In this document: positions 1 to 64,000 of the stretch, piece after piece
Layout of the letters: each line of letters begins with the position of its first letter
Numbering within the stretch: the first letter of the stretch is position 1
Source: Bdellovibrionota bacterium
GTDB taxonomy: Bacteria; Bdellovibrionota; Bdellovibrionia; Bdellovibrionales; Bdellovibrionaceae
Assembly: GCA_963170155.1 (NCBI GenBank)
Contig: CAUJGP010000023.1
Location: 62,001 to 126,000 of the forward strand
Direction of reading: 5' to 3'
Length of the DNA: 64,000 bases
Translations under genes and position numbers: made by a program
Notes under the pieces: generated by a model
What the model saw: the letters and a program-made list of their open reading frames with translations, nothing else
Databases searched by the model: none
What the model was told of the DNA's origin: nothing

Positions 1-59
1 AATCCAATATTTTTTTCAGGACTTTGTTCCTTTTTTAAAATTTTGTTATTGTTAATCAC
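1..59 (-). CDS. 5' end of a gene cut by the window edge, last visible gene of the motor operon
   Basis: A GTG at 59-57 is preceded by AAGGAG (65-70, reverse strand) at 5-nt spacing, and the frame stays open to the window edge. It encodes a hydrophilic Asn/Lys-rich start (MINNNKILKKEQSPEKNIG). It begins only 37 bases after the stop of the AgmX-like gene and runs the same way, so it is probably the next cistron. Too little is visible to name it. The call rests on the ribosome site and open frame only. Confidence 0.55.
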   Translation of the reverse strand, partial: MINNNKILKKEQSPEKNIG

Positions 60-96
60 AAATTCTCCTTATTTATCTTTCTATTTATTTAAAATC

Positions 97-1485
97 TTAT
101 TGAGCTGTTAAGCTTTGTGAGGATCCAGAAACACGTTGGAGAGCAAATGGATAACTAACTTCAACATTAACACCTCCCGCAGGTCGTGGAAATTTCCATG
201 TTTTAATCTTGCTGAGCATGCATTTTTCTACTTGGGAAGAGCGCAAGCTGCTACTGGAAACGGATTGTGAAGCGACTTGCCCCTTTCCATTAATAATAAA
301 ATCGACTAGAACTCGTCCTTTTAATTCAGGCTTTTTCTGGAGACCTAGTTCATAACAATAAGTTATTTGTCCAAGGTTTTTCATGACGACTAAAATAACC
401 GCTTCGCGATCAAGCCCTCCTTCAATCATGGCTTCGTCAGAAACTGGATAGCTAAAAGTAGAAGAACCTGAGCCTCCTATTCGTGATGAACCATAACTTT
501 CGTGGCCACCACCCTTACCCTTGGTTCCATAGCTTCCTGATCCGCGGTGACCATTTCCCCAGCCACTTCCTAAGCTGCCTCCGCCTCCACCAACTTGGCC
601 AGCAATGAGGCCTTTTCCGTAGAGGGCTTGCTCATATCCTCCACCAAAATCAGAACCATGCCCCATGGTCCCGTTTCCGACTCCAGTCCCAGCTCCTTTT
701 CCTCGTCCTCCAGTACCTTTTTGGCCACTCACTCTTAAGCCAGATCCTTGTCCAGAACGAACGCCTTTGAGAGTGTTGCTAAGGGTGCCAAGCGTCCCCA
801 TTCTTTGAAAAGAGGTGGGTGCATTCTTAGGGGATTTAGAAGAGTTAGCTCGAGGATTACGAGATAAATTCTGATTCTTTGTTCTATTTTTTCCAGATTG
901 TGTAACATGAAGAGATTTTGTTTTATCAATCCGGGGTTTCACAGTAACAGTTTGTTTGCGTTCTTGAGGCATTGGTTGTCGTTTTTCTTTTGTTTTAGCA
1001 GCAATAAGATCAGGTTTTTTTGTCTCTAGTTTTTGCGGAGGATCCACTTGGATTGTTACCATGTTTTCAGCTTTAAGGGATTTATCCTCTGATTTTTTTT
1101 GTGGAAGAAATAAATAAAATAAAATAAGGATTCCTAGTGTTACACCATGAGAAATAGAACTCCACTTCATTGTTACAGGCAGTGAAATATCTTGTTTTTC
1201 AGTGGGTAGTTGAGGATCCAGAGGTGAGTGTTCATCGCCTTTTTGAATTGAAAGGCTGCCATAACTTTTTAATGGAATAGATTCTTCATCATTAATAGAA
1301 ATGGAGTGGAGTAAGTGGTGTGATTTTTTATAGTCGAAATGAGAATCAACCAATTCAAGCCGTCTTGTATCTTTATTTTGGACCAAGTTGAGATGATTGG
1401 ATTGACTTTGAAGAACACGAAGGGCTTGGCCTTGATGGTTCTTTAAAATATATAGTTTTGTAGAATTATCTTTTTTCATAGGCAC
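97..1485 (-). CDS. AgmX/PglI C-terminal (TonB-like) domain protein, gliding/energy-transduction type
   Basis: The 462-aa protein has a cytoplasmic N-terminal ~100 residues, a single membrane helix at about 110-127, a basic Lys/Pro/Gln-rich periplasmic stretch, a glycine-rich linker at about 235-345 and a C-terminal ~95-residue domain. The C-terminal domain has the AgmX/TonB-C pattern (GRVLVDFIINGKGQV, then a Cys-containing helix and WKFPRPAGG). Such proteins couple ExbB/ExbD-type proton motors to envelope targets; Myxococcus GltG and GltJ are examples. It starts 3 bases after the stop of the upstream small protein, as part of the leftward ExbB-ExbD-ExbD-TPR operon. The GTG at 1485 and the ATG at 1479 are both plausible starts, and AGGG precedes the latter. 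The N-terminal domain could be FHA-like as in GltG, but I cannot confirm this. It could equally serve a Tol/TonB-type transport system. Confidence 0.8.
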   Translation of the reverse strand: MPMKKDNSTKLYILKNHQGQALRVLQSQSNHLNLVQNKDTRRLELVDSHFDYKKSHHLLHSISINDEESIPLKSYGSLSIQKGDEHSPLDPQLPTEKQDISLPVTMKWSSISHGVTLGILILFYLFLPQKKSEDKSLKAENMVTIQVDPPQKLETKKPDLIAAKTKEKRQPMPQERKQTVTVKPRIDKTKSLHVTQSGKNRTKNQNLSRNPRANSSKSPKNAPTSFQRMGTLGTLSNTLKGVRSGQGSGLRVSGQKGTGGRGKGAGTGVGNGTMGHGSDFGGGYEQALYGKGLIAGQVGGGGGSLGSGWGNGHRGSGSYGTKGKGGGHESYGSSRIGGSGSSTFSYPVSDEAMIEGGLDREAVILVVMKNLGQITYCYELGLQKKPELKGRVLVDFIINGKGQVASQSVSSSSLRSSQVEKCMLSKIKTWKFPRPAGGVNVEVSYPFALQRVSGSSQSLTAQ

Positions 1486-1488
1486 ACC

Positions 1489-1881
1489 CTAATTCCTTTG
1501 CATTTCTTTAGCTCTTCGATCTTTAAAATCAGTCCGAATTGAAATGAGGTTTAAAAGAGGTTTTTCATTTTCGACAGTGACTAACCCTTCTCCTGGGACT
1601 TGATACTTTCCACCAACCATTTGATCATTAAAAATCATTTTTTGTTCCAAAGGCTTTGATTCTGGCTGAGATTTTATTCCCTTTAGTGATGAGGGATTCT
1701 TTTTTGTAGAAGAAATTTGTTTCTTTGCCGCATGAGAATGCTTTTTTCCTGCAACCAATTTATTCTTTTTAGTTTTTTGCGCGGAAATAGAATTGGTCGA
1801 TGAATTCGCCGCCATCGTTGGAAAAGCCCATAGTGTTGAGATCAAAAGAATCACACAGGTGCTTGCTTTCATTAATTTCAT
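1489..1881 (-). CDS. Small secreted/periplasmic protein of the motor operon
   Basis: The 130-aa protein begins with a clear Sec signal peptide (hydrophobic core VILLISTLW, cleavage after about TMAA) followed by a Lys/Ser-rich low-complexity stretch and a short C-terminal segment. I recognise no family. Its ATG overlaps the TGA of the TPR gene by 4 bases (1878-1881), and its stop is 3 bases from the AgmX-like gene, so it is translationally coupled in the same leftward operon. A structural or adaptor role in the envelope complex is an inference from position only. Confidence 0.7.
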   Translation of the reverse strand: MKLMKASTCVILLISTLWAFPTMAANSSTNSISAQKTKKNKLVAGKKHSHAAKKQISSTKKNPSSLKGIKSQPESKPLEQKMIFNDQMVGGKYQVPGEGLVTVENEKPLLNLISIRTDFKDRRAKEMQRN

Positions 1882-4800
1882 AGGTGACCTCCTCTAATAT
1901 TTTGTCCTCGGGCTTGTAAAAAAACGACCATACTTTGATTGCCTCGCTTTTTTTCCATCATTAGTAGTTGGCTGTGTAAATCGGGATCAAACGGGTCCTT
2001 TTGCAAACTCAACTGGGTTTGAGCAATTTCTTTACTAGAGGGACGATTTTTGAATTCATTTAGCTGATTTTGAACTTCATTCACAATTTCTGTGGGAGCA
2101 ACAGAGGCAATGGCACTGAGTTCTTTCATCAGGGTCCCTCTGATTCGATCATTGGTATCTATGGTTCGTAATAAAGAAGTTAAATAGGATTTATCTTTCC
2201 AGAGGTTTTCTAAATACTGACTTAATTCAGATCGAGCTTTTTTAAAAGGCCAAGCTTGCTGAGAGAGTTCTTTTTTGTAAAGTGTTATTTGCTTAGGCTT
2301 CATTCCTGCAGGAACGGGAAGAGATTCAATTTCCGTGGCTAATCTTTGATTTTCATTTTGAAGACGAACGCCTAATAAAACCTTCAGAGACCAATCATTA
2401 TTTTGTTGGGCTTTTTTGAATTGTGATTGAAGGGTTTGAAGAGAACTAAGTCTTTTCTTGAGACTTTTAGCTAATTGGGCATCATTTCGAGAGTTTAGTG
2501 ATTGAGATGCTAGCGTGTTGTCTAAAACTTTTAGATCTTTCATGGCATAGACTCTTTGTAAGGTTTTTCCTTCAGAAGTATTTTTGACTCCTGAAAAAGA
2601 AAGAATCCATGGGATTTCTGACCAGCGGTTTTCCGTAGTGAAGCACTCTAGTGCAATACTGGCGAATAATTGGGGGCTCTTTTTTAAATGCGGACTCAAT
2701 TCTCGAAGAGCTTTCCATGGATTTGAACTCATTCGAATAATTTGAGCTCGTGCAAGGTTAATTTGTTCTTGGGAAGATTGAGGAGATTTAATAACCTTAT
2801 TAAGCCATGGCAATACAGGATACTGAGCTAATTCTGCAATAAGAGCGCCTTTTAATAACTCTTTTGGGTCTTTAGAGCTGAGATAATTCAATTGGAGAAG
2901 TGTTTGATAAGCCATCTTAAAATCAAGGATAAACTCAGCAATAGAAAGTTTTTTGTTCAGTGCCCAAGTTTTTTCTTTAGAGTTTATTGATTTCAATGCC
3001 AGAAAATCGCTAAGTGAATTCAAGGCAGGTTTCCATTGATGTGCCTTAATCTCTAATTCAACTTTAGTTGCCAAATATTTTTTACGATCAGAAGGTTTCA
3101 TAGATTTTTGGTGACTATGAAGTCCATTGAGCTTGTCGAGAGCCTCTTCAGCTGTTTTTTTGGAATTATCACGAGAAGCAATAGTGTTGGTGATCTGCAT
3201 TCCAGAATTAAAAGCAATTTGAATGAACTCAGATTCTTTATGAGGAAATTTTTTTGCGTATTCGAGACTCTTGACTTCTAATTGAACAATATCTTTTTTT
3301 AAAGCGAGACAATCAAGTGCAAGATGAGCTGATTTGACTTTGAGTTCTTGATTTGAGTACGATGAATCTACTACGATTTCATTAAAGAGTTCAAAAGCAG
3401 TTGTTGTATCATTTGAATCATAGAAAAGCTTCGCTTTTTGGTATCGTACTTTAGCACCCTCTGGACCACTAGGATAAAGAGATAAATAATGATTGTAAGC
3501 TATCAAGCGGAGTTTTGAGTTTTTACTGTTCTCAGCCAAAGAGACTTCAGTGACAAGGACTTCATTTAATAATTTTCGAAGCTCATTATTTGCAGTACTG
3601 GATTTATCTTTATTGATTTGATTAGCGATAAGATCACTAGCTCGAGAATAAGAAGCAAGAGCTTTATCCGATTGATTAATTTTTTGAGCTAATTGAGCTT
3701 GCCATAAATAAACTTCATAATTTTCATTGAAGGATTGAAGGTAATGATCGTAGGCCTGTACAAGAGCTTTTTGAGATTCCTTTATTTTTTCTTTTTTGGT
3801 AAATTTTTTAATTTGTTTTTCCCATTGAGTTAGAAAAACTTTAAAGTTGTTAACGTTAAGGTCGCTCGCTTTTTTAGATATTTGCAGGGCATTTAAGTAA
3901 TAAGAATTTGCTTTTGAAAAATGATAACGATCTCGGTGATAACGAGCTAAACCTAAAAAGGCGCTAATTTTGGGCTCTTCCTTTGTATCTTTGGCTTTAA
4001 TTAAAATTTCCCACGCCATTACCGCATTATCAAAATCGCCTAGGCGCTCTGACTCTTCACTAAAATAGAGAAGGTTTCTTGACCTCTCGGAAGGAGGTGT
4101 GACTTCAAAAACACGTGATAAAAATTGCGGAGAGACTTTTAGTTTTGTAATGAACAATGCTAAATCTCTAGCAACATCAATACGAAATCCTTCTGTGATT
4201 GTAATCTCATTTTCATTAGATTGAGAGGTTGGCGGTTTTTTTGATAAAATTAAAAATAAAATATCTGTTGCTTTTTCTATTTCACCTTTATTGTATTGTG
4301 CCCAAGCTATTTTATGCAGAAAATAGCTATATTCTGATTGGGGAGCTAAAGATTGAGCCGTTTGAAAATCGCTAATGGACTTATTAAATAAACCTTCTCT
4401 AAAGTAATGTTCAGCTCGCTTGGAGTAGGCTTTAATTAAGTTTGGTTTCGTTGTAGTTTTATTTTTTATAAGGCGATTATAAATAGGAAGCGCTTGGTGA
4501 CCTTTATTGGTTGTTTCTAGGAGGTAAGCCAACTGCAAAGAAGAAAGTCCACCATCTTGATCAAGTTGATGTGCGCTGACGGATGTATAGAGGGTAATAG
4601 CCTTATTTCGCGTATCAAGCGATTGTAGGCAATTATCACAGCCTTGTTTTCCCTCCTCCAGAATAAGAAGGCGTGCTTTTTCTGAATATAGATTAGCTAA
4701 TTGAATTTTAAGAAGAACAGAATTGATCGTTTGATCATTTTTTTTTATATTCTTAAGGGTGGATTCTAGTTTTCCAATCACCAAATCATGGGCTTCCAAA

Positions 4801-4895
4801 TCCATTTTTTCAGCAGCGTAGACCTCTAAAGAAGAGAGAAGGCCCACTACGCTGATCAGTTTTAATAATTTATTGAGCTTTCTTTTTAAAGACAT
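1878..4895 (-). CDS. Large TPR-repeat periplasmic protein of the motor operon
   Basis: The 1005-aa protein has an N-terminal signal peptide or anchor (about residues 8-28, LKLISVVGLLSSLEVYAAE) and is built from tetratricopeptide-like helical pairs along most of its length. Examples are LLYFSEESERLGDFDNAVMAW and ISAFLGLARYHRDRYHFSKA. TPR arrays are protein-binding scaffolds. In Myxococcus the Glt gliding machinery contains large TPR proteins beside TolQ/TolR-like motors, and this operon has the same composition. It lies 2 bases downstream of an ExbD-like gene and overlaps the next gene by 4 bases. A C-terminal Gln/Lys-rich helical region (about 800-1000) may be coiled. The specific partner is unknown. 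Confidence 0.75.
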   Translation of the reverse strand: MSLKRKLNKLLKLISVVGLLSSLEVYAAEKMDLEAHDLVIGKLESTLKNIKKNDQTINSVLLKIQLANLYSEKARLLILEEGKQGCDNCLQSLDTRNKAITLYTSVSAHQLDQDGGLSSLQLAYLLETTNKGHQALPIYNRLIKNKTTTKPNLIKAYSKRAEHYFREGLFNKSISDFQTAQSLAPQSEYSYFLHKIAWAQYNKGEIEKATDILFLILSKKPPTSQSNENEITITEGFRIDVARDLALFITKLKVSPQFLSRVFEVTPPSERSRNLLYFSEESERLGDFDNAVMAWEILIKAKDTKEEPKISAFLGLARYHRDRYHFSKANSYYLNALQISKKASDLNVNNFKVFLTQWEKQIKKFTKKEKIKESQKALVQAYDHYLQSFNENYEVYLWQAQLAQKINQSDKALASYSRASDLIANQINKDKSSTANNELRKLLNEVLVTEVSLAENSKNSKLRLIAYNHYLSLYPSGPEGAKVRYQKAKLFYDSNDTTTAFELFNEIVVDSSYSNQELKVKSAHLALDCLALKKDIVQLEVKSLEYAKKFPHKESEFIQIAFNSGMQITNTIASRDNSKKTAEEALDKLNGLHSHQKSMKPSDRKKYLATKVELEIKAHQWKPALNSLSDFLALKSINSKEKTWALNKKLSIAEFILDFKMAYQTLLQLNYLSSKDPKELLKGALIAELAQYPVLPWLNKVIKSPQSSQEQINLARAQIIRMSSNPWKALRELSPHLKKSPQLFASIALECFTTENRWSEIPWILSFSGVKNTSEGKTLQRVYAMKDLKVLDNTLASQSLNSRNDAQLAKSLKKRLSSLQTLQSQFKKAQQNNDWSLKVLLGVRLQNENQRLATEIESLPVPAGMKPKQITLYKKELSQQAWPFKKARSELSQYLENLWKDKSYLTSLLRTIDTNDRIRGTLMKELSAIASVAPTEIVNEVQNQLNEFKNRPSSKEIAQTQLSLQKDPFDPDLHSQLLMMEKKRGNQSMVVFLQARGQNIRGGHL

Positions 4896-4897
4896 AT

Positions 4898-5377
4898 TTA
4901 CTCTCCCTGATGTTCTACAGCAAGCTGAAGTTGATTGAGTCCAGCTTCAGATGCAGCGATAAGTACGGGATTTAATTTTTCAATATCATAATTTTTATCA
5001 GCAACAATCACGAGCGAGTTCTTTTTCTCTTTGGATAACTTTTCCACAGATTTTTTTAGTTCTCCAACAAGGCTTCTTTCATTCACTTCTTTATGGTTTA
5101 AAATGAATTTGTCTTTTTTAACGATAAGAATGTTGTTCTGCTCAGAGAGCTGGCTTTGGTATGCAATTGGTAATTGGATTCCCAAATTTGGATCAATGCT
5201 TTCTCCTGAAAGGGCAGGTCCGAATAATAAATAAATAACAAGTATTGAAAAGGCATCTACAAGAGAGGTAATCATCAGAGCTAGTGCTCTTTTTTTAACA
5301 GACTTTCCTTGTGGCTTTAAATATGATTGGCCAAGAAGGGTATTTGTTTTTGTAATGGAATCTTTAAGGGAACTCAT
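4898..5377 (-). CDS. ExbD/TolR-family proton-channel subunit (with membrane Asp)
   Basis: The 159-aa protein has a cytoplasmic N-terminus, one membrane helix (about 31-52, LALMITSLVDAFSILVIYLLF) and a periplasmic ExbD-type domain ending LNQLQLAVEHQGE. Asp41 in the helix matches the proton-carrying Asp of ExbD/TolR/MotB. Its ATG overlaps the stop of the preceding ExbD-like gene by 4 bases (5374-5377), so the two are translationally coupled and likely form the stator pair. Myxococcus AglQ/AglS is the closest analogue for a duplicated ExbD in a gliding operon. The assignment to gliding rather than transport is inferred from the TPR and AgmX neighbours. Confidence 0.82.
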   Translation of the reverse strand: MSSLKDSITKTNTLLGQSYLKPQGKSVKKRALALMITSLVDAFSILVIYLLFGPALSGESIDPNLGIQLPIAYQSQLSEQNNILIVKKDKFILNHKEVNERSLVGELKKSVEKLSKEKKNSLVIVADKNYDIEKLNPVLIAASEAGLNQLQLAVEHQGE

Positions 5378-5856
5378 ATTTTAACTCCAGGTTTTGAATC
5401 AAATTTAATCGCTGGAGCCAAACCGACAGAAACAGAGAGTCGTTTGAGCTGATCAAGAAGCGTCATTGTTTGGCCATACTTCACTCCTACATCAGGCATA
5501 ACCACGACCGTTTTAGCTTTCGTTCCCAGGACAAAAGAAGAAATTTCTTTTTGTATAGCATCAGAAGTCCAGCTTTTATTTGGTCGAGTGGGTATTTTCT
5601 TTTCAGAAACAATTGATGAATCAGAGCCTCGTTTCCATTGAATAAGATAGTATCCATTGGATTGAATTTTAAAAATAACAGAGTCAGGGACTTTCCCATT
5701 TGTGGGAAGTTCATCACCAATTGCTTGATTCACTCCAATGAAGCCCATTTGATTCCACACAGCGGTTGTTAACAAAAAACAAATACAAATGGACAAAACA
5801 GAGAGGATAGGAAGAAGATTTATTTCAAAATCGAGGTCTTTGGCTTCTGATCTCAT
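5374..5856 (-). CDS. ExbD/TolR-family subunit lacking the usual membrane Asp
   Basis: The 160-aa protein opens with the ExbD signature FEINLLPILSVLS leading into a membrane helix (about 14-36), then a periplasmic ExbD/TolR domain. In ExbD and TolR this signature normally ends P-L/F-I/L-D-V, where the Asp carries protons. Here the matching residue is Ser19. The partner encoded immediately downstream retains the Asp, so the pair looks functionally asymmetric. It sits 50 bases downstream of the ExbB-like gene and overlaps the second ExbD gene by 4 bases. Confidence 0.82.
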   Translation of the reverse strand: MRSEAKDLDFEINLLPILSVLSICICFLLTTAVWNQMGFIGVNQAIGDELPTNGKVPDSVIFKIQSNGYYLIQWKRGSDSSIVSEKKIPTRPNKSWTSDAIQKEISSFVLGTKAKTVVVMPDVGVKYGQTMTLLDQLKRLSVSVGLAPAIKFDSKPGVKI

Positions 5857-5906
5857 ACATTAAGTCCTTTTCGTTAAACTTTTTAAAATCCAATTTCTTA
5901 AAAGAA

Positions 5907-6608
5907 CTATGAATTCTTAGAAGTAGTTTTCGATTTTGCTGCTGTTGCTACCGCTGGAATTGATTCAAAAGAATATGTCAGCCAAATATAAACTTTCATG
6001 GCCGCTTTATTTAAATCTTCCATTAACTTTTGACTTCTATTTTGTAATACAGCATAGGCCGCTAAAGAAGGGATGGCCACAATGAGGCCGTACGCAGTTG
6101 TGTACATGGCGACGGAAATTCCTTGAGAAAGTAAAGCTGCACGTTCCGTCGCCGAAGCTGCTCCAAGAGAGCTAAACGCATCAATCATACCGACAATTGT
6201 TCCAAGAAGACCTAACAGCGTACTAATGTTTGCAATAGTTCCTAGGAAGCCGGTGTTTTTATCTAGACGTTGATTCGTTTCAACCAGTACTTCATCCATT
6301 TTTAATTGGATTTCTTCTTTGCCGCCATAATTCATGGCTGATTGAGCTCCGACCAGAGCAACAAGATCAATAGGCTCTGCATTTTCAAGAGATTTTTCTT
6401 TTTTTACTAGGTCTTGAAGATCTCCTGATTTGATTGTTTTTTCAAGAGGCTGTGCCTTTTTCAATTGATTGGGTTGTCTTCGCACATAAAGTGAAAAAAC
6501 TCTTTCTGTGATGATCGCAAATGAAATGATTTGGCAAGCGAGGATAGCCCACATCCAGCCACCACCAGCGATAAACCCTTCACCTAATTTTTGTAAAGCC
6601 TGTAACAT
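5907..6608 (-). CDS. MotA/TolQ/ExbB-family proton-channel protein
   Basis: The 233-aa protein has an N-terminal membrane helix (GGGWMWAILACQIISFAII), a cytoplasmic loop, and two C-terminal helices with the family pattern (LGTIANISTLLGLLGTIVGMIDAFSS, then GISVAMYTTAYGLIVAIPSLAAYAVL). It is the first gene of the leftward motor operon and would form the proton channel with the two ExbD-like subunits. I chose the ATG at 6608 because AAAGGAG lies 5 bases upstream. The frame is open to 6662, but the extra 18 residues are hydrophilic and lack a ribosome site. It is comparable to AglR of the Myxococcus gliding motor or to TolQ/ExbB. Confidence 0.88.
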   Translation of the reverse strand: MLQALQKLGEGFIAGGGWMWAILACQIISFAIITERVFSLYVRRQPNQLKKAQPLEKTIKSGDLQDLVKKEKSLENAEPIDLVALVGAQSAMNYGGKEEIQLKMDEVLVETNQRLDKNTGFLGTIANISTLLGLLGTIVGMIDAFSSLGAASATERAALLSQGISVAMYTTAYGLIVAIPSLAAYAVLQNRSQKLMEDLNKAAMKVYIWLTYSFESIPAVATAAKSKTTSKNS

Positions 6609-7058
6609 TGTATCTCCTTTTGTAAATCTGGAGCCAATCGAGGGCCCCTCTGCGTGATTCACTTAAGGCAATCTTGATGCCAAATCTCAAAAAGAAGTTA
6701 AGGGTTGCTGGCAATGAAAAGAAGAAATTTCATTATAGTTTCTTCTTTTTACAATCCTAAAAAAGTCACTTTTGCCAGAGTTTTATTTTCTCTGCATTTT
6801 TTATAATCCTCTAGGATGGGCTTAAATTAGAAAAAACTCATGAAGCTAATAAGATTTGGAGTTGAAAAGATGCTATAGCCTAATTAAATCTTAAAAAGAA
6901 AGCCTTAAAATAAATGGACAATATATTGATCACTTGTTGTACAACTGTTGTAGTCATTGATAGGCCCTTAATTGCAAAATCTATATTCTTTAGGCAAATT
7001 GATAAGTTATGTTTGGCACTTTCCTTGCAAATTGTTTTAAAGTGAGGAGAACCCATTT
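6609..7058. promoter_or_regulatory. Divergent regulatory region between motor operon and outer-membrane gene
   Basis: This 450-base AT-rich gap separates two divergent units. It holds a near-consensus sigma-54 promoter at 7014-7029 facing right, a 10-bp perfect palindrome GTTGTACAAC at 6936-6945, and a perfect 11-bp inverted repeat AAAAGAAGAAA / TTTCTTCTTTT at 6717-6727 and 6739-6749. The last lies in the expected leader of the leftward operon. I could not identify a convincing sigma-70 promoter for the leftward operon. Confidence 0.5.
7014..7029 (+). promoter_or_regulatory. Sigma-54 (RpoN) -24/-12 promoter
   Basis: TGGCAC (7014-7019), a 5-base spacer and TTGCA (7025-7029) match the RpoN consensus TGGCAC-N5-TTGCW, with GG and GC separated by exactly 10 bases. 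A start about 12 bases downstream (near 7040) leaves a short leader with the ribosome site (GTGAGGAGA, 7042-7050) before the ATG at 7059. RpoN promoters need an enhancer-binding activator. The palindrome GTTGTACAAC 70-80 bases upstream is a candidate site. Confidence 0.75.
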
Positions 7059-8207
7059 ATGGCAACATTACAAAAAATTATAAGTAAATTAAAGCTGATT
7101 ATAAATTTAGGGTTTCTTGTGTGGTTTGTATCCTCGTCTGTGTTCGCTCAGGAATCAGTTTATCAACCTATTTCCTATAAAGAAGATTATTGGAAACAAA
7201 GCCAGGTGCCTCTTTTGGGCCAACTTATTCCCGTAAATCAAATTAATTTACAAAAAGGAGTTCATCTCTTTGATGTAGAAATGCTTGGAAAGCATTGGCA
7301 AGGGTTAACAAATCCTTTTGATACTATGGGGTTAGGTAGCTTCAGTGCTGATAATCATGAAACTTTAATGCGTTTACGTTATGCATTTCCTTTGGCACGG
7401 TACACTTATATCGGCGTCACTTTTGGATTTGCATCCAGATGGGAAGCTGAACTTTATGACGAATCTGGTTTGCTAGACCCAGAGATTTTTATAGGACAAC
7501 ACATTCCATGGAGAAATGGTAATTTTCGGTTATCTTTATCAGCATCACCGAGTTTAGGTCCTGCAGAAGTGACACGCAAAATTACAGTGGATCAGGACTC
7601 TGCTAATGGAAATTTTTATCGTGGTGGTTGGAGTATTCGTCCTGAAGCCAGCATCACAGCGCGTGTGGATAAAGTCCTATTAGGAGTTGAAGCGAGTTAC
7701 CTCTATCTTGGCGATCGAACTATGAACGAAAGTGTTTCAGCCTCTTCAGATGTCCTGCAAGATCCAGCAATTATGTCAGGGTTGGCGCATCAATACTTGG
7801 GTGTGAATTCAACACAAACAGGTTATAATTCGTCTTATGGAGCTAGTGGTATGGATGTTTTTGCTTATGGGGATCCAATCCAAACGTTAGTTACGGGTGG
7901 ACATGCTTGGGCGATTAAAGGTCTTATTGAAATTCCAGATTGGTCTCGTCTGGGTGGAGAAATTATTTATGGTCAAGTTGATGCTTCAACAAGAAAAAAT
8001 GATTTTAATAGAGAAGTTTTTAATGAGGGTGGCGCGTTTCAAGAAATCAGATTGTATGGACGTTATAAATTTAACGATCAAATGTCACTAACACCCTTAA
8101 TTAGTTGGATGCCTTCACTGCCGTTGACAAGAGGACAAGAGCGTATGAGTTCTACCTCTGATGTTTGGGGATTACAGCTGACATTTAGATCAAAATTTGA
8201 ATTATAA
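7059..8207 (+). CDS. Secreted outer-membrane beta-barrel-type protein
   Basis: The 382-aa protein has a signal peptide (about 1-30, cleavage after SVFA) followed by alternating polar/aromatic strands (RLRYAFPLARYTYIGVTFGF, FRLSLSASPSLG, IRPEASITARVDKVLLGVEA). It ends with an amphipathic strand (WGLQLTFRSKFEL), as in bacterial beta-barrels. No specific family is recognised. It is driven by the sigma-54 promoter just upstream and diverges from the ExbB/ExbD/TPR/AgmX operon. It may be the outer-membrane partner of that machine, as GltA/GltB/GltH are in Myxococcus, but this is inference. GAGGAG lies 10 bases before the ATG. Confidence 0.65.
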   Translation: MATLQKIISKLKLIINLGFLVWFVSSSVFAQESVYQPISYKEDYWKQSQVPLLGQLIPVNQINLQKGVHLFDVEMLGKHWQGLTNPFDTMGLGSFSADNHETLMRLRYAFPLARYTYIGVTFGFASRWEAELYDESGLLDPEIFIGQHIPWRNGNFRLSLSASPSLGPAEVTRKITVDQDSANGNFYRGGWSIRPEASITARVDKVLLGVEASYLYLGDRTMNESVSASSDVLQDPAIMSGLAHQYLGVNSTQTGYNSSYGASGMDVFAYGDPIQTLVTGGHAWAIKGLIEIPDWSRLGGEIIYGQVDASTRKNDFNREVFNEGGAFQEIRLYGRYKFNDQMSLTPLISWMPSLPLTRGQERMSSTSDVWGLQLTFRSKFEL

Positions 8208-8254
8208 AGCTTTCTATCTTGTTTTATTACTTCTAAGAGAGTAAACAAATATAG

Positions 8255-9193
8255 ATGAATAAAAATCAAAAACCTAAAGATTCAGCCCATTCCCATTCCC
8301 ATTCCCATGGACATCCTCACCATGATTCGTCTAAGAACCTTTCGGCACTTATTGTTGCTTTTTTATTAAATGCAGGTTTTTGTGTTATTGAAGGAATTGG
8401 TGGCTATTTGGCATCCAGCCAAGCTATTATGGCAGATGCTCTTCATGATTTTGGAGATAGTCTTTCTCTTCTTCTTTTAATTTGCCTTAAGTATCTTGCT
8501 ATGAAGCCTGCAAAGGATTCTTTTTCATTTGGTTATCGACGTTTGAATATCATAGGTGCCGCGTCAGTTGGAATAAGTCTTGTTGTAGGTTGTTTTATAA
8601 TTTTGGGTCATAGTTTTCCTAAAATTTTTAGTCCAACAGCGGTAAACAGTGAACTCATGCTTTGGCTAGCGGTTGGAGGAATTGCTGTGAATGGGTTTGC
8701 TTTTTACAGACTAAGACCTGTAGGAGGTCTTGGTGAAAACCTTGTGACTTTGCATCTTCTTGAAGATCTATGGGGTTGGATCATTGTATTTTTTGGAGCT
8801 CTTGCGATTCATTTTTACGCTTGGTACTGGCTTGATCCACTTCTTTCGGTCTTCTTAGCATTTTTTATTCTGTGGCGTACTTTTATTCACCTGGGTCAAA
8901 TTGGCAGACTCTTGCTTTTGGGATCGAGTCAAGAGTTTTCAATGGATAAAATATCCACTTTGCTTAACACAGTTGTCGGGCTTAGCGGATTTCATCATGT
9001 TCATGTATGGGAACTCGATTCTGGGTTTCATATTATTACAATTCATTTGGTTTTAAAGCCAGATGCAGATGCTATTGCTATTAAGCAGGAAATCCGAGAT
9101 AAGTTCTCGAGTTTAGGACCATGCGAAGTAACATTAGAAGTAGAAAGAGAAGGCGAAAACTGTGTTGATCCCAGTCATCCAGCTTCTTTTTGA
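8255..9193 (+). CDS. Cation diffusion facilitator (CDF) efflux protein, Zn2+-type
   Basis: The 312-aa protein has a His-rich N-terminus (HSHSHSHGHPHHD), six predicted membrane helices and a C-terminal cytoplasmic ferredoxin-like domain (VVGLSGFHHVHVWELDSG). The metal-site motifs are visible: HDFGD in helix 2 and HLLED in helix 5, the H/D combination typical of Zn-transporting CDFs (CzcD/ZitB group). It would export Zn2+ (possibly Co2+ or Cd2+) from the cytoplasm in exchange for protons. It follows the beta-barrel gene by 47 bases and may be cotranscribed, though no functional link is obvious. The ribosome site is weak. Confidence 0.9.
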   Translation: MNKNQKPKDSAHSHSHSHGHPHHDSSKNLSALIVAFLLNAGFCVIEGIGGYLASSQAIMADALHDFGDSLSLLLLICLKYLAMKPAKDSFSFGYRRLNIIGAASVGISLVVGCFIILGHSFPKIFSPTAVNSELMLWLAVGGIAVNGFAFYRLRPVGGLGENLVTLHLLEDLWGWIIVFFGALAIHFYAWYWLDPLLSVFLAFFILWRTFIHLGQIGRLLLLGSSQEFSMDKISTLLNTVVGLSGFHHVHVWELDSGFHIITIHLVLKPDADAIAIKQEIRDKFSSLGPCEVTLEVEREGENCVDPSHPASF

Positions 9194-9714
9194 AAAGTAA
9201 TTCTCTATATATTTGATTTCATGGCCTGGATATTTTGATTTGAACTCTTCCTTATATTCTTTCAACGAATATGAGGGTTTTTAAAATTTTAGTTAGTGCA
9301 TCTGTCGTCAATTTTTCCATAGTTGTTTATAATTTTTTTACTCACCATCTCTGTTAACTCAACTCAGGACTTCTACGCGTCTTGATTTAGTGTTAAGTGA
9401 TCAGGGTGTTATGACATTTATTGGTGATCATTTGAAAAAAGAACAATCTAGTCTTATCAGCATTTTTTTACTAGGGTATTAATGTCAATCTAGCATAAAA
9501 TCTAAACTAAAAAAAATCACCATCACTGATTGGCTTTATTGATTCAGAATAATTTGTAATCATAGCTGTTACACATGATTGAATAATGGCACATTGGTTT
9601 TAATAGTGTGTTTATTCAGAAGTTATTTCAATAAAATATTACTGCGCAGGCTATTTCAATTCGGTGATGTCAGTAAATTAAGTAACTGATTTTTGGATTC
9701 ATAAGGAGATTTCG
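9194..9714. other. 521-base gap with a possible decayed small gene
   Basis: There is no intact gene here. From an ATG at 9271 a short frame encodes a hydrophobic, signal-like N-terminus (MRVFKILVSASVVNFSIVV). It ends early, but a one-base shift in the T7 run at 9333-9339 would continue through a protein-like stretch (LVLSDQGVMTFIGDHLKKEQ) to a TAA at 9480-9482. This may be a frameshifted remnant or chance. AAGGAG of the next gene lies at 9703-9708. Confidence 0.3.
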
Positions 9715-10758
9715 ATGGTTGAAGGTGCTGTCAATGATTTTCTAATTTTGCGTTTGGTGAAGTCTATAAGAGTAGGTATTTTTTTCTTTTTTTGTTTTTG
9801 CTCGATGGTTAGTTTTGCTGGATCTCAGCTCTATTCTGAATGTTTTAAGAATAGTAAAATTTTGTTTGAACCACATCGTTTTTCAAATGAATTCTCCCAG
9901 GGAGTTGTGAAAGAATATAAAAATCTTGTTGATTGGAGAGCATTACAAAAAAATAATCTTGTTTTGTACAACTCCGTATCCATTCTTCTGGATCACATGG
10001 CCCGCGTTGGAGTAATGATGAATAAGGGTGTTTTTTATTGTCACTTTGATCGAACAGCAGAGTTTTACTTGTTTGGAGAAAATAAAGCGATCTTAAATCA
10101 AGGTTGGTTTGATCTTGGGAATTTTTCAGCTCAAACGCCGGCTATGTTTGAGCTTCAGAGGGCTCGAATACTGTTGGGTTTTCATATTTTAATTGGAGCT
10201 GCTGGATATTATGATGAGAATTATGAAAAGACTTTAGGTCTTTTAGCTTTAACTCATCTTTTTCCAAATGAGAAAAAAGGATTAAAGACTTCATTAGATA
10301 AAGAGCAAAACATAGACCTTCTTAAAGTTGTAAATGATATTTTTTTAAACCAGAAGCCATCAGCTTTGTTCACACAATTAGCAGGAGGATCAAGTGGAGT
10401 CTCTGGAGGAGGGGATCTATTGAGCTTGTGGATGAAGGTAGCTTTAATTGAACGGGATACGCTTTCTAGGATTATTGATAAAAAATGCAAATCTGAGAGA
10501 TCATTTTATCTTATCTGCTTGGAGTGGCCAACAAGATATGATTATTTAAAATTTCTTTTTACCTTTAATCTTGAATCGTCCTCTCTTTTAACTCAAGTAG
10601 AGTATGTTTACTCACCAAAAGGAGTTATTGGTATTAATATGCCCAAAATATCACTCGAGGTTCTTAGTGCTCTTGATCTGGAAAACAAGATAAAAATTGT
10701 TGATTTAATGGTTTTTCACATAGCAAATAGTGCCAATGAAAAGCAGAGATCAAAATAA
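9715..10758 (+). CDS. Secreted protein of unknown function, paired with a TIGR02147 regulator
   Basis: The 347-aa protein has an N-terminal hydrophobic segment (about 18-36, VGIFFFFCFCSMVSFA) ending in a signal-peptidase-like site, then a soluble, mostly helical body. A short Gly/Ser-rich patch (AGGSSGVSGGGDLL) lies near residue 225. No enzyme motif is recognised. AAGGAG at 6-nt spacing supports the ATG at 9715. Its end overlaps the possible start of the TIGR02147-type regulator, so the two are likely cotranscribed. The regulator may control this gene. Confidence 0.6.
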   Translation: MVEGAVNDFLILRLVKSIRVGIFFFFCFCSMVSFAGSQLYSECFKNSKILFEPHRFSNEFSQGVVKEYKNLVDWRALQKNNLVLYNSVSILLDHMARVGVMMNKGVFYCHFDRTAEFYLFGENKAILNQGWFDLGNFSAQTPAMFELQRARILLGFHILIGAAGYYDENYEKTLGLLALTHLFPNEKKGLKTSLDKEQNIDLLKVVNDIFLNQKPSALFTQLAGGSSGVSGGGDLLSLWMKVALIERDTLSRIIDKKCKSERSFYLICLEWPTRYDYLKFLFTFNLESSSLLTQVEYVYSPKGVIGINMPKISLEVLSALDLENKIKIVDLMVFHIANSANEKQRSK

Positions 10759-11602
10759 TAATATGATTAATCACAGTCCATTTGAATCATCTGGGATGAT
10801 CAGGAATTATTTGCAAAAATGGTTACAGGTTCAAGAGGGTATGTCCATTCGCTCTTGGGCTAAATTAATGAGCTTAAGTCATACTTATCTAAGCTTGGTT
10901 TTGGCTTCTAAAAGGTTGGTTTCTATTGAAGCTCTTGCAAAAATTTGCGAGACTCTTGATTTGGATTTTCTTTCAAAGAAAAATATTTTTGAGGCTCGAG
11001 AAAGAGATTGGTTGAGATTAAAAAAAGTGAATATTTCCGAAGCGCTTAATCTTGGTGAGGTTTCGACGACTAACTCTGCAAAGCATGCGGAAGAGATTTT
11101 AGATTCATCACTTCTTTTAAAGTCGTGGATTTATATGGCCCTGTTGGATTTTACGACGTGCGAAGGTTTTGTTGAAGATGAGACTGTGCTATCGCAATAT
11201 TTTAATATACCCAAAGGAACTCTGCGCAGAGCTATCAAAGAGCTTGAAGATGCAGGTTATTTTAAGCGAGATGGCAACCAGAAGCTTATTAAGACTGTTG
11301 AAAATATAAGAGTTTCTGTGCCTCGCAGTAATAAAGCAATAAGGGCATTTCATATAGCTATGATGAAAAAAGCCATTAAAACCCTCGAGGAACAACCAGC
11401 TACTAAAAATGTCATTTCAAAAAGGCTTATTAATAGTTACACGGTTGCAGTTAATGAGCAACAATTGCCCTATGTTTTTGAGAAGATCAATTCTGCATTT
11501 CAAAGCATTGTGGATGATTTAAGATCAGGAAGCTGTCAAACGGTTTATCAGGTGCAATTTCAAATTTTGCCTCTCATCAAGCCAAAAACAAAAACTCGAT
11601 AA
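10730..11602 (+). CDS. TIGR02147 / DUF4423-family HTH regulator
   Basis: This protein of up to 290 aa has an N-terminal XRE-like helix-turn-helix (about 36-70: MSIRSWAKLMSLSHTYLSLVLASKRLVSIEALAKICETLDL). The middle and C-terminal domain is typical of the TIGR02147/DUF4423 family, with a second winged-helix segment (DETVLSQYFNIPKGTLRRAIKELEDAGYFKR). The family is expanded in Bdellovibrio and Fibrobacter. The first possible start is GTG 10730, overlapping the upstream gene by 29 bases. ATGs at 10736 and 10763 are equally possible because none has a clear ribosome site. It probably regulates the coupled secreted-protein gene. Confidence 0.8.
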   Translation: MPMKSRDQNNNMINHSPFESSGMIRNYLQKWLQVQEGMSIRSWAKLMSLSHTYLSLVLASKRLVSIEALAKICETLDLDFLSKKNIFEARERDWLRLKKVNISEALNLGEVSTTNSAKHAEEILDSSLLLKSWIYMALLDFTTCEGFVEDETVLSQYFNIPKGTLRRAIKELEDAGYFKRDGNQKLIKTVENIRVSVPRSNKAIRAFHIAMMKKAIKTLEEQPATKNVISKRLINSYTVAVNEQQLPYVFEKINSAFQSIVDDLRSGSCQTVYQVQFQILPLIKPKTKTR

Positions 11603-11989
11603 TGAGTCTTGTAAAACGAAAAACCCTTCATTGTTATTTAAGTTTTATTTCAATAATCTTATGGAGGTTTCTTATTGAAATGAAATTGATTGACCACTTT
11701 AAAGTAGATCAGAAGCAAAAAAGTACGGACAAGATAATAAATAATTGTGATTTTTTCTTTTTTTCATCAAAAGTAATGAATGTTTAAGAGTTGCGCAAAA
11801 TAAAAAAGAGAAGATGAAATTTTAAGCTTATTATGATATAAGTAAGAAAAAGAGAATGATTCTTGTTGTCAGATATTTTCTGAGATTAATAAGAATTCAT
11901 TTTCTGTTTGCATTTGAAGATAGCCTTTGCGATAAAGACCCCTTTCAAATGTAAAATAAACACGCATTTTGCGTATGAAAGGAAATGAT
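11603..11989. other. AT-rich gap without a convincing gene
   Basis: A 61-codon frame starting on the stop of the regulator (TAATG) has no ribosome site and no protein-like composition, so I do not call it. A small inverted repeat ACGCA-TTT-TGCGT lies at 11962-11974, just before the next gene. No clear promoter was found. Confidence 0.3.
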
Positions 11990-12220
11990 ATGAAATCAAT
12001 CGTTATTTCAGCAATCGTGGCACTTGCCTTTACAACTGGTTTTACTTGCTCAAAGAATCAACCAGCTCCTGAGGCAGCTCAAGAACAAGCAGCTCCTACT
12101 GAAGCCGCTCCAGTTGATGGAACAGCTCCTACTGAAGCAGCGCCTGCTGATGCTATGCCAACTGAGACTGCTCCTGTAGATTCATCGGCGCCTGCTGATG
12201 CGGCTCCCACTGGTAACTAA
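11990..12220 (+). CDS. Small exported Ala/Pro-rich repeat protein, possible lipoprotein
   Basis: The ATG at 11990 has AAAGGAA 4 bases upstream and encodes 76 aa. A signal peptide (MKSIVISAIVALAFTTGFTC) is followed by a low-complexity tail of near-repeats of the type APTEAAPVD/APADA. The Cys after the hydrophobic core suggests lipidation, but the box (G-F-T-C) is not canonical. Such Pro/Ala tails extend through the periplasm or cell wall. No function is assignable. The in-frame ATG at 11969 is less likely because it would put charged residues before the signal. Confidence 0.6.
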   Translation: MKSIVISAIVALAFTTGFTCSKNQPAPEAAQEQAAPTEAAPVDGTAPTEAAPADAMPTETAPVDSSAPADAAPTGN

Positions 12221-12238
12221 CTTTTATAGAGTTGTTAT

Positions 12239-12253
12239 AGCCTTATAAAGGCT
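12239..12253 (+). terminator. Short hairpin after the Ala/Pro-rich gene
   Basis: AGCCTT-ATA-AAGGCT forms a perfect 6-bp stem 18 bases after the stop codon, followed by TGTATTTT. This is a weak terminator-like structure. Confidence 0.35.
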
Positions 12254-12415
12254 TGTATTTTAGCCAGCAAAGAGTGGTTTTTTGTTTAGCATCGTTTTCC
12301 TTCAAGGTGACCTTGTAGATTGAGACAAAAAGCCACATTGGCTAGGGTGAGTCTTTGTTTTTGCTCAGGGTGAGCTTCAGCAATTCTCATTTTTTAGTGA
12401 TAATTTATCCAATAT

Positions 12416-12450
12416 TAAAAGCCCTGGCTAAATCCAAGGGCTTTTTTTTT
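12416..12450 (+). terminator. Strong Rho-independent terminator
   Basis: AAAAGCCCTGG and CCAAGGGCTTTT pair around a short loop, and a run of nine or ten T follows (12442-12450). It lies about 200 bases beyond the nearest rightward gene, so it may end a long 3' UTR or a separate small RNA. Confidence 0.8.
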
Positions 12451-12473
12451 GAGAAAGTTAAAACTCCATCATT

Positions 12474-12707
12474 TTATGAGAGATAAAGAACATTATTAAA
12501 AAAGGTAGACTCTGCAATTTTGAAGATTAAATTAAATGAGAGCAGAGTATTTTGGATTTTAGATGTGACAAATGGATCTCTTTTGTCCTTAAAATTTTCA
12601 ATGTGATAGGATTTAAATTGCATGTTACCCTCCCTCTCAACTAAGATCATACACTGATTGGTTGATCGCAACTTGAAAAAAATTGTGTTACCTTGCTTAA
12701 GCTTCAT
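12474..12707 (-). CDS. Possible small hypothetical protein (77 aa)
   Basis: The open frame encodes a soluble, mixed-composition 77-aa peptide (MKLKQGNTIFFKLRSTNQ...) that reads like protein, but no family is recognised and no ribosome site precedes the ATG. It faces the 12416-12450 terminator and is divergent from fadE. It may be a real small gene or chance. Confidence 0.3.
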   Translation of the reverse strand: MKLKQGNTIFFKLRSTNQCMILVEREGNMQFKSYHIENFKDKRDPFVTSKIQNTLLSFNLIFKIAESTFFNNVLYLS

Positions 12708-12828
12708 TTTAAAGTAGAGAAGTTACATCTACCTTAATTTGAGCTCTGCAGATGCTTTTTTCTTTTCAGTTTTGTAATACCAAAAGCTATTTACGGCAGC
12801 GATGAGTTGATCTTAAACTGGGGGAACT

Positions 12829-15303
12829 ATGGATTCATTGAAACTCTATGGCATATTGTGTGGAGAAAACTTTTCATTTTTAGGACTTGTGATTTGGTTC
12901 ATTACTCTGTTGATGGTGGGCTATTTAGGAAGTCCCCTTATTATTTGGTCTCTTTTTATACTACTTTCATTATGGTTATTTGGTATTCCTCTACTGATAA
13001 TAGGACTTGTAACTCTTTTGCTCCTATTATTTATCATTAAACCACTTCGCGTAGTTCTTATTTCGAGTTCTTTGATGAAATTATTAAAAAAATTAGATTT
13101 TATTCCAAAGATCTCACCAACTGAGCGTACAGCTTTAGAGGCAGGGGTTGTGTGGGTTGAGGGGGACTTATTTTCAGGAAAACCCGATTTCGCAAAAATC
13201 ATGCAAGAGCCCTACCCTCAACTTACAGAGGAAGAGAAAAAATTTGTTGCTGGACCCTTAGAACGTCTTTGCGATGCTTTGCACCCATGGAAAATTCATA
13301 AAACAAGACAACTTTCAAGCGAAGCTTGGGAGATCATTAAAAAAGAGAAGTTTCTTGGAATGATTATTCCTAAGGAGTATGGTGGTCTTGGTTTTTCAGC
13401 ACTAGCCCATTCTGAGGTTATCACAGTATTATCATCTCGCTCTATATCAGCAGCTATTTCTGTGATGGTGCCTAATTCATTGGGGCCCGCAGAGTTGCTT
13501 ATTCATTATGGAACCGAAGAGCAAAAAAAGTATTATTTACCCCGTCTTGCCACAGGCGAAGAAATTCCTTGTTTTGCTCTGACTGAGCCAGGAGCTGGTA
13601 GCGATGCAGCTTCTATTAGCTCTGACGGTGTTGTCTTTAAAGATGCGAGTGGACAAATTAAAATTAGATTAAATTGGAATAAACGTTATATTACATTAGC
13701 TTCAATTGCGACTATTTTAGGCCTAGCTTTTAGGCTTAGGGATCCAGATAAGTTATTGGGATTAAGCGAAGATATTGGGATTACTTGTGCTCTCATTCCT
13801 ACCTTGATACCGGGAGTTATGATTGGCCAGAGACATGATCCTTTGACTATCCCATTTCATAATTGTCCTACCCGAGGTCAAGACGTTGTGGTTGGTTTGG
13901 ATGCTGTAATTGGTGGGATAGATGGTGTTGGTAAGGGATGGGGCATGCTCATGGATTGTTTAGCAGCAGGAAGAGGTATTTCTTTGCCTGCGCAGAGTGC
14001 TGGAGGCACTAAGCTTTGTACCTTTGCTGCAACTTCACATGCGTCTATACGACGTCAATTTGGTCTTCCTATTGGTAAGTTTGAAGGTGTTGAAGAGCCT
14101 ATAGCTCGGATTGTTGGATTTAATTATATGTTAGAAGCTTTACGCCGATTTACAATTGGTGCTTTGGATAAAGGAATAAAACCTCCGGTTATTACAGCAA
14201 TTACTAAATATAACTCTACAGAAATTAGTCGCAAAGTAGTCAATGATGCGATGGATGCTATGGGTGGGAATGGAATTTCAATGGGACCACGAAACCTCAT
14301 TGCTGAAATGTATATTGCAACGCCAATTGGTATTACAGTTGAAGGGGCAAATATCTTGACACGGACATTAATGATTTTTGGGCAAGGGGCGCTTCGTGCC
14401 CATCCTTATGCCTTTAAAGAAGTTGAGTCTGTTGAAAAAGCTGATGTTCATGGTTTTGATGCCGCTTTTTGGGGGCATATAGGGCATATTGTTCGCAATG
14501 GCTTTAGAGCCCTTGTCCTTAGTCTATCTCGTGGTTATCTTGCTGGAATACCTGCAGGGGCTGGTCCTCTTGCCATTTATTATCGCCGGTTGGTTTGGTC
14601 GTCGGCTTCTTTTGCTATTTGGTCTGATATCGCTATGGGCACATTAGGCGGAACACTGAAATTAAAAGAAAAGTTAACGGGCCGTTTTGCTGATATCCTC
14701 TCTTGGATGTATATTTGTTCTGCTGTTATTAGAAGATTTGAAGCTGAAGGTCGAAAGTCTGAGGATTTAGCTTTCGTGCGCTTTTCACTTAAGTATGGTT
14801 TACAGCAAATTCAAACTGGCTTTGATGGAATTTTTGATAATTTATCTGTGCCTGGCTTGTCATGGTTAGTTAAAGGATTTATTGGTGCGTGGTCTCGAAT
14901 TAACTCTTTAAGCTCTCATATTACTGATAATTTAACTCATGCTATGGTCGATATGATGATTCATGATACTCCTACTCGTGAGCGAATGATTGACGGTTTA
15001 TATATCCCTAAAGATATTAATCAACAGATGGGACGTCTTCATCATGCCTTTAAAATTGTAAACCAAGCGGACACAGCAGAGAACAAAATAAGAAAAGCTA
15101 TTAAGGAAGGTCGCTTACCTAAGAAGAAGCCTCATTTACTAATTGAAGAAGCTCTTTCTCAAGCGATTATTACATCTAATGATAAAGAAGTTCTTTTAAA
15201 GAGTGAGGCTATTCGATTTGATGCCATTCAGGTGGATGATTTTAATGAAGAGCAATACCATTCAGGCACAATAACAGAGAGTTCTGTTGCGGGGTTACAT
15301 TAG
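12829..15303 (+). CDS. fadE: FadE-type acyl-CoA dehydrogenase
   Basis: The 824-aa protein is close to E. coli FadE (814 aa) in length and layout. An N-terminal block of hydrophobic helices (about 12-85) is followed by an acyl-CoA dehydrogenase core with the FAD/substrate signature CFALTEPGAGSDAAS and GMLMDCLAAGRGISLPAQ. A FadE-specific DUF1974 C-terminal domain follows, to about residue 800. It catalyses the first step of fatty-acid beta-oxidation, turning acyl-CoA into trans-2-enoyl-CoA at the inner membrane. GGGGG lies 5 bases upstream of the ATG. It stands alone, with a hairpin after its stop. A predator consuming prey lipids would plausibly need it. Confidence 0.93.
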   Translation: MDSLKLYGILCGENFSFLGLVIWFITLLMVGYLGSPLIIWSLFILLSLWLFGIPLLIIGLVTLLLLLFIIKPLRVVLISSSLMKLLKKLDFIPKISPTERTALEAGVVWVEGDLFSGKPDFAKIMQEPYPQLTEEEKKFVAGPLERLCDALHPWKIHKTRQLSSEAWEIIKKEKFLGMIIPKEYGGLGFSALAHSEVITVLSSRSISAAISVMVPNSLGPAELLIHYGTEEQKKYYLPRLATGEEIPCFALTEPGAGSDAASISSDGVVFKDASGQIKIRLNWNKRYITLASIATILGLAFRLRDPDKLLGLSEDIGITCALIPTLIPGVMIGQRHDPLTIPFHNCPTRGQDVVVGLDAVIGGIDGVGKGWGMLMDCLAAGRGISLPAQSAGGTKLCTFAATSHASIRRQFGLPIGKFEGVEEPIARIVGFNYMLEALRRFTIGALDKGIKPPVITAITKYNSTEISRKVVNDAMDAMGGNGISMGPRNLIAEMYIATPIGITVEGANILTRTLMIFGQGALRAHPYAFKEVESVEKADVHGFDAAFWGHIGHIVRNGFRALVLSLSRGYLAGIPAGAGPLAIYYRRLVWSSASFAIWSDIAMGTLGGTLKLKEKLTGRFADILSWMYICSAVIRRFEAEGRKSEDLAFVRFSLKYGLQQIQTGFDGIFDNLSVPGLSWLVKGFIGAWSRINSLSSHITDNLTHAMVDMMIHDTPTRERMIDGLYIPKDINQQMGRLHHAFKIVNQADTAENKIRKAIKEGRLPKKKPHLLIEEALSQAIITSNDKEVLLKSEAIRFDAIQVDDFNEEQYHSGTITESSVAGLH

Positions 15304-15309
15304 CCTTGA

Positions 15310-15336
15310 GGGCTCTTTATTAAGAAAATAGAGCCC
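15310..15336. terminator. Hairpin between convergent fadE and RmlD-like genes
   Basis: GGGCTCT (15310-15316) and AGAGCCC (15330-15336) form a 7-bp stem just past the fadE stop. No T run follows, so termination is likely but unproven. Confidence 0.45.
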
Positions 15337-15529
15337 AGCTTCAAAATCCAAAGGTTATAATTAGTGAGATGTGGTTATAAAGATATTTTTGTGATGGTTG
15401 GCTTGTAGCCTAGCCTTGAATTATAAATTAATGTTTCAATAGATCCATTATCAAGTATCAAGTTTGCCTAGGTTCATTTAAAAAATTCTGGTAATTCTCT
15501 TTTATTAATGGGGAGCTATTGGTGGTTAA

Positions 15530-16432
15530 CTAAGCGGCTATGATTCGAGAGGTGGAGTGTACAAGATAGCGATCCATGGATTGATAGAGATCGTGACACA
15601 TTTCAGGCCACTTTGGTGGGGGGCTATGCCATATTTGAGTAAATTTTTGATTACTTAAAATTTTATTGTGGCGAGCTTTGCTAGGGATATCAATAATATT
15701 AAGATTCCATTGGAATTGACGGTTGAGGAGCTGGAATAAATCATATTCAGAGATAGGATAGGATGCAATTTGAAAAAGCCCTGAGAATGGTAGTCCCTTT
15801 CGAATAAAGTCAGCAACAAACTGAGATAGGTAAATAGTCGAAACCCCGCAATAATAATCTTTTTTAGAAACAGCTATTGTTTGAGTAGGATTTAAAATTA
15901 AATTTGAAAATATTTCTGTAGGATTTTCTAGTTCTGGCCCAAGAAAAGAAGATCTGATAGTGAGGCATCCAGAATCATTAATTTCTCCTAAGGCTTTTGC
16001 TCGGCCATAAAGAGTATTGGAGTCTGGAAGCGTGTTTTCATCATAAGGTTGGGTGCGCCCGGCAAAGACCTCATCATTGCTGAATTGAATTAAGAAGGCA
16101 TTATGTTGCTGGCACCATTCATAGAGTCTTTGAGGAAAAAGGGCGTTGAGCTCTAAGATTTCAGACTTTGTTAAAGCTTTTGTTTTTGCAAGAGTGCTTC
16201 CAGAGCAGTTGATTACAATATCTGGATTAACGTTTTTTAAAGCCATTTCAAGTGTTTTTTGATGAAGCAAATCAACGTTATCAATAACGTGATTAGGATT
16301 GAAAACTCCGAATTTAAGTATAGAGGCCGCTGACTTTCGTATGCATACCTTTACGAGATTAAACTCTTGGTTGAGAGTGGAGTAAATTTGATGGCCAATC
16401 ATTCCAAGCCCGCCCAAAATCAAAATTCTCAT
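15530..16432 (-). CDS. RmlD-like dTDP-4-dehydrorhamnose reductase / extended SDR
   Basis: The 300-aa protein has an N-terminal Rossmann motif (ILILGGLGMIGHQIY), the SDR active-site pair Y-x3-K in NTLYGRAKALGE (about 145-155) and the RmlD-type substrate motif FSNDEVFAGRTQPYDEN. This family reduces dTDP-4-keto-rhamnose to dTDP-L-rhamnose or a related sugar. Here it is a stand-alone gene without rmlA/B/C neighbours, so the exact sugar is uncertain. GGAG precedes the ATG at 6-nt spacing. Confidence 0.82.
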   Translation of the reverse strand: MRILILGGLGMIGHQIYSTLNQEFNLVKVCIRKSAASILKFGVFNPNHVIDNVDLLHQKTLEMALKNVNPDIVINCSGSTLAKTKALTKSEILELNALFPQRLYEWCQQHNAFLIQFSNDEVFAGRTQPYDENTLPDSNTLYGRAKALGEINDSGCLTIRSSFLGPELENPTEIFSNLILNPTQTIAVSKKDYYCGVSTIYLSQFVADFIRKGLPFSGLFQIASYPISEYDLFQLLNRQFQWNLNIIDIPSKARHNKILSNQKFTQIWHSPPPKWPEMCHDLYQSMDRYLVHSTSRIIAA

Positions 16433-16979
16433 TTATGTCTCCGAAAACATTCATTGTGCGCATTACAAATTAAAATAACTATAGGCTTCACATAAACCTC
16501 AGAAAAATCTTATAAACAAAAGATATTCTTTGAGATTAAAAGATTGGAGTTAGCTATCCATGGTATTTGTACATTCTTTAGCTAACTATCCAAATCTAAA
16601 TTACTATTAAGTAATTCATAAAAATAATTAAATTTTTCTTTATTAATATTATGAACTACTGCCATTTATTAGTTCTTTATCGGTGGATCAAAATAAAAAT
16701 TTTAATAAAATAAAATTTATTTTTTAACTAATTGCACATTCCTGCGCACCGATTATCTTTTGGGATGAGTAGCCAAATAGTGGCTATTTTTTAGGTCATT
16801 GGATGAGTTAGTGGGCGGGCTTTAAATCATGAGCATTTTGTTTATAGACTAAGGTAGGGTGAGTTTTTTTGATTACTACTTATTATATTATAAGAAAGCT
16901 GCAAAAATAATTTTAGTAGATGTTAAGTTTTTGTGGCTTATGTCGATAGATATTCAAATCTCTGTGTTGGAGGAACAAT
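16433..16979. other. 547-base AT-rich gap
   Basis: I find no gene with a ribosome site and protein-like composition. A 67-codon frame from 16859 overlaps the start of the real downstream gene in another frame and is rejected. The region probably contains the promoters of the two divergent genes, but I cannot fix them. Confidence 0.3.
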
Positions 16980-17495
16980 TTGAGTCAATCAGGAGCCGTT
17001 TCATCTACTGGCGGGATGCTAGAAGAGATAATAGGATTCATTGGACGAAGCAGTGGTCTTAAAGCCTCATACAATTCTTCCGTTGTTGAAATAAGTCAGC
17101 TCTCTGACAAGAGAATACTAGCTCTTTTTTTATCGGATCTAGAGACAGTTTTGCTGAGGGAAGATCAGGATGGAAAGCCATTTCTCCAATTAAATTTGAG
17201 AGGTAACAAAAAAATACTTCTTACAGATCAATTGATTGGTTTTAAGCCAAAGCAAACGATTGGTCTTGATTTAAAGAAATTACCAAGAGTTGTAACCACT
17301 CCAGATCTTATTAGTGTACTTGAGGCTGTTGAAGAAGCTCTAAGTTCTCCGGATTGTCTGACTCCGGAAACTGAAATGCTGAAAAAAGCCTACTTTTCTA
17401 TAGTACTCGGTGCTGAATCAATAGGCTTTAATATGAGTGCGGAAAGACAATGGGTCACTAGACTTATGGCGTCAGTAAAGATGAAATCTGCGTAA
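16980..17495 (+). CDS. Conserved hypothetical protein upstream of the rRNA operon
   Basis: This 171-aa soluble protein starts with TTG at 16980, supported by GGAGG 6 bases upstream. The sequence has a beta-rich N-terminal part (VVEISQLSDKRILALFLSDLETVLLRE) and a helical C-terminal part (TPDLISVLEAVEEALSS...GFNMSAERQWVTRLM). No catalytic motif, signal peptide or membrane helix is seen. I recognise no named family. It ends about 85 bases before the rRNA promoter region. Confidence 0.6.
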   Translation: MSQSGAVSSTGGMLEEIIGFIGRSSGLKASYNSSVVEISQLSDKRILALFLSDLETVLLREDQDGKPFLQLNLRGNKKILLTDQLIGFKPKQTIGLDLKKLPRVVTTPDLISVLEAVEEALSSPDCLTPETEMLKKAYFSIVLGAESIGFNMSAERQWVTRLMASVKMKSA

Positions 17496-17581
17496 CTATC
17501 TGTAATATCAAGATTAATTTTATCAAAAAAAATCTTTATCAAATTAGAATAGAATCCCTCTCTTTTTTTAAAAAAACACAG

Positions 17582-17609
17582 TTGACGATTCCGGTAGTTT
17601 AGTTCAAAT
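17582..17609 (+). promoter_or_regulatory. Candidate rRNA operon promoter upstream of tRNA-Ala
   Basis: TTGACG (17582-17587), a 16-base spacer and TCAAAT (17604-17609) give a plausible sigma-70 promoter before tRNA-Ala. The same TTGACGA block recurs at 17741-17747 between tRNA-Ala and 16S, suggesting a second promoter. The -10 elements are poor. Confidence 0.35.
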
Positions 17610-17631
17610 TCACCAAACTTCGAAACGCTTT

Positions 17632-17707
<76 letters not shown>

Positions 17708-17784
17708 AAGATAATGTTTGAAAATATTTAAAAATAAATATTGACGAACAAAAAAATGGTAAGTAAGCTGCGAATCTTCGAAAA

Positions 17785-17809
17785 TGCTCTTTGAAAACTA
17801 AATAGCTAG
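17785..17809 (+). promoter_or_regulatory. boxA-like antitermination site and 5' strand of the 16S processing stem
   Basis: TGCTCTTTGAAAA at 17785-17797 resembles rRNA boxA. The 25-nt block 17785-17809 is complementary, with one or two mismatches, to 19450-19474 downstream of 16S. The two would form the long stem cleaved by RNase III to release pre-16S. Confidence 0.7.
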
Positions 17810-17883
17810 AGAATTTTATGGGTTAAAATATATAAAATAAAAACCCAAACACAATTTATTGTGTTTGAGTGATTCACAGAATT

Positions 17884-19405
<1,522 letters not shown>

Positions 19406-19449
19406 TAATTCCTAGGTCATACAAGCTTAGCTTGTAATCCCATAAATAT

Positions 19450-19474
19450 CTGGCTATTTAGTTTTGAAAGAGCA
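19450..19474 (+). other. 3' strand of the 16S processing stem
   Basis: CTGGCTATTTAGTTTTGAAAGAGCA is the near-perfect complement of the leader block 17785-17809. It supports an RNase III-type stem enclosing 16S. Confidence 0.7.
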
Positions 19475-19481
19475 GTGAATT

Positions 19482-19558
<77 letters not shown>

Positions 19559-19649
19559 AGGCAGGCTTTAAATTGCTTAAAAGTTTTTGCGTTTGATCTT
19601 TGACAATTAAATAGTTTGTTTCTAGTGATTTTTAGCGAGGTTAATTCCA

Positions 19650-22580
<2,931 letters not shown>

Positions 22581-22651
22581 TAATTTTTATAACTTGGAAT
22601 TAATTACTTGCTAAAAATCTCTAGAGATAAATTATTTTTTGTTAACGATTT

Positions 22652-22769
22652 TGCTGGTGCTTATAGCAGAGGGGCAACACCTGATCCCATTTCGAACTCA
22701 GAAGTTAAGGCCTCTTGCGGCGATGGTATTGCATGGTTTTCCATGTGGGAGAGTAGCGCAGTGCCAGCT
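22652..22769 (+). rRNA. 5S ribosomal RNA
   Basis: The 5' GCTGGTGC pairs with the 3' end GTGCCAGC. The conserved internal block CACCTGATCCCATTTCGAACTCAGAAGTTAAG is present. Length is about 118 nt, placed 70 bases after 23S and followed directly by a terminator. Confidence 0.96.
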
Positions 22770-22777
22770 TTTTATTT

Positions 22778-22808
22778 TAAAAACCGCTCATTTGAGCGGT
22801 TTTTTTTT
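22778..22808. terminator. Terminator of the rRNA operon, shared with a convergent gene
   Basis: AAAAACCGCTCA-TT-TGAGCGGTTTTT followed by a T run is a strong intrinsic terminator. It is symmetric enough to act in both directions, and the convergent 141-aa gene ends inside its stem. Confidence 0.9.
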
Positions 22809-23213
22809 GCTATTATACAATCTAAATTTTTCCCATATTTGATTATTACTTTTATTTTCATTAATAGTGAATTTAATAAGGTATCGGCCGTCTCTTGATG
22901 TGGGATTTTCGTTTAAAACGGTGCAATTCAATGAGTATTGGCCATCTATTGTAGTGACCACAGCTAATTCTTTTTTTAAATTCATAGATTCAAAAAATTC
23001 ATTATTAATGGTTATGTATTTTATAGAGTTCCACTGTTCTGGTAGTTCACCATTTTTTTTTAGCTCTACTAAGTCTTTATTGATAGCTTCAATTAGCATT
23101 TGTTCTGAATTTAAATGCGAAGATAAGTCTTCGCTCCATTCGCTTTGATGTAAGGAAAGTGTGATTATTGTAGCCCCTAAAGTGATAAATATTATTGAGA
23201 ATATTTTTTTCAT
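22788..23213 (-). CDS. Small exported or membrane-anchored hypothetical protein
   Basis: The 141-aa protein has an N-terminal hydrophobic signal or anchor (MKKIFSIIFITLGATIITLSL) and a soluble domain with several beta strands (ELAVVTTIDGQYSLNCTVL, GRYLIKFTINEN). No family is recognised. It begins 6 bases after the acyltransferase stop, so it is probably cotranscribed with it. Its last codons (KKKPLK-stop) are encoded by the rRNA terminator stem, an unusual overlap. Confidence 0.6.
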   Translation of the reverse strand: MKKIFSIIFITLGATIITLSLHQSEWSEDLSSHLNSEQMLIEAINKDLVELKKNGELPEQWNSIKYITINNEFFESMNLKKELAVVTTIDGQYSLNCTVLNENPTSRDGRYLIKFTINENKSNNQIWEKFRLYNSKKKPLK

Positions 23214-23219
23214 ATTATT

Positions 23220-24026
23220 TTAAAAATAAGCTGACTTTCTAGATTGAACTTCTGCAGTTAGTGCAATTTGAATTTTTTCTTGAATTTCAGATGTTAACTC
23301 GTGAATGAGATCGTTATTATGAGCAGCATCTGGATGGTAAGGTAGATAAATGGGCGGTAAAAATTTTATTCTCCATTTTGAAGGCAATGGTAAATAATTT
23401 AGTGGAAGAGGGATGATTAGTTTTTTCAGAAAAAAAGGAAGTTCAAGTCTTGTTAGATTTAATTGGCTTTCTTCTGCACCGATAATGAGGGTTGGTATGA
23501 TTGGAGTTTTAGTTTCTATTGCCCACCTAACAAAACCTCTTTTGAACTCTTGTAGTTGGTACCGTTGAGTTGTGGGTTTAAAGTTTCCCCGCTCACCTTC
23601 TGGAAAGAGGATAACTAAATTATTTTCTTTTAGTAGCTTAACTCCATTTTCTGTAGTTGCTTCAATAAAGCCTAGTTTATTTGCCGGAATTGCTGTTGTT
23701 TGTGAAATAAACCATAGAAAATGAGTCATTACTTTTGCTAAGCGTCTTGTTTTGGCTTTGACCTCATGAGTAAGAATAATCGCATCTAACCCTGTAAAAC
23801 CAGAGTGATTTGGAATAATGAGACCAGCTCCTCTTTTGGGTATATTTTCAGTTCCTGTAGTTTCTAAACGAAAATAAAATTTTAAAAGCGTTACCAGATG
23901 ATTTTTTATAATAGGATGTAATACAACTTTGCTAATAAAATCAGCTACTGATTCGCTGATAGTTTGTCGTTCTTGCATATTCAACCCCCAAACTATCGAA
24001 GAACTTTTCAATTTGAAGTAGTCCAT
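23220..24026 (-). CDS. PlsC-like lysophospholipid / glycerophosphate acyltransferase
   Basis: The 268-aa protein carries acyltransferase motif I in a variant form (NHSGFTGLD, His then Asp) and motif III VILFPEGERGNFKP, with PIIPTLIIGAEES beyond. These define the PlsC/LPLAT fold that transfers acyl groups to a lysophospholipid or related alcohol at the inner membrane. The spacing between His and Asp is longer than the usual H-x4-D, so the substrate may differ. The first ATG (24026) lacks a clear ribosome site. The ATG at 23978 is preceded by GGGGG at 6-nt spacing and may be the true start. Confidence 0.8.
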   Translation of the reverse strand: MDYFKLKSSSIVWGLNMQERQTISESVADFISKVVLHPIIKNHLVTLLKFYFRLETTGTENIPKRGAGLIIPNHSGFTGLDAIILTHEVKAKTRRLAKVMTHFLWFISQTTAIPANKLGFIEATTENGVKLLKENNLVILFPEGERGNFKPTTQRYQLQEFKRGFVRWAIETKTPIIPTLIIGAEESQLNLTRLELPFFLKKLIIPLPLNYLPLPSKWRIKFLPPIYLPYHPDAAHNNDLIHELTSEIQEKIQIALTAEVQSRKSAYF

Positions 24027-24533
24027 TCTTTATTTTGAAATAATCATCATCCACCAAAACGAAAATACGATTTTGGAGATAAACTTTTTAGAATAGACCC
24101 TTATCTCAAAATATTGCTTAGTTAATTCAATGTTATCTTTTATTCCGCTCAAATCTTTTTAAAGATCAGTTTTCTTATCAAGAGTATAATCTGTATGAGG
24201 CTCTGATCTCCACTTAATCAATAAAATTCATTTATTTCATTATTAACAAAATAAGAGATGTCGTTAAGTAAATAATACAAATAAATAATTTATTTATTAT
24301 GTTTCATTTTTTCGTCCTATCAATTGTCATCGGCTTTGTCCACTCAATGCGGCAGTCTTTAAACTAAAGGATATTTACTTTTCATAAAGTATTCTATAAG
24401 TGAGGATAAAAATGAGGGGCTGGTAAAAGTGAATGATGTTGATCACAATATTTATTGACTCAAGAAGAAGACTACTTCAATGAGCCTATTAGGAAGTGAA
24501 TTTCTTCTATAGAACAAAGTATTAGGGGGGAAA
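24027..24533. other. 507-base AT-rich gap upstream of glpK
   Basis: No gene is supported. An AT-only palindrome (AAATAAATAATTTATTTATT) lies near 24280-24300. The glpK ribosome site GGGGGG is at its right end. No confident promoter was found. Confidence 0.3.
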
Positions 24534-26045
24534 GTGGAGAAAAAATATATTTTAGCTATAGACCAAGGCACGACAAGTTCTAGGGCTGTTTTGATTGATG
24601 CATCAGGAACATGGATCGGTTCTGCAGAAAAAGAGTTTCCTCAGATTTATCCCAAACCAGGCTGGGTGGAGCATGATCCTGAAAAAATATGGGAATCTAT
24701 TGAACAGTCTATTACAGATGTTTTGAGCAAGTTTGATGTTAATCCCTCTACAATTTTAAGTATAGGTATTACGAATCAACGAGAAACTGTTATTGCCTGG
24801 CATGCTAAAACATCGAAACCCATCTATAATGGAATTGTATGGCAATGCAGGCGAACCACGGATTTCTGTAATAAAATAAGTAAAGACAAGACTACAGTCG
24901 CTAAAATAAAAAGAAAAACTGGGTTGGTTATTGATCCTTATTTTTCAGCCAGTAAGATACAGTGGATATTAAAAAATGTTCCTGAAGCAAAAAAGTTGAG
25001 TAGTCAAAATTTATTAAAAGTTGGAACTGTAGATTCCTATTTGTTATGGAAATTAACGAGTGGCAGTGCTCATAAATCGGATGTGAGTAATGCATCGAGA
25101 ACAATGTTATTAAATATAAAATCTTTGGAGTGGGACTCTGATTTATTAAGTTTATTTAAAATTCCAAAATCTATTTTGCCTCAAGTAGAACCTTCCGCTT
25201 GTTTATTCGGACATACAAAAGGATTAGCTTGTTTGCCAGATGGAATACCAATTACGGGTATGATTGGAGATCAGCAAGGTGCTCTCTTTGGGCAAGCTTG
25301 CTTTGCTCCTGGTCAACTAAAGTGCACTTATGGCACTGGATCTTTTATTTTACTAAACACTGGGAATAAACTCATTTATTCAAAGCATGGCATGCTAACA
25401 ACTGTTGCGTGGAGATTGGGAAATGTGACTTCTTACGCCCTAGAAGGAGGCGCATTTATTTGTGGGGCAGCTGTACAGTGGTTGAGAGATGGACTGGAAA
25501 TTATTACATCAAGCAAGGATGTTGAATTGTTGGCTCAGGAAGTGGAAAGTTCTGAGGGAGTTGAATTTGTGCCAGCATTAACTGGACTTGGAGCTCCCTA
25601 TTGGGTGCCCAATGCAAGAGGAGTTATTACGGGACTGACGAGAGGTTCTCGGAAGAGTCATATTGCTCGTGCAACGTTAGATTCTATGGCCTTACAGAAT
25701 GTAGATATTATTTTGGCCATGGAGAAAGATCTAGGTAAAAAAATTAGTGGTTTTAATGCTGATGGTGGAGCTGCGTCTAATAACCTTTTAATGCAATTAC
25801 AAGCTGATTATTTAGGGCAAAAAGTGATTCGGCCAAAGATTATTGAGACTACAGTGTATGGTGCTGGGTTGCTTGCAGGATTAGGAATAGGTTTATGGAA
25901 AGACACAAGTGATCTAAAAAAACTCTGGAAAGAAGATCAAAAGTTTATTTCAGAAATAAGTTTAAAAGAACGAACTGTGCGCCTCCAATCTTGGAATCGA
26001 GCCATAGAGATGTGTGCACAAAAAAAGATATCTAAATTATCATAA
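24534..26045 (+). CDS. glpK: Glycerol kinase
   Basis: The 503-aa protein matches GlpK length and motifs: ATP-binding N-terminus YILAIDQGTTSSRAVLID, GITNQRETVIAWH, the glycerol-site region SDVSNASRTMLLNI, and the second FGGY signature (GFNADGGAASNNLLMQLQADYLG). It phosphorylates glycerol with ATP to sn-glycerol-3-phosphate in the cytoplasm. GTG at 24534 is the start, with GGGGGG 3 bases upstream. No glpF or glpD is adjacent. The acyltransferase upstream is divergent, so a lipid-turnover link is only suggestive. Confidence 0.96.
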   Translation: MEKKYILAIDQGTTSSRAVLIDASGTWIGSAEKEFPQIYPKPGWVEHDPEKIWESIEQSITDVLSKFDVNPSTILSIGITNQRETVIAWHAKTSKPIYNGIVWQCRRTTDFCNKISKDKTTVAKIKRKTGLVIDPYFSASKIQWILKNVPEAKKLSSQNLLKVGTVDSYLLWKLTSGSAHKSDVSNASRTMLLNIKSLEWDSDLLSLFKIPKSILPQVEPSACLFGHTKGLACLPDGIPITGMIGDQQGALFGQACFAPGQLKCTYGTGSFILLNTGNKLIYSKHGMLTTVAWRLGNVTSYALEGGAFICGAAVQWLRDGLEIITSSKDVELLAQEVESSEGVEFVPALTGLGAPYWVPNARGVITGLTRGSRKSHIARATLDSMALQNVDIILAMEKDLGKKISGFNADGGAASNNLLMQLQADYLGQKVIRPKIIETTVYGAGLLAGLGIGLWKDTSDLKKLWKEDQKFISEISLKERTVRLQSWNRAIEMCAQKKISKLS

Positions 26046-26325
26046 AAATTCATATAAACTACGGTAGCTAGGAATTGAGTTAATATGGACTCTCTCAATC
26101 GATTGTTTTTTGTTTAATTGAACTCATCACAAAAAGTGTTTACAGGTTATTGGTTGGTTTGGGATTATTGGGACCATTAGACTTCGTGCTTTTGCTCAAA
26201 GGTTTTGATGGTCTATCAGATTTTTCAAGGGGTTTCTAAGTTTTAATTTGACCTAAATGCATTTCTATCTTGCGCTCAATTGAACTTAAATCTTGATTTT
26301 CAAAACCTCTGTGCAGGTGTGCTAG

Positions 26326-26811
26326 CTAATTTCCATAGGCTTGCCTCAGTTTTTCAATATCAAATTTAACCATATTGAACATTTCGGCCATCACGCGTTT
26401 TCGTTTTTCAAGATTCGGATTTCTCATCATCTCATCCATAATGGAGGGAACAATCTGCCAGGATAGTCCAAATTTGTCTTTGAGCCAGCCACACTGTACA
26501 GGTTGCCCGCCATCAGCAGTGAGCTTTTCCCAATAATCATCAATTTCTTTTTGAGTATCGCAGTAAACCATTAGAGAGATTGATTCATTAAATTTAAAAA
26601 GAGGACCGCCATTAACAGCGATAAATTTTTGATTATTGACTTCAAAGTCCACAGTCATTACGGAACCTTCTGGCTTTCCGTGGTGTTCAAAACCCTCCTT
26701 ATCATACGGGGCAATATGGTTAATTTTTCCATTTTTAAAAATCGAGATATAGAATTGAGCAGCTTCTTCAGCTTCGTGATCAAACCAAAGACAGATAGAA
26801 AATGGTTTCAT
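26326..26811 (-). CDS. VOC-superfamily protein, PhnB-like
   Basis: The 161-aa protein has the PhnB/3-demethylubiquinone methyltransferase-like VOC pattern: CLWFDHEAEEAAQFYISIFKNGKI near the start, GSVMTVDFEVNNQKFIAVNGGPLFKFNESIS, and DGGQPVQCGWLKDKFGLSWQIVP. The fold is a beta-alpha-beta3 repeat. Members are mostly of unknown activity, despite old methyltransferase names. AGGAG at 9-nt spacing supports the ATG at 26811. Confidence 0.85.
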   Translation of the reverse strand: MKPFSICLWFDHEAEEAAQFYISIFKNGKINHIAPYDKEGFEHHGKPEGSVMTVDFEVNNQKFIAVNGGPLFKFNESISLMVYCDTQKEIDDYWEKLTADGGQPVQCGWLKDKFGLSWQIVPSIMDEMMRNPNLEKRKRVMAEMFNMVKFDIEKLRQAYGN

Positions 26812-27042
26812 AATGATGTTCTCCTATCATAAAAAGCTTTTTTGTCAGAGTAATGCCTTTACACGATATCATTCGTCGTTATTCCTTGAAAGTCCTCTTG
26901 GTGAAAACTTCGAAAAAAGGACATCCAAAAATTTTTTTAAAAGGTTCAACGCTATAGATTTATTTATTAAATGGAATCTTTAGTTCTTTTTGACACATGC
27001 ACTAAATCATATTTAAATTTATTATAAATAAAAGAGGTATTT

Positions 27043-27441
27043 ATGAATCAAAGTAAAGTTTCAAAAGGATCAGTTTGGGTAGGTCGCATTCTGAGTGGTT
27101 TAGCAATTTTATTTTTGTTGTTTGATGGAGTTCTAAAGTTCTTCATGGATAAACTTCCTCCTGAAGCACTTGAGGCCAATGCTGCGCTTCAGTGGCCGAT
27201 GGAACTCATGCCAGTGGTAGGCTTTCTTTTATTGCTATCGACAGCTATTCATCTTGTGCCTCGGACCGCAATTATAGGAGCTATTTTATTGACCGGATAT
27301 TTGGGGGGAGCCATTGCCAGTCACGTTCGTGTGGGCAACCCACTATTTACTCACACGCTGTTCCCTGTTTATGTGGCAATCTTGATTTGGCTTGGTCTTT
27401 ATCTTAGAGATTCTAGGGTTAAAACCATTATTTCAAAGTAA
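27043..27441 (+). CDS. DoxX-family small membrane protein
   Basis: The 132-aa protein has four hydrophobic helices (VGRILSGLAILFLLFDGVLK; LMPVVGFLLLLSTAIHLV; TAIIGAILLTGYLGGAIASH; LFPVYVAILIWLGLYL). The DoxX-like motif GYLGGAIASHVRVG is visible. The DoxX family includes thiosulfate:quinone oxidoreductase subunits and many uncharacterised membrane proteins. AAGAGG lies 6-7 bases before the ATG. It is divergent from the VOC gene, a common pairing in bacterial genomes. Confidence 0.82.
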   Translation: MNQSKVSKGSVWVGRILSGLAILFLLFDGVLKFFMDKLPPEALEANAALQWPMELMPVVGFLLLLSTAIHLVPRTAIIGAILLTGYLGGAIASHVRVGNPLFTHTLFPVYVAILIWLGLYLRDSRVKTIISK

Positions 27442-27467
27442 TGGTTTTGAATCGTATTACTCTTCAT

Positions 27468-28580
27468 TTATGGAATAAATGACATTACAAAATATGTTAA
27501 GAGAATCACGCCGTGGACAGCACCTTGAAGAAGTGTTGATTTTCCTGTCCCCAGGGTGAGAATTCCCACTAGACATGTCATAATCATAAAGACCATATTT
27601 TTGGGATCAAGTCCTAGAACAAGCTCACGATTACCATACAAAGAGTAAACAATTACAGTAGGGATAGTTAATGCAATACTTGCAATCCCAGAACCCAAAG
27701 CAAGATTGAGGCTGGTTTGAAGACGATTAGCACGAGCTGCATTGATAGCTGCCCATGTTTCCGGTAGCAAAACAATAACCGCAATAAGTAGGCCTACTGT
27801 GGATTTAGGAGCGCCAAGATAAGTAATACCTTGTTCAATCATAGGAGAAATCATTTTCGCAAGTCCAATAACAGCGATTAGGCTAATACACAGTGAGGTA
27901 AAACTAAGCCATGCATCGACTTTAGAGATATCATGATTTTCTTTGGCTTCATGGGAGTTTTTTTGTTGTTCATTTGTGGGCTCAAAATAAGCCTTGTGGC
28001 TAGTCGTTTGAAAAAAAACAAAAAGCAAATAGAGAAGAACGCAGATAATACCAATAAAAATCATTTGAGCAGTATTATAGGTTGGGCCTAGGGTTGTAGT
28101 TGTGTAGTTCGGTAATATGAAGACAATCATTGAAAGAGTTACAAGGACTACAAACAAACTTTTTGAACCTTGAACCTGGAACTCTTGCTCTCGGAATTTT
28201 AATCCGCCCAAAATCAAACAAAGAGCCACCATTCCATTGGTAATGATCATAACAGCAGCAAATATGGTATCTCGGGCTAAGAAACTGGAATCTACGCCGG
28301 CCTGAGACATAAGTGAAATAATGAGTCCTACTTCAATGACCGTTACACAAAGAGCAAGGACTAATGTACCAAGGCCTTCACCAATTTTATGGGCAATGAT
28401 TTCAGCGTGGTGAACAGACGACATAACGGCAATACTTAAGAAAGTAGCTGTGAGAATAGAGATCCAATAGCCTGCATCCGGGAAGGATTTACTCAGTAAG
28501 AATACAAGCAAACAAGATATTGAAATTAGGTGCTTTGGTTCGATTCCTTTTTTAATAAATTGTGTGGCACTTGTTATCAT
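27468..28580 (-). CDS. chaA: ChaA-type Ca2+(Na+,K+)/H+ antiporter
   Basis: The 370-aa protein has about 11 membrane helices and two alpha-repeat motifs with acidic residues: GEGLGTLVLALCVTVIEVGLI in the first half and IAVIVLLPETWAAINAARANRLQTSLNLALGSGIASIAL in the second. A hydrophilic cytoplasmic loop with His and Glu (EPTNEQQKNSHEAKENHD) lies between them. This fits ChaA of the CaCA superfamily, which exports Ca2+ or Na+ against protons. GGAGG at 9-nt spacing supports the ATG at 28580. Confidence 0.87.
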   Translation of the reverse strand: MITSATQFIKKGIEPKHLISISCLLVFLLSKSFPDAGYWISILTATFLSIAVMSSVHHAEIIAHKIGEGLGTLVLALCVTVIEVGLIISLMSQAGVDSSFLARDTIFAAVMIITNGMVALCLILGGLKFREQEFQVQGSKSLFVVLVTLSMIVFILPNYTTTTLGPTYNTAQMIFIGIICVLLYLLFVFFQTTSHKAYFEPTNEQQKNSHEAKENHDISKVDAWLSFTSLCISLIAVIGLAKMISPMIEQGITYLGAPKSTVGLLIAVIVLLPETWAAINAARANRLQTSLNLALGSGIASIALTIPTVIVYSLYGNRELVLGLDPKNMVFMIMTCLVGILTLGTGKSTLLQGAVHGVILLTYFVMSFIP

Positions 28581-29080
28581 TATCTTGATCCTCCGGAATT
28601 TGCAGCCCTATGGTGAGACAGCGGGGTATGTGTGAATAACTTCAGAGAGTTGATTTAAAATTACAGTTAGAATTTTAAACATTATATGGGGAACAAGCAA
28701 TTAAGAAAATCACAAATCTGAATCAATAAATATTTTACTCTTGTCCATCGAAATTATGGCCAACAATAAGTGGAAATTTTAGAGAAAGTCTTTTAACTCA
28801 TTTGTCAGCAAGTCCCTCAGGTGTTCTATAATGTAAGCTTTCTAAGGTTGCATGGATTTTCCATTCGAGATCTAGGATTTAATGGGTAGGATGACATCGA
28901 TTATTGATACATTTTCAATTCTTTAGTGAGAAGAGATATCATTGAGCAATGTTATATTCATAGGCATGATATTCTCTTTAATTTAAAGTCACTGAAAAAA
29001 ATAACGTAATGAATGATTTAGATCATACTGGTTTTAGAAGCTGATCCGTTAATCTCCTTATATGAATAAGGAGGGGATAC
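28581..29080. other. 500-base gap upstream of the nor operon
   Basis: No gene is visible. The right end holds a Dnr/FNR-type site (29013-29026), a -10-like GTTAAT (29048-29053) and a perfect 8-bp inverted repeat covering the ribosome site (29054-29073). Confidence 0.4.
29013..29026 (+). promoter_or_regulatory. Dnr/FNR-type operator of the nor operon
   Basis: ATGAT-TTAG-ATCAT matches the FNR/Dnr consensus TTGAT-N4-ATCAA at 8 of 10 half-site bases. GTTAAT at 29048-29053 is a fair -10 element. The resulting start near 29060 puts the site centre at about -41, the classic class II activation position. The Crp/Fnr gene at 34165 is the likely regulator. Confidence 0.6.
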
Positions 29081-29347
29081 ATGACGAATACGGTTATTAA
29101 CCTAGATGTTTTTGAACCATCTCATCGATTAGGCCTTTTATTTTCCATGTATGAGGGCCTGCTGGCAGGAGAATCCTTCATCATAACGATGAAAGAGGGT
29201 TTGGATGAAATAAAAAACCAATTAGCAAGTGTTCAAGTTGAAAATTTGAGGTTTAAAAGCATTCAGTCTCTAGGCAATTCATTACAAATCGAGATTAGGA
29301 AGATCTCTGAGGGTGATATTGAATATTACGGAAGCTCTGGAAGATGA
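29081..29347 (+). CDS. DUF2249-like small protein leading the nor operon
   Basis: The 88-aa soluble protein resembles DUF2249 domains (pattern LDV...P..R..L.F....GL..GE.F.I). Here this reads INLDVFEPSHRLGLLFSMYEGLLAGESFIITMKEG. DUF2249 genes are frequent neighbours of denitrification and NO-response genes, with no established activity. AAGGAGGGG lies 4 bases before the ATG, in the right arm of an 8-bp inverted repeat. norC overlaps in position and begins 16 bases beyond its stop, making it the first cistron of the nor operon. The DUF2249 assignment is by pattern only. Confidence 0.6.
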   Translation: MTNTVINLDVFEPSHRLGLLFSMYEGLLAGESFIITMKEGLDEIKNQLASVQVENLRFKSIQSLGNSLQIEIRKISEGDIEYYGSSGR

Positions 29348-29363
29348 AGAGGAGTTTGTAGTT

Positions 29364-30080
29364 ATGTTAACAAAATCTCAAGCTAAGGCATTTTTTATTA
29401 TAGGAACAGCAGCTTTTTCTGCGATTTTTGTTGGTTTGACTATTGATACCTTTCAAAGGATTCCAAGCCAGACCAAGTCTCAGAATCTCACGGAAGAAGT
29501 GATTCGAGGAAAGCATTTATTTGATACGAAAAATTGTATGGGTTGTCATACAATCATGGGTGAAGGTGCCTATTACGCTCCTGAATTAACGAAAGTTTTT
29601 GAGAGGCGGGGCGAAGCTTTTATTAAAGCGATGCTTCGAGATCCAGAGGCGATGTATCCTGGACAACGTAAAATGACAAACTATCAATTCACTGAGCAAG
29701 AGATCGATGATTTGACTGCTTTTTTAATATGGATTGGAGAGATGGATCTCAACGGGTTTCCTCCAAAGCCTGATCTGGTGAAAGTTGCATCACCGGGAGC
29801 TGTTGGGGATACATCAGCGTCTGATACTGTGGTTAAGAATGAGAATCGTCCTCAGGTATTTAATCAAATGTGTGTCGCTTGTCATGCCCTGAATGGCCAA
29901 GGTGGGAATGTTGGTCCAGCTTTAGATGGCATTGGCAGTCGAAGGGATATTCACTATCTACAAAAATGGCTGAAAGATCCAATGTCAATTAAAGCAAATT
30001 CAACAATGCCAAAATTACCATTGTCTGAAGATGAGGTCACAGAGTTGTCCGCCTATCTTTCTTCGCTTAAGGGAGAATAA
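29364..30080 (+). CDS. norC: NorC, nitric-oxide reductase cytochrome c subunit with an extra cytochrome c domain
   Basis: From the ATG at 29364 (GAGGAG upstream) the 238-aa protein has one N-terminal membrane anchor (about 8-27), a NorC domain with heme site CMGCH (about 58-62) and the NorC-like block GAYYAPELTKVFERRG. A second cytochrome c domain follows, with CVACH (about 170-174) and GPALDGIG plus a later Met (STMPKLPLSEDE). Typical NorC is about 150 aa with one heme. The extra domain could pass electrons directly from a periplasmic donor. It is followed after 5 bases by norB. The subunit feeds electrons to NorB for 2 NO + 2 e- + 2 H+ to N2O + H2O. Confidence 0.9.
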   Translation: MLTKSQAKAFFIIGTAAFSAIFVGLTIDTFQRIPSQTKSQNLTEEVIRGKHLFDTKNCMGCHTIMGEGAYYAPELTKVFERRGEAFIKAMLRDPEAMYPGQRKMTNYQFTEQEIDDLTAFLIWIGEMDLNGFPPKPDLVKVASPGAVGDTSASDTVVKNENRPQVFNQMCVACHALNGQGGNVGPALDGIGSRRDIHYLQKWLKDPMSIKANSTMPKLPLSEDEVTELSAYLSSLKGE

Positions 30081-30085
30081 GTAAA

Positions 30086-31414
30086 ATGAAATATCAATCA
30101 CAAAAAATAGCTTATTGGTTCTTTGCGGTTTGTATGCTGTTGTTTAGCTTGCAGCTCGTCTATGGATTCATCATGGGATTTGCTCACATGGGGCTTGATG
30201 TGCTTCACCAGTGGATTCCATTCAATGTTGCCAGGGCCGTTCATACAAACTTGCTTGTGATGTGGTTACTTTCTGGTTTTATGGGCGCGGCCTATTATAT
30301 TATTCCTGAGGAGGCGGATCGGGAAATTCTCTCGGTGAAGTGGGCTTATGTTCAATTGATTGCCTTTGTCTTAGTGGGAGTCACGGCGATCATAGGTTTT
30401 CACTTTCAGTGGTGGGAGGGGCGAAAGTTTTTAGAAATTCCGCGTCCACTGGATTATCTTGTGGTTGTGGATGTTCTTCTTTTCATCGGCCTTATTGGCG
30501 GTACTATCTGGAAGGGAAAAAGATATACGACGACAAGTTTAGTTTTGTTTTTTGGGCTTCTTACCGCTGCTCTTTTATATCTTCCTGGAATGATTCCAAC
30601 AGATCATCAAACGCATGATTCCTACTGGAGATGGTGGGTTGTGCACCTATGGGTGGAGGGAGTTTGGGAGCTTATCATGGGAGCCATTCTTTCTTTTCTC
30701 CTCATTAAATTAACAGGCGTCGATAGAGAAGTGATTGAGAAATGGCTTTACATCATCGTGGGTTTTACCTTTTTAAGTGGAATTTTAGGAACTGGTCATC
30801 ACTATTACTACATAGGAACACCAAAGTACTGGCTTATTATTGGAGGGGTCTTTGGGGCACTTGAACCCATCGCTTTTTTAGGTATGGCCATTTATGCTAT
30901 TGCTATGGCGAAAAAAGGTGGACGGAATCCTGACAATAAAGTTGCCATGCTTTGGACGATCGGTTGTGCCGTGATGTCTTTTGTGGGAGCTGGCTTTTTG
31001 GGATTTGCACACACACTTCCTCAAGTTAATATGTATACCCATGGAACTTTAGTGACTGCTATGCATGGGCACTTGGCATTTTGGGGCGCTTATGCCTGTC
31101 TCGTTCTAGGTATTATTACCTATGCAATGCCACATCTCACCGGAAGAAAATTACAAGACTCAAATTCAAATATTTTTGCCTTTTGGGTCTCCAATATTGG
31201 AATGGTTGCTATGACAGTTGCTTTTGGCGTAGCAGGGATTGCGCAAGTGTATTTGGAAAGGAAAGTGGGGCTTGATTTTTTAATCGTACAAAAAGAAATC
31301 GAAGTTCATTTTTTAGGGCTCGTGCTGGCGGCCGCTTTATTTACGATGGGTATTCTTGCTTTTGTTTGGAACTTTATTCGCTTTGGTAAACCTCAAGGGA
31401 AAATGGGAGCCTAG
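30086..31414 (+). CDS. norB: NorB, nitric-oxide reductase catalytic subunit
   Basis: The 442-aa protein has 12 predicted helices and the heme-copper oxidase-family His ligands of cNOR: ARAVHTNLLVMWLLSGFMG (low-spin heme), WVVHLWVEGVWELIMG (FeB His plus the conserved Glu), GTGHHYYYIG (His pair) and TAMHGHLAFWGAY. Length fits cNorB (about 450-475 aa). It reduces NO to N2O in the cytoplasmic membrane with NorC. It lies between norC and norQ with gaps of 5 and 2 bases, in one operon. Confidence 0.95.
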   Translation: MKYQSQKIAYWFFAVCMLLFSLQLVYGFIMGFAHMGLDVLHQWIPFNVARAVHTNLLVMWLLSGFMGAAYYIIPEEADREILSVKWAYVQLIAFVLVGVTAIIGFHFQWWEGRKFLEIPRPLDYLVVVDVLLFIGLIGGTIWKGKRYTTTSLVLFFGLLTAALLYLPGMIPTDHQTHDSYWRWWVVHLWVEGVWELIMGAILSFLLIKLTGVDREVIEKWLYIIVGFTFLSGILGTGHHYYYIGTPKYWLIIGGVFGALEPIAFLGMAIYAIAMAKKGGRNPDNKVAMLWTIGCAVMSFVGAGFLGFAHTLPQVNMYTHGTLVTAMHGHLAFWGAYACLVLGIITYAMPHLTGRKLQDSNSNIFAFWVSNIGMVAMTVAFGVAGIAQVYLERKVGLDFLIVQKEIEVHFLGLVLAAALFTMGILAFVWNFIRFGKPQGKMGA

Positions 31415-31416
31415 TT

Positions 31417-32187
31417 ATGAATGAGATTTTCTTGTCGAATGGTAATGAAGTTGAGGTCTTTGAGCGGTGCTATAGGAATAAATTGCCACTGATGATTAAA
31501 GGCCCTACGGGATGTGGGAAATCTCAACTTGTGCTGTCTATGGCAAAAAAACTGGGAGTGAATGTTTTTAGTGTCGCATGCAATGAAGATACAAATGCGG
31601 CTGATTTATTGGGGCGTTATATTATAAAAGGGGGAGAGACCCTGTGGAAAGACGGTCCCGTCACCCAAGCGGTTAAAGAAGGAGCTATTTTATATTTAGA
31701 TGAAATCGCAGAAGCGCGCGAGGATGTGGTTGTGGCGATTCATCCTCTGACAGATCATCGGAGAGAAGTTTATTTAGATAAATTATCTCAAGTGATATCT
31801 GCTCATTCAAACTTTATGTTTGTTGCAAGTTATAATCCAGGTTATCAAAGAGGGGTAAGGCAAATTAAAAGTTCGACGAAGCAAAGATTTGTGACAATTC
31901 ATATGACCTATTTAGAGCCAAGCATGGAGAGTAATTTGATTTGCGAACTCACTCATCTTTCCCAAGGTGTTGCTAAAAGCATAGTCACTATTGCAACTCG
32001 AATTCGACAGATGGCTGAATATCAACTTAGTGCAACGGTCTCTACTCGGCTACTTGTTCGTGCAGCTCAATTGATCGTGGATGGAATGGACAAGCGAAGT
32101 GCTTGTCATATTGCCATTGCTGAGCCTCTTTCAGAGGATCGGCAGGTTGTTGAGGCTTTAAAAGATCTCATCAATATAGCCATTTGA
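31417..32187 (+). CDS. norQ: NorQ, MoxR-type AAA+ ATPase for NO reductase activation
   Basis: The 256-aa protein has Walker A GPTGCGKSQ (about 29-37), Walker B ILYLDEIAEA (about 90-99), and the CbbQ/NorQ C-terminal region (SATVSTRLLVRAAQLIVDGM). NorQ with NorD inserts the non-heme iron or otherwise matures NorCB. It begins 2 bases after norB and ends 1 base before norD, consistent with tight coupling. Confidence 0.93.
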   Translation: MNEIFLSNGNEVEVFERCYRNKLPLMIKGPTGCGKSQLVLSMAKKLGVNVFSVACNEDTNAADLLGRYIIKGGETLWKDGPVTQAVKEGAILYLDEIAEAREDVVVAIHPLTDHRREVYLDKLSQVISAHSNFMFVASYNPGYQRGVRQIKSSTKQRFVTIHMTYLEPSMESNLICELTHLSQGVAKSIVTIATRIRQMAEYQLSATVSTRLLVRAAQLIVDGMDKRSACHIAIAEPLSEDRQVVEALKDLINIAI

Positions 32188-32188
32188 T

Positions 32189-34030
32189 ATGGATTTTTTT
32201 GAAAATTTTTTTCAAAAAATATGGAAAGATAGGCGCAGAGAAAAAGAGGCCCAGGTTTCGACTGTCCATCTTAATGAGATCAAATTGTATTTGAATGTGA
32301 TATGCCAATATATATTGGATGCATCTGAGATTAAAGAAATCACAGGTTCTCAATTTTATATTGGATTTGTTGATGATCAACTTTATTTACCTCGATGGAT
32401 TGGATGGTCCGCCAGTTATAACACAAATAAAAATTCATACTTGTATTTAGCTCTTATCGCTTGTGCTACGAAGCGCCTAGGAATGCTCTCGCAAAATACA
32501 ACGGAATCTCGTATTTCGAAGAGAATGGAATTTGTACGGTTTTATCCCCATGTGAATGTTTATTTAGATGCGGCTTTTAGTGGATACAAAGAATTCCAAA
32601 AAAAATATTTAGTTGAATTGATGGAATCCGTCGATGCTGCGTTTTCAAGGTCAGCTTTGATTTTTTCTATTTGGAGACAGGAGTCTCAATCTCGGTTAGG
32701 AGCGGTTGTTCCTAAAATAGATTTATCTTTGCTGAAGTCGAACGATCAAGTTCCTGATTTTTTACAATTTTCAACTGTGAACTTGGTCATGAACTCTACG
32801 TGTATTCAAGATGATTTTTCTGAAGAGCCATTAGCTCATCGAAAAAAAGGAATGACTGAATACGAAAAATTGCAAACAAGCCCTGTTAAGAAAATAGAAT
32901 TGAGTAAAAAGGAAAAAGAATTGAATCCGATTTCTCATTCTTTTGAAAAAATAGAAACAGCGGACGATTATTCGGGCGGGTATCGTTTGGATTCAGGCAC
33001 AGATCAATTGCAGGATCACCTGAATGCGCTTGAAGATTTAGAAATGTCAACTGTGACGACGCAAGGTGAAGCGGCACAATCTTTTTATGCCTCTGATTTT
33101 CAAAGTATTGTTGTTGCAAGAAAAAATGATGACGCTCTCATTGTAAAAGACCAGCATTTATACCCAGAATGGTTTTCTAAAGAACAGGCGTATCGAATGA
33201 ATCATTGCATTCTTTTGGAGTCTTATTCTCATTTTCAGGAATCCTCTAAAATTAAAAATCGAGTTGCTGAGGCGTACTCGGCAGAAATCTTTTTTTATAA
33301 GTCAGAGTTGGATCGAATTGTCAATCAACCGACCTGGGTGAAGCGCCAACAAGAAGGTATCGAACTTGATCTGGATGAATGTGTTCGCTTTCAAGTGGAC
33401 CTTGCCAATCATTCTTTGAGCCAAGTGCCAAAACTATTTGCAACAAAAAAGAAGAGTCAGGCGGATATTAGTATATTTTTATTGTTTGATCAGTCTCTTT
33501 CTATGGATTCTTGGGTTGATAATATCCGTATTTTTAATGTGATTCAAGACTCTTTGGTTATGATGGGGATCATCTTTGAGGATATTATTCAAAATGTGCA
33601 AATTGCGGGAACATGGTCAGCAACGCGAAAAAAATGTGTTTTTAATTTACTTAAGAAGCAGGAAGACCATTGGGATGCTTTTTATTCTCGTTTACAAGAC
33701 ACGGAACCACAAGGGTACACCAGGCTTGGACCTGCTATTAGACATGTTAAGACCTATTTAAAAGAATCTTCGGCTAAGAAAAAAATATTGATTATTTTGA
33801 CGGATGGAAAACCATCGGATCTTGATATGTATGAAGGTATTCATGGAGTGCAAGATATTAAAAAAGCTTGCTCAGAATTTGAAGAAGAGGGCGGAGAGGT
33901 TATATCAATTTTGATTGATAAGAGCGTGAAAGGATATTTTAGCACGATGTTTAAGCGGTATTTTATAGTGACGGCCCCTAAGAAAATTTTCCCATGCTTA
34001 TTTAAGATCCTCCGAGAATTACTGAAGTAG
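32189..34030 (+). CDS. norD: NorD, VWA-domain protein for NO reductase activation
   Basis: The 613-aa protein carries a C-terminal von Willebrand A domain with an intact MIDAS start DQSLS (about 433) and later threonine/aspartate positions (QGYTRLGPAIRHV; ILIILTDGKPSD). The N-terminal ~400 residues match the variable NorD region. NorD pairs with the NorQ ATPase as an adaptor on the membrane complex. It ends the nor operon; the Crp/Fnr gene follows after 134 bases. Confidence 0.92.
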   Translation: MDFFENFFQKIWKDRRREKEAQVSTVHLNEIKLYLNVICQYILDASEIKEITGSQFYIGFVDDQLYLPRWIGWSASYNTNKNSYLYLALIACATKRLGMLSQNTTESRISKRMEFVRFYPHVNVYLDAAFSGYKEFQKKYLVELMESVDAAFSRSALIFSIWRQESQSRLGAVVPKIDLSLLKSNDQVPDFLQFSTVNLVMNSTCIQDDFSEEPLAHRKKGMTEYEKLQTSPVKKIELSKKEKELNPISHSFEKIETADDYSGGYRLDSGTDQLQDHLNALEDLEMSTVTTQGEAAQSFYASDFQSIVVARKNDDALIVKDQHLYPEWFSKEQAYRMNHCILLESYSHFQESSKIKNRVAEAYSAEIFFYKSELDRIVNQPTWVKRQQEGIELDLDECVRFQVDLANHSLSQVPKLFATKKKSQADISIFLLFDQSLSMDSWVDNIRIFNVIQDSLVMMGIIFEDIIQNVQIAGTWSATRKKCVFNLLKKQEDHWDAFYSRLQDTEPQGYTRLGPAIRHVKTYLKESSAKKKILIILTDGKPSDLDMYEGIHGVQDIKKACSEFEEEGGEVISILIDKSVKGYFSTMFKRYFIVTAPKKIFPCLFKILRELLK

Positions 34031-34164
34031 GGATTCTGTCATAGCGAATCGATCATTTCACAAACGACCGATAAAGAGTTTTATCTAAATGTAATCTCTT
34101 TATTGACGATGCCCTAGATCCTTGGATATGTCTATATTAACTAACCTAAGGATAGAGGTAGGGC

Positions 34165-34869
34165 TTGGAAAAATCAGTGGCGCTTCAGGCAGCTTTGAAT
34201 GAGTTGCTTAATTTTAAGGTTTTTGAAGGTTGCAGTATCAGTGATCTGTCGGAGTTGTGCGGTTCGGGAGAAATTGTCGTTAGTCAACACAAGGAACTTT
34301 TATATCAAATGGGTCAGCCTGCAGAGTCCTTTGGTATTGTCCTCAGTGGAGCTTATAAACTGTCTCGACTGACTCCCAGCGGGGATGATGCAATTGTTTA
34401 TTTCTCTACTCCTGGAGACGTGATCGCGGCATTTATTATGTCTCAATCAACCCCTGTTTATCCTGTCTCGTCGTTTGCTATGGGGCCCTCTCGATTTCTG
34501 AAAATTCCTAAAGAAGTGTTTTTAAAGAAATGGAAAATGCATCCGGATCTTCTTTTCAAAATTCAGAGCTTGCTATCTAATCGTATTGGAAGTTTGCAGA
34601 TTCAAAAAACTCTTCTCAAAGCACCACTCTCATCGAAAATTGCTTTTTTACTCATGGATATCTTAAATAAATATGATAGCAATGACACAGTTCTCCCGCT
34701 TCCCCTAACTCGTAAGGAAATTGCTGATAGCCTTGGCGCTTCGGTTGAATCTGTGATTCGGATTATGAGTGATTGGTCAAAACGAGGTATTATTGAAACT
34801 CATGATCATCAAATCAAAGTCTTGAAGTTGGATAAAATTATTGAAGAAATGTCTGTAACTTCGAGTTGA
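34165..34869 (+). CDS. Crp/Fnr-family regulator, Dnr/NnrR type
   Basis: The 234-aa protein has a cyclic-nucleotide-binding beta-roll (about 20-130: FEGCSISDLSELCGSGEIVVSQHKELLYQMGQPAESFGIVLSGAYKLSR), a dimerisation helix and a C-terminal winged helix (LTRKEIADSLGASVESVIRIMSDWSKRGII). It lacks the N-terminal Cys cluster of FNR, so it probably senses NO via heme like Dnr. The recognition-helix E-S-V-x-R pattern fits FNR-type TTGAT-N4-ATCAA sites, which occur upstream of both nor and nirK. TTG at 34165 is the start (AGAGG 6 bases upstream). Its place between the two operons supports control of denitrification. Confidence 0.85.
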   Translation: MEKSVALQAALNELLNFKVFEGCSISDLSELCGSGEIVVSQHKELLYQMGQPAESFGIVLSGAYKLSRLTPSGDDAIVYFSTPGDVIAAFIMSQSTPVYPVSSFAMGPSRFLKIPKEVFLKKWKMHPDLLFKIQSLLSNRIGSLQIQKTLLKAPLSSKIAFLLMDILNKYDSNDTVLPLPLTRKEIADSLGASVESVIRIMSDWSKRGIIETHDHQIKVLKLDKIIEEMSVTSS

Positions 34870-34871
34870 TA

Positions 34872-34913
34872 CTGACTTATATCATATCCACAATATTAGA
34901 ATAGAGATACAAT
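34872..34913 (+). promoter_or_regulatory. Dnr/FNR-type operator and -10 of the nirK operon
   Basis: CTGAC-TTAT-ATCAT (34872-34885) is a degenerate FNR/Dnr site, with one strong half. TACAAT (34908-34913) is a good -10 element. The spacing from site centre to -10 is about 30 bases, nearly the same as at the nor promoter, giving a class II (-41.5) geometry. Confidence 0.5.
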
Positions 34914-34942
34914 TGTAGTGTTATTGCCAATGGGAGGTTGCA

Positions 34943-36370
34943 ATGAAAAAATACACACTGATTATAATTTTAAGTCTTTTTTTTATATCTTGTAAAAAAG
35001 ATGTGAATGAGAAGAGCTCTAGTGAAATCAAAGGGCAAGAGGTTGCTGTCTTGACAGCGCCACCGATGGTTCCCCCTCCCATAACAAGAAAGCACAATAC
35101 TAAACTTATTGTGAGCCTTGAGGTTATAGAAAAGAAAGCCCCAATTACAGATGGTGTGGATTATACATTTTGGACTTTTGGTGGAACAGTCCCTGGTAGT
35201 TTTATTCGAGTTAAAGAAGGGGATCTTATAGAGTTTCACTTGAAAAACCATCCCTCTTCTAAAATGCCGCATAATATTGATTTACATGCTGTTACTGGAC
35301 CAGGGGGAGGAGCGGCGGCTTCGTTTACTTTACCAGGGCATGAGAGCGTATTTTCGTTCAAAGCAATTAATCGAGGCTTGTACGTGTATCATTGTGCAAC
35401 AGCTCCTGTGGGAATGCATATTGCCAATGGGATGTATGGATTGATTCTTGTGGAGCCAAAAGAGGGGATGCCAAAGGTTGATAGAGAGTACTATGTTATG
35501 CAAGGAGATTTTTATACAAAAGGCAAATATGGTAAACAAGGCTATCAACCCTTTGATATGGAAAAAGCCATTGATGAGAAGCCTACTTATGTTGTTTTCA
35601 ATGGATCTACAAATGCCCTCACTGGAGAGAATGCTTTACCGGCTAAGGTTGGCGAAACTGTTCGATTGTATGTTGGAAATGGTGGGCCTAATTTAGTTTC
35701 CTCTTTTCATGTGATTGGAGAGATATTCGATAATGTTCATGTAGAAGGTGGAGATCTTATCAATAAAAACATTCAAACTACTCTTGTTCCGGCGGGAGGG
35801 TCTGTGATCGTGGATTTTAAAGTCGAAGTTCCTGGAAATTTGGTTATAGTTGATCACTCCATCTTCAGAACTTTCAATAAAGGCGCGCTTGGCTTGATTA
35901 AGGTTGAAGGAGATGACGATAAAATTATTTATTCTGGTAAGACTGCGGATAATGTTTATCTTCCAGAAGGTGGTGCAATCCAAAAAATCAATGATGTGGA
36001 AAAGGTGGCGCTGGCAACAACTTTAGAGGATAGAATTAATTTGGGTCGTAACATTTATACTCAAAGCTGTGCGGCCTGCCACCAGCATGATGGTAAGGGC
36101 GTTGATGGGGCGTTTCCCCCTTTGGCAAGCTCGGATTGGCTGAATAAAGACATGAAGAGAGCTATTAGTGCTGTTAAGAATGGGTTATCTGGTCCGATTG
36201 TAGTGAATGGTAAGAACTTTAATAGTGTCATGCCGGCACTGGGTTTAAGTGATGAAGATATTGCAAACGTTTTAACATTTGTTTACAGCTCTTGGGGTAA
36301 TGCAGGGAAGATTGTAACTCCAAAAGATGCCGCAGAAGTAAAATCCGAAAATCCAGCGGGAGGTCATTAA
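34943..36370 (+). CDS. nirK: NirK/AniA-type copper nitrite reductase fused to cytochrome c, probable lipoprotein
   Basis: The 475-aa protein starts with a lipoprotein-like signal (LFFISC, Cys near 17) and has two cupredoxin domains. Type 1 copper ligands are visible in [17 protein letters not shown] and [27 protein letters not shown], nearly the AniA pattern of Neisseria. The second domain ([31 protein letters not shown]) supplies the interface His for the type 2 site. A C-terminal cytochrome c domain follows, with heme site [12 protein letters not shown] (about 374-385) and a distal Met (SVMPALG). It reduces nitrite to NO in the periplasm or at the outer membrane, with a built-in electron donor domain. 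GGGAGG precedes the ATG. Confidence 0.95.
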
Positions 36371-36372
36371 TA

Positions 36373-37149
36373 ATGAAATGGAGAGGAAGCGCTCTTATTA
36401 TCTTAGTTGTTTTTTTGCTTCCTCTCTTTGTTTCGGGATTGGAATTGGTTCAGACTCCAAGGGGTCGGCTGACGCCATTTTGGATGATTCCAAAATCTAC
36501 AAAATCTGGCAAAAATATTCAAGTAAAGTCTTATGAGGTTTCTCAGCTTCGGGTGATGGCCTATGCAGTCACTAAAAATGAATTTGTTGATTTTCTTGTG
36601 AAAAATCCTCATTGGAAAAAAGAAAATATCGCTGAAGTCTTTGCTGATGGATCTTATTTAAGCTCTTTTGATGGAAAGGGAGATAAAACTCCAATCACTG
36701 AGGTCTCGTGGTTTGCAGCGCGAGCTTTTTGTGAATTTCATGGAATGAGATTACCAACCTTAGCTGAGTGGGAATATTTAGCGGCAGCTTCAGAGAAGTT
36801 GCGTGACGCGAACAAGGATGAAAAATTTCTAAGGCGTATTTTAGATTGGTATGGAGAAACAAAAGGGGATCGATTAAAGGATGTTGGGAGCATTTATAAA
36901 AATAGGTACGGATTATGGGATATGCATGGGTTGGTTTGGGAGTGGGTGGAAGACTTTAATTCCGCTTTTGTTACAGGTGAGAGCAGAGAGGATGTTTCCC
37001 TTAATAAAGATATGTTTTGTGGAGCGGGTGGAATGTCGAGTGCAAACAAGGAAGATTACGCTGCTTTTATGAGATTTGCTTTCCGGTCTAGTTTAAAGGG
37101 AAATAGTTCAGTTTGGAATTTAGGTTTTAGATGTGTGAGGTCTTTATGA
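36373..37149 (+). CDS. nirV: NirV-like SUMF1/formylglycine-generating-type protein
   Basis: The 258-aa exported protein (signal about 1-22) has the FGE-sulfatase/SUMF1 fold pattern: PITEVSWFAARAFCEFHGMRLPTLAEWEYLA, YGLWDMHGLVWEWVEDF, CGAGGMSS and the terminal NLGFRCVRSL. NirV proteins of this type sit next to nirK in many denitrifiers with an unclear role. It starts 2 bases after nirK, with its ribosome site GGAGG inside the last nirK codons, and overlaps the SCO gene by 4 bases. The family enzyme oxidises Cys, but no such activity is established for NirV. Confidence 0.85.
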   Translation: MKWRGSALIILVVFLLPLFVSGLELVQTPRGRLTPFWMIPKSTKSGKNIQVKSYEVSQLRVMAYAVTKNEFVDFLVKNPHWKKENIAEVFADGSYLSSFDGKGDKTPITEVSWFAARAFCEFHGMRLPTLAEWEYLAAASEKLRDANKDEKFLRRILDWYGETKGDRLKDVGSIYKNRYGLWDMHGLVWEWVEDFNSAFVTGESREDVSLNKDMFCGAGGMSSANKEDYAAFMRFAFRSSLKGNSSVWNLGFRCVRSL

Positions 37150-37709
37150 AATTCATGGTGACTAGTTTTGTATTGATTGTTTTAGGTGTTTCTTTTGCAA
37201 AGGTCTTACCGCCTTTACCTAAAAATTCTATTTATCATGTTCAATCTTCTTGGAAAGATCAGAATAGTAAGGCAGTTCAATTGAAAGATCTCTCTGGTCA
37301 AAAGATCATTATTGGAATGGTTTACACTCAATGCCCCCATACTTGTCCTATGATTATTTCAAAAATAAAAAATATTGAAAAGCAAATAAGCGAATCATCA
37401 GCAGCTGGTGAAAAGTATAAAATTGTTTTGGCCTCATTTGATGTTAAAAGAGATACACCAGAGCATTTAAAAAAATACATGAAGAAACATTCCCTGGATG
37501 AATCTCGTTGGGTCTTTTTATCTGCTGGTTCTGAAGCGGTGGTAAGAGAGTTGGCGGTTGTTCTGAATATTAATTTTAAGGAATTAGAAGATGGTGAATT
37601 TTCTCATTCCAATGTGATAAGTCTTTTAGATAAAAATGGTGTCCGAGTGGAGAGACTCGAAAGTCTTTCTTCCCCAGTGACTTCGATGGTGAATGCTTTT
37701 AAAAATTAA
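37146..37709 (+). CDS. SCO1/SenC-family copper chaperone
   Basis: The 187-aa exported thioredoxin-fold protein carries the copper motif CPHTC (about 62-66, YTQCPHTCPMII) and the distal His (FSHSNVISLLDKNG). SCO proteins deliver copper or act as thiol reductases for cupro-enzymes. Next to nirK, a role in loading NirK copper is likely. ATG at 37146 overlaps the nirV stop (ATGA), with AGG 5 bases upstream. Confidence 0.9.
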   Translation: MKFMVTSFVLIVLGVSFAKVLPPLPKNSIYHVQSSWKDQNSKAVQLKDLSGQKIIIGMVYTQCPHTCPMIISKIKNIEKQISESSAAGEKYKIVLASFDVKRDTPEHLKKYMKKHSLDESRWVFLSAGSEAVVRELAVVLNINFKELEDGEFSHSNVISLLDKNGVRVERLESLSSPVTSMVNAFKN

Positions 37710-37722
37710 AGTAGGCTTTTCC

Positions 37723-38847
37723 ATGATGCATGAAGATGAGAATGAACACATAGAACCGTATAGAATTTTATTTCCGCTGGGAGCCGTGGCCGCCATAATA
37801 GGAGTTCTGTTATGGATACTATTTCAAAATAGATGGATTAGTTTTTATCCACGTCAAGCTCATGCTAATATTATGTTTATGTCATTTTTATGGTCGTTTA
37901 TATGCGGTTTTTTAATGACGGCTCTACCTAGAATGACGTCTACATTTCGAGCAGATTTCTTTGAGTTATTTATTGTTATACTGTCTGTTTTTATTCAAAT
38001 TGTATTGAATGTTAGAAATCTTGTCAGTGATTCCATTTACTTTTTTTCTTTTCAAATTCTAGTTTTAGCTTTTTTTCTTTTAAGAAGGTTTATTGTATAT
38101 AAAAAAATTCCGTTTGAAGGATTTTATTTTATGCCATTTGCCTTTTTACAGGGTCTTTTGGGTATTATTGTATTTTATGTCAATAAAAGCGATTTTTCTT
38201 CATTTTACGTTCTTGCTGGAGAGGCTTTAGTGATGAACCTTATTTTCGGATTAGGAAGCCGACTTATTCCAGTAATTTCAAGATACCCTGGTGCTTTGAT
38301 GCCTGACGCGAAGACACCACTAAGCAATAAAACTTTTACCCTAACGCTTGCCTTGGTTCTTAATGGAGGATTCCTTTTAGAAGTTTTTATGCATAAGCAA
38401 GCCGGTGCTGTTTTGAAACTGATTGCTATTGTCATAATGACAATCAAATATTTTAGGTTTTTTAAACGCCCATCCGTATTTAATATCGTGGCTTATTTGC
38501 TAAAGTTAGCAATGATTGCTTTAGTGGTGTCAATGGCCTTAAGTGCTATTGGTGTTTCAACAATTGCGAGTCTTCACTTGATTTTTATAGGTGCTTTTGT
38601 ACTCGTGACTCTTATAGTTAGTTCTCGTGTAATGCTAGCTCATGGAAATCAAAATTTGAATTATGAGATGAAGTCCTTAAGGCTCTTCATTGTAGGAGTA
38701 GGTATTTTTATAGCGAGTGTGTTTCGTTACTTTGCTCAAACAGATGTAGAAGGTCTTTGGATGAATTTGTCAGTTTATTTATTTTTGTCGGTCATTTTTA
38801 TTTGGACTCATAAATTTATCAAAATTCTCGTGAGCTTGAAAGAATAA
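37723..38847 (+). CDS. NnrS-family membrane protein
   Basis: From the ATG at 37723 the protein is 374 aa, with about 11-12 hydrophobic helices. NnrS hallmarks are the N-terminal PYRILFPLGAVAAIIGVLLW, HANIMFMSFLWSFICGFLMTALPRM and LIFGLGSRLIPVISRYPGA. NnrS is a heme- and copper-containing protein of NO stress and denitrification loci. It follows the SCO gene by 13 bases and ends the nirK operon. Confidence 0.82.
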   Translation: MMHEDENEHIEPYRILFPLGAVAAIIGVLLWILFQNRWISFYPRQAHANIMFMSFLWSFICGFLMTALPRMTSTFRADFFELFIVILSVFIQIVLNVRNLVSDSIYFFSFQILVLAFFLLRRFIVYKKIPFEGFYFMPFAFLQGLLGIIVFYVNKSDFSSFYVLAGEALVMNLIFGLGSRLIPVISRYPGALMPDAKTPLSNKTFTLTLALVLNGGFLLEVFMHKQAGAVLKLIAIVIMTIKYFRFFKRPSVFNIVAYLLKLAMIALVVSMALSAIGVSTIASLHLIFIGAFVLVTLIVSSRVMLAHGNQNLNYEMKSLRLFIVGVGIFIASVFRYFAQTDVEGLWMNLSVYLFLSVIFIWTHKFIKILVSLKE

Positions 38848-39028
38848 TTAAACATTTCTATCATAAGATGTTGTAAAGTATTAAGTTCATGTTTTGAAGA
38901 AAATTTTCTAACATTTGATGAGTTGATATTAAAGCTACGATTATGGATTTGTTGATAAAACTCATTGAAGAAAGAAAGCTTGTGATGATTATATTTGAGG
39001 GAAAAATTTCTGTTGCAGGGGGTGATTA

Positions 39029-39886
39029 ATGAATAGAGTTATTCAAGATGCTTCCGCTGAGGAATTTATTAAATTATCAGGTGAACTTTTATATCAAGAC
39101 GAGCCCACCAATAGTTTGATGTTAGGTCTTTGTGAAAAATTATTGAGAACTAGAGAACCGCCAGAAATTCCATGTATTTTATTGCGAGTTGTAAATAGTG
39201 ATACAACCTTAACGGCAGCAATTCAGACTCCACCGATGAATCTAGTGATTACCTATGCGCAAGAGGATCAGCTAGGGACCCTTGCTCTGTATCTTAAAGA
39301 AAATAATATTTTTTTTCCAGGAGTTGTTGGTCCAGCGAAAGAATCAGAAGTTTTTACAAAAATTTGGTCGGAGCTGTCTTGCAAGAGATCGAAACTGGGG
39401 ATGGAACAAAAAATTTATAAAATTGAAACAGTAATTATACCAGAGACAAGGGGGATTCTTCGCCTTGCCGAGAAAGATGAAGTTGATTTGATGACCCAAT
39501 GGGTTGTGGAGTTTGGAGATGAATCGTTACCTTTGTCAGAAAGAAAAACATTTGAAGAGCGAAAGCCCCACATTGAAAAAATAATCGAAGAGAAGTTGGT
39601 CTATGTTTGGATTTCTGAGGGAAGACTTGTTTCGATGGCTCATGTAGCTAGGCCAACTCGGAATGGAATTTCGATTAGCGCTGTCTACACACCTCCCCCT
39701 CTGCGTAAAAAAGGTTATGCTTCGGCAATAGTGGCTCACCTCAGTCAAAAAATGCTTGATACAGGAAAGCAATTTTGCGTTCTTTATACGGATACGTCGA
39801 ATCTCACATCCAACAAAATTTATCAAAATGTGGGTTATCGTGAAGTTTCAGATTCAAAGTATTTTCTTTTTGAAGATTCGCGTTGA
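39029..39886 (+). CDS. GNAT-family N-acetyltransferase
   Basis: The 285-aa protein has a C-terminal acetyl-CoA site (SAVYTPPPLRKKGYASAIVAHLSQKML) followed by the GNAT terminal block VLYTDTSNLTSNKIYQNVGYREV. The N-terminal ~130 residues form a second, less conserved half, as in FR47-like members. The substrate cannot be inferred. GGGGG lies 6 bases before the ATG, 180 bases after NnrS. Confidence 0.82.
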   Translation: MNRVIQDASAEEFIKLSGELLYQDEPTNSLMLGLCEKLLRTREPPEIPCILLRVVNSDTTLTAAIQTPPMNLVITYAQEDQLGTLALYLKENNIFFPGVVGPAKESEVFTKIWSELSCKRSKLGMEQKIYKIETVIIPETRGILRLAEKDEVDLMTQWVVEFGDESLPLSERKTFEERKPHIEKIIEEKLVYVWISEGRLVSMAHVARPTRNGISISAVYTPPPLRKKGYASAIVAHLSQKMLDTGKQFCVLYTDTSNLTSNKIYQNVGYREVSDSKYFLFEDSR

Positions 39887-40057
39887 ACAGCATTTAAGAT
39901 GTGTAAGATTTAACTTCTCAGGGAGAAGATAAATATTTTTTGCAAAAGCCAAGGGCGTAAATGTAAATAAACCGATAACATCAGTGGGCGTTAACAGCAG
40001 TCCTAGTCGCCTCTGGCTCCATCGGCTCGATAGGGACTTATTCGAAATGTGTTATAA

Positions 40058-40462
40058 TTATTCACTTCTTAGTGCTTCAATCACTTGTAGTTTTTCAGCT
40101 TTTGTGATGCTGATTCCGTTGTCATAAAGGTTTTCGGTCAGTTGTAGATTGAGGTCTTTGCCATAAATATTATTGTAAGTTGAGGGGATGTTGTCTCGTA
40201 AACCGTGAGTAGTGCTAAAATTTAGCGACGGTAAGAACGCAGAATATGAGTTTGAATACTCGAGATCGCGCAAATCAACTTCAATTCGAGATGTACTAAT
40301 TATAGGTGATTTTTCAATCGCAATCTGAATGGCTTCTTTGAATGATATTTTCTGTGAAGGGTGAGCGGCGAAAGCCATCGATGGATTCAATAGAAAAAAC
40401 ACAGTCACGAAGGCACAGTGAAAAATTGTAACGATTGTTTTTGTTTTCATATCCCTAGACAT
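40058..40462 (-). pseudogene. Truncated TolC-family outer-membrane efflux protein
   Basis: The 134-aa product has a signal peptide (about 5-32, MAFAA) and the first part of a TolC/OEP domain (ISFKEAIQIAIEKSPIISTSRIEVDLRDLEYSNSYSAFLPSLNFSTTHG). Whole TolC proteins are 420-480 aa. Here the frame ends after one quarter, and the following bases show no TolC-like continuation in any frame I checked. It overlaps the end of a small excisionase-type HTH gene by 8 bases. It is probably a remnant left by recombination. Confidence 0.7.
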
Positions 40463-40673
40463 GTGTATTTTCTTCGGAAAAATTTTCTTGTGAAGCTCTG
40501 CTGTGGTTTACCCATTCATCCATTTTGTTTATTTTAAATTGCCATTGCCTACTGATCCGATGGACGGAGGAGATTTTCTTTTTTTCAAGCCACCAACGCT
40601 TAATGGTTTCAATATTGATTCCCCAATATTGAGCGACCCCCTCAACAGAAAGACAAGGTTCTATAGATTGCAT
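40455..40673 (-). CDS. Excisionase-type (HTH_17/MerR-like) DNA-binding protein
   Basis: The 72-aa protein is one HTH_17 domain: CLSVEGVAQYWGINIETIKRWWLEKKKISSVHRISRQWQFKINKMDEWVN. Such proteins act as excisionases or small regulators. GGAG 9 bases upstream supports the ATG at 40673. It is coupled to the truncated TolC gene, so in the intact locus it may have regulated an efflux operon. A second protein of this family heads the type III R-M operon at 63748. Confidence 0.75.
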   Translation of the reverse strand: MQSIEPCLSVEGVAQYWGINIETIKRWWLEKKKISSVHRISRQWQFKINKMDEWVNHSRASQENFSEENTHV

Positions 40674-40910
40674 TCTCTTATTCTCCTATAGCATAGTTAC
40701 CGCAACCTACGATCAGTGACCACTAGATACAAATGGTGTGGTTCGGAGAAGCATGGCATCAAGGCGGATTTTGCTAGATCTTTCACCAAAGAAACGGCAG
40801 AACAGCTAGGCTGATTCATACTTCAAGCCATTCATATGTGATTCAGAAAAGTTGGCTTAGATTGCATAATCATTAATGGTTAAAGTTCAAACCTTAAAAT
40901 GTGCTCCATA

Positions 40911-41819
40911 TTACGCTCTGTCTGCAATCAAAAGTACGTGATGTTCGGGAGCTAATTTTTCATCAGCACCTACATATTCCATTTTAATAACTTTAAAGCC
41001 AATCTCATTAAGTAAAGTTTCCCATTGGTTTATTTTTAAAAAATTGAATGGCACGTTCATATCAACACCAAGTAGAATTCTGTTGAAGAACCAATCTATA
41101 GATCGATTAATATAAAGTTGTTGGTCTTCTTCAACATAGCCTTCCATTAAAATCAGCCTATGTTTTGTTATACGTGCAAGTTCAGTAAGACCAGAAAGAG
41201 GATTATCCATGTGATGGAGGACTAAATAAGCTATGGATGTGTCAACACTACTATTTTCTAAACTTGTTTTACCGTTTTTATCAGACATTAAAAGAGGTAA
41301 TAAAGTTTTGTTAAAGTTAATATTGTCGATTAAAATTATTTTTTTATTTAATTCAGATTGAATTTTTGCTCCAAGAAGACCTTTTCCGCATCCATAATCA
41401 AGCACAATGTCTCCAACTATGTAATCTTTTATGGCGTTAAAGCATCTATTAGCTCGTGCATTTTGATTAATTTCAATTTGGGTGGGTTGAAGAAATACTT
41501 TATAATAAGTAAGGAGGCGATTTTCTAGCTCAGCAAGCTGTATTTTTTTATCAATTCCTTCTATAATGATAGTTGTAATCCCTTTCCAACGCAATTCACT
41601 TTCATCTGCACTAGCCCCACCTGCAATAAAGGCTGAAGTGAAGGCTGTTTTTAAAGCGACATTATATTTTTGAAAAAGCGGTGTCCCAGGATAAAAGAGA
41701 GGAATAACATCGTTGAAATAAAGACGTTCATCTTGACCTTGACGAAGTAAAGTTAAAATTTCTGATACTGACTGTCTGTTATTCATATCTATTTTCATCA
41801 CAATTACTATTTCCTGCAA
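40911..41819 (-). CDS. Class I SAM-dependent methyltransferase
   Basis: This protein of up to 302 aa has SAM motif I VLDYGCGKGLLGA (about 139-151), an acidic residue at the next strand end (IILIDNINF) and motif IV-like AYLVLHHMDNPLSGLTELARITKHRLILMEG. An N-terminal ~110-residue domain precedes it. The substrate is unknown. The start is uncertain: TTG 41819, ATG 41798 and ATG 41786 are in frame, and AGGA lies just downstream of the TTG. It stands alone. Confidence 0.75.
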   Translation of the reverse strand: MQEIVIVMKIDMNNRQSVSEILTLLRQGQDERLYFNDVIPLFYPGTPLFQKYNVALKTAFTSAFIAGGASADESELRWKGITTIIIEGIDKKIQLAELENRLLTYYKVFLQPTQIEINQNARANRCFNAIKDYIVGDIVLDYGCGKGLLGAKIQSELNKKIILIDNINFNKTLLPLLMSDKNGKTSLENSSVDTSIAYLVLHHMDNPLSGLTELARITKHRLILMEGYVEEDQQLYINRSIDWFFNRILLGVDMNVPFNFLKINQWETLLNEIGFKVIKMEYVGADEKLAPEHHVLLIADRA

Positions 41820-42634
41820 TTATTTTATGAACTGTAATTTTAAGTTATTTGGCACCCACGCTTGATGTTATTGGATCAATAATATTCTTGTTATACTTTC
41901 AAAAAACTTATGCTTTAAACGAGTTTCTTTTTCCTGACCTTAAAAAGACTGAAAAATCTGCACATATTGTATGAAATACAAAAAGCGCTTTCAATAGGAA
42001 GAAATTACAAAATATATTAATAATCACTAAGATTAATTGTCCTTAGCATTCATTATAGAAAATAAACGCATTTAATTTCAATATCTTATATAATCAGTAA
42101 TTCTCTGACAGGAGGGATGAGAGTCACAGGTCATATTATTTCAGGGAAAAGTTCATTTATATCAATTAATAGGTAATAGGAAAATTATTCAAAAATCGAG
42201 ATTGTACGATTTAAAAGGAAGGAGAAGAAAATCTCGGTATCTCTCAAAGTAGTCAATATGCTATTCGTAATTAAAAAAACTATATTGATTTTTTGTGTAC
42301 ATCTAGAGTTTGAAATTTATCGGAACAAGCTTACTTGGGGTGGGGGTATTTTTTTATTCATGACGAAAGAGTTTATCTTGATGGAACTGAAATGAATCCT
42401 GCGCAGTTGTACCAGCCATTTTTTCAGCGAATCGATGAAGATACACGCAACGCAAATGATTGCTCCGAATTGGAGTGGTGCATTGGCGAATGTTCTATCG
42501 ACCATTCCATTGGATGGTGGAGCTGTTTCTGATTATTCTTAAAAAGAGTTACCTAAAAAGCCGCAGCGTCGGAAAAAGTTAAATCGGAAGATGGCAGTAA
42601 AGAACAATTGACGGTAATTTTCTAAATGAGGCCA
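41820..42634. other. 815-base gap with possible decayed regulator
   Basis: No intact gene is supported. A frame from ATG 42257 encodes LEFEIYRNKLTWGGGIFLFMTKEFILMELK before a stop, continuing in another frame with MNPAQLYQPFFQRIDEDTRN. The pattern loosely resembles the start of an OmpR/PhoB DNA-binding domain. It could be a remnant, but the match is weak. Confidence 0.3.
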
Positions 42635-43305
42635 TCACGAGATGAGCTTATAAAAATCAAAACACATAACGTAGGCAATCTCTTCTTTCGAATTGGAAAC
42701 AATGCCGACATTTTGCTTGAGGTTCGCAAGGATCGATTCCTTTAATTTGAATGCGTCCTCTACGGACAAACTCAGACAAGCTGAATAATGAATATCCTCA
42801 CGATCAAGAAATTGAAGATTTGCGATTGTGTGATATCTCCAGTTCGTATGGTGTTTCAAAATTAACTCCGAATCATTGTCTAAATGAATATGGTTTGTGC
42901 CGGACGATATTTGTCCGTTTTCTTCCTTTAAAACTCCGATTCTAATCATAAAGTCGACGATTTCGCGCACGCGATTTCGAGCTAGTTTTGTTGCTGCGGC
43001 AAGAGCTTCGATTGTTTCGAACCCAGGTATGGCTGCAAGGACGTGAATGGCTCCGTAGATTGCACTCGAATAAAATTTCTCTCGATCCTTGGCGGAAATG
43101 GAGTCAGTTGTTTCGAGACGACTCTTGATATTTAGACGCTCATCGCGCATCGCCTGAACTTTCGCTTCAAATCTTTTGCGGAGTTTTTCGTTCGTGGCTC
43201 GGTCTTTTAGAATCAACAAGATAAGGTATTCACCTTCATCATCGGTGTGCCCCAAGAATGTGTTGATCGCCTCAGCTTGCTCCAGGGAAAATTCGTTTCG
43301 CTATA
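42635..43305 (-). pseudogene. 5'-truncated TIGR02147/DUF4423 regulator
   Basis: The frame encodes the middle and C-terminal part of a TIGR02147 protein: FSLEQAEAINTFLGHTDDEGEYLILLILKDRATNEKLRKRF, then a winged helix FETIEALAAATKLARNRVREIVDFMIRIGVL and the family end LDREDIHYSACLSLSVEDAFKL. The N-terminal HTH present in the intact paralogue at 10730 is missing. A TAG lies directly before RNEFSLEQ, near 43305, and the sequence beyond is unrelated. The first GTG/ATG-type start inside would be at 43255. This is most likely a broken copy at a rearrangement point. Confidence 0.7.
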
Positions 43306-43463
43306 TGGGCTATAAGTGGATTTATTTGGCCACTGGATATGAAGCTGAAGGTATTGATGGTGTTCCTTCTTGCGTTGTGGGCGTTCGCGGAAAGGATCCA
43401 ATATTTTCTCGATCCTCAAATAAAAATAATTCTCAATTAACTGAATTGGAGGTTCAACTTTGA
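43304..43463 (+). pseudogene. Short coding remnant coupled to the hydrolase gene
   Basis: From ATG 43304 the frame gives a 52-residue tail (MGYKWIYLATGYEAEGIDGVPSCVVGVRGKD...) with protein-like composition whose stop overlaps the TTG start of the hydrolase by 4 bases. It looks like the C-terminus of an upstream partner gene cut off at the same junction that truncates the TIGR02147 gene. The family is unknown. Confidence 0.4.
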
Positions 43464-44218
43464 ATCCCTTAGTTTTGGTACATGGACTTCCAGATAACTC
43501 GGGCACTTGGGAAAAGCTGTACCCATTGCTTGCGTCAAAGTTTTCTAAGATTTCAATCGTTGGTCTACCTGGCATTGGCGATTCTGAATCCATCTTAGAC
43601 TGCTGTTCATTTGATGAGCTGTCAGATCGGTTAGTCCTAAGACTGCCGAAGGAACCATCAATTTATATTGGTCACGACTTCGGCGGCATTCTTGGAACTG
43701 TGATTGCTGAAAAGTATCCACATTTGATTTCAAAATTAGTTTTAATCAATGCACCTACTCCCGATATTCTGAGAAAGACAATCGCAAATGACTCCGATCA
43801 AGCGGCCCGATCAAGCTATGCGATTAAAATTCAAAAAGACCCGATTCAAATACTCAAAAAAAATGATTTCGCGTTTTTAAAATATTATTTATTTAAAAAT
43901 GAAAACAAATTATCTGATGTTTATAAAGCTTCCTTAGAAACAATGTGGTCCGATACTCTGACCCTTGAAAACATTGGTCAATATTATAATCTAATTTTGA
44001 ACTCAGAGCTGAAAGTGGTTGGTAATTTCAACCAATCACTTAATCAGATCTGGAGTAAATGTGATCCATTTTTAGGTGAGGTTGTCAAACGCGAGATGCG
44101 AGAAAAATTTCATTCTAATGAATTCGTTGAAATTCAATCTGAGTCCCACTGGCTGCAGAAGTCTAATCCTGAAATGCTTACAGAAATCATTTATAGCAGC
44201 ATTAAATTAAAATCATGA
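43460..44218 (+). CDS. Alpha/beta hydrolase with Asp nucleophile (epoxide hydrolase-like)
   Basis: The 252-aa protein has the oxyanion motif LVHGLPDNSGTWEKL, the nucleophile elbow IGHDFGGILGTVIAEKYP (Asp in place of Ser, as in epoxide hydrolases and haloalkane dehalogenases) and a C-terminal His (SESHWLQKSNP). The substrate is unknown. TTG at 43460 is the start, with GGAGG 7 bases upstream. It overlaps an upstream remnant by 4 bases. Confidence 0.8.
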   Translation: MNPLVLVHGLPDNSGTWEKLYPLLASKFSKISIVGLPGIGDSESILDCCSFDELSDRLVLRLPKEPSIYIGHDFGGILGTVIAEKYPHLISKLVLINAPTPDILRKTIANDSDQAARSSYAIKIQKDPIQILKKNDFAFLKYYLFKNENKLSDVYKASLETMWSDTLTLENIGQYYNLILNSELKVVGNFNQSLNQIWSKCDPFLGEVVKREMREKFHSNEFVEIQSESHWLQKSNPEMLTEIIYSSIKLKS

Positions 44219-44389
44219 CAATTCATAGTCAGGGCGACCCTGAATTGGGAATGTCCGGCATAGAGATCGGTAGAACATTGAGAAATATCCATCAGCTTTA
44301 AAAATTAGCCTGATGGTGCGGATAAAGATTTATTAAAGTTCCTATAAGCCTTTGCTGTTGGCCCCTCTTGAGTCGAAGAGGCTTCTCTT

Positions 44390-44402
44390 TTGCCTCCACC
44401 AA
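44390..44402 (+). repeat. 13-bp copy of the tRNA-Ala 3' end, candidate attachment site
   Basis: TTGCCTCCACCAA is identical to the 3' end plus one base of tRNA-Ala at 17696-17708. Integrative elements that target tRNA genes leave such 3' fragments. It lies about 1 kb before the composition change at 45.4 kb. The partner tRNA would have to be outside this window or be the 17.6-kb gene. Confidence 0.35.
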
Positions 44403-44545
44403 TGTGGAGCAGTAATAGCGGGTTGGTGCTTCTCGAGATCAAGTGCGCACTCATATACACTCTACGGCTTAGCCAAAGAGTCGTGTTGAGCTCTTTGACA
44501 ACCGAATAGCTCGGTTCTCGAGAAGAAGGGGACGCAGGGTTAAAA

Positions 44546-44617
44546 GGATGTGAAAGGGTTTGAACCACGACATCTGTACTCGAAAAGTGCAGATCTACCA
44601 ATAATTTAGTCTACTCC
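44546..44617 (-). pseudogene. Degenerate tRNA-like sequence (possible Glu, TTC)
   Basis: On the reverse strand, GGAGTAG begins a sequence with TTGGTAGA (D-loop-like), an anticodon-like stem-loop with loop TTTTCGA, and T-loop signature GTGGTTCAAACC. It ends CACATCC, where only 4 of 7 acceptor pairs form. No CCA is encoded. It looks like a decayed or phage-type tRNA rather than a working gene. Confidence 0.3.
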
Positions 44618-44996
44618 GAATGATAAGTCTTAATCTCGGACTTAAAAAGGGATCGGTACGCCCAGATGGTGAGCTCGTGTATCGTAAGTTCACTCACCAC
44701 GAAGGATGTGAGAGAGAAAGTCGTCAAATGTTAGGTGCAGCTATGCCTCCGACCGCAAAAGTGCGGCATCGGAATGGAAATCATATTTTTTCAACCAAGA
44801 TAAATAAAAATTGATTGGATTAACGCAGCTTATCCGCGCCGTTGGGTATTTAGAAGCATAGGTGCAAAGTCTCCGGATTCACTTTTCAACCTATAAATTG
44901 GGTGCAGTATATTGTTCAATAATTTGCAGAATGAATTCTGGTTCTTCCCTCTTCGTAGTGGGAGATAGTGAGTCATAAGACAAAGACATAGGTCCT

Positions 44997-45317
44997 TCAG
45001 TTCGACAAGACATGATCATCCTCAAGATATTTAAACCACTTATTCCTAATGGCTTTTTCTGGATCAATTCCTTGGCTTTTTGAAAAAAGCAATGTCATTG
45101 CAAGTACATCAGCAATTTCATCTTCCAGATTAATTTTCAAATTTTCAGTTCCGGATACGCGCGCACGGGCTGATAGTTTCAAAAAAGCTGCCGTAAGCTC
45201 TCCAAGCTCTTCTTGGATTTTGAGTAGATACCAATCGTCACTTCGCTGAATCGAGAAATTTTTAGCGTAGGTATCGCTGACACGAGAAAGAGTAGATGTG
45301 AGCTCATCGAGTTTCAT
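44997..45317 (-). CDS. MazG-like NTP pyrophosphohydrolase
   Basis: From the ATG at 45317 (AAAGGA 9 bases upstream) the protein is 106 aa, an all-alpha NTP-PPase of MazG type. The metal-binding helices are LLKIQEELGELTAAFLKL (E-E-x2-E) and LEDEIADVLAMTLLF (E-x2-D). These enzymes hydrolyse nucleoside triphosphates to monophosphates and house-clean modified nucleotides; many lie in mobile elements. It sits just left of the composition change. Confidence 0.8.
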   Translation of the reverse strand: MKLDELTSTLSRVSDTYAKNFSIQRSDDWYLLKIQEELGELTAAFLKLSARARVSGTENLKINLEDEIADVLAMTLLFSKSQGIDPEKAIRNKWFKYLEDDHVLSN

Positions 45318-45362
45318 TTCGCTGGGTCCTTTCGGTTTTAAGAAGAGAACGCCTACCAGCAA

Positions 45363-45755
45363 AATGAGAATTGTAGAATGAAGCCGCCGAAGACCCTCTC
45401 AACCTTAGGGAGCCTGTCGCACCAACGCACCTAGAACGTGTCGTTTCAAATTTTCGTTTTTCTATTTGTTAAGGAATTTTGATCAGTTAACCAATTTCTT
45501 CAGGTGCGAAATTGGTTGCGGGGGGAGGATTTTAACATTTGAGACAAGAATAGCGGGCCATTGGGTTTTGGGTCAATTTTTTCAACTCGTTGGCACGAGG
45601 GGCCATGGCGGGGCCACCGGCGGGGCGGTGACTGTCTATGGGAACAGCCTACAAAGGGCTTCGGGGGGGCACTTCGTAGGGTCTTGTGGGGCTGTATTGC
45701 GGTGGGATTTGTCGGCGCGGGTCATGTTCGTTACTATTAAAAAGGTATGGGAAAG
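45363..45755. other. G-rich intergenic region, left edge of the high-GC element
   Basis: Base composition changes sharply here, from AT-rich to G-rich runs. It contains one arm of a 32-bp imperfect inverted repeat (45652-45683) and a candidate promoter TTGTCG-N17-TACTAT (45709-45737) for the following gene. No coding sequence is supported. Confidence 0.45.
45652..45683 (+). repeat. Left arm of an imperfect inverted repeat flanking the 633-aa gene
   Basis: The block CAAAGGGCTTCGGGGG...TCGTAGGGTC matches the reverse complement of 47808-47839 at about 25 of 32 bases. The two copies point inward around the gene at 45756-47657. Confidence 0.55.
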
Positions 45756-47657
45756 ATGAGGCGACCCGCGTGGAGCCGAAAGCCCCCTTCGGAAGCGGAG
45801 TCATTTGCGCTACGGATATGGGCGCAGGAACTCGCGGAACATTATGATTTAGACGAGCATTGGATTGAGAAGATCCTGATCAAGACGACGAACGGGGTTC
45901 GCTTTGATAGCAACCAAAGACGAAAATATGCTGGCACGGAAGTCCTAAAGAACTTCCGCCCTTCTATCGTCAATGCGTTGGGTGCTTTGCCACCTGATCA
46001 GGTTGAGACGTTATTCAGTCAAGACGACGAACAACTGCTTGAACTCATGTTGAATGAAAAACGATGGTCGGAGTTACTGTCGTCACCCATTCCACTTCAA
46101 ACTTATGATCATATTTTGGGTGTTGCTGACGATTTCAAAAAATACCTTGCTCAATCAACGGAGGAAGTCGTTGCGTTTGGCGAGCCACTTAAACCATTCA
46201 ACAAAAGCGAGTGGCTACAACGGTTTTTTACTGACTGTAAAATGGTTCCGCGAATTGAAGCCGACGCACTGGACGGCTTTGGTGACGAAGCAGATACAAT
46301 TCAACCACCTCCTGATCTTCCAAGTTTTGCCGAGATCATGGAGCGGAACGCAAAACTTATTCAGGCTCCGCCATTTGACCCACTTCGCACATACTTGGAC
46401 AGACCGCGACCGATTAGACCGTCTAAATACTTCCGTTCAAGAATCGGCTTGATGATTTTTCGCAAAATCACTCAAAAACAAGAAGAACTTGGCCAGCAAA
46501 TACAAGAAGCACTGAAGACAGAGCATTTCGTTGCCAAGGAAAAAGAGCTTCGCCTCGCACTTCACCGTTTTAGTGAGGACTGCTTCGCTCACTTCGTAAA
46601 TGTGCTTAAAAAGCGCAATTCTCGTGAGGGCGTGATTTTGGCTGAAAAATTAGTGGCATCGTGCTGGAACTCGTTTGCGAAACACATAAACGAACAACAG
46701 ATGGACGTTCTCACCAGAAAAAGCCTCACTTATTTTGGCTTACCAGAATATCCACGAGGTGTTGCCCCTTGGATATATCGCACAACAATTCCTAAAAACA
46801 TTTTCGTCGTTGCTCGGCTGATGGAGAAAATAGTTAGTGGCAAGTGGGATGAAAAAATACAAAAGCCAATTAACGATCTCGGTGAGTTTTTTGCGCATGA
46901 AGACGGCTATCTACGATTTAGGTGTTCCTATTTTCAAGCGTGTGTAGTTTGCGGAAAAGAAACTTTAGATCGTGTTCTGCGCTCATTTGAACACCTGCGG
47001 GATCATGTTCGCAAAGAACAGTTCAAAAATCTTAATGAACTAACTGATACGGCTGTCGCCAATAGTGCTGATAGCAGACACAAGGAAGTTGCCTTTCTTG
47101 ATCAGCGAGCGATTGAGCGCATTAAGGCAATGGGTGGCTATATTGTCTTCCCAGAAGACAAAAGAAAACCGACGTTGATAGAATTAGCGGAAGAAAAACC
47201 TCGCAAAGTAGGCATGATCAATGACTGCGAAGCCTATTTCCCTGAAACTGGCGATCCCATTTTTTTTGATGGACCCACACAAAAGGCCGTTATTCGGTTT
47301 TTATTTTCTAAATGCAATAGAGATCCCAAGTATTCCGCAACTCTGGATGAGATTCTCTATGAGATTTATGACGAAGAAACGGCGAAAAAAAAGCTAAATC
47401 GTCCAAAGTCGAAAAAGTTTAGGATCGATTCAACATGGTTTCAAGGCCATAAGGCATGGGAGTCGCGGTTCATTGATTCAAAAACTACCGACGACGATAT
47501 AACGCTTTACTATTTAAACTTTGATTATCAAAAAATGCCCCCGCGCAGGACTGTATCCACAGATCCAAAGCCTAAAGAAGAAAAGCCAAAGAAAAAACAG
47601 CGCGGGGTCGCCATTACTTTTTCAAACAAAGTGAAAAAAAAGAAAAAGACCGTGTAG
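45756..47657 (+). CDS. Large protein of unknown function with C-terminal winged-helix-like region
   Basis: From the ATG at 45756 (AAAGG 10 bases upstream) the protein is 633 aa; ATG 45747 is also possible, but its ribosome site would be too close. It is basic and soluble, without signal or membrane segments. A mid-protein CxxC (CVVCGKETLDRVLRSFEHLRDH) and a region GPTQKAVIRFLFSKCNRDPKYSATLDEILYEIYDEE...FRIDSTWFQGHKAW that reads like a winged helix are visible, ending in a Lys-rich tail. I recognise no family. Imperfect inverted repeats flank it, and it is followed by a strong terminator. A DNA-related role is plausible but unproven. Confidence 0.7.
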   Translation: MRRPAWSRKPPSEAESFALRIWAQELAEHYDLDEHWIEKILIKTTNGVRFDSNQRRKYAGTEVLKNFRPSIVNALGALPPDQVETLFSQDDEQLLELMLNEKRWSELLSSPIPLQTYDHILGVADDFKKYLAQSTEEVVAFGEPLKPFNKSEWLQRFFTDCKMVPRIEADALDGFGDEADTIQPPPDLPSFAEIMERNAKLIQAPPFDPLRTYLDRPRPIRPSKYFRSRIGLMIFRKITQKQEELGQQIQEALKTEHFVAKEKELRLALHRFSEDCFAHFVNVLKKRNSREGVILAEKLVASCWNSFAKHINEQQMDVLTRKSLTYFGLPEYPRGVAPWIYRTTIPKNIFVVARLMEKIVSGKWDEKIQKPINDLGEFFAHEDGYLRFRCSYFQACVVCGKETLDRVLRSFEHLRDHVRKEQFKNLNELTDTAVANSADSRHKEVAFLDQRAIERIKAMGGYIVFPEDKRKPTLIELAEEKPRKVGMINDCEAYFPETGDPIFFDGPTQKAVIRFLFSKCNRDPKYSATLDEILYEIYDEETAKKKLNRPKSKKFRIDSTWFQGHKAWESRFIDSKTTDDDITLYYLNFDYQKMPPRRTVSTDPKPKEEKPKKKQRGVAITFSNKVKKKKKTV

Positions 47658-47674
47658 TGCTACACGGTCTTTTC
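47645..47674 (+). terminator. Perfect 13-bp hairpin terminator overlapping the stop codon
   Basis: AAAGACCGTGTAG and CTACACGGTCTTT pair perfectly and are followed by TTCTCT. The TAG stop of the unknown gene lies in the left arm. Confidence 0.8.
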
Positions 47675-47807
47675 TCTATTCAATTCATATAATTTTCTGC
47701 CTGATTTTCAGGGCTATCCTCATTCATTCCCATTTTGAGACTTCGCTTTATCTAATCACTACGAGCGGTTAGATCGCGTCCGTATTCGTTTCTCCATTTA
47801 CCAAAGT

Positions 47808-47839
47808 GACCCTACGAGGGCACCCCCCGAGGCCGTTGG
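47808..47839 (-). repeat. Right arm of the imperfect inverted repeat
   Basis: GACCCTACGAGGGCACCCCCCGAGGCC mirrors 45652-45683. It lies 27 bases before the methyltransferase start and could also be part of its leader. Confidence 0.55.
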
Positions 47840-47865
47840 TTGACTGGTGGAAAGGAGAAACGATC

Positions 47866-50025
47866 ATGAAAACTAAAACCGTTACCAACAAACAGTCCCT
47901 TTCCAAAAACAAAACCGCTATCAAGGCGGTCAACCCCAAGAGCCAAGTTGCTCATTGGATTTTGCTAATCACCGCACTTTTTAATCAGGTGCGGGATTGG
48001 GTTTTTAACAAAATCCAAAATGTCCGCACTCAAGCGGTCAACTTACTCAAGGCATTTCCTTGGGTGAAAAACAAAAAGCCCAAGCATGAACCGTTAACAA
48101 TTTTTGAAGCATTTGCCGGAATTGGTGGAACTCGCATAGGTGCGGAAAGTGCGGGGTTTAAAGTGGTCGCCGCAAGTGAAATTGACCCTCACTGTATTGC
48201 TACCTATCAAGATAATTTTGGTGACCGCCCACTTGGGGACATTACTCAACTCAAAGCGGAAGATTTACCACCCTTTGATATTTTGACGGCCTCAACACCG
48301 TGTCAGTCTTTTTCTACCGCAGGTAAACGGAAAGGTATGAAAGACCCTCGCGGGCAACTGTTCTATGACACCTTGAGGATTGCGGACGGTCACCCTGAAC
48401 ACCGTGTTCTGTTCATTGAAAATGTAAAAGGCATGAAGACGACCAATAGTGGTCGTGGATTAAAAACTGTTCTCAATGAATTAAAAGCCCGTGGCTACTA
48501 CACTCACCACCAAGTCTTGAAAGCCTCTAACTACGGAGTGCCTCAAGGCCGTGAACGACTTTTCATTGTGGCTTTCCGTGAAAATGTGCCGTTCAGTTTT
48601 CCTAAACCCACCGTGTTGCCTGCGGTCAGTGGTGATATTTTGGAGAAGTCTGCTCACAAAAACTTCTATCTTACTCAAGCCCAAATTGACCACCGTATCC
48701 AAAAGAAGAAAGACTATGACAGCAAAGGGCATAACTTTGGTTTCAAAGTCCTCGACCCCAAAAAACCAAGCACCACACTTCTCAAGTCTGCCAACTCTTC
48801 TTTGGAAAAAAATCTTGTGGCGGTTCCGCTTGAGAAAAATGCTCCTAAAAGCCGTGGGGTGATTGAGCTTGAAGTCAAAGGTGGAAAGAAAAAGCAATTC
48901 CACTTGAGACACCTCACTCCACGAGAGTGTGCGAGACTTCAAGGCTTTCTTGACAGTTACAAACTCACCTCGTCAGGGGCGGATACTTATGAACAAATGG
49001 GTAACTCCGTTCCTGTTCCCGTTATCCGTGAGATTTTTAAAGAAATCCTCGTGTCACTAAACAAGTGGGACAAAGGAGAGCGGGTCAGCAATCAACCTGT
49101 TAAAATAGTTGACCCCGCTCCACCTCAAAGAAAAAAGCCCAAGAAAGCTAACAAGTCCGCAACTACAAAAAAGACCAAAGCTCCAAAAGTTGCGGCAACA
49201 GCCAAGCCTACTAAAAAACAAAAGCCACCACTTAAAGTTGTGACTTCAACAGGCAAGGCTCAACCAGTGACCAAAAAATCAAGCCGTGCCCCTAAAATGG
49301 GGTTGGCCTTGGTCCAAGGCAACTCGGCCGCACTACCGCCTGTATTTCCAAAGCCTAAAGTGACCACAGATAAAACTTTGGAAGGTCAAATCTTGGGTTG
49401 GAAAAAGAAAGACAAGGCCAACCATTTCATGACCCCCAAGTGGTTAGTGGATTTTATTAAGCTCGTGGTGTGTCCTCTTGAGTTGGACGCCGCCTCAAGT
49501 CCAGAGGCCAATCTGGTTCATAAGTTTAAAAGGATATTTACTCTCAAAGATAATGCCCTTACCCAGTCTTGGAAGGTTGAAGACGGCCATGGAGTTTTCG
49601 TCAACCCACCATACTGTGGAAAACTGAAGCGAAAAAAAGGTAAGTCGGCCAAGAAAAATAAGAACGGTAAAATCAAAAAAGCTCCCCGCTATAAATCCCA
49701 GTTGCTTGATTGGGCAAATAAGATTGTTGCCGAGTATAAGCAAAATGCTCAACCCATTTTTGTCTTGGTTCCCGCCCGTGGGCCGGAGAGCAAGTGGTTC
49801 CAGGTATTTTTCAAAAATGCCTCGCACATTGTTTTCCTAAAAGACCGCCTCGTTCACAACGACACAATCTCAACCAGTAAAGCCAACTTTTCCTCGGCAC
49901 TTATTGTGTTCGGTGGCGACCAACTTGGTGAGCGGTTGGATTATTTGTCCGAGCTTGGTGAGTGTATGGAGACCTCCGCATACAGGATTTCAAAGGCCCA
50001 AAGCCAAACAAGCAATGCGGCTTAA
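47866..50025 (+). CDS. Fusion of cytosine-C5 DNA methyltransferase and phage-type adenine-N6 DNA methyltransferase
   Basis: AAGGAG lies 8 bases before the ATG at 47866. The 719-aa protein has a cytosine-C5 methyltransferase at about 76-400: motif I FEAFAGIGGTRIGAE, catalytic motif IV TPCQSFS (about 144-150), ENV of motif VI (FIENVKGM), motif VIII QGRERLFIV, and motifs IX-X RLQGF...QMGNSVPVPVI. A Lys/Pro/Ala-rich linker (about 405-500) leads to a Dam-phage (N-6-adenine) methyltransferase at about 515-705, with HFMTPKWLV, LELDAASSPEAN and catalytic NPPY (about 580-583). The chain should make both m5C and m6A. A hydrophobic stretch at about 28-40 is odd. No restriction partner is adjacent, so epigenetic or anti-restriction use is likely. 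Confidence 0.88.
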   Translation: MKTKTVTNKQSLSKNKTAIKAVNPKSQVAHWILLITALFNQVRDWVFNKIQNVRTQAVNLLKAFPWVKNKKPKHEPLTIFEAFAGIGGTRIGAESAGFKVVAASEIDPHCIATYQDNFGDRPLGDITQLKAEDLPPFDILTASTPCQSFSTAGKRKGMKDPRGQLFYDTLRIADGHPEHRVLFIENVKGMKTTNSGRGLKTVLNELKARGYYTHHQVLKASNYGVPQGRERLFIVAFRENVPFSFPKPTVLPAVSGDILEKSAHKNFYLTQAQIDHRIQKKKDYDSKGHNFGFKVLDPKKPSTTLLKSANSSLEKNLVAVPLEKNAPKSRGVIELEVKGGKKKQFHLRHLTPRECARLQGFLDSYKLTSSGADTYEQMGNSVPVPVIREIFKEILVSLNKWDKGERVSNQPVKIVDPAPPQRKKPKKANKSATTKKTKAPKVAATAKPTKKQKPPLKVVTSTGKAQPVTKKSSRAPKMGLALVQGNSAALPPVFPKPKVTTDKTLEGQILGWKKKDKANHFMTPKWLVDFIKLVVCPLELDAASSPEANLVHKFKRIFTLKDNALTQSWKVEDGHGVFVNPPYCGKLKRKKGKSAKKNKNGKIKKAPRYKSQLLDWANKIVAEYKQNAQPIFVLVPARGPESKWFQVFFKNASHIVFLKDRLVHNDTISTSKANFSSALIVFGGDQLGERLDYLSELGECMETSAYRISKAQSQTSNAA

Positions 50026-50039
50026 TATAATAGTTTGGT

Positions 50040-50069
50040 GGTGAGTGACCAGAAAAACTGGCCACTCAC
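50040..50069 (+). terminator. Hairpin after the fusion methyltransferase
   Basis: GTGAGTGACCAG-AAAA-CTGGCCACTCAC pairs over about 11-12 bp with one mismatch. No T run follows. A second hairpin, GAATAGG/CCTATTC, lies at about 50086-50114. Confidence 0.45.
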
Positions 50070-50243
50070 ATATAGAAAAAAGCATGAATAGGTCGCTAAT
50101 AAAGTGGCCTATTCAAAAATCATATTTAGAAAACACTGTTTAATAATTATTTTTAAGAAAAATATCCGACCGTCAAAAAAACTCCTATTTAAAAAGTAAC
50201 GGCGCTCGTGGTGAGGGCCGCAACCAAAGAAAAGGAGTAATGT

Positions 50244-50564
50244 ATGAAGCCGATTAAACTAACTGCCCTAACAAAGGGCCAACTTGAGGAAGTGAAAGTT
50301 CTGCCCGTGAATGTTGAAGACTACACGGAAGAGATGATTAATGATTGCTTCAAAGAAATCAAATTACTGGATCAGTATAGCCGTGGGCATGGATATCTTG
50401 TGCGAGCGACAGACGAAGTGATGTTTCGTATGTGTTGCCGCGACCAAGAAGAACACAACGTCGCGGACAAGCGCTGGATCGAAATTGAAGGCGACTTTTA
50501 CGATGTTGATACTGTGATCGAGGCACTGGAAGACGCAGGCCATGACGTTGAAAACGATCTTTAA
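50244..50564 (+). CDS. Small hypothetical acidic protein (106 aa)
   Basis: The protein is acidic and soluble, with a helical N-terminal half and a beta-rich WIEIEGDFYDVDTVIEALEDAGHDVE end. No family is recognised. AAAAGGAG 7 bases upstream makes it a confident gene, and a strong terminator follows. Small acidic proteins near methyltransferases on mobile elements can be DNA mimics or anti-restriction factors; that is speculation here. Confidence 0.65.
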   Translation: MKPIKLTALTKGQLEEVKVLPVNVEDYTEEMINDCFKEIKLLDQYSRGHGYLVRATDEVMFRMCCRDQEEHNVADKRWIEIEGDFYDVDTVIEALEDAGHDVENDL

Positions 50565-50599
50565 CTAACCAAGGTAAAACAAATGGAACAAACTTAATG

Positions 50600-50630
50600 A
50601 AGCACCCGAAAAATGGGTGCTTCTTTTTTT
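50600..50630 (+). terminator. Rho-independent terminator
   Basis: AAGCACCC-loop-GGGTGCTT followed by a T run (50624-50630), 36 bases after the small acidic gene. Confidence 0.85.
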
Positions 50631-51228
50631 GAACAGAGCCAACCAATGACCCACCTGCCGTTTTTAATAATTCACCCACCAAGCCTGCCGTCCAGATTAT
50701 TAAATACAAATTATTAAAACCAAGCCAAAATCCACCCAAACCACCAACTGACCGCACGACTTTAAACGGCTCTGGCTCGCCCGTGGCGGAGTTTTCTGGG
50801 GCTGTGAGTAGGTCAGCCTATACCGAGGCTCTCTGTGGGCATTTAAAGCCGTTTAAGAAAACGGCCAAAATTATTAAAAACCAGACCCCCTCGGCATTTT
50901 TAATAATTCCTGTGTCCAGAGTTTTAGGTGGAAATAATAGTTCTTTAAAGAAAATGCCCCATCATTCATTGCCACACCCACGATCAAGAACTGCGCCACT
51001 CTCATAACGGTGCGCCCTACGTTCAGCGATCTCAAACGCTTATGGCTACTTGCAATTATTTTTAATTTTCCCGCGTTCAAACGAAATCAAACGCGCCAGG
51101 ATCTAATTATGGGCGTTCGTGAGTTTGAAAGTTCAATGCCTCGTAGCCACAAGAGAGAAAAGTTTTTCTTTGGGGAAACTGGCTTGAACTTCTGCTCACT
51201 CGCTCACGATAGGAACGGAGTAGCCCCG
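50631..51228. repeat. Non-coding region with repeated ATTATTAAA boxes, origin- or operator-like
   Basis: ATTATTAAA or its complement TTTAATAAT occurs at 50663-50671, 50696-50704, 50710-50718, 50870-50878 and 50899-50907, with a sixth copy at 50139-50147. A 10-bp inverted repeat TTAAACGGCT / AGCCGTTTAA lies at 50762-50771 and 50847-50856. No intact gene is supported. The clustering of AT boxes in GC-rich DNA next to an XRE regulator suggests iterons of a replication origin or a regulator array. Confidence 0.5.
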
Positions 51229-51543
51229 ATGGATAAAAAGATGGAGGTAAAAATAGGGCCGACTTTAATTCGGCTGATGAATGAGCAAGGGCTGTCGCTC
51301 AAAGAGCTGTCGTTTTCCGCAGGTGTTCCACTGTCAACGATCTCCCACATGAGGAGCAATCGTCAGCCGCGGGACATTTCAACGGTGATGGCGGTCGCTC
51401 AAGCCCTTCATGTTTCACTTTTCTACTTGCTCTACGGACAAGACGAGCCTTCGCAGAAAAGTGAGTTCATTAGCGAACTGATGGCGGAACTATTCTCTGG
51501 GTCTTTTGAAATTAGGGTCAAAAAAATACGAAACAAGTCTTGA
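51229..51543 (+). CDS. XRE-family HTH regulator
   Basis: From the ATG at 51229 (GGAG 8 bases upstream) the 104-aa protein has an XRE helix-turn-helix: LIRLMNEQGLSLKELSFSAGVPLSTISHMRSNRQPRDISTVMAVAQALHVSLFYLLYG. Upstream in-frame starts to 51010 extend it with poorly conserved sequence. Its ribosome-proximal end abuts the next gene's leader by 10 bases, so it may be cotranscribed with the lipoprotein. It may bind the repeat region upstream. Confidence 0.8.
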   Translation: MDKKMEVKIGPTLIRLMNEQGLSLKELSFSAGVPLSTISHMRSNRQPRDISTVMAVAQALHVSLFYLLYGQDEPSQKSEFISELMAELFSGSFEIRVKKIRNKS

Positions 51544-51553
51544 GGAGGTATCT

Positions 51554-52636
51554 ATGAGACTTTCAATTTTAGCTTTGCTGGTTTTTGGCTTAACCGCTTG
51601 CGGTGGTGACGGAGGTAGTGGCGGCGCAATTCCGTCTATTGGTGATGGGGTTTATGGTTGCACCCATTCTGGCGCAATCAACTTTAACCCATCGGCCACA
51701 ATTGACGACGGCTCATGCTCGTATGGTGGCGGAGTCGGCGATGGTGTTTCTGGCAATGCTTCTTATTATGGGTTTTCTACGTCTGGAAATGAAATCGCCA
51801 ACAACTTGATGGAGCCAAGCTCGCTATTCAACGTCATCGTGAGCAATGAAATGTATGTTGAGGTCAAAAACAAAACGACCCGTGATCTTGACGTGGCTGT
51901 TTATCAACCTACTTGCCCGATGAGTTCAGCACTTTACTATTCGGCGGTGCTTTTGACGAATACGAGTGGCGCTCAAGCGGTCACGGTTTTTGTAAACACC
52001 TATGCCAACACCTTGAAAATTACGAGCCATGCCTTTAAGCAACAAAGTGTGCCATCTATCGTGATGGCTCGCTATGACGTTGATGCAGGAACGGATATTT
52101 CATTTGCCTGCACCAACGGGAAAATCACAGCCACCGATGGCACGCAGATTTATGCGAACGGCAAAACTCTGGTCATGAAAAACGGAACGAACCTTTGGCT
52201 TGGTTTTGAGCAAGCAACTCTCAACATTTCAAATCCAAACACCTTGCGCTTGTATTACGACTCCTATAACCAGATCGACTCCACAGGATATGCTCTTGGC
52301 GCTCTCATCGCGAATGGCTCAACCGTTGGTCAAGGTGGTGGCAATGAGGCATTGAACTCGTCAGGGTTCAATCTGTATAACGGATCAGCCCACACATTCT
52401 TTGGTGACGGTTACTTCAAAAAATACGGCAACCAAATGTCGGATCAAAGTAGCCATGCCCTCGTTATTGCGAACTCATACACTGGAGCCGTGGCGACCGC
52501 ATTGATTGGAAACTTCAACGGCACAAATGTTTTTCTGATGGCTACGCCTACAAGCTACACGACTCTGTTTTATTCTGGTCAACCTGCGGACTACTACACT
52601 GGCACGGGTGCCTTGAGTATTGGGATCGGGCAATAA
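51554..52636 (+). CDS. Lipoprotein with a GC-DDGSC calcium-type repeat
   Basis: GAGGAGG lies 5 bases before the ATG at 51554. The 360-aa protein has a canonical lipobox (GLTAC, Cys about 17), then GGDGGSGG and one repeat of the exported-protein motif GCTHSGAINFNPSATIDDGSCSY, known from secreted proteins of Bacteroidetes and Bdellovibrio-like bacteria. The remainder is Ser/Thr/Asn-rich and beta-rich, like an adhesin. The function is unknown. Being on a mobile element next to an XRE regulator suggests a surface-exclusion or attachment role, as inference. Confidence 0.7.
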   Translation: MRLSILALLVFGLTACGGDGGSGGAIPSIGDGVYGCTHSGAINFNPSATIDDGSCSYGGGVGDGVSGNASYYGFSTSGNEIANNLMEPSSLFNVIVSNEMYVEVKNKTTRDLDVAVYQPTCPMSSALYYSAVLLTNTSGAQAVTVFVNTYANTLKITSHAFKQQSVPSIVMARYDVDAGTDISFACTNGKITATDGTQIYANGKTLVMKNGTNLWLGFEQATLNISNPNTLRLYYDSYNQIDSTGYALGALIANGSTVGQGGGNEALNSSGFNLYNGSAHTFFGDGYFKKYGNQMSDQSSHALVIANSYTGAVATALIGNFNGTNVFLMATPTSYTTLFYSGQPADYYTGTGALSIGIGQ

Positions 52637-52676
52637 TGCTCGATCCTTTGGATGAACGAATGGATTGGAGGTTTTT

Positions 52677-53243
52677 ATGATAGCAGGACTTTTAATCGCG
52701 ATCCCAGGTTTACTTTTAATGATAGTCCCAATGATTTGCGGAATGTGGGCGCTGGTGTGTGTGACGGGTTTATTGATTGATGTGATTCGCCATATTGGAT
52801 TCACATTCAAAACTTGGTTCAAGCCCCATATCAACCATGTTCACTTGACCGATCATGAAATTGAAACTCGATACCGTGAGTTAGATATAAAAAAACACGG
52901 CTACAATCCCATGCGCCATGACTTCCACATAAAAGAGTTGTTTCCCAAAAAACCAGAAGTTGAAAAAATTAAGATTGCGGCAAAAGAACTATTCCCGAAC
53001 CGCTATCATCAGCTCATGCCCACTGGTGGAAAGGATGACTACCATATCGCCCGCAGCTTTTTGACGAATATGGCGGTAGAGCGCCACCATCAACTGACGG
53101 TTGGACAATGGTCGGATGAAAAACAAAAGCAGTGGCTCGCTATGCCGTATCTACCAGAGGTCATGCAGGAGGTTGACGACGAGTTTGTGAATTGGTGTTT
53201 CCTGGCGGTTGGCCGCGAAGAAAAGGAACGCTTGGCGAGTTAG
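52677..53243 (+). CDS. Membrane-anchored hypothetical protein
   Basis: From the ATG at 52677 (GGAGG 5 bases upstream) the 188-aa protein has two close hydrophobic helices (MIAGLLIAIPGLLLMIVPMICGMWALVCVTGLLIDVI) and a soluble, His-rich C-terminal domain (HLTDHEIETRYRELDIKKHGYNPMRHDFHIKELF). No family is recognised. It follows the lipoprotein gene by 40 bases and overlaps the convergent 74-aa gene by 4 bases. Confidence 0.6.
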   Translation: MIAGLLIAIPGLLLMIVPMICGMWALVCVTGLLIDVIRHIGFTFKTWFKPHINHVHLTDHEIETRYRELDIKKHGYNPMRHDFHIKELFPKKPEVEKIKIAAKELFPNRYHQLMPTGGKDDYHIARSFLTNMAVERHHQLTVGQWSDEKQKQWLAMPYLPEVMQEVDDEFVNWCFLAVGREEKERLAS

Positions 53244-53464
53244 TAGCCGTAAAGGTGGCGCTGGGTTTCGCGGATCAACCGTAAGACGTAAATCTCAACT
53301 TCGGGTGAGACGGACGCGTAATACTTGACTCGTGGAGTGCCGTCGTCTTCAAAAGATAGAACTGCCAGATGGTCATGGTCATTGTCCCAAATCAGGTAAC
53401 GAATCTTGGGGTCTGGCAGTTCAACAAACGCCGTATTCCGAAGTGACTTTTCTTTTAAGCTCAT
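53240..53464 (-). CDS. Small hypothetical protein (74 aa)
   Basis: The 74-aa soluble protein (LPDPKIRYLIWDNDHDHLAVLSFEDDGTPRVKYYASVSPEVEIYVLRL) has alternating strands and a final helix. No family is recognised. AAGGAG at 7-nt spacing gives a good start. Confidence 0.6.
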   Translation of the reverse strand: MSLKEKSLRNTAFVELPDPKIRYLIWDNDHDHLAVLSFEDDGTPRVKYYASVSPEVEIYVLRLIRETQRHLYGY

Positions 53465-53589
53465 AAAAAATACTCCTTTCTTTTGGTTTCAAAAAACACC
53501 ACGCAAAAAATTGAAATAGCGTCTTTCATTGTTAAATGGATTTCTCAATGTCCCACGGTCATTAGTTGTCACGCGCACCAGAAGACACC

Positions 53590-53607
53590 CCAGAATAATT
53601 ATTCTGG
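53590..53607. promoter_or_regulatory. Perfect 18-bp palindrome
   Basis: CCAGAATAATTATTCTGG at 53590-53607 is a perfect dyad between the 74-aa gene and the winged-helix gene, 8 bases before the latter's stop. It could be a dimeric-regulator operator or a terminator stem; no T run follows. Confidence 0.5.
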
Positions 53608-53614
53608 ATATACT

Positions 53615-54037
53615 TTACGTATTCCTCCCGCTCAAAATCTCGTCAAATAGTCCAACCGCAGAGTCATTCACTGATCCTGCGTTGGTTTCCTTGGTCTTCT
53701 CGATCAAATCTAAAACAGATTTGATCTTGATGTGATTGAGCTTTTCTTTTGGGTTTATGAAAATGAAGTTAGAAGAGAAATCTTCAATCTTATTTCCTCG
53801 GCTGTCGCACATACTAATGAACCCATAATCTATCAGTTGCCTGATCGCCGAACGGCAAGCCCCCATTGATATTGAAAGCCTTTTGCAGATGCGGCGGCGG
53901 CTCAAAAATATGATCCGTTTTTCGTTACCCATGCCCGAAACCTCACGGACAAGTTGGGCATAAATTAAAAGCCGTAGCCCAACCTCGGACAAAAAGTTTT
54001 TATTCAGCAAAATAATGTTCATGTGTTCCAGTTCCAT
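53615..54037 (-). CDS. Winged-helix/HTH protein of the mobile element
   Basis: GGAGG 6 bases upstream supports the ATG at 54037. The 140-aa protein has an N-terminal helical part (LLNKNFLSEVGLRLLIYAQLVREV) and a winged helix (IIFLSRRRICKRLSISMGACRSAIRQLIDYGFISMCDSRGNKI). Such proteins serve as regulators or partial replication initiators on plasmids. No specific family is recognised. Confidence 0.6.
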   Translation of the reverse strand: MELEHMNIILLNKNFLSEVGLRLLIYAQLVREVSGMGNEKRIIFLSRRRICKRLSISMGACRSAIRQLIDYGFISMCDSRGNKIEDFSSNFIFINPKEKLNHIKIKSVLDLIEKTKETNAGSVNDSAVGLFDEILSGRNT

Positions 54038-54065
54038 AAATGACCTCCGTGTAAATAAATGGATC

Positions 54066-54290
54066 ATGGGCTTCCATTTAACCCGTATGAAACAAGCACG
54101 ACCAACGGCGGGGCGTCCGCGAAAAATCAAAACCATCGTCATTGAGTGGCTGATCATTTATTGGCTTGGAACTCTTTTAGGTGGCCTTGGGTGGCTATGG
54201 CTTGGGGGTGGATTGCCTGCGCTGGCAATGCTGGCCATTTCGGGGCTTCTGTGGTGGCTGGGCAGCCTTGTGGATCTTTGGTGGCCGTAG
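54066..54290 (+). CDS. Small membrane protein with basic N-terminus
   Basis: The 74-aa product has a basic start (MKQARPTAGRPRKIK after a second ATG at 54087) and two hydrophobic helices (IVIEWLIIYWLGTLLGGLGWLW; LPALAMLAISGLLWWLGSLV). Neither ATG has a good ribosome site. It is divergent from the winged-helix gene and followed by another tiny membrane protein. Confidence 0.45.
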   Translation: MGFHLTRMKQARPTAGRPRKIKTIVIEWLIIYWLGTLLGGLGWLWLGGGLPALAMLAISGLLWWLGSLVDLWWP

Positions 54291-54332
54291 AGATTTGCGG
54301 TTTCTATTTAAAGAACGAGCAAGGGAGATAAC

Positions 54333-54449
54333 ATGGATGTTTCAATTTACTGGGTTTTAGTTGCGTTTGTTCTGGGTTTTGCGCTTGGCTATGAGGAGAC
54401 TCTTGCCAAGAAAGAGAAAAAGAAAAAACGAGACACTGACGATGAATAA
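54333..54449 (+). CDS. 38-aa single-span membrane peptide
   Basis: AGGGAG lies 5 bases before the ATG at 54333. The peptide is one hydrophobic helix (MDVSIYWVLVAFVLGFALGY) followed by a Lys/Asp/Glu tail (EETLAKKEKKKKRDTDDE). Strong ribosome site and classic small-protein topology support it. The function is unknown. Confidence 0.55.
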   Translation: MDVSIYWVLVAFVLGFALGYEETLAKKEKKKKRDTDDE

Positions 54450-54505
54450 TGCCTGATTGAACACCACGGGACAAAACTCCGTTTCTTCCTTTCACGGAGT
54501 AGCGT

Positions 54506-55378
54506 TTAGTCTCCCTTGCTCATTTTCATTTCTTTTTTTAGCGACTCCAACTTGAGCGATATTTTGCCGAACGGGATTCCACTATCTATCCAGCTTTCAA
54601 TTTGATCAAAGACCGCAATATCTTCCTCGTTATGTAGTTTCGAGCGCCGTTCAGTGAAAATGTAGTGGAGCCGTTCAAGATAAGTTAGCTTGTGTGCAGA
54701 AAATCCGTGATCGTGAAAGCTGCGGGCCACTTCAATGTCGTCCGTATACTGATAGTATTTTGAAGCCAACGAAATAAAACTCAAGTCGTCGTCCAAAATA
54801 TAGGCCATCCGATCCAACCACTTTTTATCATCAGTGTTAGGCCATTGAACTTCTGCGGGTTCGTTAGGGCTTTGTTGCAGATCTCGACTTTGCTTGCGCC
54901 GTCCTTTTTTCCCGTTTGCGTAAGCAGGAACGGATTTTTGAAAGGAAATCTCAAAGGCGAGTTGATCTTCAAAGCCCTTGTGTTCAAATGGGCGCGGTTC
55001 TTTTCCAAGTTTTAAAGTTTCAGCGACGATCCGTTCTTGTAATTCCTTGGTTACGCGCCAGCGATACGGATCACCTTGAAAAGTGTATGTGTTGGATTCC
55101 CGCCGTGGTGGGTTGCTTTGTTTCCAACCGCCACGGTCAATGTCAATGATATGTAAGAACTTGAGTCGCCTGATCGCTCGTTCCAGGTGATAAGGCCCAC
55201 ATTCACAATATCGTTTCAGTTGTTCACGGCTCCAATTGCATACTCCGTCGGGACAACTTGAAAACAGAATCGCAAGGTTGCGTTCAATGACATTTAAAAA
55301 CCAGTTTTGAATAAGGACGTTATAGACTGGCGTGAAGTAAAGTAATAACTCCCGCGGCTTTTTGTTTTTCTCGTTCAT
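54506..55378 (-). CDS. HTH-containing protein, possible replication initiator or regulator
   Basis: GGGAGGG lies just before the ATG at 55378. The 290-aa protein has an N-terminal HTH-like part (FLNVIERNLAILFSSCPDGVCNWSREQLKRYCECGPYHLERAIRRLKFLHIIDIDRGGW) reminiscent of plasmid replication or mobile-element regulators, then a helical, charged C-terminal half. No family is recognised. It lies between the small-gene cluster and the defence operon, transcribed leftward. Confidence 0.55.
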   Translation of the reverse strand: MNEKNKKPRELLLYFTPVYNVLIQNWFLNVIERNLAILFSSCPDGVCNWSREQLKRYCECGPYHLERAIRRLKFLHIIDIDRGGWKQSNPPRRESNTYTFQGDPYRWRVTKELQERIVAETLKLGKEPRPFEHKGFEDQLAFEISFQKSVPAYANGKKGRRKQSRDLQQSPNEPAEVQWPNTDDKKWLDRMAYILDDDLSFISLASKYYQYTDDIEVARSFHDHGFSAHKLTYLERLHYIFTERRSKLHNEEDIAVFDQIESWIDSGIPFGKISLKLESLKKEMKMSKGD

Positions 55379-55624
55379 AGACCCTCCCTTTTTATGGTCA
55401 CGGTCTATAAATGGATTTTTATGAAACCTCCCAGAGATCACCCATTTTTGCTGAATGGCGTATCCCCAGGGTCCAGTCTTCTAAAAGAAGATATAAATAG
55501 AAAATAGCAAATAACAGGGATTGTCGGCCTATTGGCCGAACAAATAATAAATGGATCGCATTTTACTGAAACTCGTCTTCTGCTCCAGTTGCCCCTTGAG
55601 GGGGCTTGGAGCAAGCCGAGGGCG

Positions 55625-58600
55625 CTACACCGTTGCCTTGTGATACTTGCTATCCCTGTTGTCAAATGCGGGGCGAGTGCCCTCCAGAATATCAACAATA
55701 GCTTTGTTGACCTCGGCATTTTCAATGGCGCCAGAGATATAGTGAACTTTATTTCCGTTAGCCTTATCAATTTTTGCGACAATGATTTGTTCAGCGTCGC
55801 AGACAACAGCAAGATTGGGGTTGTGGGTCACCAAGAAAAGTTGCCTATTCTTTTTCGCTGACTTGATACAAGGAACGAGAACATTGAAAATCGTTTGGTT
55901 ATCAAGATTTTCTTCGGGCTGATCAACAATCAGTGGTCTGTCGTCTTTGTCCACCATCAAATAGAAAATGAGTAACAACGTTCCGCGCTCACCAGGCGAA
56001 AGTTGCTCAAGACTTTTTCCGTTGAGTTGAAGTGAATATCGCGGCTCCAGATACTCCAGACCAAAAATATAACAGTATAAATCCGCAGGCGATCCCTTTG
56101 CTTGGAGTTCAAACTTATTGGCCTTTGCCTTGCCATCACGATCATCATGTTCAAGTAAGTAAAAGATTTTTCCCACAAAATCCTTTACCCCCTCGGCGGT
56201 GTTAAACGAAAATAAATCCAAGGTCTTTTTAATCAACTCTTCGCTATTGTCTGTTCCATAGAACGAACCAACTTTGTTTCGGTTAATCTGTGAAAAGAAA
56301 GTTTCTTTGAAGCCTTTGTCAACGATAGACACGTCAAATGACATCTTGAATGTGTCACCACCAAACGGATTGGATTCAACAAACTTTTGAACAGGGGCGT
56401 AATACTCTTTATAGACATCAGCGAGACCACTGATTTTTGAATAAATCTGTCCAACGATTTGATCGCGTTGTTCTTCAAGTTTCGTGACCTTCGCGGGGAT
56501 GTTGCTGATCTCACTCAACTGCGAGTTATAGTAACTAATGGTGTCTGGATTATTCTCATCGCCTTGGACTTGCTCAACAGCCTTGTTCCATCTTTCAGTT
56601 TCCTCAAGAAACTTTTGATAGTTTTTGCTTGGCTCGTCCACCTTTTCAGCGAGGGAGGCAATTTCGGTTTTGATATTCTCTTTTTTGTTCACGAGACTTT
56701 CGGGCTCATCGGGGCTCAATAACTTATTTTTTGAGTTCAAGTCAGCTTTCACTTTATCTAAAGCGCCCTTGAGTCCAGTTAGATCCGCAACATAGGTGAA
56801 AAAGTTAACATCAGTAAAGCCATTCGCATCCAGAGCCTCTTTGATTTTTGAAACCTTGTCGGCGGTTTCCTGCTCCAAGTTTTTGATCTGCGACTCTGCT
56901 TTTTCTAATGAGGCTTTTTTCTTTGTTAGTTCCTGGATTTCTTTTTCTGTAATCGTGATTTTACCTGAAACCTCAAGCTCTTCTTTTTGTAGAGCCTCAA
57001 GTTTTTTTACGGATTTTTCTATTTCAGGATCGGAACCTGCAACTGGCTTTTGAACATCCTTGGGTTTTGCATCCTTGATGGCTTTGAGTTCAGCTTGTTT
57101 TGCTGAAAGTTTATTGGTGATAGATTTTTTGTAGTCTTCCGTCAGTTTTTCTCGGCACTCAATGACCTGATTGGCGACCTCACGGAGTTCCAGTCTGTAT
57201 TTTTCAATTTCTTTCGTGGTTTCCTCTGTTTTGAACTTGAGAAGGTCATCCAAGTTTTCATAGGCAAGGCGGTCTTCTGGTTTAATGTGCGAAAAAATTA
57301 CCGCTTTCAATTCTTTATCAAACAGGCTCTCCTTGGATTTTATTTCGTTACAGAGTTTTTCAAGATATGACTGCGGAATGTATTTTACTTTTTCGTAGGC
57401 TGATTTCTCTGGGACTTCGTTTAAAGTTTTTTGCGAAGTATCCCCATTCTCCCATGTGAGAGTAGCTTGATAGTTTACAGCCTTGATCCCTTGTTTTTCT
57501 TTGAACTTTTCACCGTTCAAAAAAGAAAAGTTCTCATGCAGAGTTGAGTTTCCAAGCAATCCAAGAATGTCAGCAAGTGCGCTTTTCCCAGATCCCTTGT
57601 TTCCAATAATGGCGACCAATTCAGGATTAAAGTGAACGGTATTATCAAACCATGCTTCGGGTAACTTGCTATTGGCCGTTTTCTTGACTTCAATTTTAGA
57701 AATGAACTTGGTTGCCTTGGTTGAAATGATTTTTAGCTTTTCTGGTTTTTCACCGATGAAACAACGGGACAATGGCTCAACCTTGACCTGCTTTAATCCC
57801 TTGAATGTTGCTTCGGCCTTTAACCATGTCGCTCTATTGGAAGGGTAAACTCCATAGTCAGCAATCTTGTGAGCATCCGATCCCGACAATACAGGTTTAG
57901 GCTGTCCGCCAATCGTATTGATGAAATCTTTTAAAAATCGCTTATTGTCGTCAGTCTCTCGACCCAAGAACAAATCAATGTTGGCTTGGCTGCGCGACTC
58001 AAAGAAATCCGCCTTGCTTAAAAAATACCTGTCCTCGTGTGGATTTGTTTTCCAGTCCAGTTTTTCAATTCCGTTTGAGGTTTCGTATGGAAGAATCACC
58101 AGACACTTTTCTTGCCCCAGCGCTGTTACGGCATCCTCAAATGATTGCCGCGTAATTCGTATCGTTTTACATCCAAGCTCATAAGCGATGTCGTCATTAT
58201 TTTTGTAGTCACCCGTGCTGATATATTCTTTAGCTTTGTCCTCGGTCAGTGTTCTTGCGCACTGAATGATAGATTCCCTTGAGAGAGGGCGATTGTTGCC
58301 AAGGATTTGTAGCTTGCCTTTGAAGTCCTGCAATTCTTGGTCAGTTACCGATTCGTCAAATATGACATGAATGTTCAGCCTGAAATCGGTTGGAGCCTCA
58401 ATGCGCAACTCCATTCCAGGGAATAATGTTTTCTTGAGCGGTGTCGTGGGATTTCTTTTTAGGTATTCCCTGATTTTTAGAACGCCATCAAAAGTAAAAT
58501 AATCCATGACAGAAAATGCCACGGGTTCAATCGCATTAAGTTTTTCAATTATTTTCTTACAGGACTCATCCGCCTCTTGGGCGGTCATCGCAGTAAACTT

Positions 58601-58687
58601 TTTCCCGTCATTCCAATGAAAAGATGCAGGGGTATGAATGTGTAGATCCCACTTCCTCCATACTGAACCTTGACTCAAAACACTCAT
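55625..58687 (-). CDS. PHP-domain / SMC-like ABC ATPase (TrlF-type)
   Basis: AAAGG lies 8 bases before the ATG at 58687. The 1020-aa protein has an N-terminal PHP phosphoesterase domain (DLHIHTPAS about 14-22 and GSDAHK about 269-274, likely metal ligands). An SMC/Rad50-like ATPase follows: Walker A IIGNKGSGKSALADILG (about 361-377), a long coiled coil with many Lys/Glu heptads (about 480-730), signature LSPGERGTLLLIFYL, Walker B RPLIVDQPEENLDN and switch His in FLVTHNPNLAVV. This fits TrlF-type proteins. It closes the leftward type III R-M operon, so a nuclease-like defence role is likely, though not established for the family as I know it. Confidence 0.85.
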   Translation of the reverse strand: MSVLSQGSVWRKWDLHIHTPASFHWNDGKKFTAMTAQEADESCKKIIEKLNAIEPVAFSVMDYFTFDGVLKIREYLKRNPTTPLKKTLFPGMELRIEAPTDFRLNIHVIFDESVTDQELQDFKGKLQILGNNRPLSRESIIQCARTLTEDKAKEYISTGDYKNNDDIAYELGCKTIRITRQSFEDAVTALGQEKCLVILPYETSNGIEKLDWKTNPHEDRYFLSKADFFESRSQANIDLFLGRETDDNKRFLKDFINTIGGQPKPVLSGSDAHKIADYGVYPSNRATWLKAEATFKGLKQVKVEPLSRCFIGEKPEKLKIISTKATKFISKIEVKKTANSKLPEAWFDNTVHFNPELVAIIGNKGSGKSALADILGLLGNSTLHENFSFLNGEKFKEKQGIKAVNYQATLTWENGDTSQKTLNEVPEKSAYEKVKYIPQSYLEKLCNEIKSKESLFDKELKAVIFSHIKPEDRLAYENLDDLLKFKTEETTKEIEKYRLELREVANQVIECREKLTEDYKKSITNKLSAKQAELKAIKDAKPKDVQKPVAGSDPEIEKSVKKLEALQKEELEVSGKITITEKEIQELTKKKASLEKAESQIKNLEQETADKVSKIKEALDANGFTDVNFFTYVADLTGLKGALDKVKADLNSKNKLLSPDEPESLVNKKENIKTEIASLAEKVDEPSKNYQKFLEETERWNKAVEQVQGDENNPDTISYYNSQLSEISNIPAKVTKLEEQRDQIVGQIYSKISGLADVYKEYYAPVQKFVESNPFGGDTFKMSFDVSIVDKGFKETFFSQINRNKVGSFYGTDNSEELIKKTLDLFSFNTAEGVKDFVGKIFYLLEHDDRDGKAKANKFELQAKGSPADLYCYIFGLEYLEPRYSLQLNGKSLEQLSPGERGTLLLIFYLMVDKDDRPLIVDQPEENLDNQTIFNVLVPCIKSAKKNRQLFLVTHNPNLAVVCDAEQIIVAKIDKANGNKVHYISGAIENAEVNKAIVDILEGTRPAFDNRDSKYHKATV

Positions 58688-58713
58688 CACAACTGCCTTT
58701 CAATAATTCTCCG

Positions 58714-58941
58714 CTACACATCCATCAAATCGGGGTAGTCTTTTAAAACTTCCGCGGGAACGGGCAAGCCACGATTAAGCGCAATCTCAACGGCGCTTTT
58801 GTGCCTTGAAAAGTTACCCGTCACCGTGGAGTTGCCCCGTGGGGCGCCAAACTTGATTTCGTATTCAGCCTTGGTCATCTGCCACGGCTGTTTTTCTATT
58901 CTTTCGGGTGAGCGGTTTTGCTCGTTTAAAATGTCATCCAT
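58714..58941 (-). CDS. 75-aa protein of the type III R-M operon
   Basis: AGGGGG lies 4 bases before the ATG at 58941, 9 bases after the Res stop. It encodes NEQNRSPERIEKQPWQMTKAEYEIKFGAP...HKSAVEIALNRGLPVPAEVLKDYPDL. The closing LPVPAEVLKDYPDL motif recurs at the C-terminus of other DNA-methylation and defence proteins and may be a docking tail. No activity is known. Its tight placement between res and the ATPase gene suggests a component of the same system. Confidence 0.65.
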   Translation of the reverse strand: MDDILNEQNRSPERIEKQPWQMTKAEYEIKFGAPRGNSTVTGNFSRHKSAVEIALNRGLPVPAEVLKDYPDLMDV

Positions 58942-58949
58942 GTTGCCCC

Positions 58950-61631
58950 CTAACTTTTATACTCTTTGAAGTTTTCAACCAGTTGCCTGAAGGTCTTTGG
59001 TTGATACTTTTCAAACGATTCCTGATCCACGAAAACAAAGTCATACTTGATCTTGTTTTGAACACGGTTAATGTCTTCGCACCACTGTTTCAGGCGTGCC
59101 ATTTTTAGCGGAACATCCAGATCCTCAAGCCCTTTAGTTTCCACGATAAAGACTGCGTTGTCCGCGACCTTTACGAAAAAATCTGGGTAGTAATTTGAGA
59201 TGTCGCCGTCCGCGTTGACGTAATCAATTTTGAAATGAACGGCTAAATAGTTTTTGGAGTATGAGATAACGTCATCGCAGCTTTCAAGGTAAGTTGAAAA
59301 CTCAAGCTCAAGGTGACTGTCGCCAATCACTTTGTTGAATATGCTTTTTTTGGGAACAATGAACCCTTGTTCCTTGGCAATGAACGGACGAGTATTCCGC
59401 AATTTGATATGGTCTCGGATCTCGGCGTCGCCCTTGTCTTGAACGGTGAGATCGTTGATTTTCTTTTTGAAGGTTTCAATAATTGTTCTCGTAGCCTCAA
59501 CCTCGGATAAGTTTCTAACGGTGTTGAGGGACTCCAATTCAATTTCCTTGCCAAAAAGATAGTTGCCTATGAACTCTTTGACCTTGCCGTAAAGTATGGC
59601 GTATCCGCTAACCAGACGCAGTTCCTTCATAATGGTTTGAGTGAAGTAGCCAGCCACGCTGTTAAAATCAATCATGCCCGAAGCATCTAAGACCGTCGTG
59701 TGGGTAATGTCGCCCGTCGTAATGTCTTTGAAAACGATCTCGCGCTGTTCGTCCGCAGAAAAATCCCGATATTCAACGGTCTTGTGTCCGAACTTCGCCA
59801 CATTGAGGTCATTCAGGTTCTTATACTCACGGTAAATCCGTGGTGTAAGAATTGGGATCTCAATATCCAGAACGTCCAAGTCCTTTTTCTTATTCTCGGT
59901 ATCCACTTCAACCACGATAGGAGTGCGCGACGTTGAGCCTTTGCCCATTGCTCCACGCTCAAGTTCCACGCCCTCTTGCTGGATGGATTCTACGAAGTCC
60001 ATAAAGGCGGGAGTGCCCACGATACTGACAAACTCTTGAATGTTACCTGGATACATTTTGCGAAGACCGCGCCCCAAGGCTTGCTCTGGCAAAATGTTGT
60101 TTTGAGCGGTGAACGCACGCAAGCCCACAATGGTCGTCACATTACGAACGTCCCAACCTTCACGAAGCACCATGACCGAAATGATCGCCTTGTAAGGACT
60201 GTCATTGCTGTCAATGATATTGGCCTCGTGGCGGATCTTATCCAGCTCCTCTTTGTTCTTGCCTGAATTGGACTCCGAGATTTCGCCGTTGTTTTTGGTG
60301 TGAATAACAAGCACAGCGCCTTTAAGGTCGGCGTAGGTGTTCTCAAGATACTCGGCGACATCATCACAGTTTTTAGTGTCGTCGGTCATGATAAACAGGA
60401 TGGCTTTTTTATCCAGCTTGATATGTTCGTCGTAAGCCTTGCGCCACTCAATCACGCCCAAGTTGATATAGTCCGCGTATTTCTCGGTGAACTTGGAGCT
60501 TTTCTTTTCGGTGAGTTTCGCACGGCTTGGGCCGTCTGGCACAAGTGGGTGTTTCACCACATTTTGCTTGATGGCTTCAACGAGCGGATAATCCGACACC
60601 GTTTGAACAAAGATCGCACCGTTGGAATGTTTCGGGGTTGCCGTTACATCCAGTTGTAGAGAAAGTGCTGTTCCTTTTTGTTGGAGGCGGTTGTGAATAT
60701 CTTGAATAGATTTGAACCACGCATTTTTGGGGTCGTGGACGTGATGGGCTTCGTCGTTAATGACCATTAGCTCGTCAATGTCGCGGACGATTTTACTTAA
60801 ATCCACCGTGGAGTCATTGGTTGAAGTAACAGGTTTCGGCCCCAAGAAATAATCCATAGAGTTTTCGTCATTCGCCGAGGCTGGAATGTCGTTACCCGAA
60901 TAAACGCGGTGAATGTTTGTTAGAAAGATATTGCCCACGGGGTGCGTGACCCGCACGTCGTCTTGAATGTGCAGATCCATTTGGAAGTCGCTTTTCCAGT
61001 CGCGCCCATCGTAACCGTCATGAGGCAACACAGGGTCGTCTTTAAAGAAAATCCGCAAGCCTTGAAAGTCTTTGTAGATGCGATCAAGCACGATGATGTT
61101 AGGGGCAATCACCAGAAAGTTACGAGCCATTGGTGAGTTCTCTTCGTAGAGCTTGTGATAAAAGCTCCACGCCAGGGCAAGGCTAATGACCTTGGTTTTA
61201 CCTGCGCCCGTTGCCATTTTGACTACAAAGCGCTTCCAAGTTTCGTCAAACATATTGGCCGAGATTGCGCCAGAACTGTCAAAACGAATGAGGTCAAACT
61301 TGTCTTTCACTTTCATTACGTCAACGAGGTAAACGATGGTTTCCAAAGCCTCGCGTTGTGAAAAGAAATAACGGAACTCGGACGAGGTGTCCGCTTTCTG
61401 GATCACGTGCGGAGTTTTGAACCACCAATTCAAAAGACTTTTACTGGTCGCGGTGGCGCCCTCGTATCCGCTATCACGGAACTTTTTAACTTGCTTGCGC
61501 AGTTCAGGGACGAGCGGAGGGAGTAGCTTTTCAAAGCTGGTATTCCGCAAAGTTTCGTCCGCGGGGAACCAACGAATTGCAGGATCAAGAACGGCATACG
61601 GTGATTCTGGAAAGTCAGGATGCAAAGCCAT
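58950..61631 (-). CDS. res: Type III restriction enzyme, Res (helicase-nuclease) subunit
   Basis: The 893-aa protein has superfamily 2 helicase motifs: Walker A KMATGAGKTKV (about 138-148), DEAH-type INDEAHHVHDP (about 289), motif III DVTATP, and motif VI EQALGRGLRKM. A C-terminal PD-(D/E)xK nuclease follows, visible as NYYPDFFVKVADNAVFIVETKG (about 815-836). It cuts DNA with Mod after ATP-driven translocation or sliding between head-to-head sites. ATG overlaps the Mod stop (TAATG), with AGGAG upstream. All motifs appear intact. Confidence 0.93.
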   Translation of the reverse strand: MALHPDFPESPYAVLDPAIRWFPADETLRNTSFEKLLPPLVPELRKQVKKFRDSGYEGATATSKSLLNWWFKTPHVIQKADTSSEFRYFFSQREALETIVYLVDVMKVKDKFDLIRFDSSGAISANMFDETWKRFVVKMATGAGKTKVISLALAWSFYHKLYEENSPMARNFLVIAPNIIVLDRIYKDFQGLRIFFKDDPVLPHDGYDGRDWKSDFQMDLHIQDDVRVTHPVGNIFLTNIHRVYSGNDIPASANDENSMDYFLGPKPVTSTNDSTVDLSKIVRDIDELMVINDEAHHVHDPKNAWFKSIQDIHNRLQQKGTALSLQLDVTATPKHSNGAIFVQTVSDYPLVEAIKQNVVKHPLVPDGPSRAKLTEKKSSKFTEKYADYINLGVIEWRKAYDEHIKLDKKAILFIMTDDTKNCDDVAEYLENTYADLKGAVLVIHTKNNGEISESNSGKNKEELDKIRHEANIIDSNDSPYKAIISVMVLREGWDVRNVTTIVGLRAFTAQNNILPEQALGRGLRKMYPGNIQEFVSIVGTPAFMDFVESIQQEGVELERGAMGKGSTSRTPIVVEVDTENKKKDLDVLDIEIPILTPRIYREYKNLNDLNVAKFGHKTVEYRDFSADEQREIVFKDITTGDITHTTVLDASGMIDFNSVAGYFTQTIMKELRLVSGYAILYGKVKEFIGNYLFGKEIELESLNTVRNLSEVEATRTIIETFKKKINDLTVQDKGDAEIRDHIKLRNTRPFIAKEQGFIVPKKSIFNKVIGDSHLELEFSTYLESCDDVISYSKNYLAVHFKIDYVNADGDISNYYPDFFVKVADNAVFIVETKGLEDLDVPLKMARLKQWCEDINRVQNKIKYDFVFVDQESFEKYQPKTFRQLVENFKEYKS

Positions 61632-63760
61632 TACCTTTCTCCTTTCCCAGTGGAGTCAATAACGGTCATCGTGTCGTTACCGAAAATGTCCACGACCTTG
61701 ATGGCGATCTTTTGTGTTTTGGATTCCAACTCGTGATAGGGGCTTTTTAATTCAAGCGAGCGATCTCTCTTCGTCCTGAATGACTGCCATTCATTTTCAA
61801 AAATGTAGTCGCCAGTCCAGACCTCTTCCCATTGATCAGTGGCTTGATTTTTAGTTCGGATGATTTCTTTTTTGCTTCCATAGTTGAAATCTACGGACCA
61901 GTAATCAACCCAGTCACTCCACTTGGCGGTCAGTTTTTCTCTTTTAATTTTTCCGTCTTTGTCTTTAGTGACTTTAACGATCTGGCCTTGTTCAACCACG
62001 ACCTTGCTGGCTTTATTTTTCAAACCGTCAGCAACATCACTGGTTGCATCTTGATTGTAGAATACAGAAAAATCTTTCAGCTCAATCGCCACACTGTTTT
62101 TCTTGTAGTGTGCTTTAGCTTCAATGTAGGCCACGTCATGGAACGAGACTTGGTTGCGCTCTACTGCACGCTTATCAAAAACATCGGCGGGAATATACTT
62201 TGCCGAAATATCAATGCCTTTGCGTTTGGCTTCTTCAAGTGAGTCTGGGAAAAGTCCCATCTCAAACTCAAAGCCAAGAATATCAACTTTTGTAATATGT
62301 TTTTGACGACACTCCGAGATCACTTCCTCAACAAACAAACGTGACACTGGCATATTGACTGGTCCAATCGCAACGACGCGACCATTCTTTTTGCCTTGAA
62401 AAGCTTTAAATCCCGTTGTGCCTTCGGCTTTGTAGGCTTTAAGAATAAGATCAATGAACGCTTGTTCTTTTTCAGCTAACTGTTTTGCTTTTTGTTCTTC
62501 GCGCAAGTCAGGATTTACCCCAACATAAAGCTGTCGCTCATATCTACCAAGGTTAAGGATTTCAAAAGCACGGTAGTCCTTCCCTTGCTCCTTTAGCTCG
62601 CGTTGTGTGCTGATCATTCGCTTGCGGGCTGTATGAATTGCGAACTTGCCCAAGTCAGCACATATCCACCTTCTGCCTAATTTTTCTGCGACACTGGCAA
62701 GAGTTCCTGACCCGCAAAAGAAATCAGCTACCAAATCATCTTTGTTACTGCTTGCCTCAATAATTCTGGCAATGAGTGCTTCGGGTTTTTGAGTGGGGTA
62801 ATCAACTCGTTCTTTCGCCTGTGAGTTTACTGGCGGAATGTCGTCCCAAACGGAATCAACAATATCACCTTCAATTTCATCAAGATAAATAATGCGAGTG
62901 CCGCCCGCAGTAGGATTCACATCGTCGCGATAGAGACGGCCATCTTTATCTTTCTTCCATCGTTTTAGATATTCTGGGCTGTGCGGTTTGAACTGCGTGT
63001 GCCAGATGAAATTATCTTGGTCTTTTTTGTAAGAAATAATGTTGTCATGTTTCTGTGGAAACTTGCGAGAAGTTTTTCGTTTGAATGAATAGTAAGACCA
63101 AATAATCTCGTTCAAAAAGTTTTCTGGTCCAAATACTTCATCTAAAACATGGCGCAAGTGATGATTTACGCGCCAATCACAGTGAACATAAATCGTTCCG
63201 TCTTCAGCGAGTAAGTCGCGCATAATGACAAGTCGCTCATGTATCATAGCAATAAATGAGTCGGCCCCTTTGCCCCAAGTATCACGATAGGCGATTTCTT
63301 CCAGGATACTTGGTTTTTTCGTGAGCTGTTCGTCACCAATTTCAATATCAATAGAAAAATCAGCGCCAACATCAAAGGGCGGATCAATGTAGATAAGCTT
63401 CAATCCGCCTTGCTTATCAATTTCATCACGGAGTGGGCCATTCTTGAGTGATGAAAGAATGAGTTTGTTGTCGCCCCAAATAAGTTTATTTGTCCAACCA
63501 CGAATCTGACGACCGCGAGCATCCAAGTCAAAAAGACTTTGCTGGAGTTTTGTATCAACTTCCTCGCGTGGTTCGTCCACTTGCTCAATCGTTTGAAAGG
63601 GCAACGCAATGTTGGTGACTTCGTTCGTTTTGCCATTCCAAACAAGTTCCACTTCGCGTTTATCTTCAAAAAGTAAAAAGCGGTATTTATCTGGAAGTGG
63701 TTTTCCAGCTTCAATAAATCGTGTGACCTCTTGTTGTTCTTGTTCTGTTAGCTTTGCCAT
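61631..63760 (-). CDS. mod: Type III DNA methyltransferase, Mod subunit
   Basis: AGGGA 5 bases upstream supports the ATG at 63760; an in-frame extension to 63850 overlaps the HTH gene. The 709-aa protein has beta-class adenine-N6 order: motif IV YIDPPFD (DPPF about 126-129) before motif I DFFCGSGTLASVAEKLGRRW (about 347-366). The target-recognition region lies between and after, and YPTQKPEALIARIIEASS is the usual motif X. Mod modifies one strand of an asymmetric site and recruits Res. The DPPF variant replaces the commoner DPPY. Confidence 0.93.
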   Translation of the reverse strand: MAKLTEQEQQEVTRFIEAGKPLPDKYRFLLFEDKREVELVWNGKTNEVTNIALPFQTIEQVDEPREEVDTKLQQSLFDLDARGRQIRGWTNKLIWGDNKLILSSLKNGPLRDEIDKQGGLKLIYIDPPFDVGADFSIDIEIGDEQLTKKPSILEEIAYRDTWGKGADSFIAMIHERLVIMRDLLAEDGTIYVHCDWRVNHHLRHVLDEVFGPENFLNEIIWSYYSFKRKTSRKFPQKHDNIISYKKDQDNFIWHTQFKPHSPEYLKRWKKDKDGRLYRDDVNPTAGGTRIIYLDEIEGDIVDSVWDDIPPVNSQAKERVDYPTQKPEALIARIIEASSNKDDLVADFFCGSGTLASVAEKLGRRWICADLGKFAIHTARKRMISTQRELKEQGKDYRAFEILNLGRYERQLYVGVNPDLREEQKAKQLAEKEQAFIDLILKAYKAEGTTGFKAFQGKKNGRVVAIGPVNMPVSRLFVEEVISECRQKHITKVDILGFEFEMGLFPDSLEEAKRKGIDISAKYIPADVFDKRAVERNQVSFHDVAYIEAKAHYKKNSVAIELKDFSVFYNQDATSDVADGLKNKASKVVVEQGQIVKVTKDKDGKIKREKLTAKWSDWVDYWSVDFNYGSKKEIIRTKNQATDQWEEVWTGDYIFENEWQSFRTKRDRSLELKSPYHELESKTQKIAIKVVDIFGNDTMTVIDSTGKGER

Positions 63761-63972
63761 ACATTCCCTTGTTGTTTTTCTTCGGTGGAGTGTGAAGTTG
63801 CGCCGCCGTCCATGACCCATTGATCTACTTCGCGGGTTTTGAACTTCCACAAACGACCCACGCGATGAGCGGGAATCTTTTTCTTTTCAAGCCAACGGTA
63901 AATCGTTTCCTTTGAGACACCTAAATGCGCCCCAATTTCTTCTACCGATAGCCAACGATCTGATTCGCCCAC
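63748..63972 (-). CDS. Excisionase-type HTH heading the type III R-M operon
   Basis: The GTG at 63972 (GGAGG 8 bases upstream) begins a 74-aa HTH_17 protein: WLSVEEIGAHLGVSKETIYRWLEKKKIPAHRVGRLWKFKTREVDQWV. Its stop lies 13 bases inside the Mod gene, so the two are translationally coupled. Such small proteins often head R-M and BREX-like operons and probably control expression. An extension upstream to 63993 lacks a proper start. Confidence 0.8.
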   Translation of the reverse strand: MGESDRWLSVEEIGAHLGVSKETIYRWLEKKKIPAHRVGRLWKFKTREVDQWVMDGGATSHSTEEKQQGNVWQS

Positions 63973-64000
63973 GTGCGACCCCTCCAAAAACAAATCTCTC

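Follow-up and report, generated by a model that had tools for sequence, protein, structure and literature searches.

The window analyzed here is a stretch of 64,000 nucleotides from a member of the Bdellovibrionaceae (contig CAUJGP010000023.1; genome G000). On its plus strand, positions 47866-50025 form a single uninterrupted open reading frame of 719 aa, which encodes a predicted fused C5-cytosine/N6-adenine DNA methyltransferase according to Pfam and to the alignment with a homologue in genome G068. The start codon is the ATG at 47866, preceded by a Shine-Dalgarno-like AAGGAG (47852-47857, +, read from the sequence), and open codons extend upstream to a GTG at 47806. The alignment with the G068 homologue begins at the same methionine as the ATG.

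The N-terminal half contains an HhaI-like C5-cytosine methyltransferase domain with catalytic Cys146 (48097-49047, +; residues 78-394), matched as a full-length domain by Pfam DNA_methylase (PF00145, E 2.2e-82). It aligns end to end with M.HhaI (E 4e-52), covering motifs I-X, with FAGIGG, PCQ (motif IV, Cys146), ENV (VI), QGRER (VIII, QxRER) and QMGNSV (IX/X) in register. It thus has the motifs expected of this family (I, IV, VI, VIII and IX/X) and differs from M.HhaI-type enzymes in an extra helix-rich N-terminus (residues 1-75), the C-terminal fusion and a different target-recognition region. A Lys/Pro-rich linker follows (49048-49407, +), which is in part conserved in G068 (45% identity over residues 406-500).

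The C-terminal half is a Dam-phage N6-adenine methyltransferase domain (PF05869; 49408-49911, +; residues 515-682) with an E-value of 1.2e-15 and a score of 58 bits against a cut-off of 28.1. It carries NPPY at residues 580-583 and the motif I/X residues, shares TP, the motif I aspartate (LD) and NPPY with the phage members, and retains the columns that are invariant in stand-alone members from the same bacterial order. Dam-phage proteins, known from phages and prophages, normally stand alone with a length of about 150-220 aa, whereas here the domain is C-terminal to another enzyme. PF05869 scores above cut-off in seven of the 141 genomes of the order, five times as a stand-alone protein and twice as a fusion. 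Two features set the Dam half of the window apart: RLVH in place of the RLxF of other family members (H replacing F), and a Lys-rich insertion of about 27 aa immediately past NPPY (49615-49701, +), which is missing in G068 on alignment. Both may reduce the activity of this half. Structure prediction for the Dam half (pLDDT 58.6) gave T4 Dam and E. coli Dam as closest folds with no match below E 0.001, and is hence a weak hint only.

The initial annotation had proposed a single chain joining the two methylase families, with Dcm motifs, a Lys/Pro linker, a Dam-phage NPPY and two intact active sites. The open 719-aa frame with PF00145 and PF05869 bears this out, each diagnostic motif is intact, and the catalytic columns are kept in the alignments with M.HhaI and with the stand-alone Dam-phage proteins, in line with two intact active sites. 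We infer that the chain is an orphan-looking m5C and m6A DNA methyltransferase with predicted activity in both halves.

A search for the same two-domain order elsewhere, as the initial annotation had recommended, recovered the fusion in two of the 369 genomes of the phylum, namely this genome and G068, which belongs to a different family of the same order. The two proteins are 67% identical over the full chain and have a homologous Lys-rich linker. An artefact of assembly or sequencing that joined two genes, which the initial annotation had named as a way in which its reading could fail, is thereby rejected and has next to no probability: the same chain occurs in an independent genome. The annotation had also allowed for one half lacking activity or SAM-binding residues; on alignment both halves keep their diagnostic motifs. 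Between the two copies the C5 half is better conserved (76% identity; dN/dS 0.16/1.18) than the Dam half (67%; dN 0.26, dS saturated). Unlike the two domains, the linker is free to change, and the substitution rates indicate that both halves are under purifying selection. A single clade (support 100/97) unites the C5 halves of the two fusions with a stand-alone C5 methylase of genome G062, so that either the fusion line acquired the Dam half or G062 lost it. Peptide-pattern scans, which are insensitive to distant fusions, found no relative of the fusion in IMG/VR and only unfused C5 enzymes in GTDB. Hybrid Dcm and Dam queries against phages and plasmids are likewise insensitive to distant fusions and gave adjacent genes and no fusion in that part of the high-coverage hits which was inspected. 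The fusion is thus very rare, being present in two of 369 phylum genomes and found in none of the phage, plasmid or viral sets.

The methylase gene is directly preceded by a gene (45747-47657, +) encoding a fast-evolving 636-aa protein that has no match in Pfam, NCBIfam, PHROG or PADLOC. Members of its family are 594 to 682 aa long with 18-25% identity to each other, and were located at window positions 45747-47657, L009:11562-13361, L010:2560-4344, L041:4525-6570 and L040:2400-3740. The gene lies immediately before the methylase in G000, G068 and G062 and one gene off in G078, and the copy in G052 is partial, at a contig end. It diverges far faster than its neighbor (20-25% identity against 50-76% for the methylase). 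A motif search revealed no HNH and no convincing PD-ExK motif, and the invariant residues of the family consist almost entirely of hydrophobic or structural ones, a single acidic residue being among them. A role as a known nuclease was rejected, as the protein has no family assignment, no HNH motif and no invariant catalytic set. AlphaFold2 on three sequences gave a pLDDT of 36. The protein reads as non-enzymatic and perhaps DNA-binding. After the stop of this gene, a pattern scan alone indicates a strong hairpin flanked by T-runs (47643-47674), a candidate bidirectional terminator that in the window may keep the gene apart from the methylase transcript; in G068, scanning gave no equivalent hairpin in the methylase direction.

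Both genes are located in a tRNA-integrated island. Its distal end bears a putative att repeat (45513-45536, +), a degenerate copy of the tRNA-Met(CAT) 3' end in which 22 of 24 bases match. It is the single site found at no more than three mismatches, with 0 expected. The tRNA-Met(CAT) gene itself sits 2.2 kb past the end of the window and adjoins a tyrosine recombinase (L013:429-1778; PF00589, E 2e-9). The resulting island measures 20.7 kb and has a GC content of 44.4% compared to about 38-40% in the flanks. The G068 island (20.5 kb) is inserted in tRNA-Gly next to an integrase (L011:13319-14617) whose PF00589 match (E 4e-4) is below cut-off. At a distance of 20.5 kb there is a degenerate copy of the tRNA-Gly 3' end (20 of the last 24 bases), which lies immediately beyond the counterpart of the upstream gene. 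Both genomes therefore have an integrase by the tRNA and a tRNA 3' repeat at the far end, as in tRNA-integrating elements with a tyrosine recombinase, and the fusion gene resides at the distal end of such a mobile island. The proposal that the gene belongs to a mobile element is thus confirmed in two genomes. Among the ORFs submitted to Pfam, none was named as a relaxase or type IV secretion gene, and no conjugation or packaging genes were identified among the island ORFs searched. In relatives, the MazG-like gene of the left flank is not linked to the core genes of the right flank, so that no empty site emerged.

The islands of G000 and G068 have a common core that runs from the fusion through a 311-aa protein (47866-55441). 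After the fusion follow a 106-aa protein (50244-50564, +; 64% identical in G068, which also holds a second paralogue at 37%), an HTH_3/phage-repressor-like regulator (51109-51543, +; 86% identical in G068 and 66% in G078) and a putative lipoprotein with a conserved signal peptide and a divergent passenger (51506-52636, +), which has no clear Pfam match. Compared with its counterpart at L009:5600-6367, the lipoprotein keeps the signal peptide while the passengers of the two islands are unrelated; the G068 version is 79% identical to a protein in G318 (L061:11478-12245). The remaining core comprises a 192-aa membrane-anchored protein (52665-53243, +; 72% identical in G068, 81% in G318 and 42% in G005), a small protein recognized by island comparison (53240-53464, -), a winged-helix protein (53615-54034, -; 89% in G068, also in G005 and G318) with weak similarity to the N-terminus of replication protein C (E 0.0025), and the 311-aa protein (54506-55441, -; 53% in G068, 42% in G318 and 37% in G005), which might, as a guess, be replication-initiator-like.

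Beyond the core, the cargo differs between the two islands. The window encodes a Ppl-like defence protein with PHP and SMC-type ATPase parts (55625-58690, -; PADLOC Ppl, E 2.8e-28) and the restriction (Res, 58950-61631, -) and modification (Mod, 61631-63850, -) subunits of a type III system, both assigned by profile matches. Together with a small ORF at 58714-58941, these genes make up a block (55625-63850) that is possibly a composite defence system. G068 carries an AbiEi/AbiEii pair (AbiE-type toxin-antitoxin) instead. The statement of the initial annotation that no nuclease gene lies beside the fusion stands for the immediate neighbors, but is incomplete at the scale of the island, which has the type III restriction-modification genes. 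Among the nearest neighbors of either copy, Pfam and PADLOC detected no nuclease family, HNH nucleases included.

Related islands carry other methylases in the corresponding place. G005 and G318 have the winged-helix core protein and its neighbors in common with the fusion islands, and in G005 an N6/N4-type methylase (PF01555) adjoins this core block. In G078, a PF01555 methylase is flanked by a homologue of the HTH regulator on one side and one of the upstream protein on the other, and G062 encodes a C5-only enzyme, again preceded by the upstream gene. Judged by these comparisons, the methylase is an exchangeable module of a mobile element, with no cognate nuclease adjacent to it. The occurrence of another methylase class in the same place suggests that the island needs a methylase and not one particular mark. 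This pattern favours, without proving, a protective or otherwise interchangeable role of methylation over a private switch.

Fusions of the two chemistries have a precedent. M.HpyAV (HP0054) of Helicobacter pylori, which recognizes CCTTC as part of a type IIS restriction-modification system, is a C5 and N6-adenine methylase fusion whose junction was confirmed by resequencing, and each of its about ten homologues belongs to a putative type IIS system that includes a nuclease gene (PMC2816704). The novelty that the initial annotation implied for joining two chemistries does therefore not hold. The present enzyme resembles M.HpyAV in linking a C5 domain to an N6-adenine domain in one chain and differs from it in several respects. 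M.HpyAV is 823 aa long with an adenine half that resembles M2.Hin4II (445 aa), while the present enzyme has 719 aa with a Dam-phage half of about 200 aa; an HNH nuclease gene adjoins the HpyAV type but was not detected here; and the present fusion sits on a tRNA-integrated island. Compared with type II systems in general, it lacks a cognate nuclease next to the methylase, and the upstream protein has no recognized nuclease signature. Adjacent genes of the same two families occur on the mobile genomes of Paenibacillus phage Lily (L084:1210-2402; 4 bp overlap) and Bacteroides phage BT19 (17 bp apart), but there they are separate, with Dam preceding Dcm, the reverse of the order seen here. Solitary methylases of mobile elements share the lack of a cognate nuclease, but the present enzyme combines two chemistries per chain and its class varies between related islands. 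Our literature search found no paper on this fusion beyond M.HpyAV, and all published single-chain m5C and m6A methylases that it returned belong to restriction systems. The present enzyme is thus apparently an orphan, convergent C5 and N6-adenine fusion of the Dam-phage type. The use of a different adenine-methylase family suggests that such fusions arose more than once, and the location of an orphan version on a mobile island suggests that double marking was selected in its own right.

We propose that the enzyme marks the DNA of the island so that the element survives restriction in new hosts, a reading to which we assign roughly even chances. The HhaI-like half would flip out and methylate a cytosine in its own short motif and the Dam-phage half an adenine within a second motif, while the flexible Lys-rich linker would hold both halves on the same DNA. 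Expression in the resident host would mark the DNA of the element, and of the host, in two chemistries at once, and an excised or transferred element would arrive pre-marked. Catalysis, target motifs and the anti-restriction role are inferred. The reading is consistent with the intact domains and motifs, with dN far below dS in both domains of the fusion shared with G068, with the island boundaries, integrases and GC shift, with a shared core that carries different defence cargo, and with the N6/N4 methylases of G005 and G078 and the C5-only enzyme of G062 in the corresponding place. Moreover, no other C5 methylase was found in this genome. Against it, the 636-aa protein accompanies a C5 methylase in three loci and is a possible functional partner for which the explanation has no use.

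Host Dam sets regulatory states in other systems, and the methylase could likewise regulate the island. Acting alongside the core's HTH repressor and winged-helix proteins, its marks would then set how island promoters behave or whether replication or excision takes place. Mechanically this fits equally well, because the marks of a resident methylase are placed all over the host genome. The proximity of the methylase to these genes, one phage-repressor-like and the other weakly similar to a replication protein, and the purifying selection on it are in line with such a role. A motif-specific switch should, however, resist swaps, and the replacement by an unrelated methylase class in related islands, and by the C5 half only in G062, makes a regulator unlikely. 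Protection upon arrival in new hosts remains the simplest and most likely reading of these data. The Dam half could also be a degenerating passenger or a DNA-binding accessory to an active C5 half, as its lower conservation (67% compared to 76%), the Lys-rich insertion and the H for F in RLxF of the window copy, and the absence of a Dam half in the closest relative, G062, might suggest. This is quite improbable given that both copies keep all invariant catalytic columns and that synonymous changes are saturated at a dN of 0.26.

Two further readings assign a function to the upstream protein. It might be an unrecognized nuclease that forms an M.HpyAV-like restriction-modification system with the fusion as modification component, whose two domains would modify opposite strands of a single asymmetric site. 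M.HpyAV and its approximately ten homologues, paired with a nuclease for CCTTC (PMC2816704), set the example. The upstream gene is associated with a C5 methylase in G000, G068 and G062, and its much faster divergence is as seen for nucleases. But the protein shows neither a nuclease family nor HNH nor a convincing PD-ExK, its invariant residues are hydrophobic or structural with one acidic exception, a relative sits beside an N4/N6 methylase in G078, and a candidate terminator lies between the two genes in the window. A C5-only version, as in G062, would also fail to mark one of the two strands at such a site. We regard this system as improbable to the same degree as an inactive Dam half. It is likewise rather unlikely, if slightly less doubtful, that the islands form a family with an interchangeable "identity methylase" (C5 and N6-adenine fusion, C5 alone or N4/N6), accompanied in several members by a non-nuclease partner of about 600 aa that reads or uses the marks. 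Under this variant the partner could for instance control island replication, excision or the exclusion of sister islands, the fusion being a two-letter version of the code. With swapped methylases and an uncharacterised partner, these islands represent a natural experiment on the reasons why solitary methylases are found on mobile elements.

Two islands with the same core lie outside the fusion-bearing genomes. At L060 (G005:C75), the N6/N4 methylase is adjacent to a protein that looks ParB-like, and further methylase-like genes at this locus have a ResIII-domain protein next to them. An AbiE-like pair and a second integrase are present as well. At L061 (G318:C63, 8436-12245), the island core occurs in a distant family of the phylum, on a contig that stops just short of the expected methylase region.
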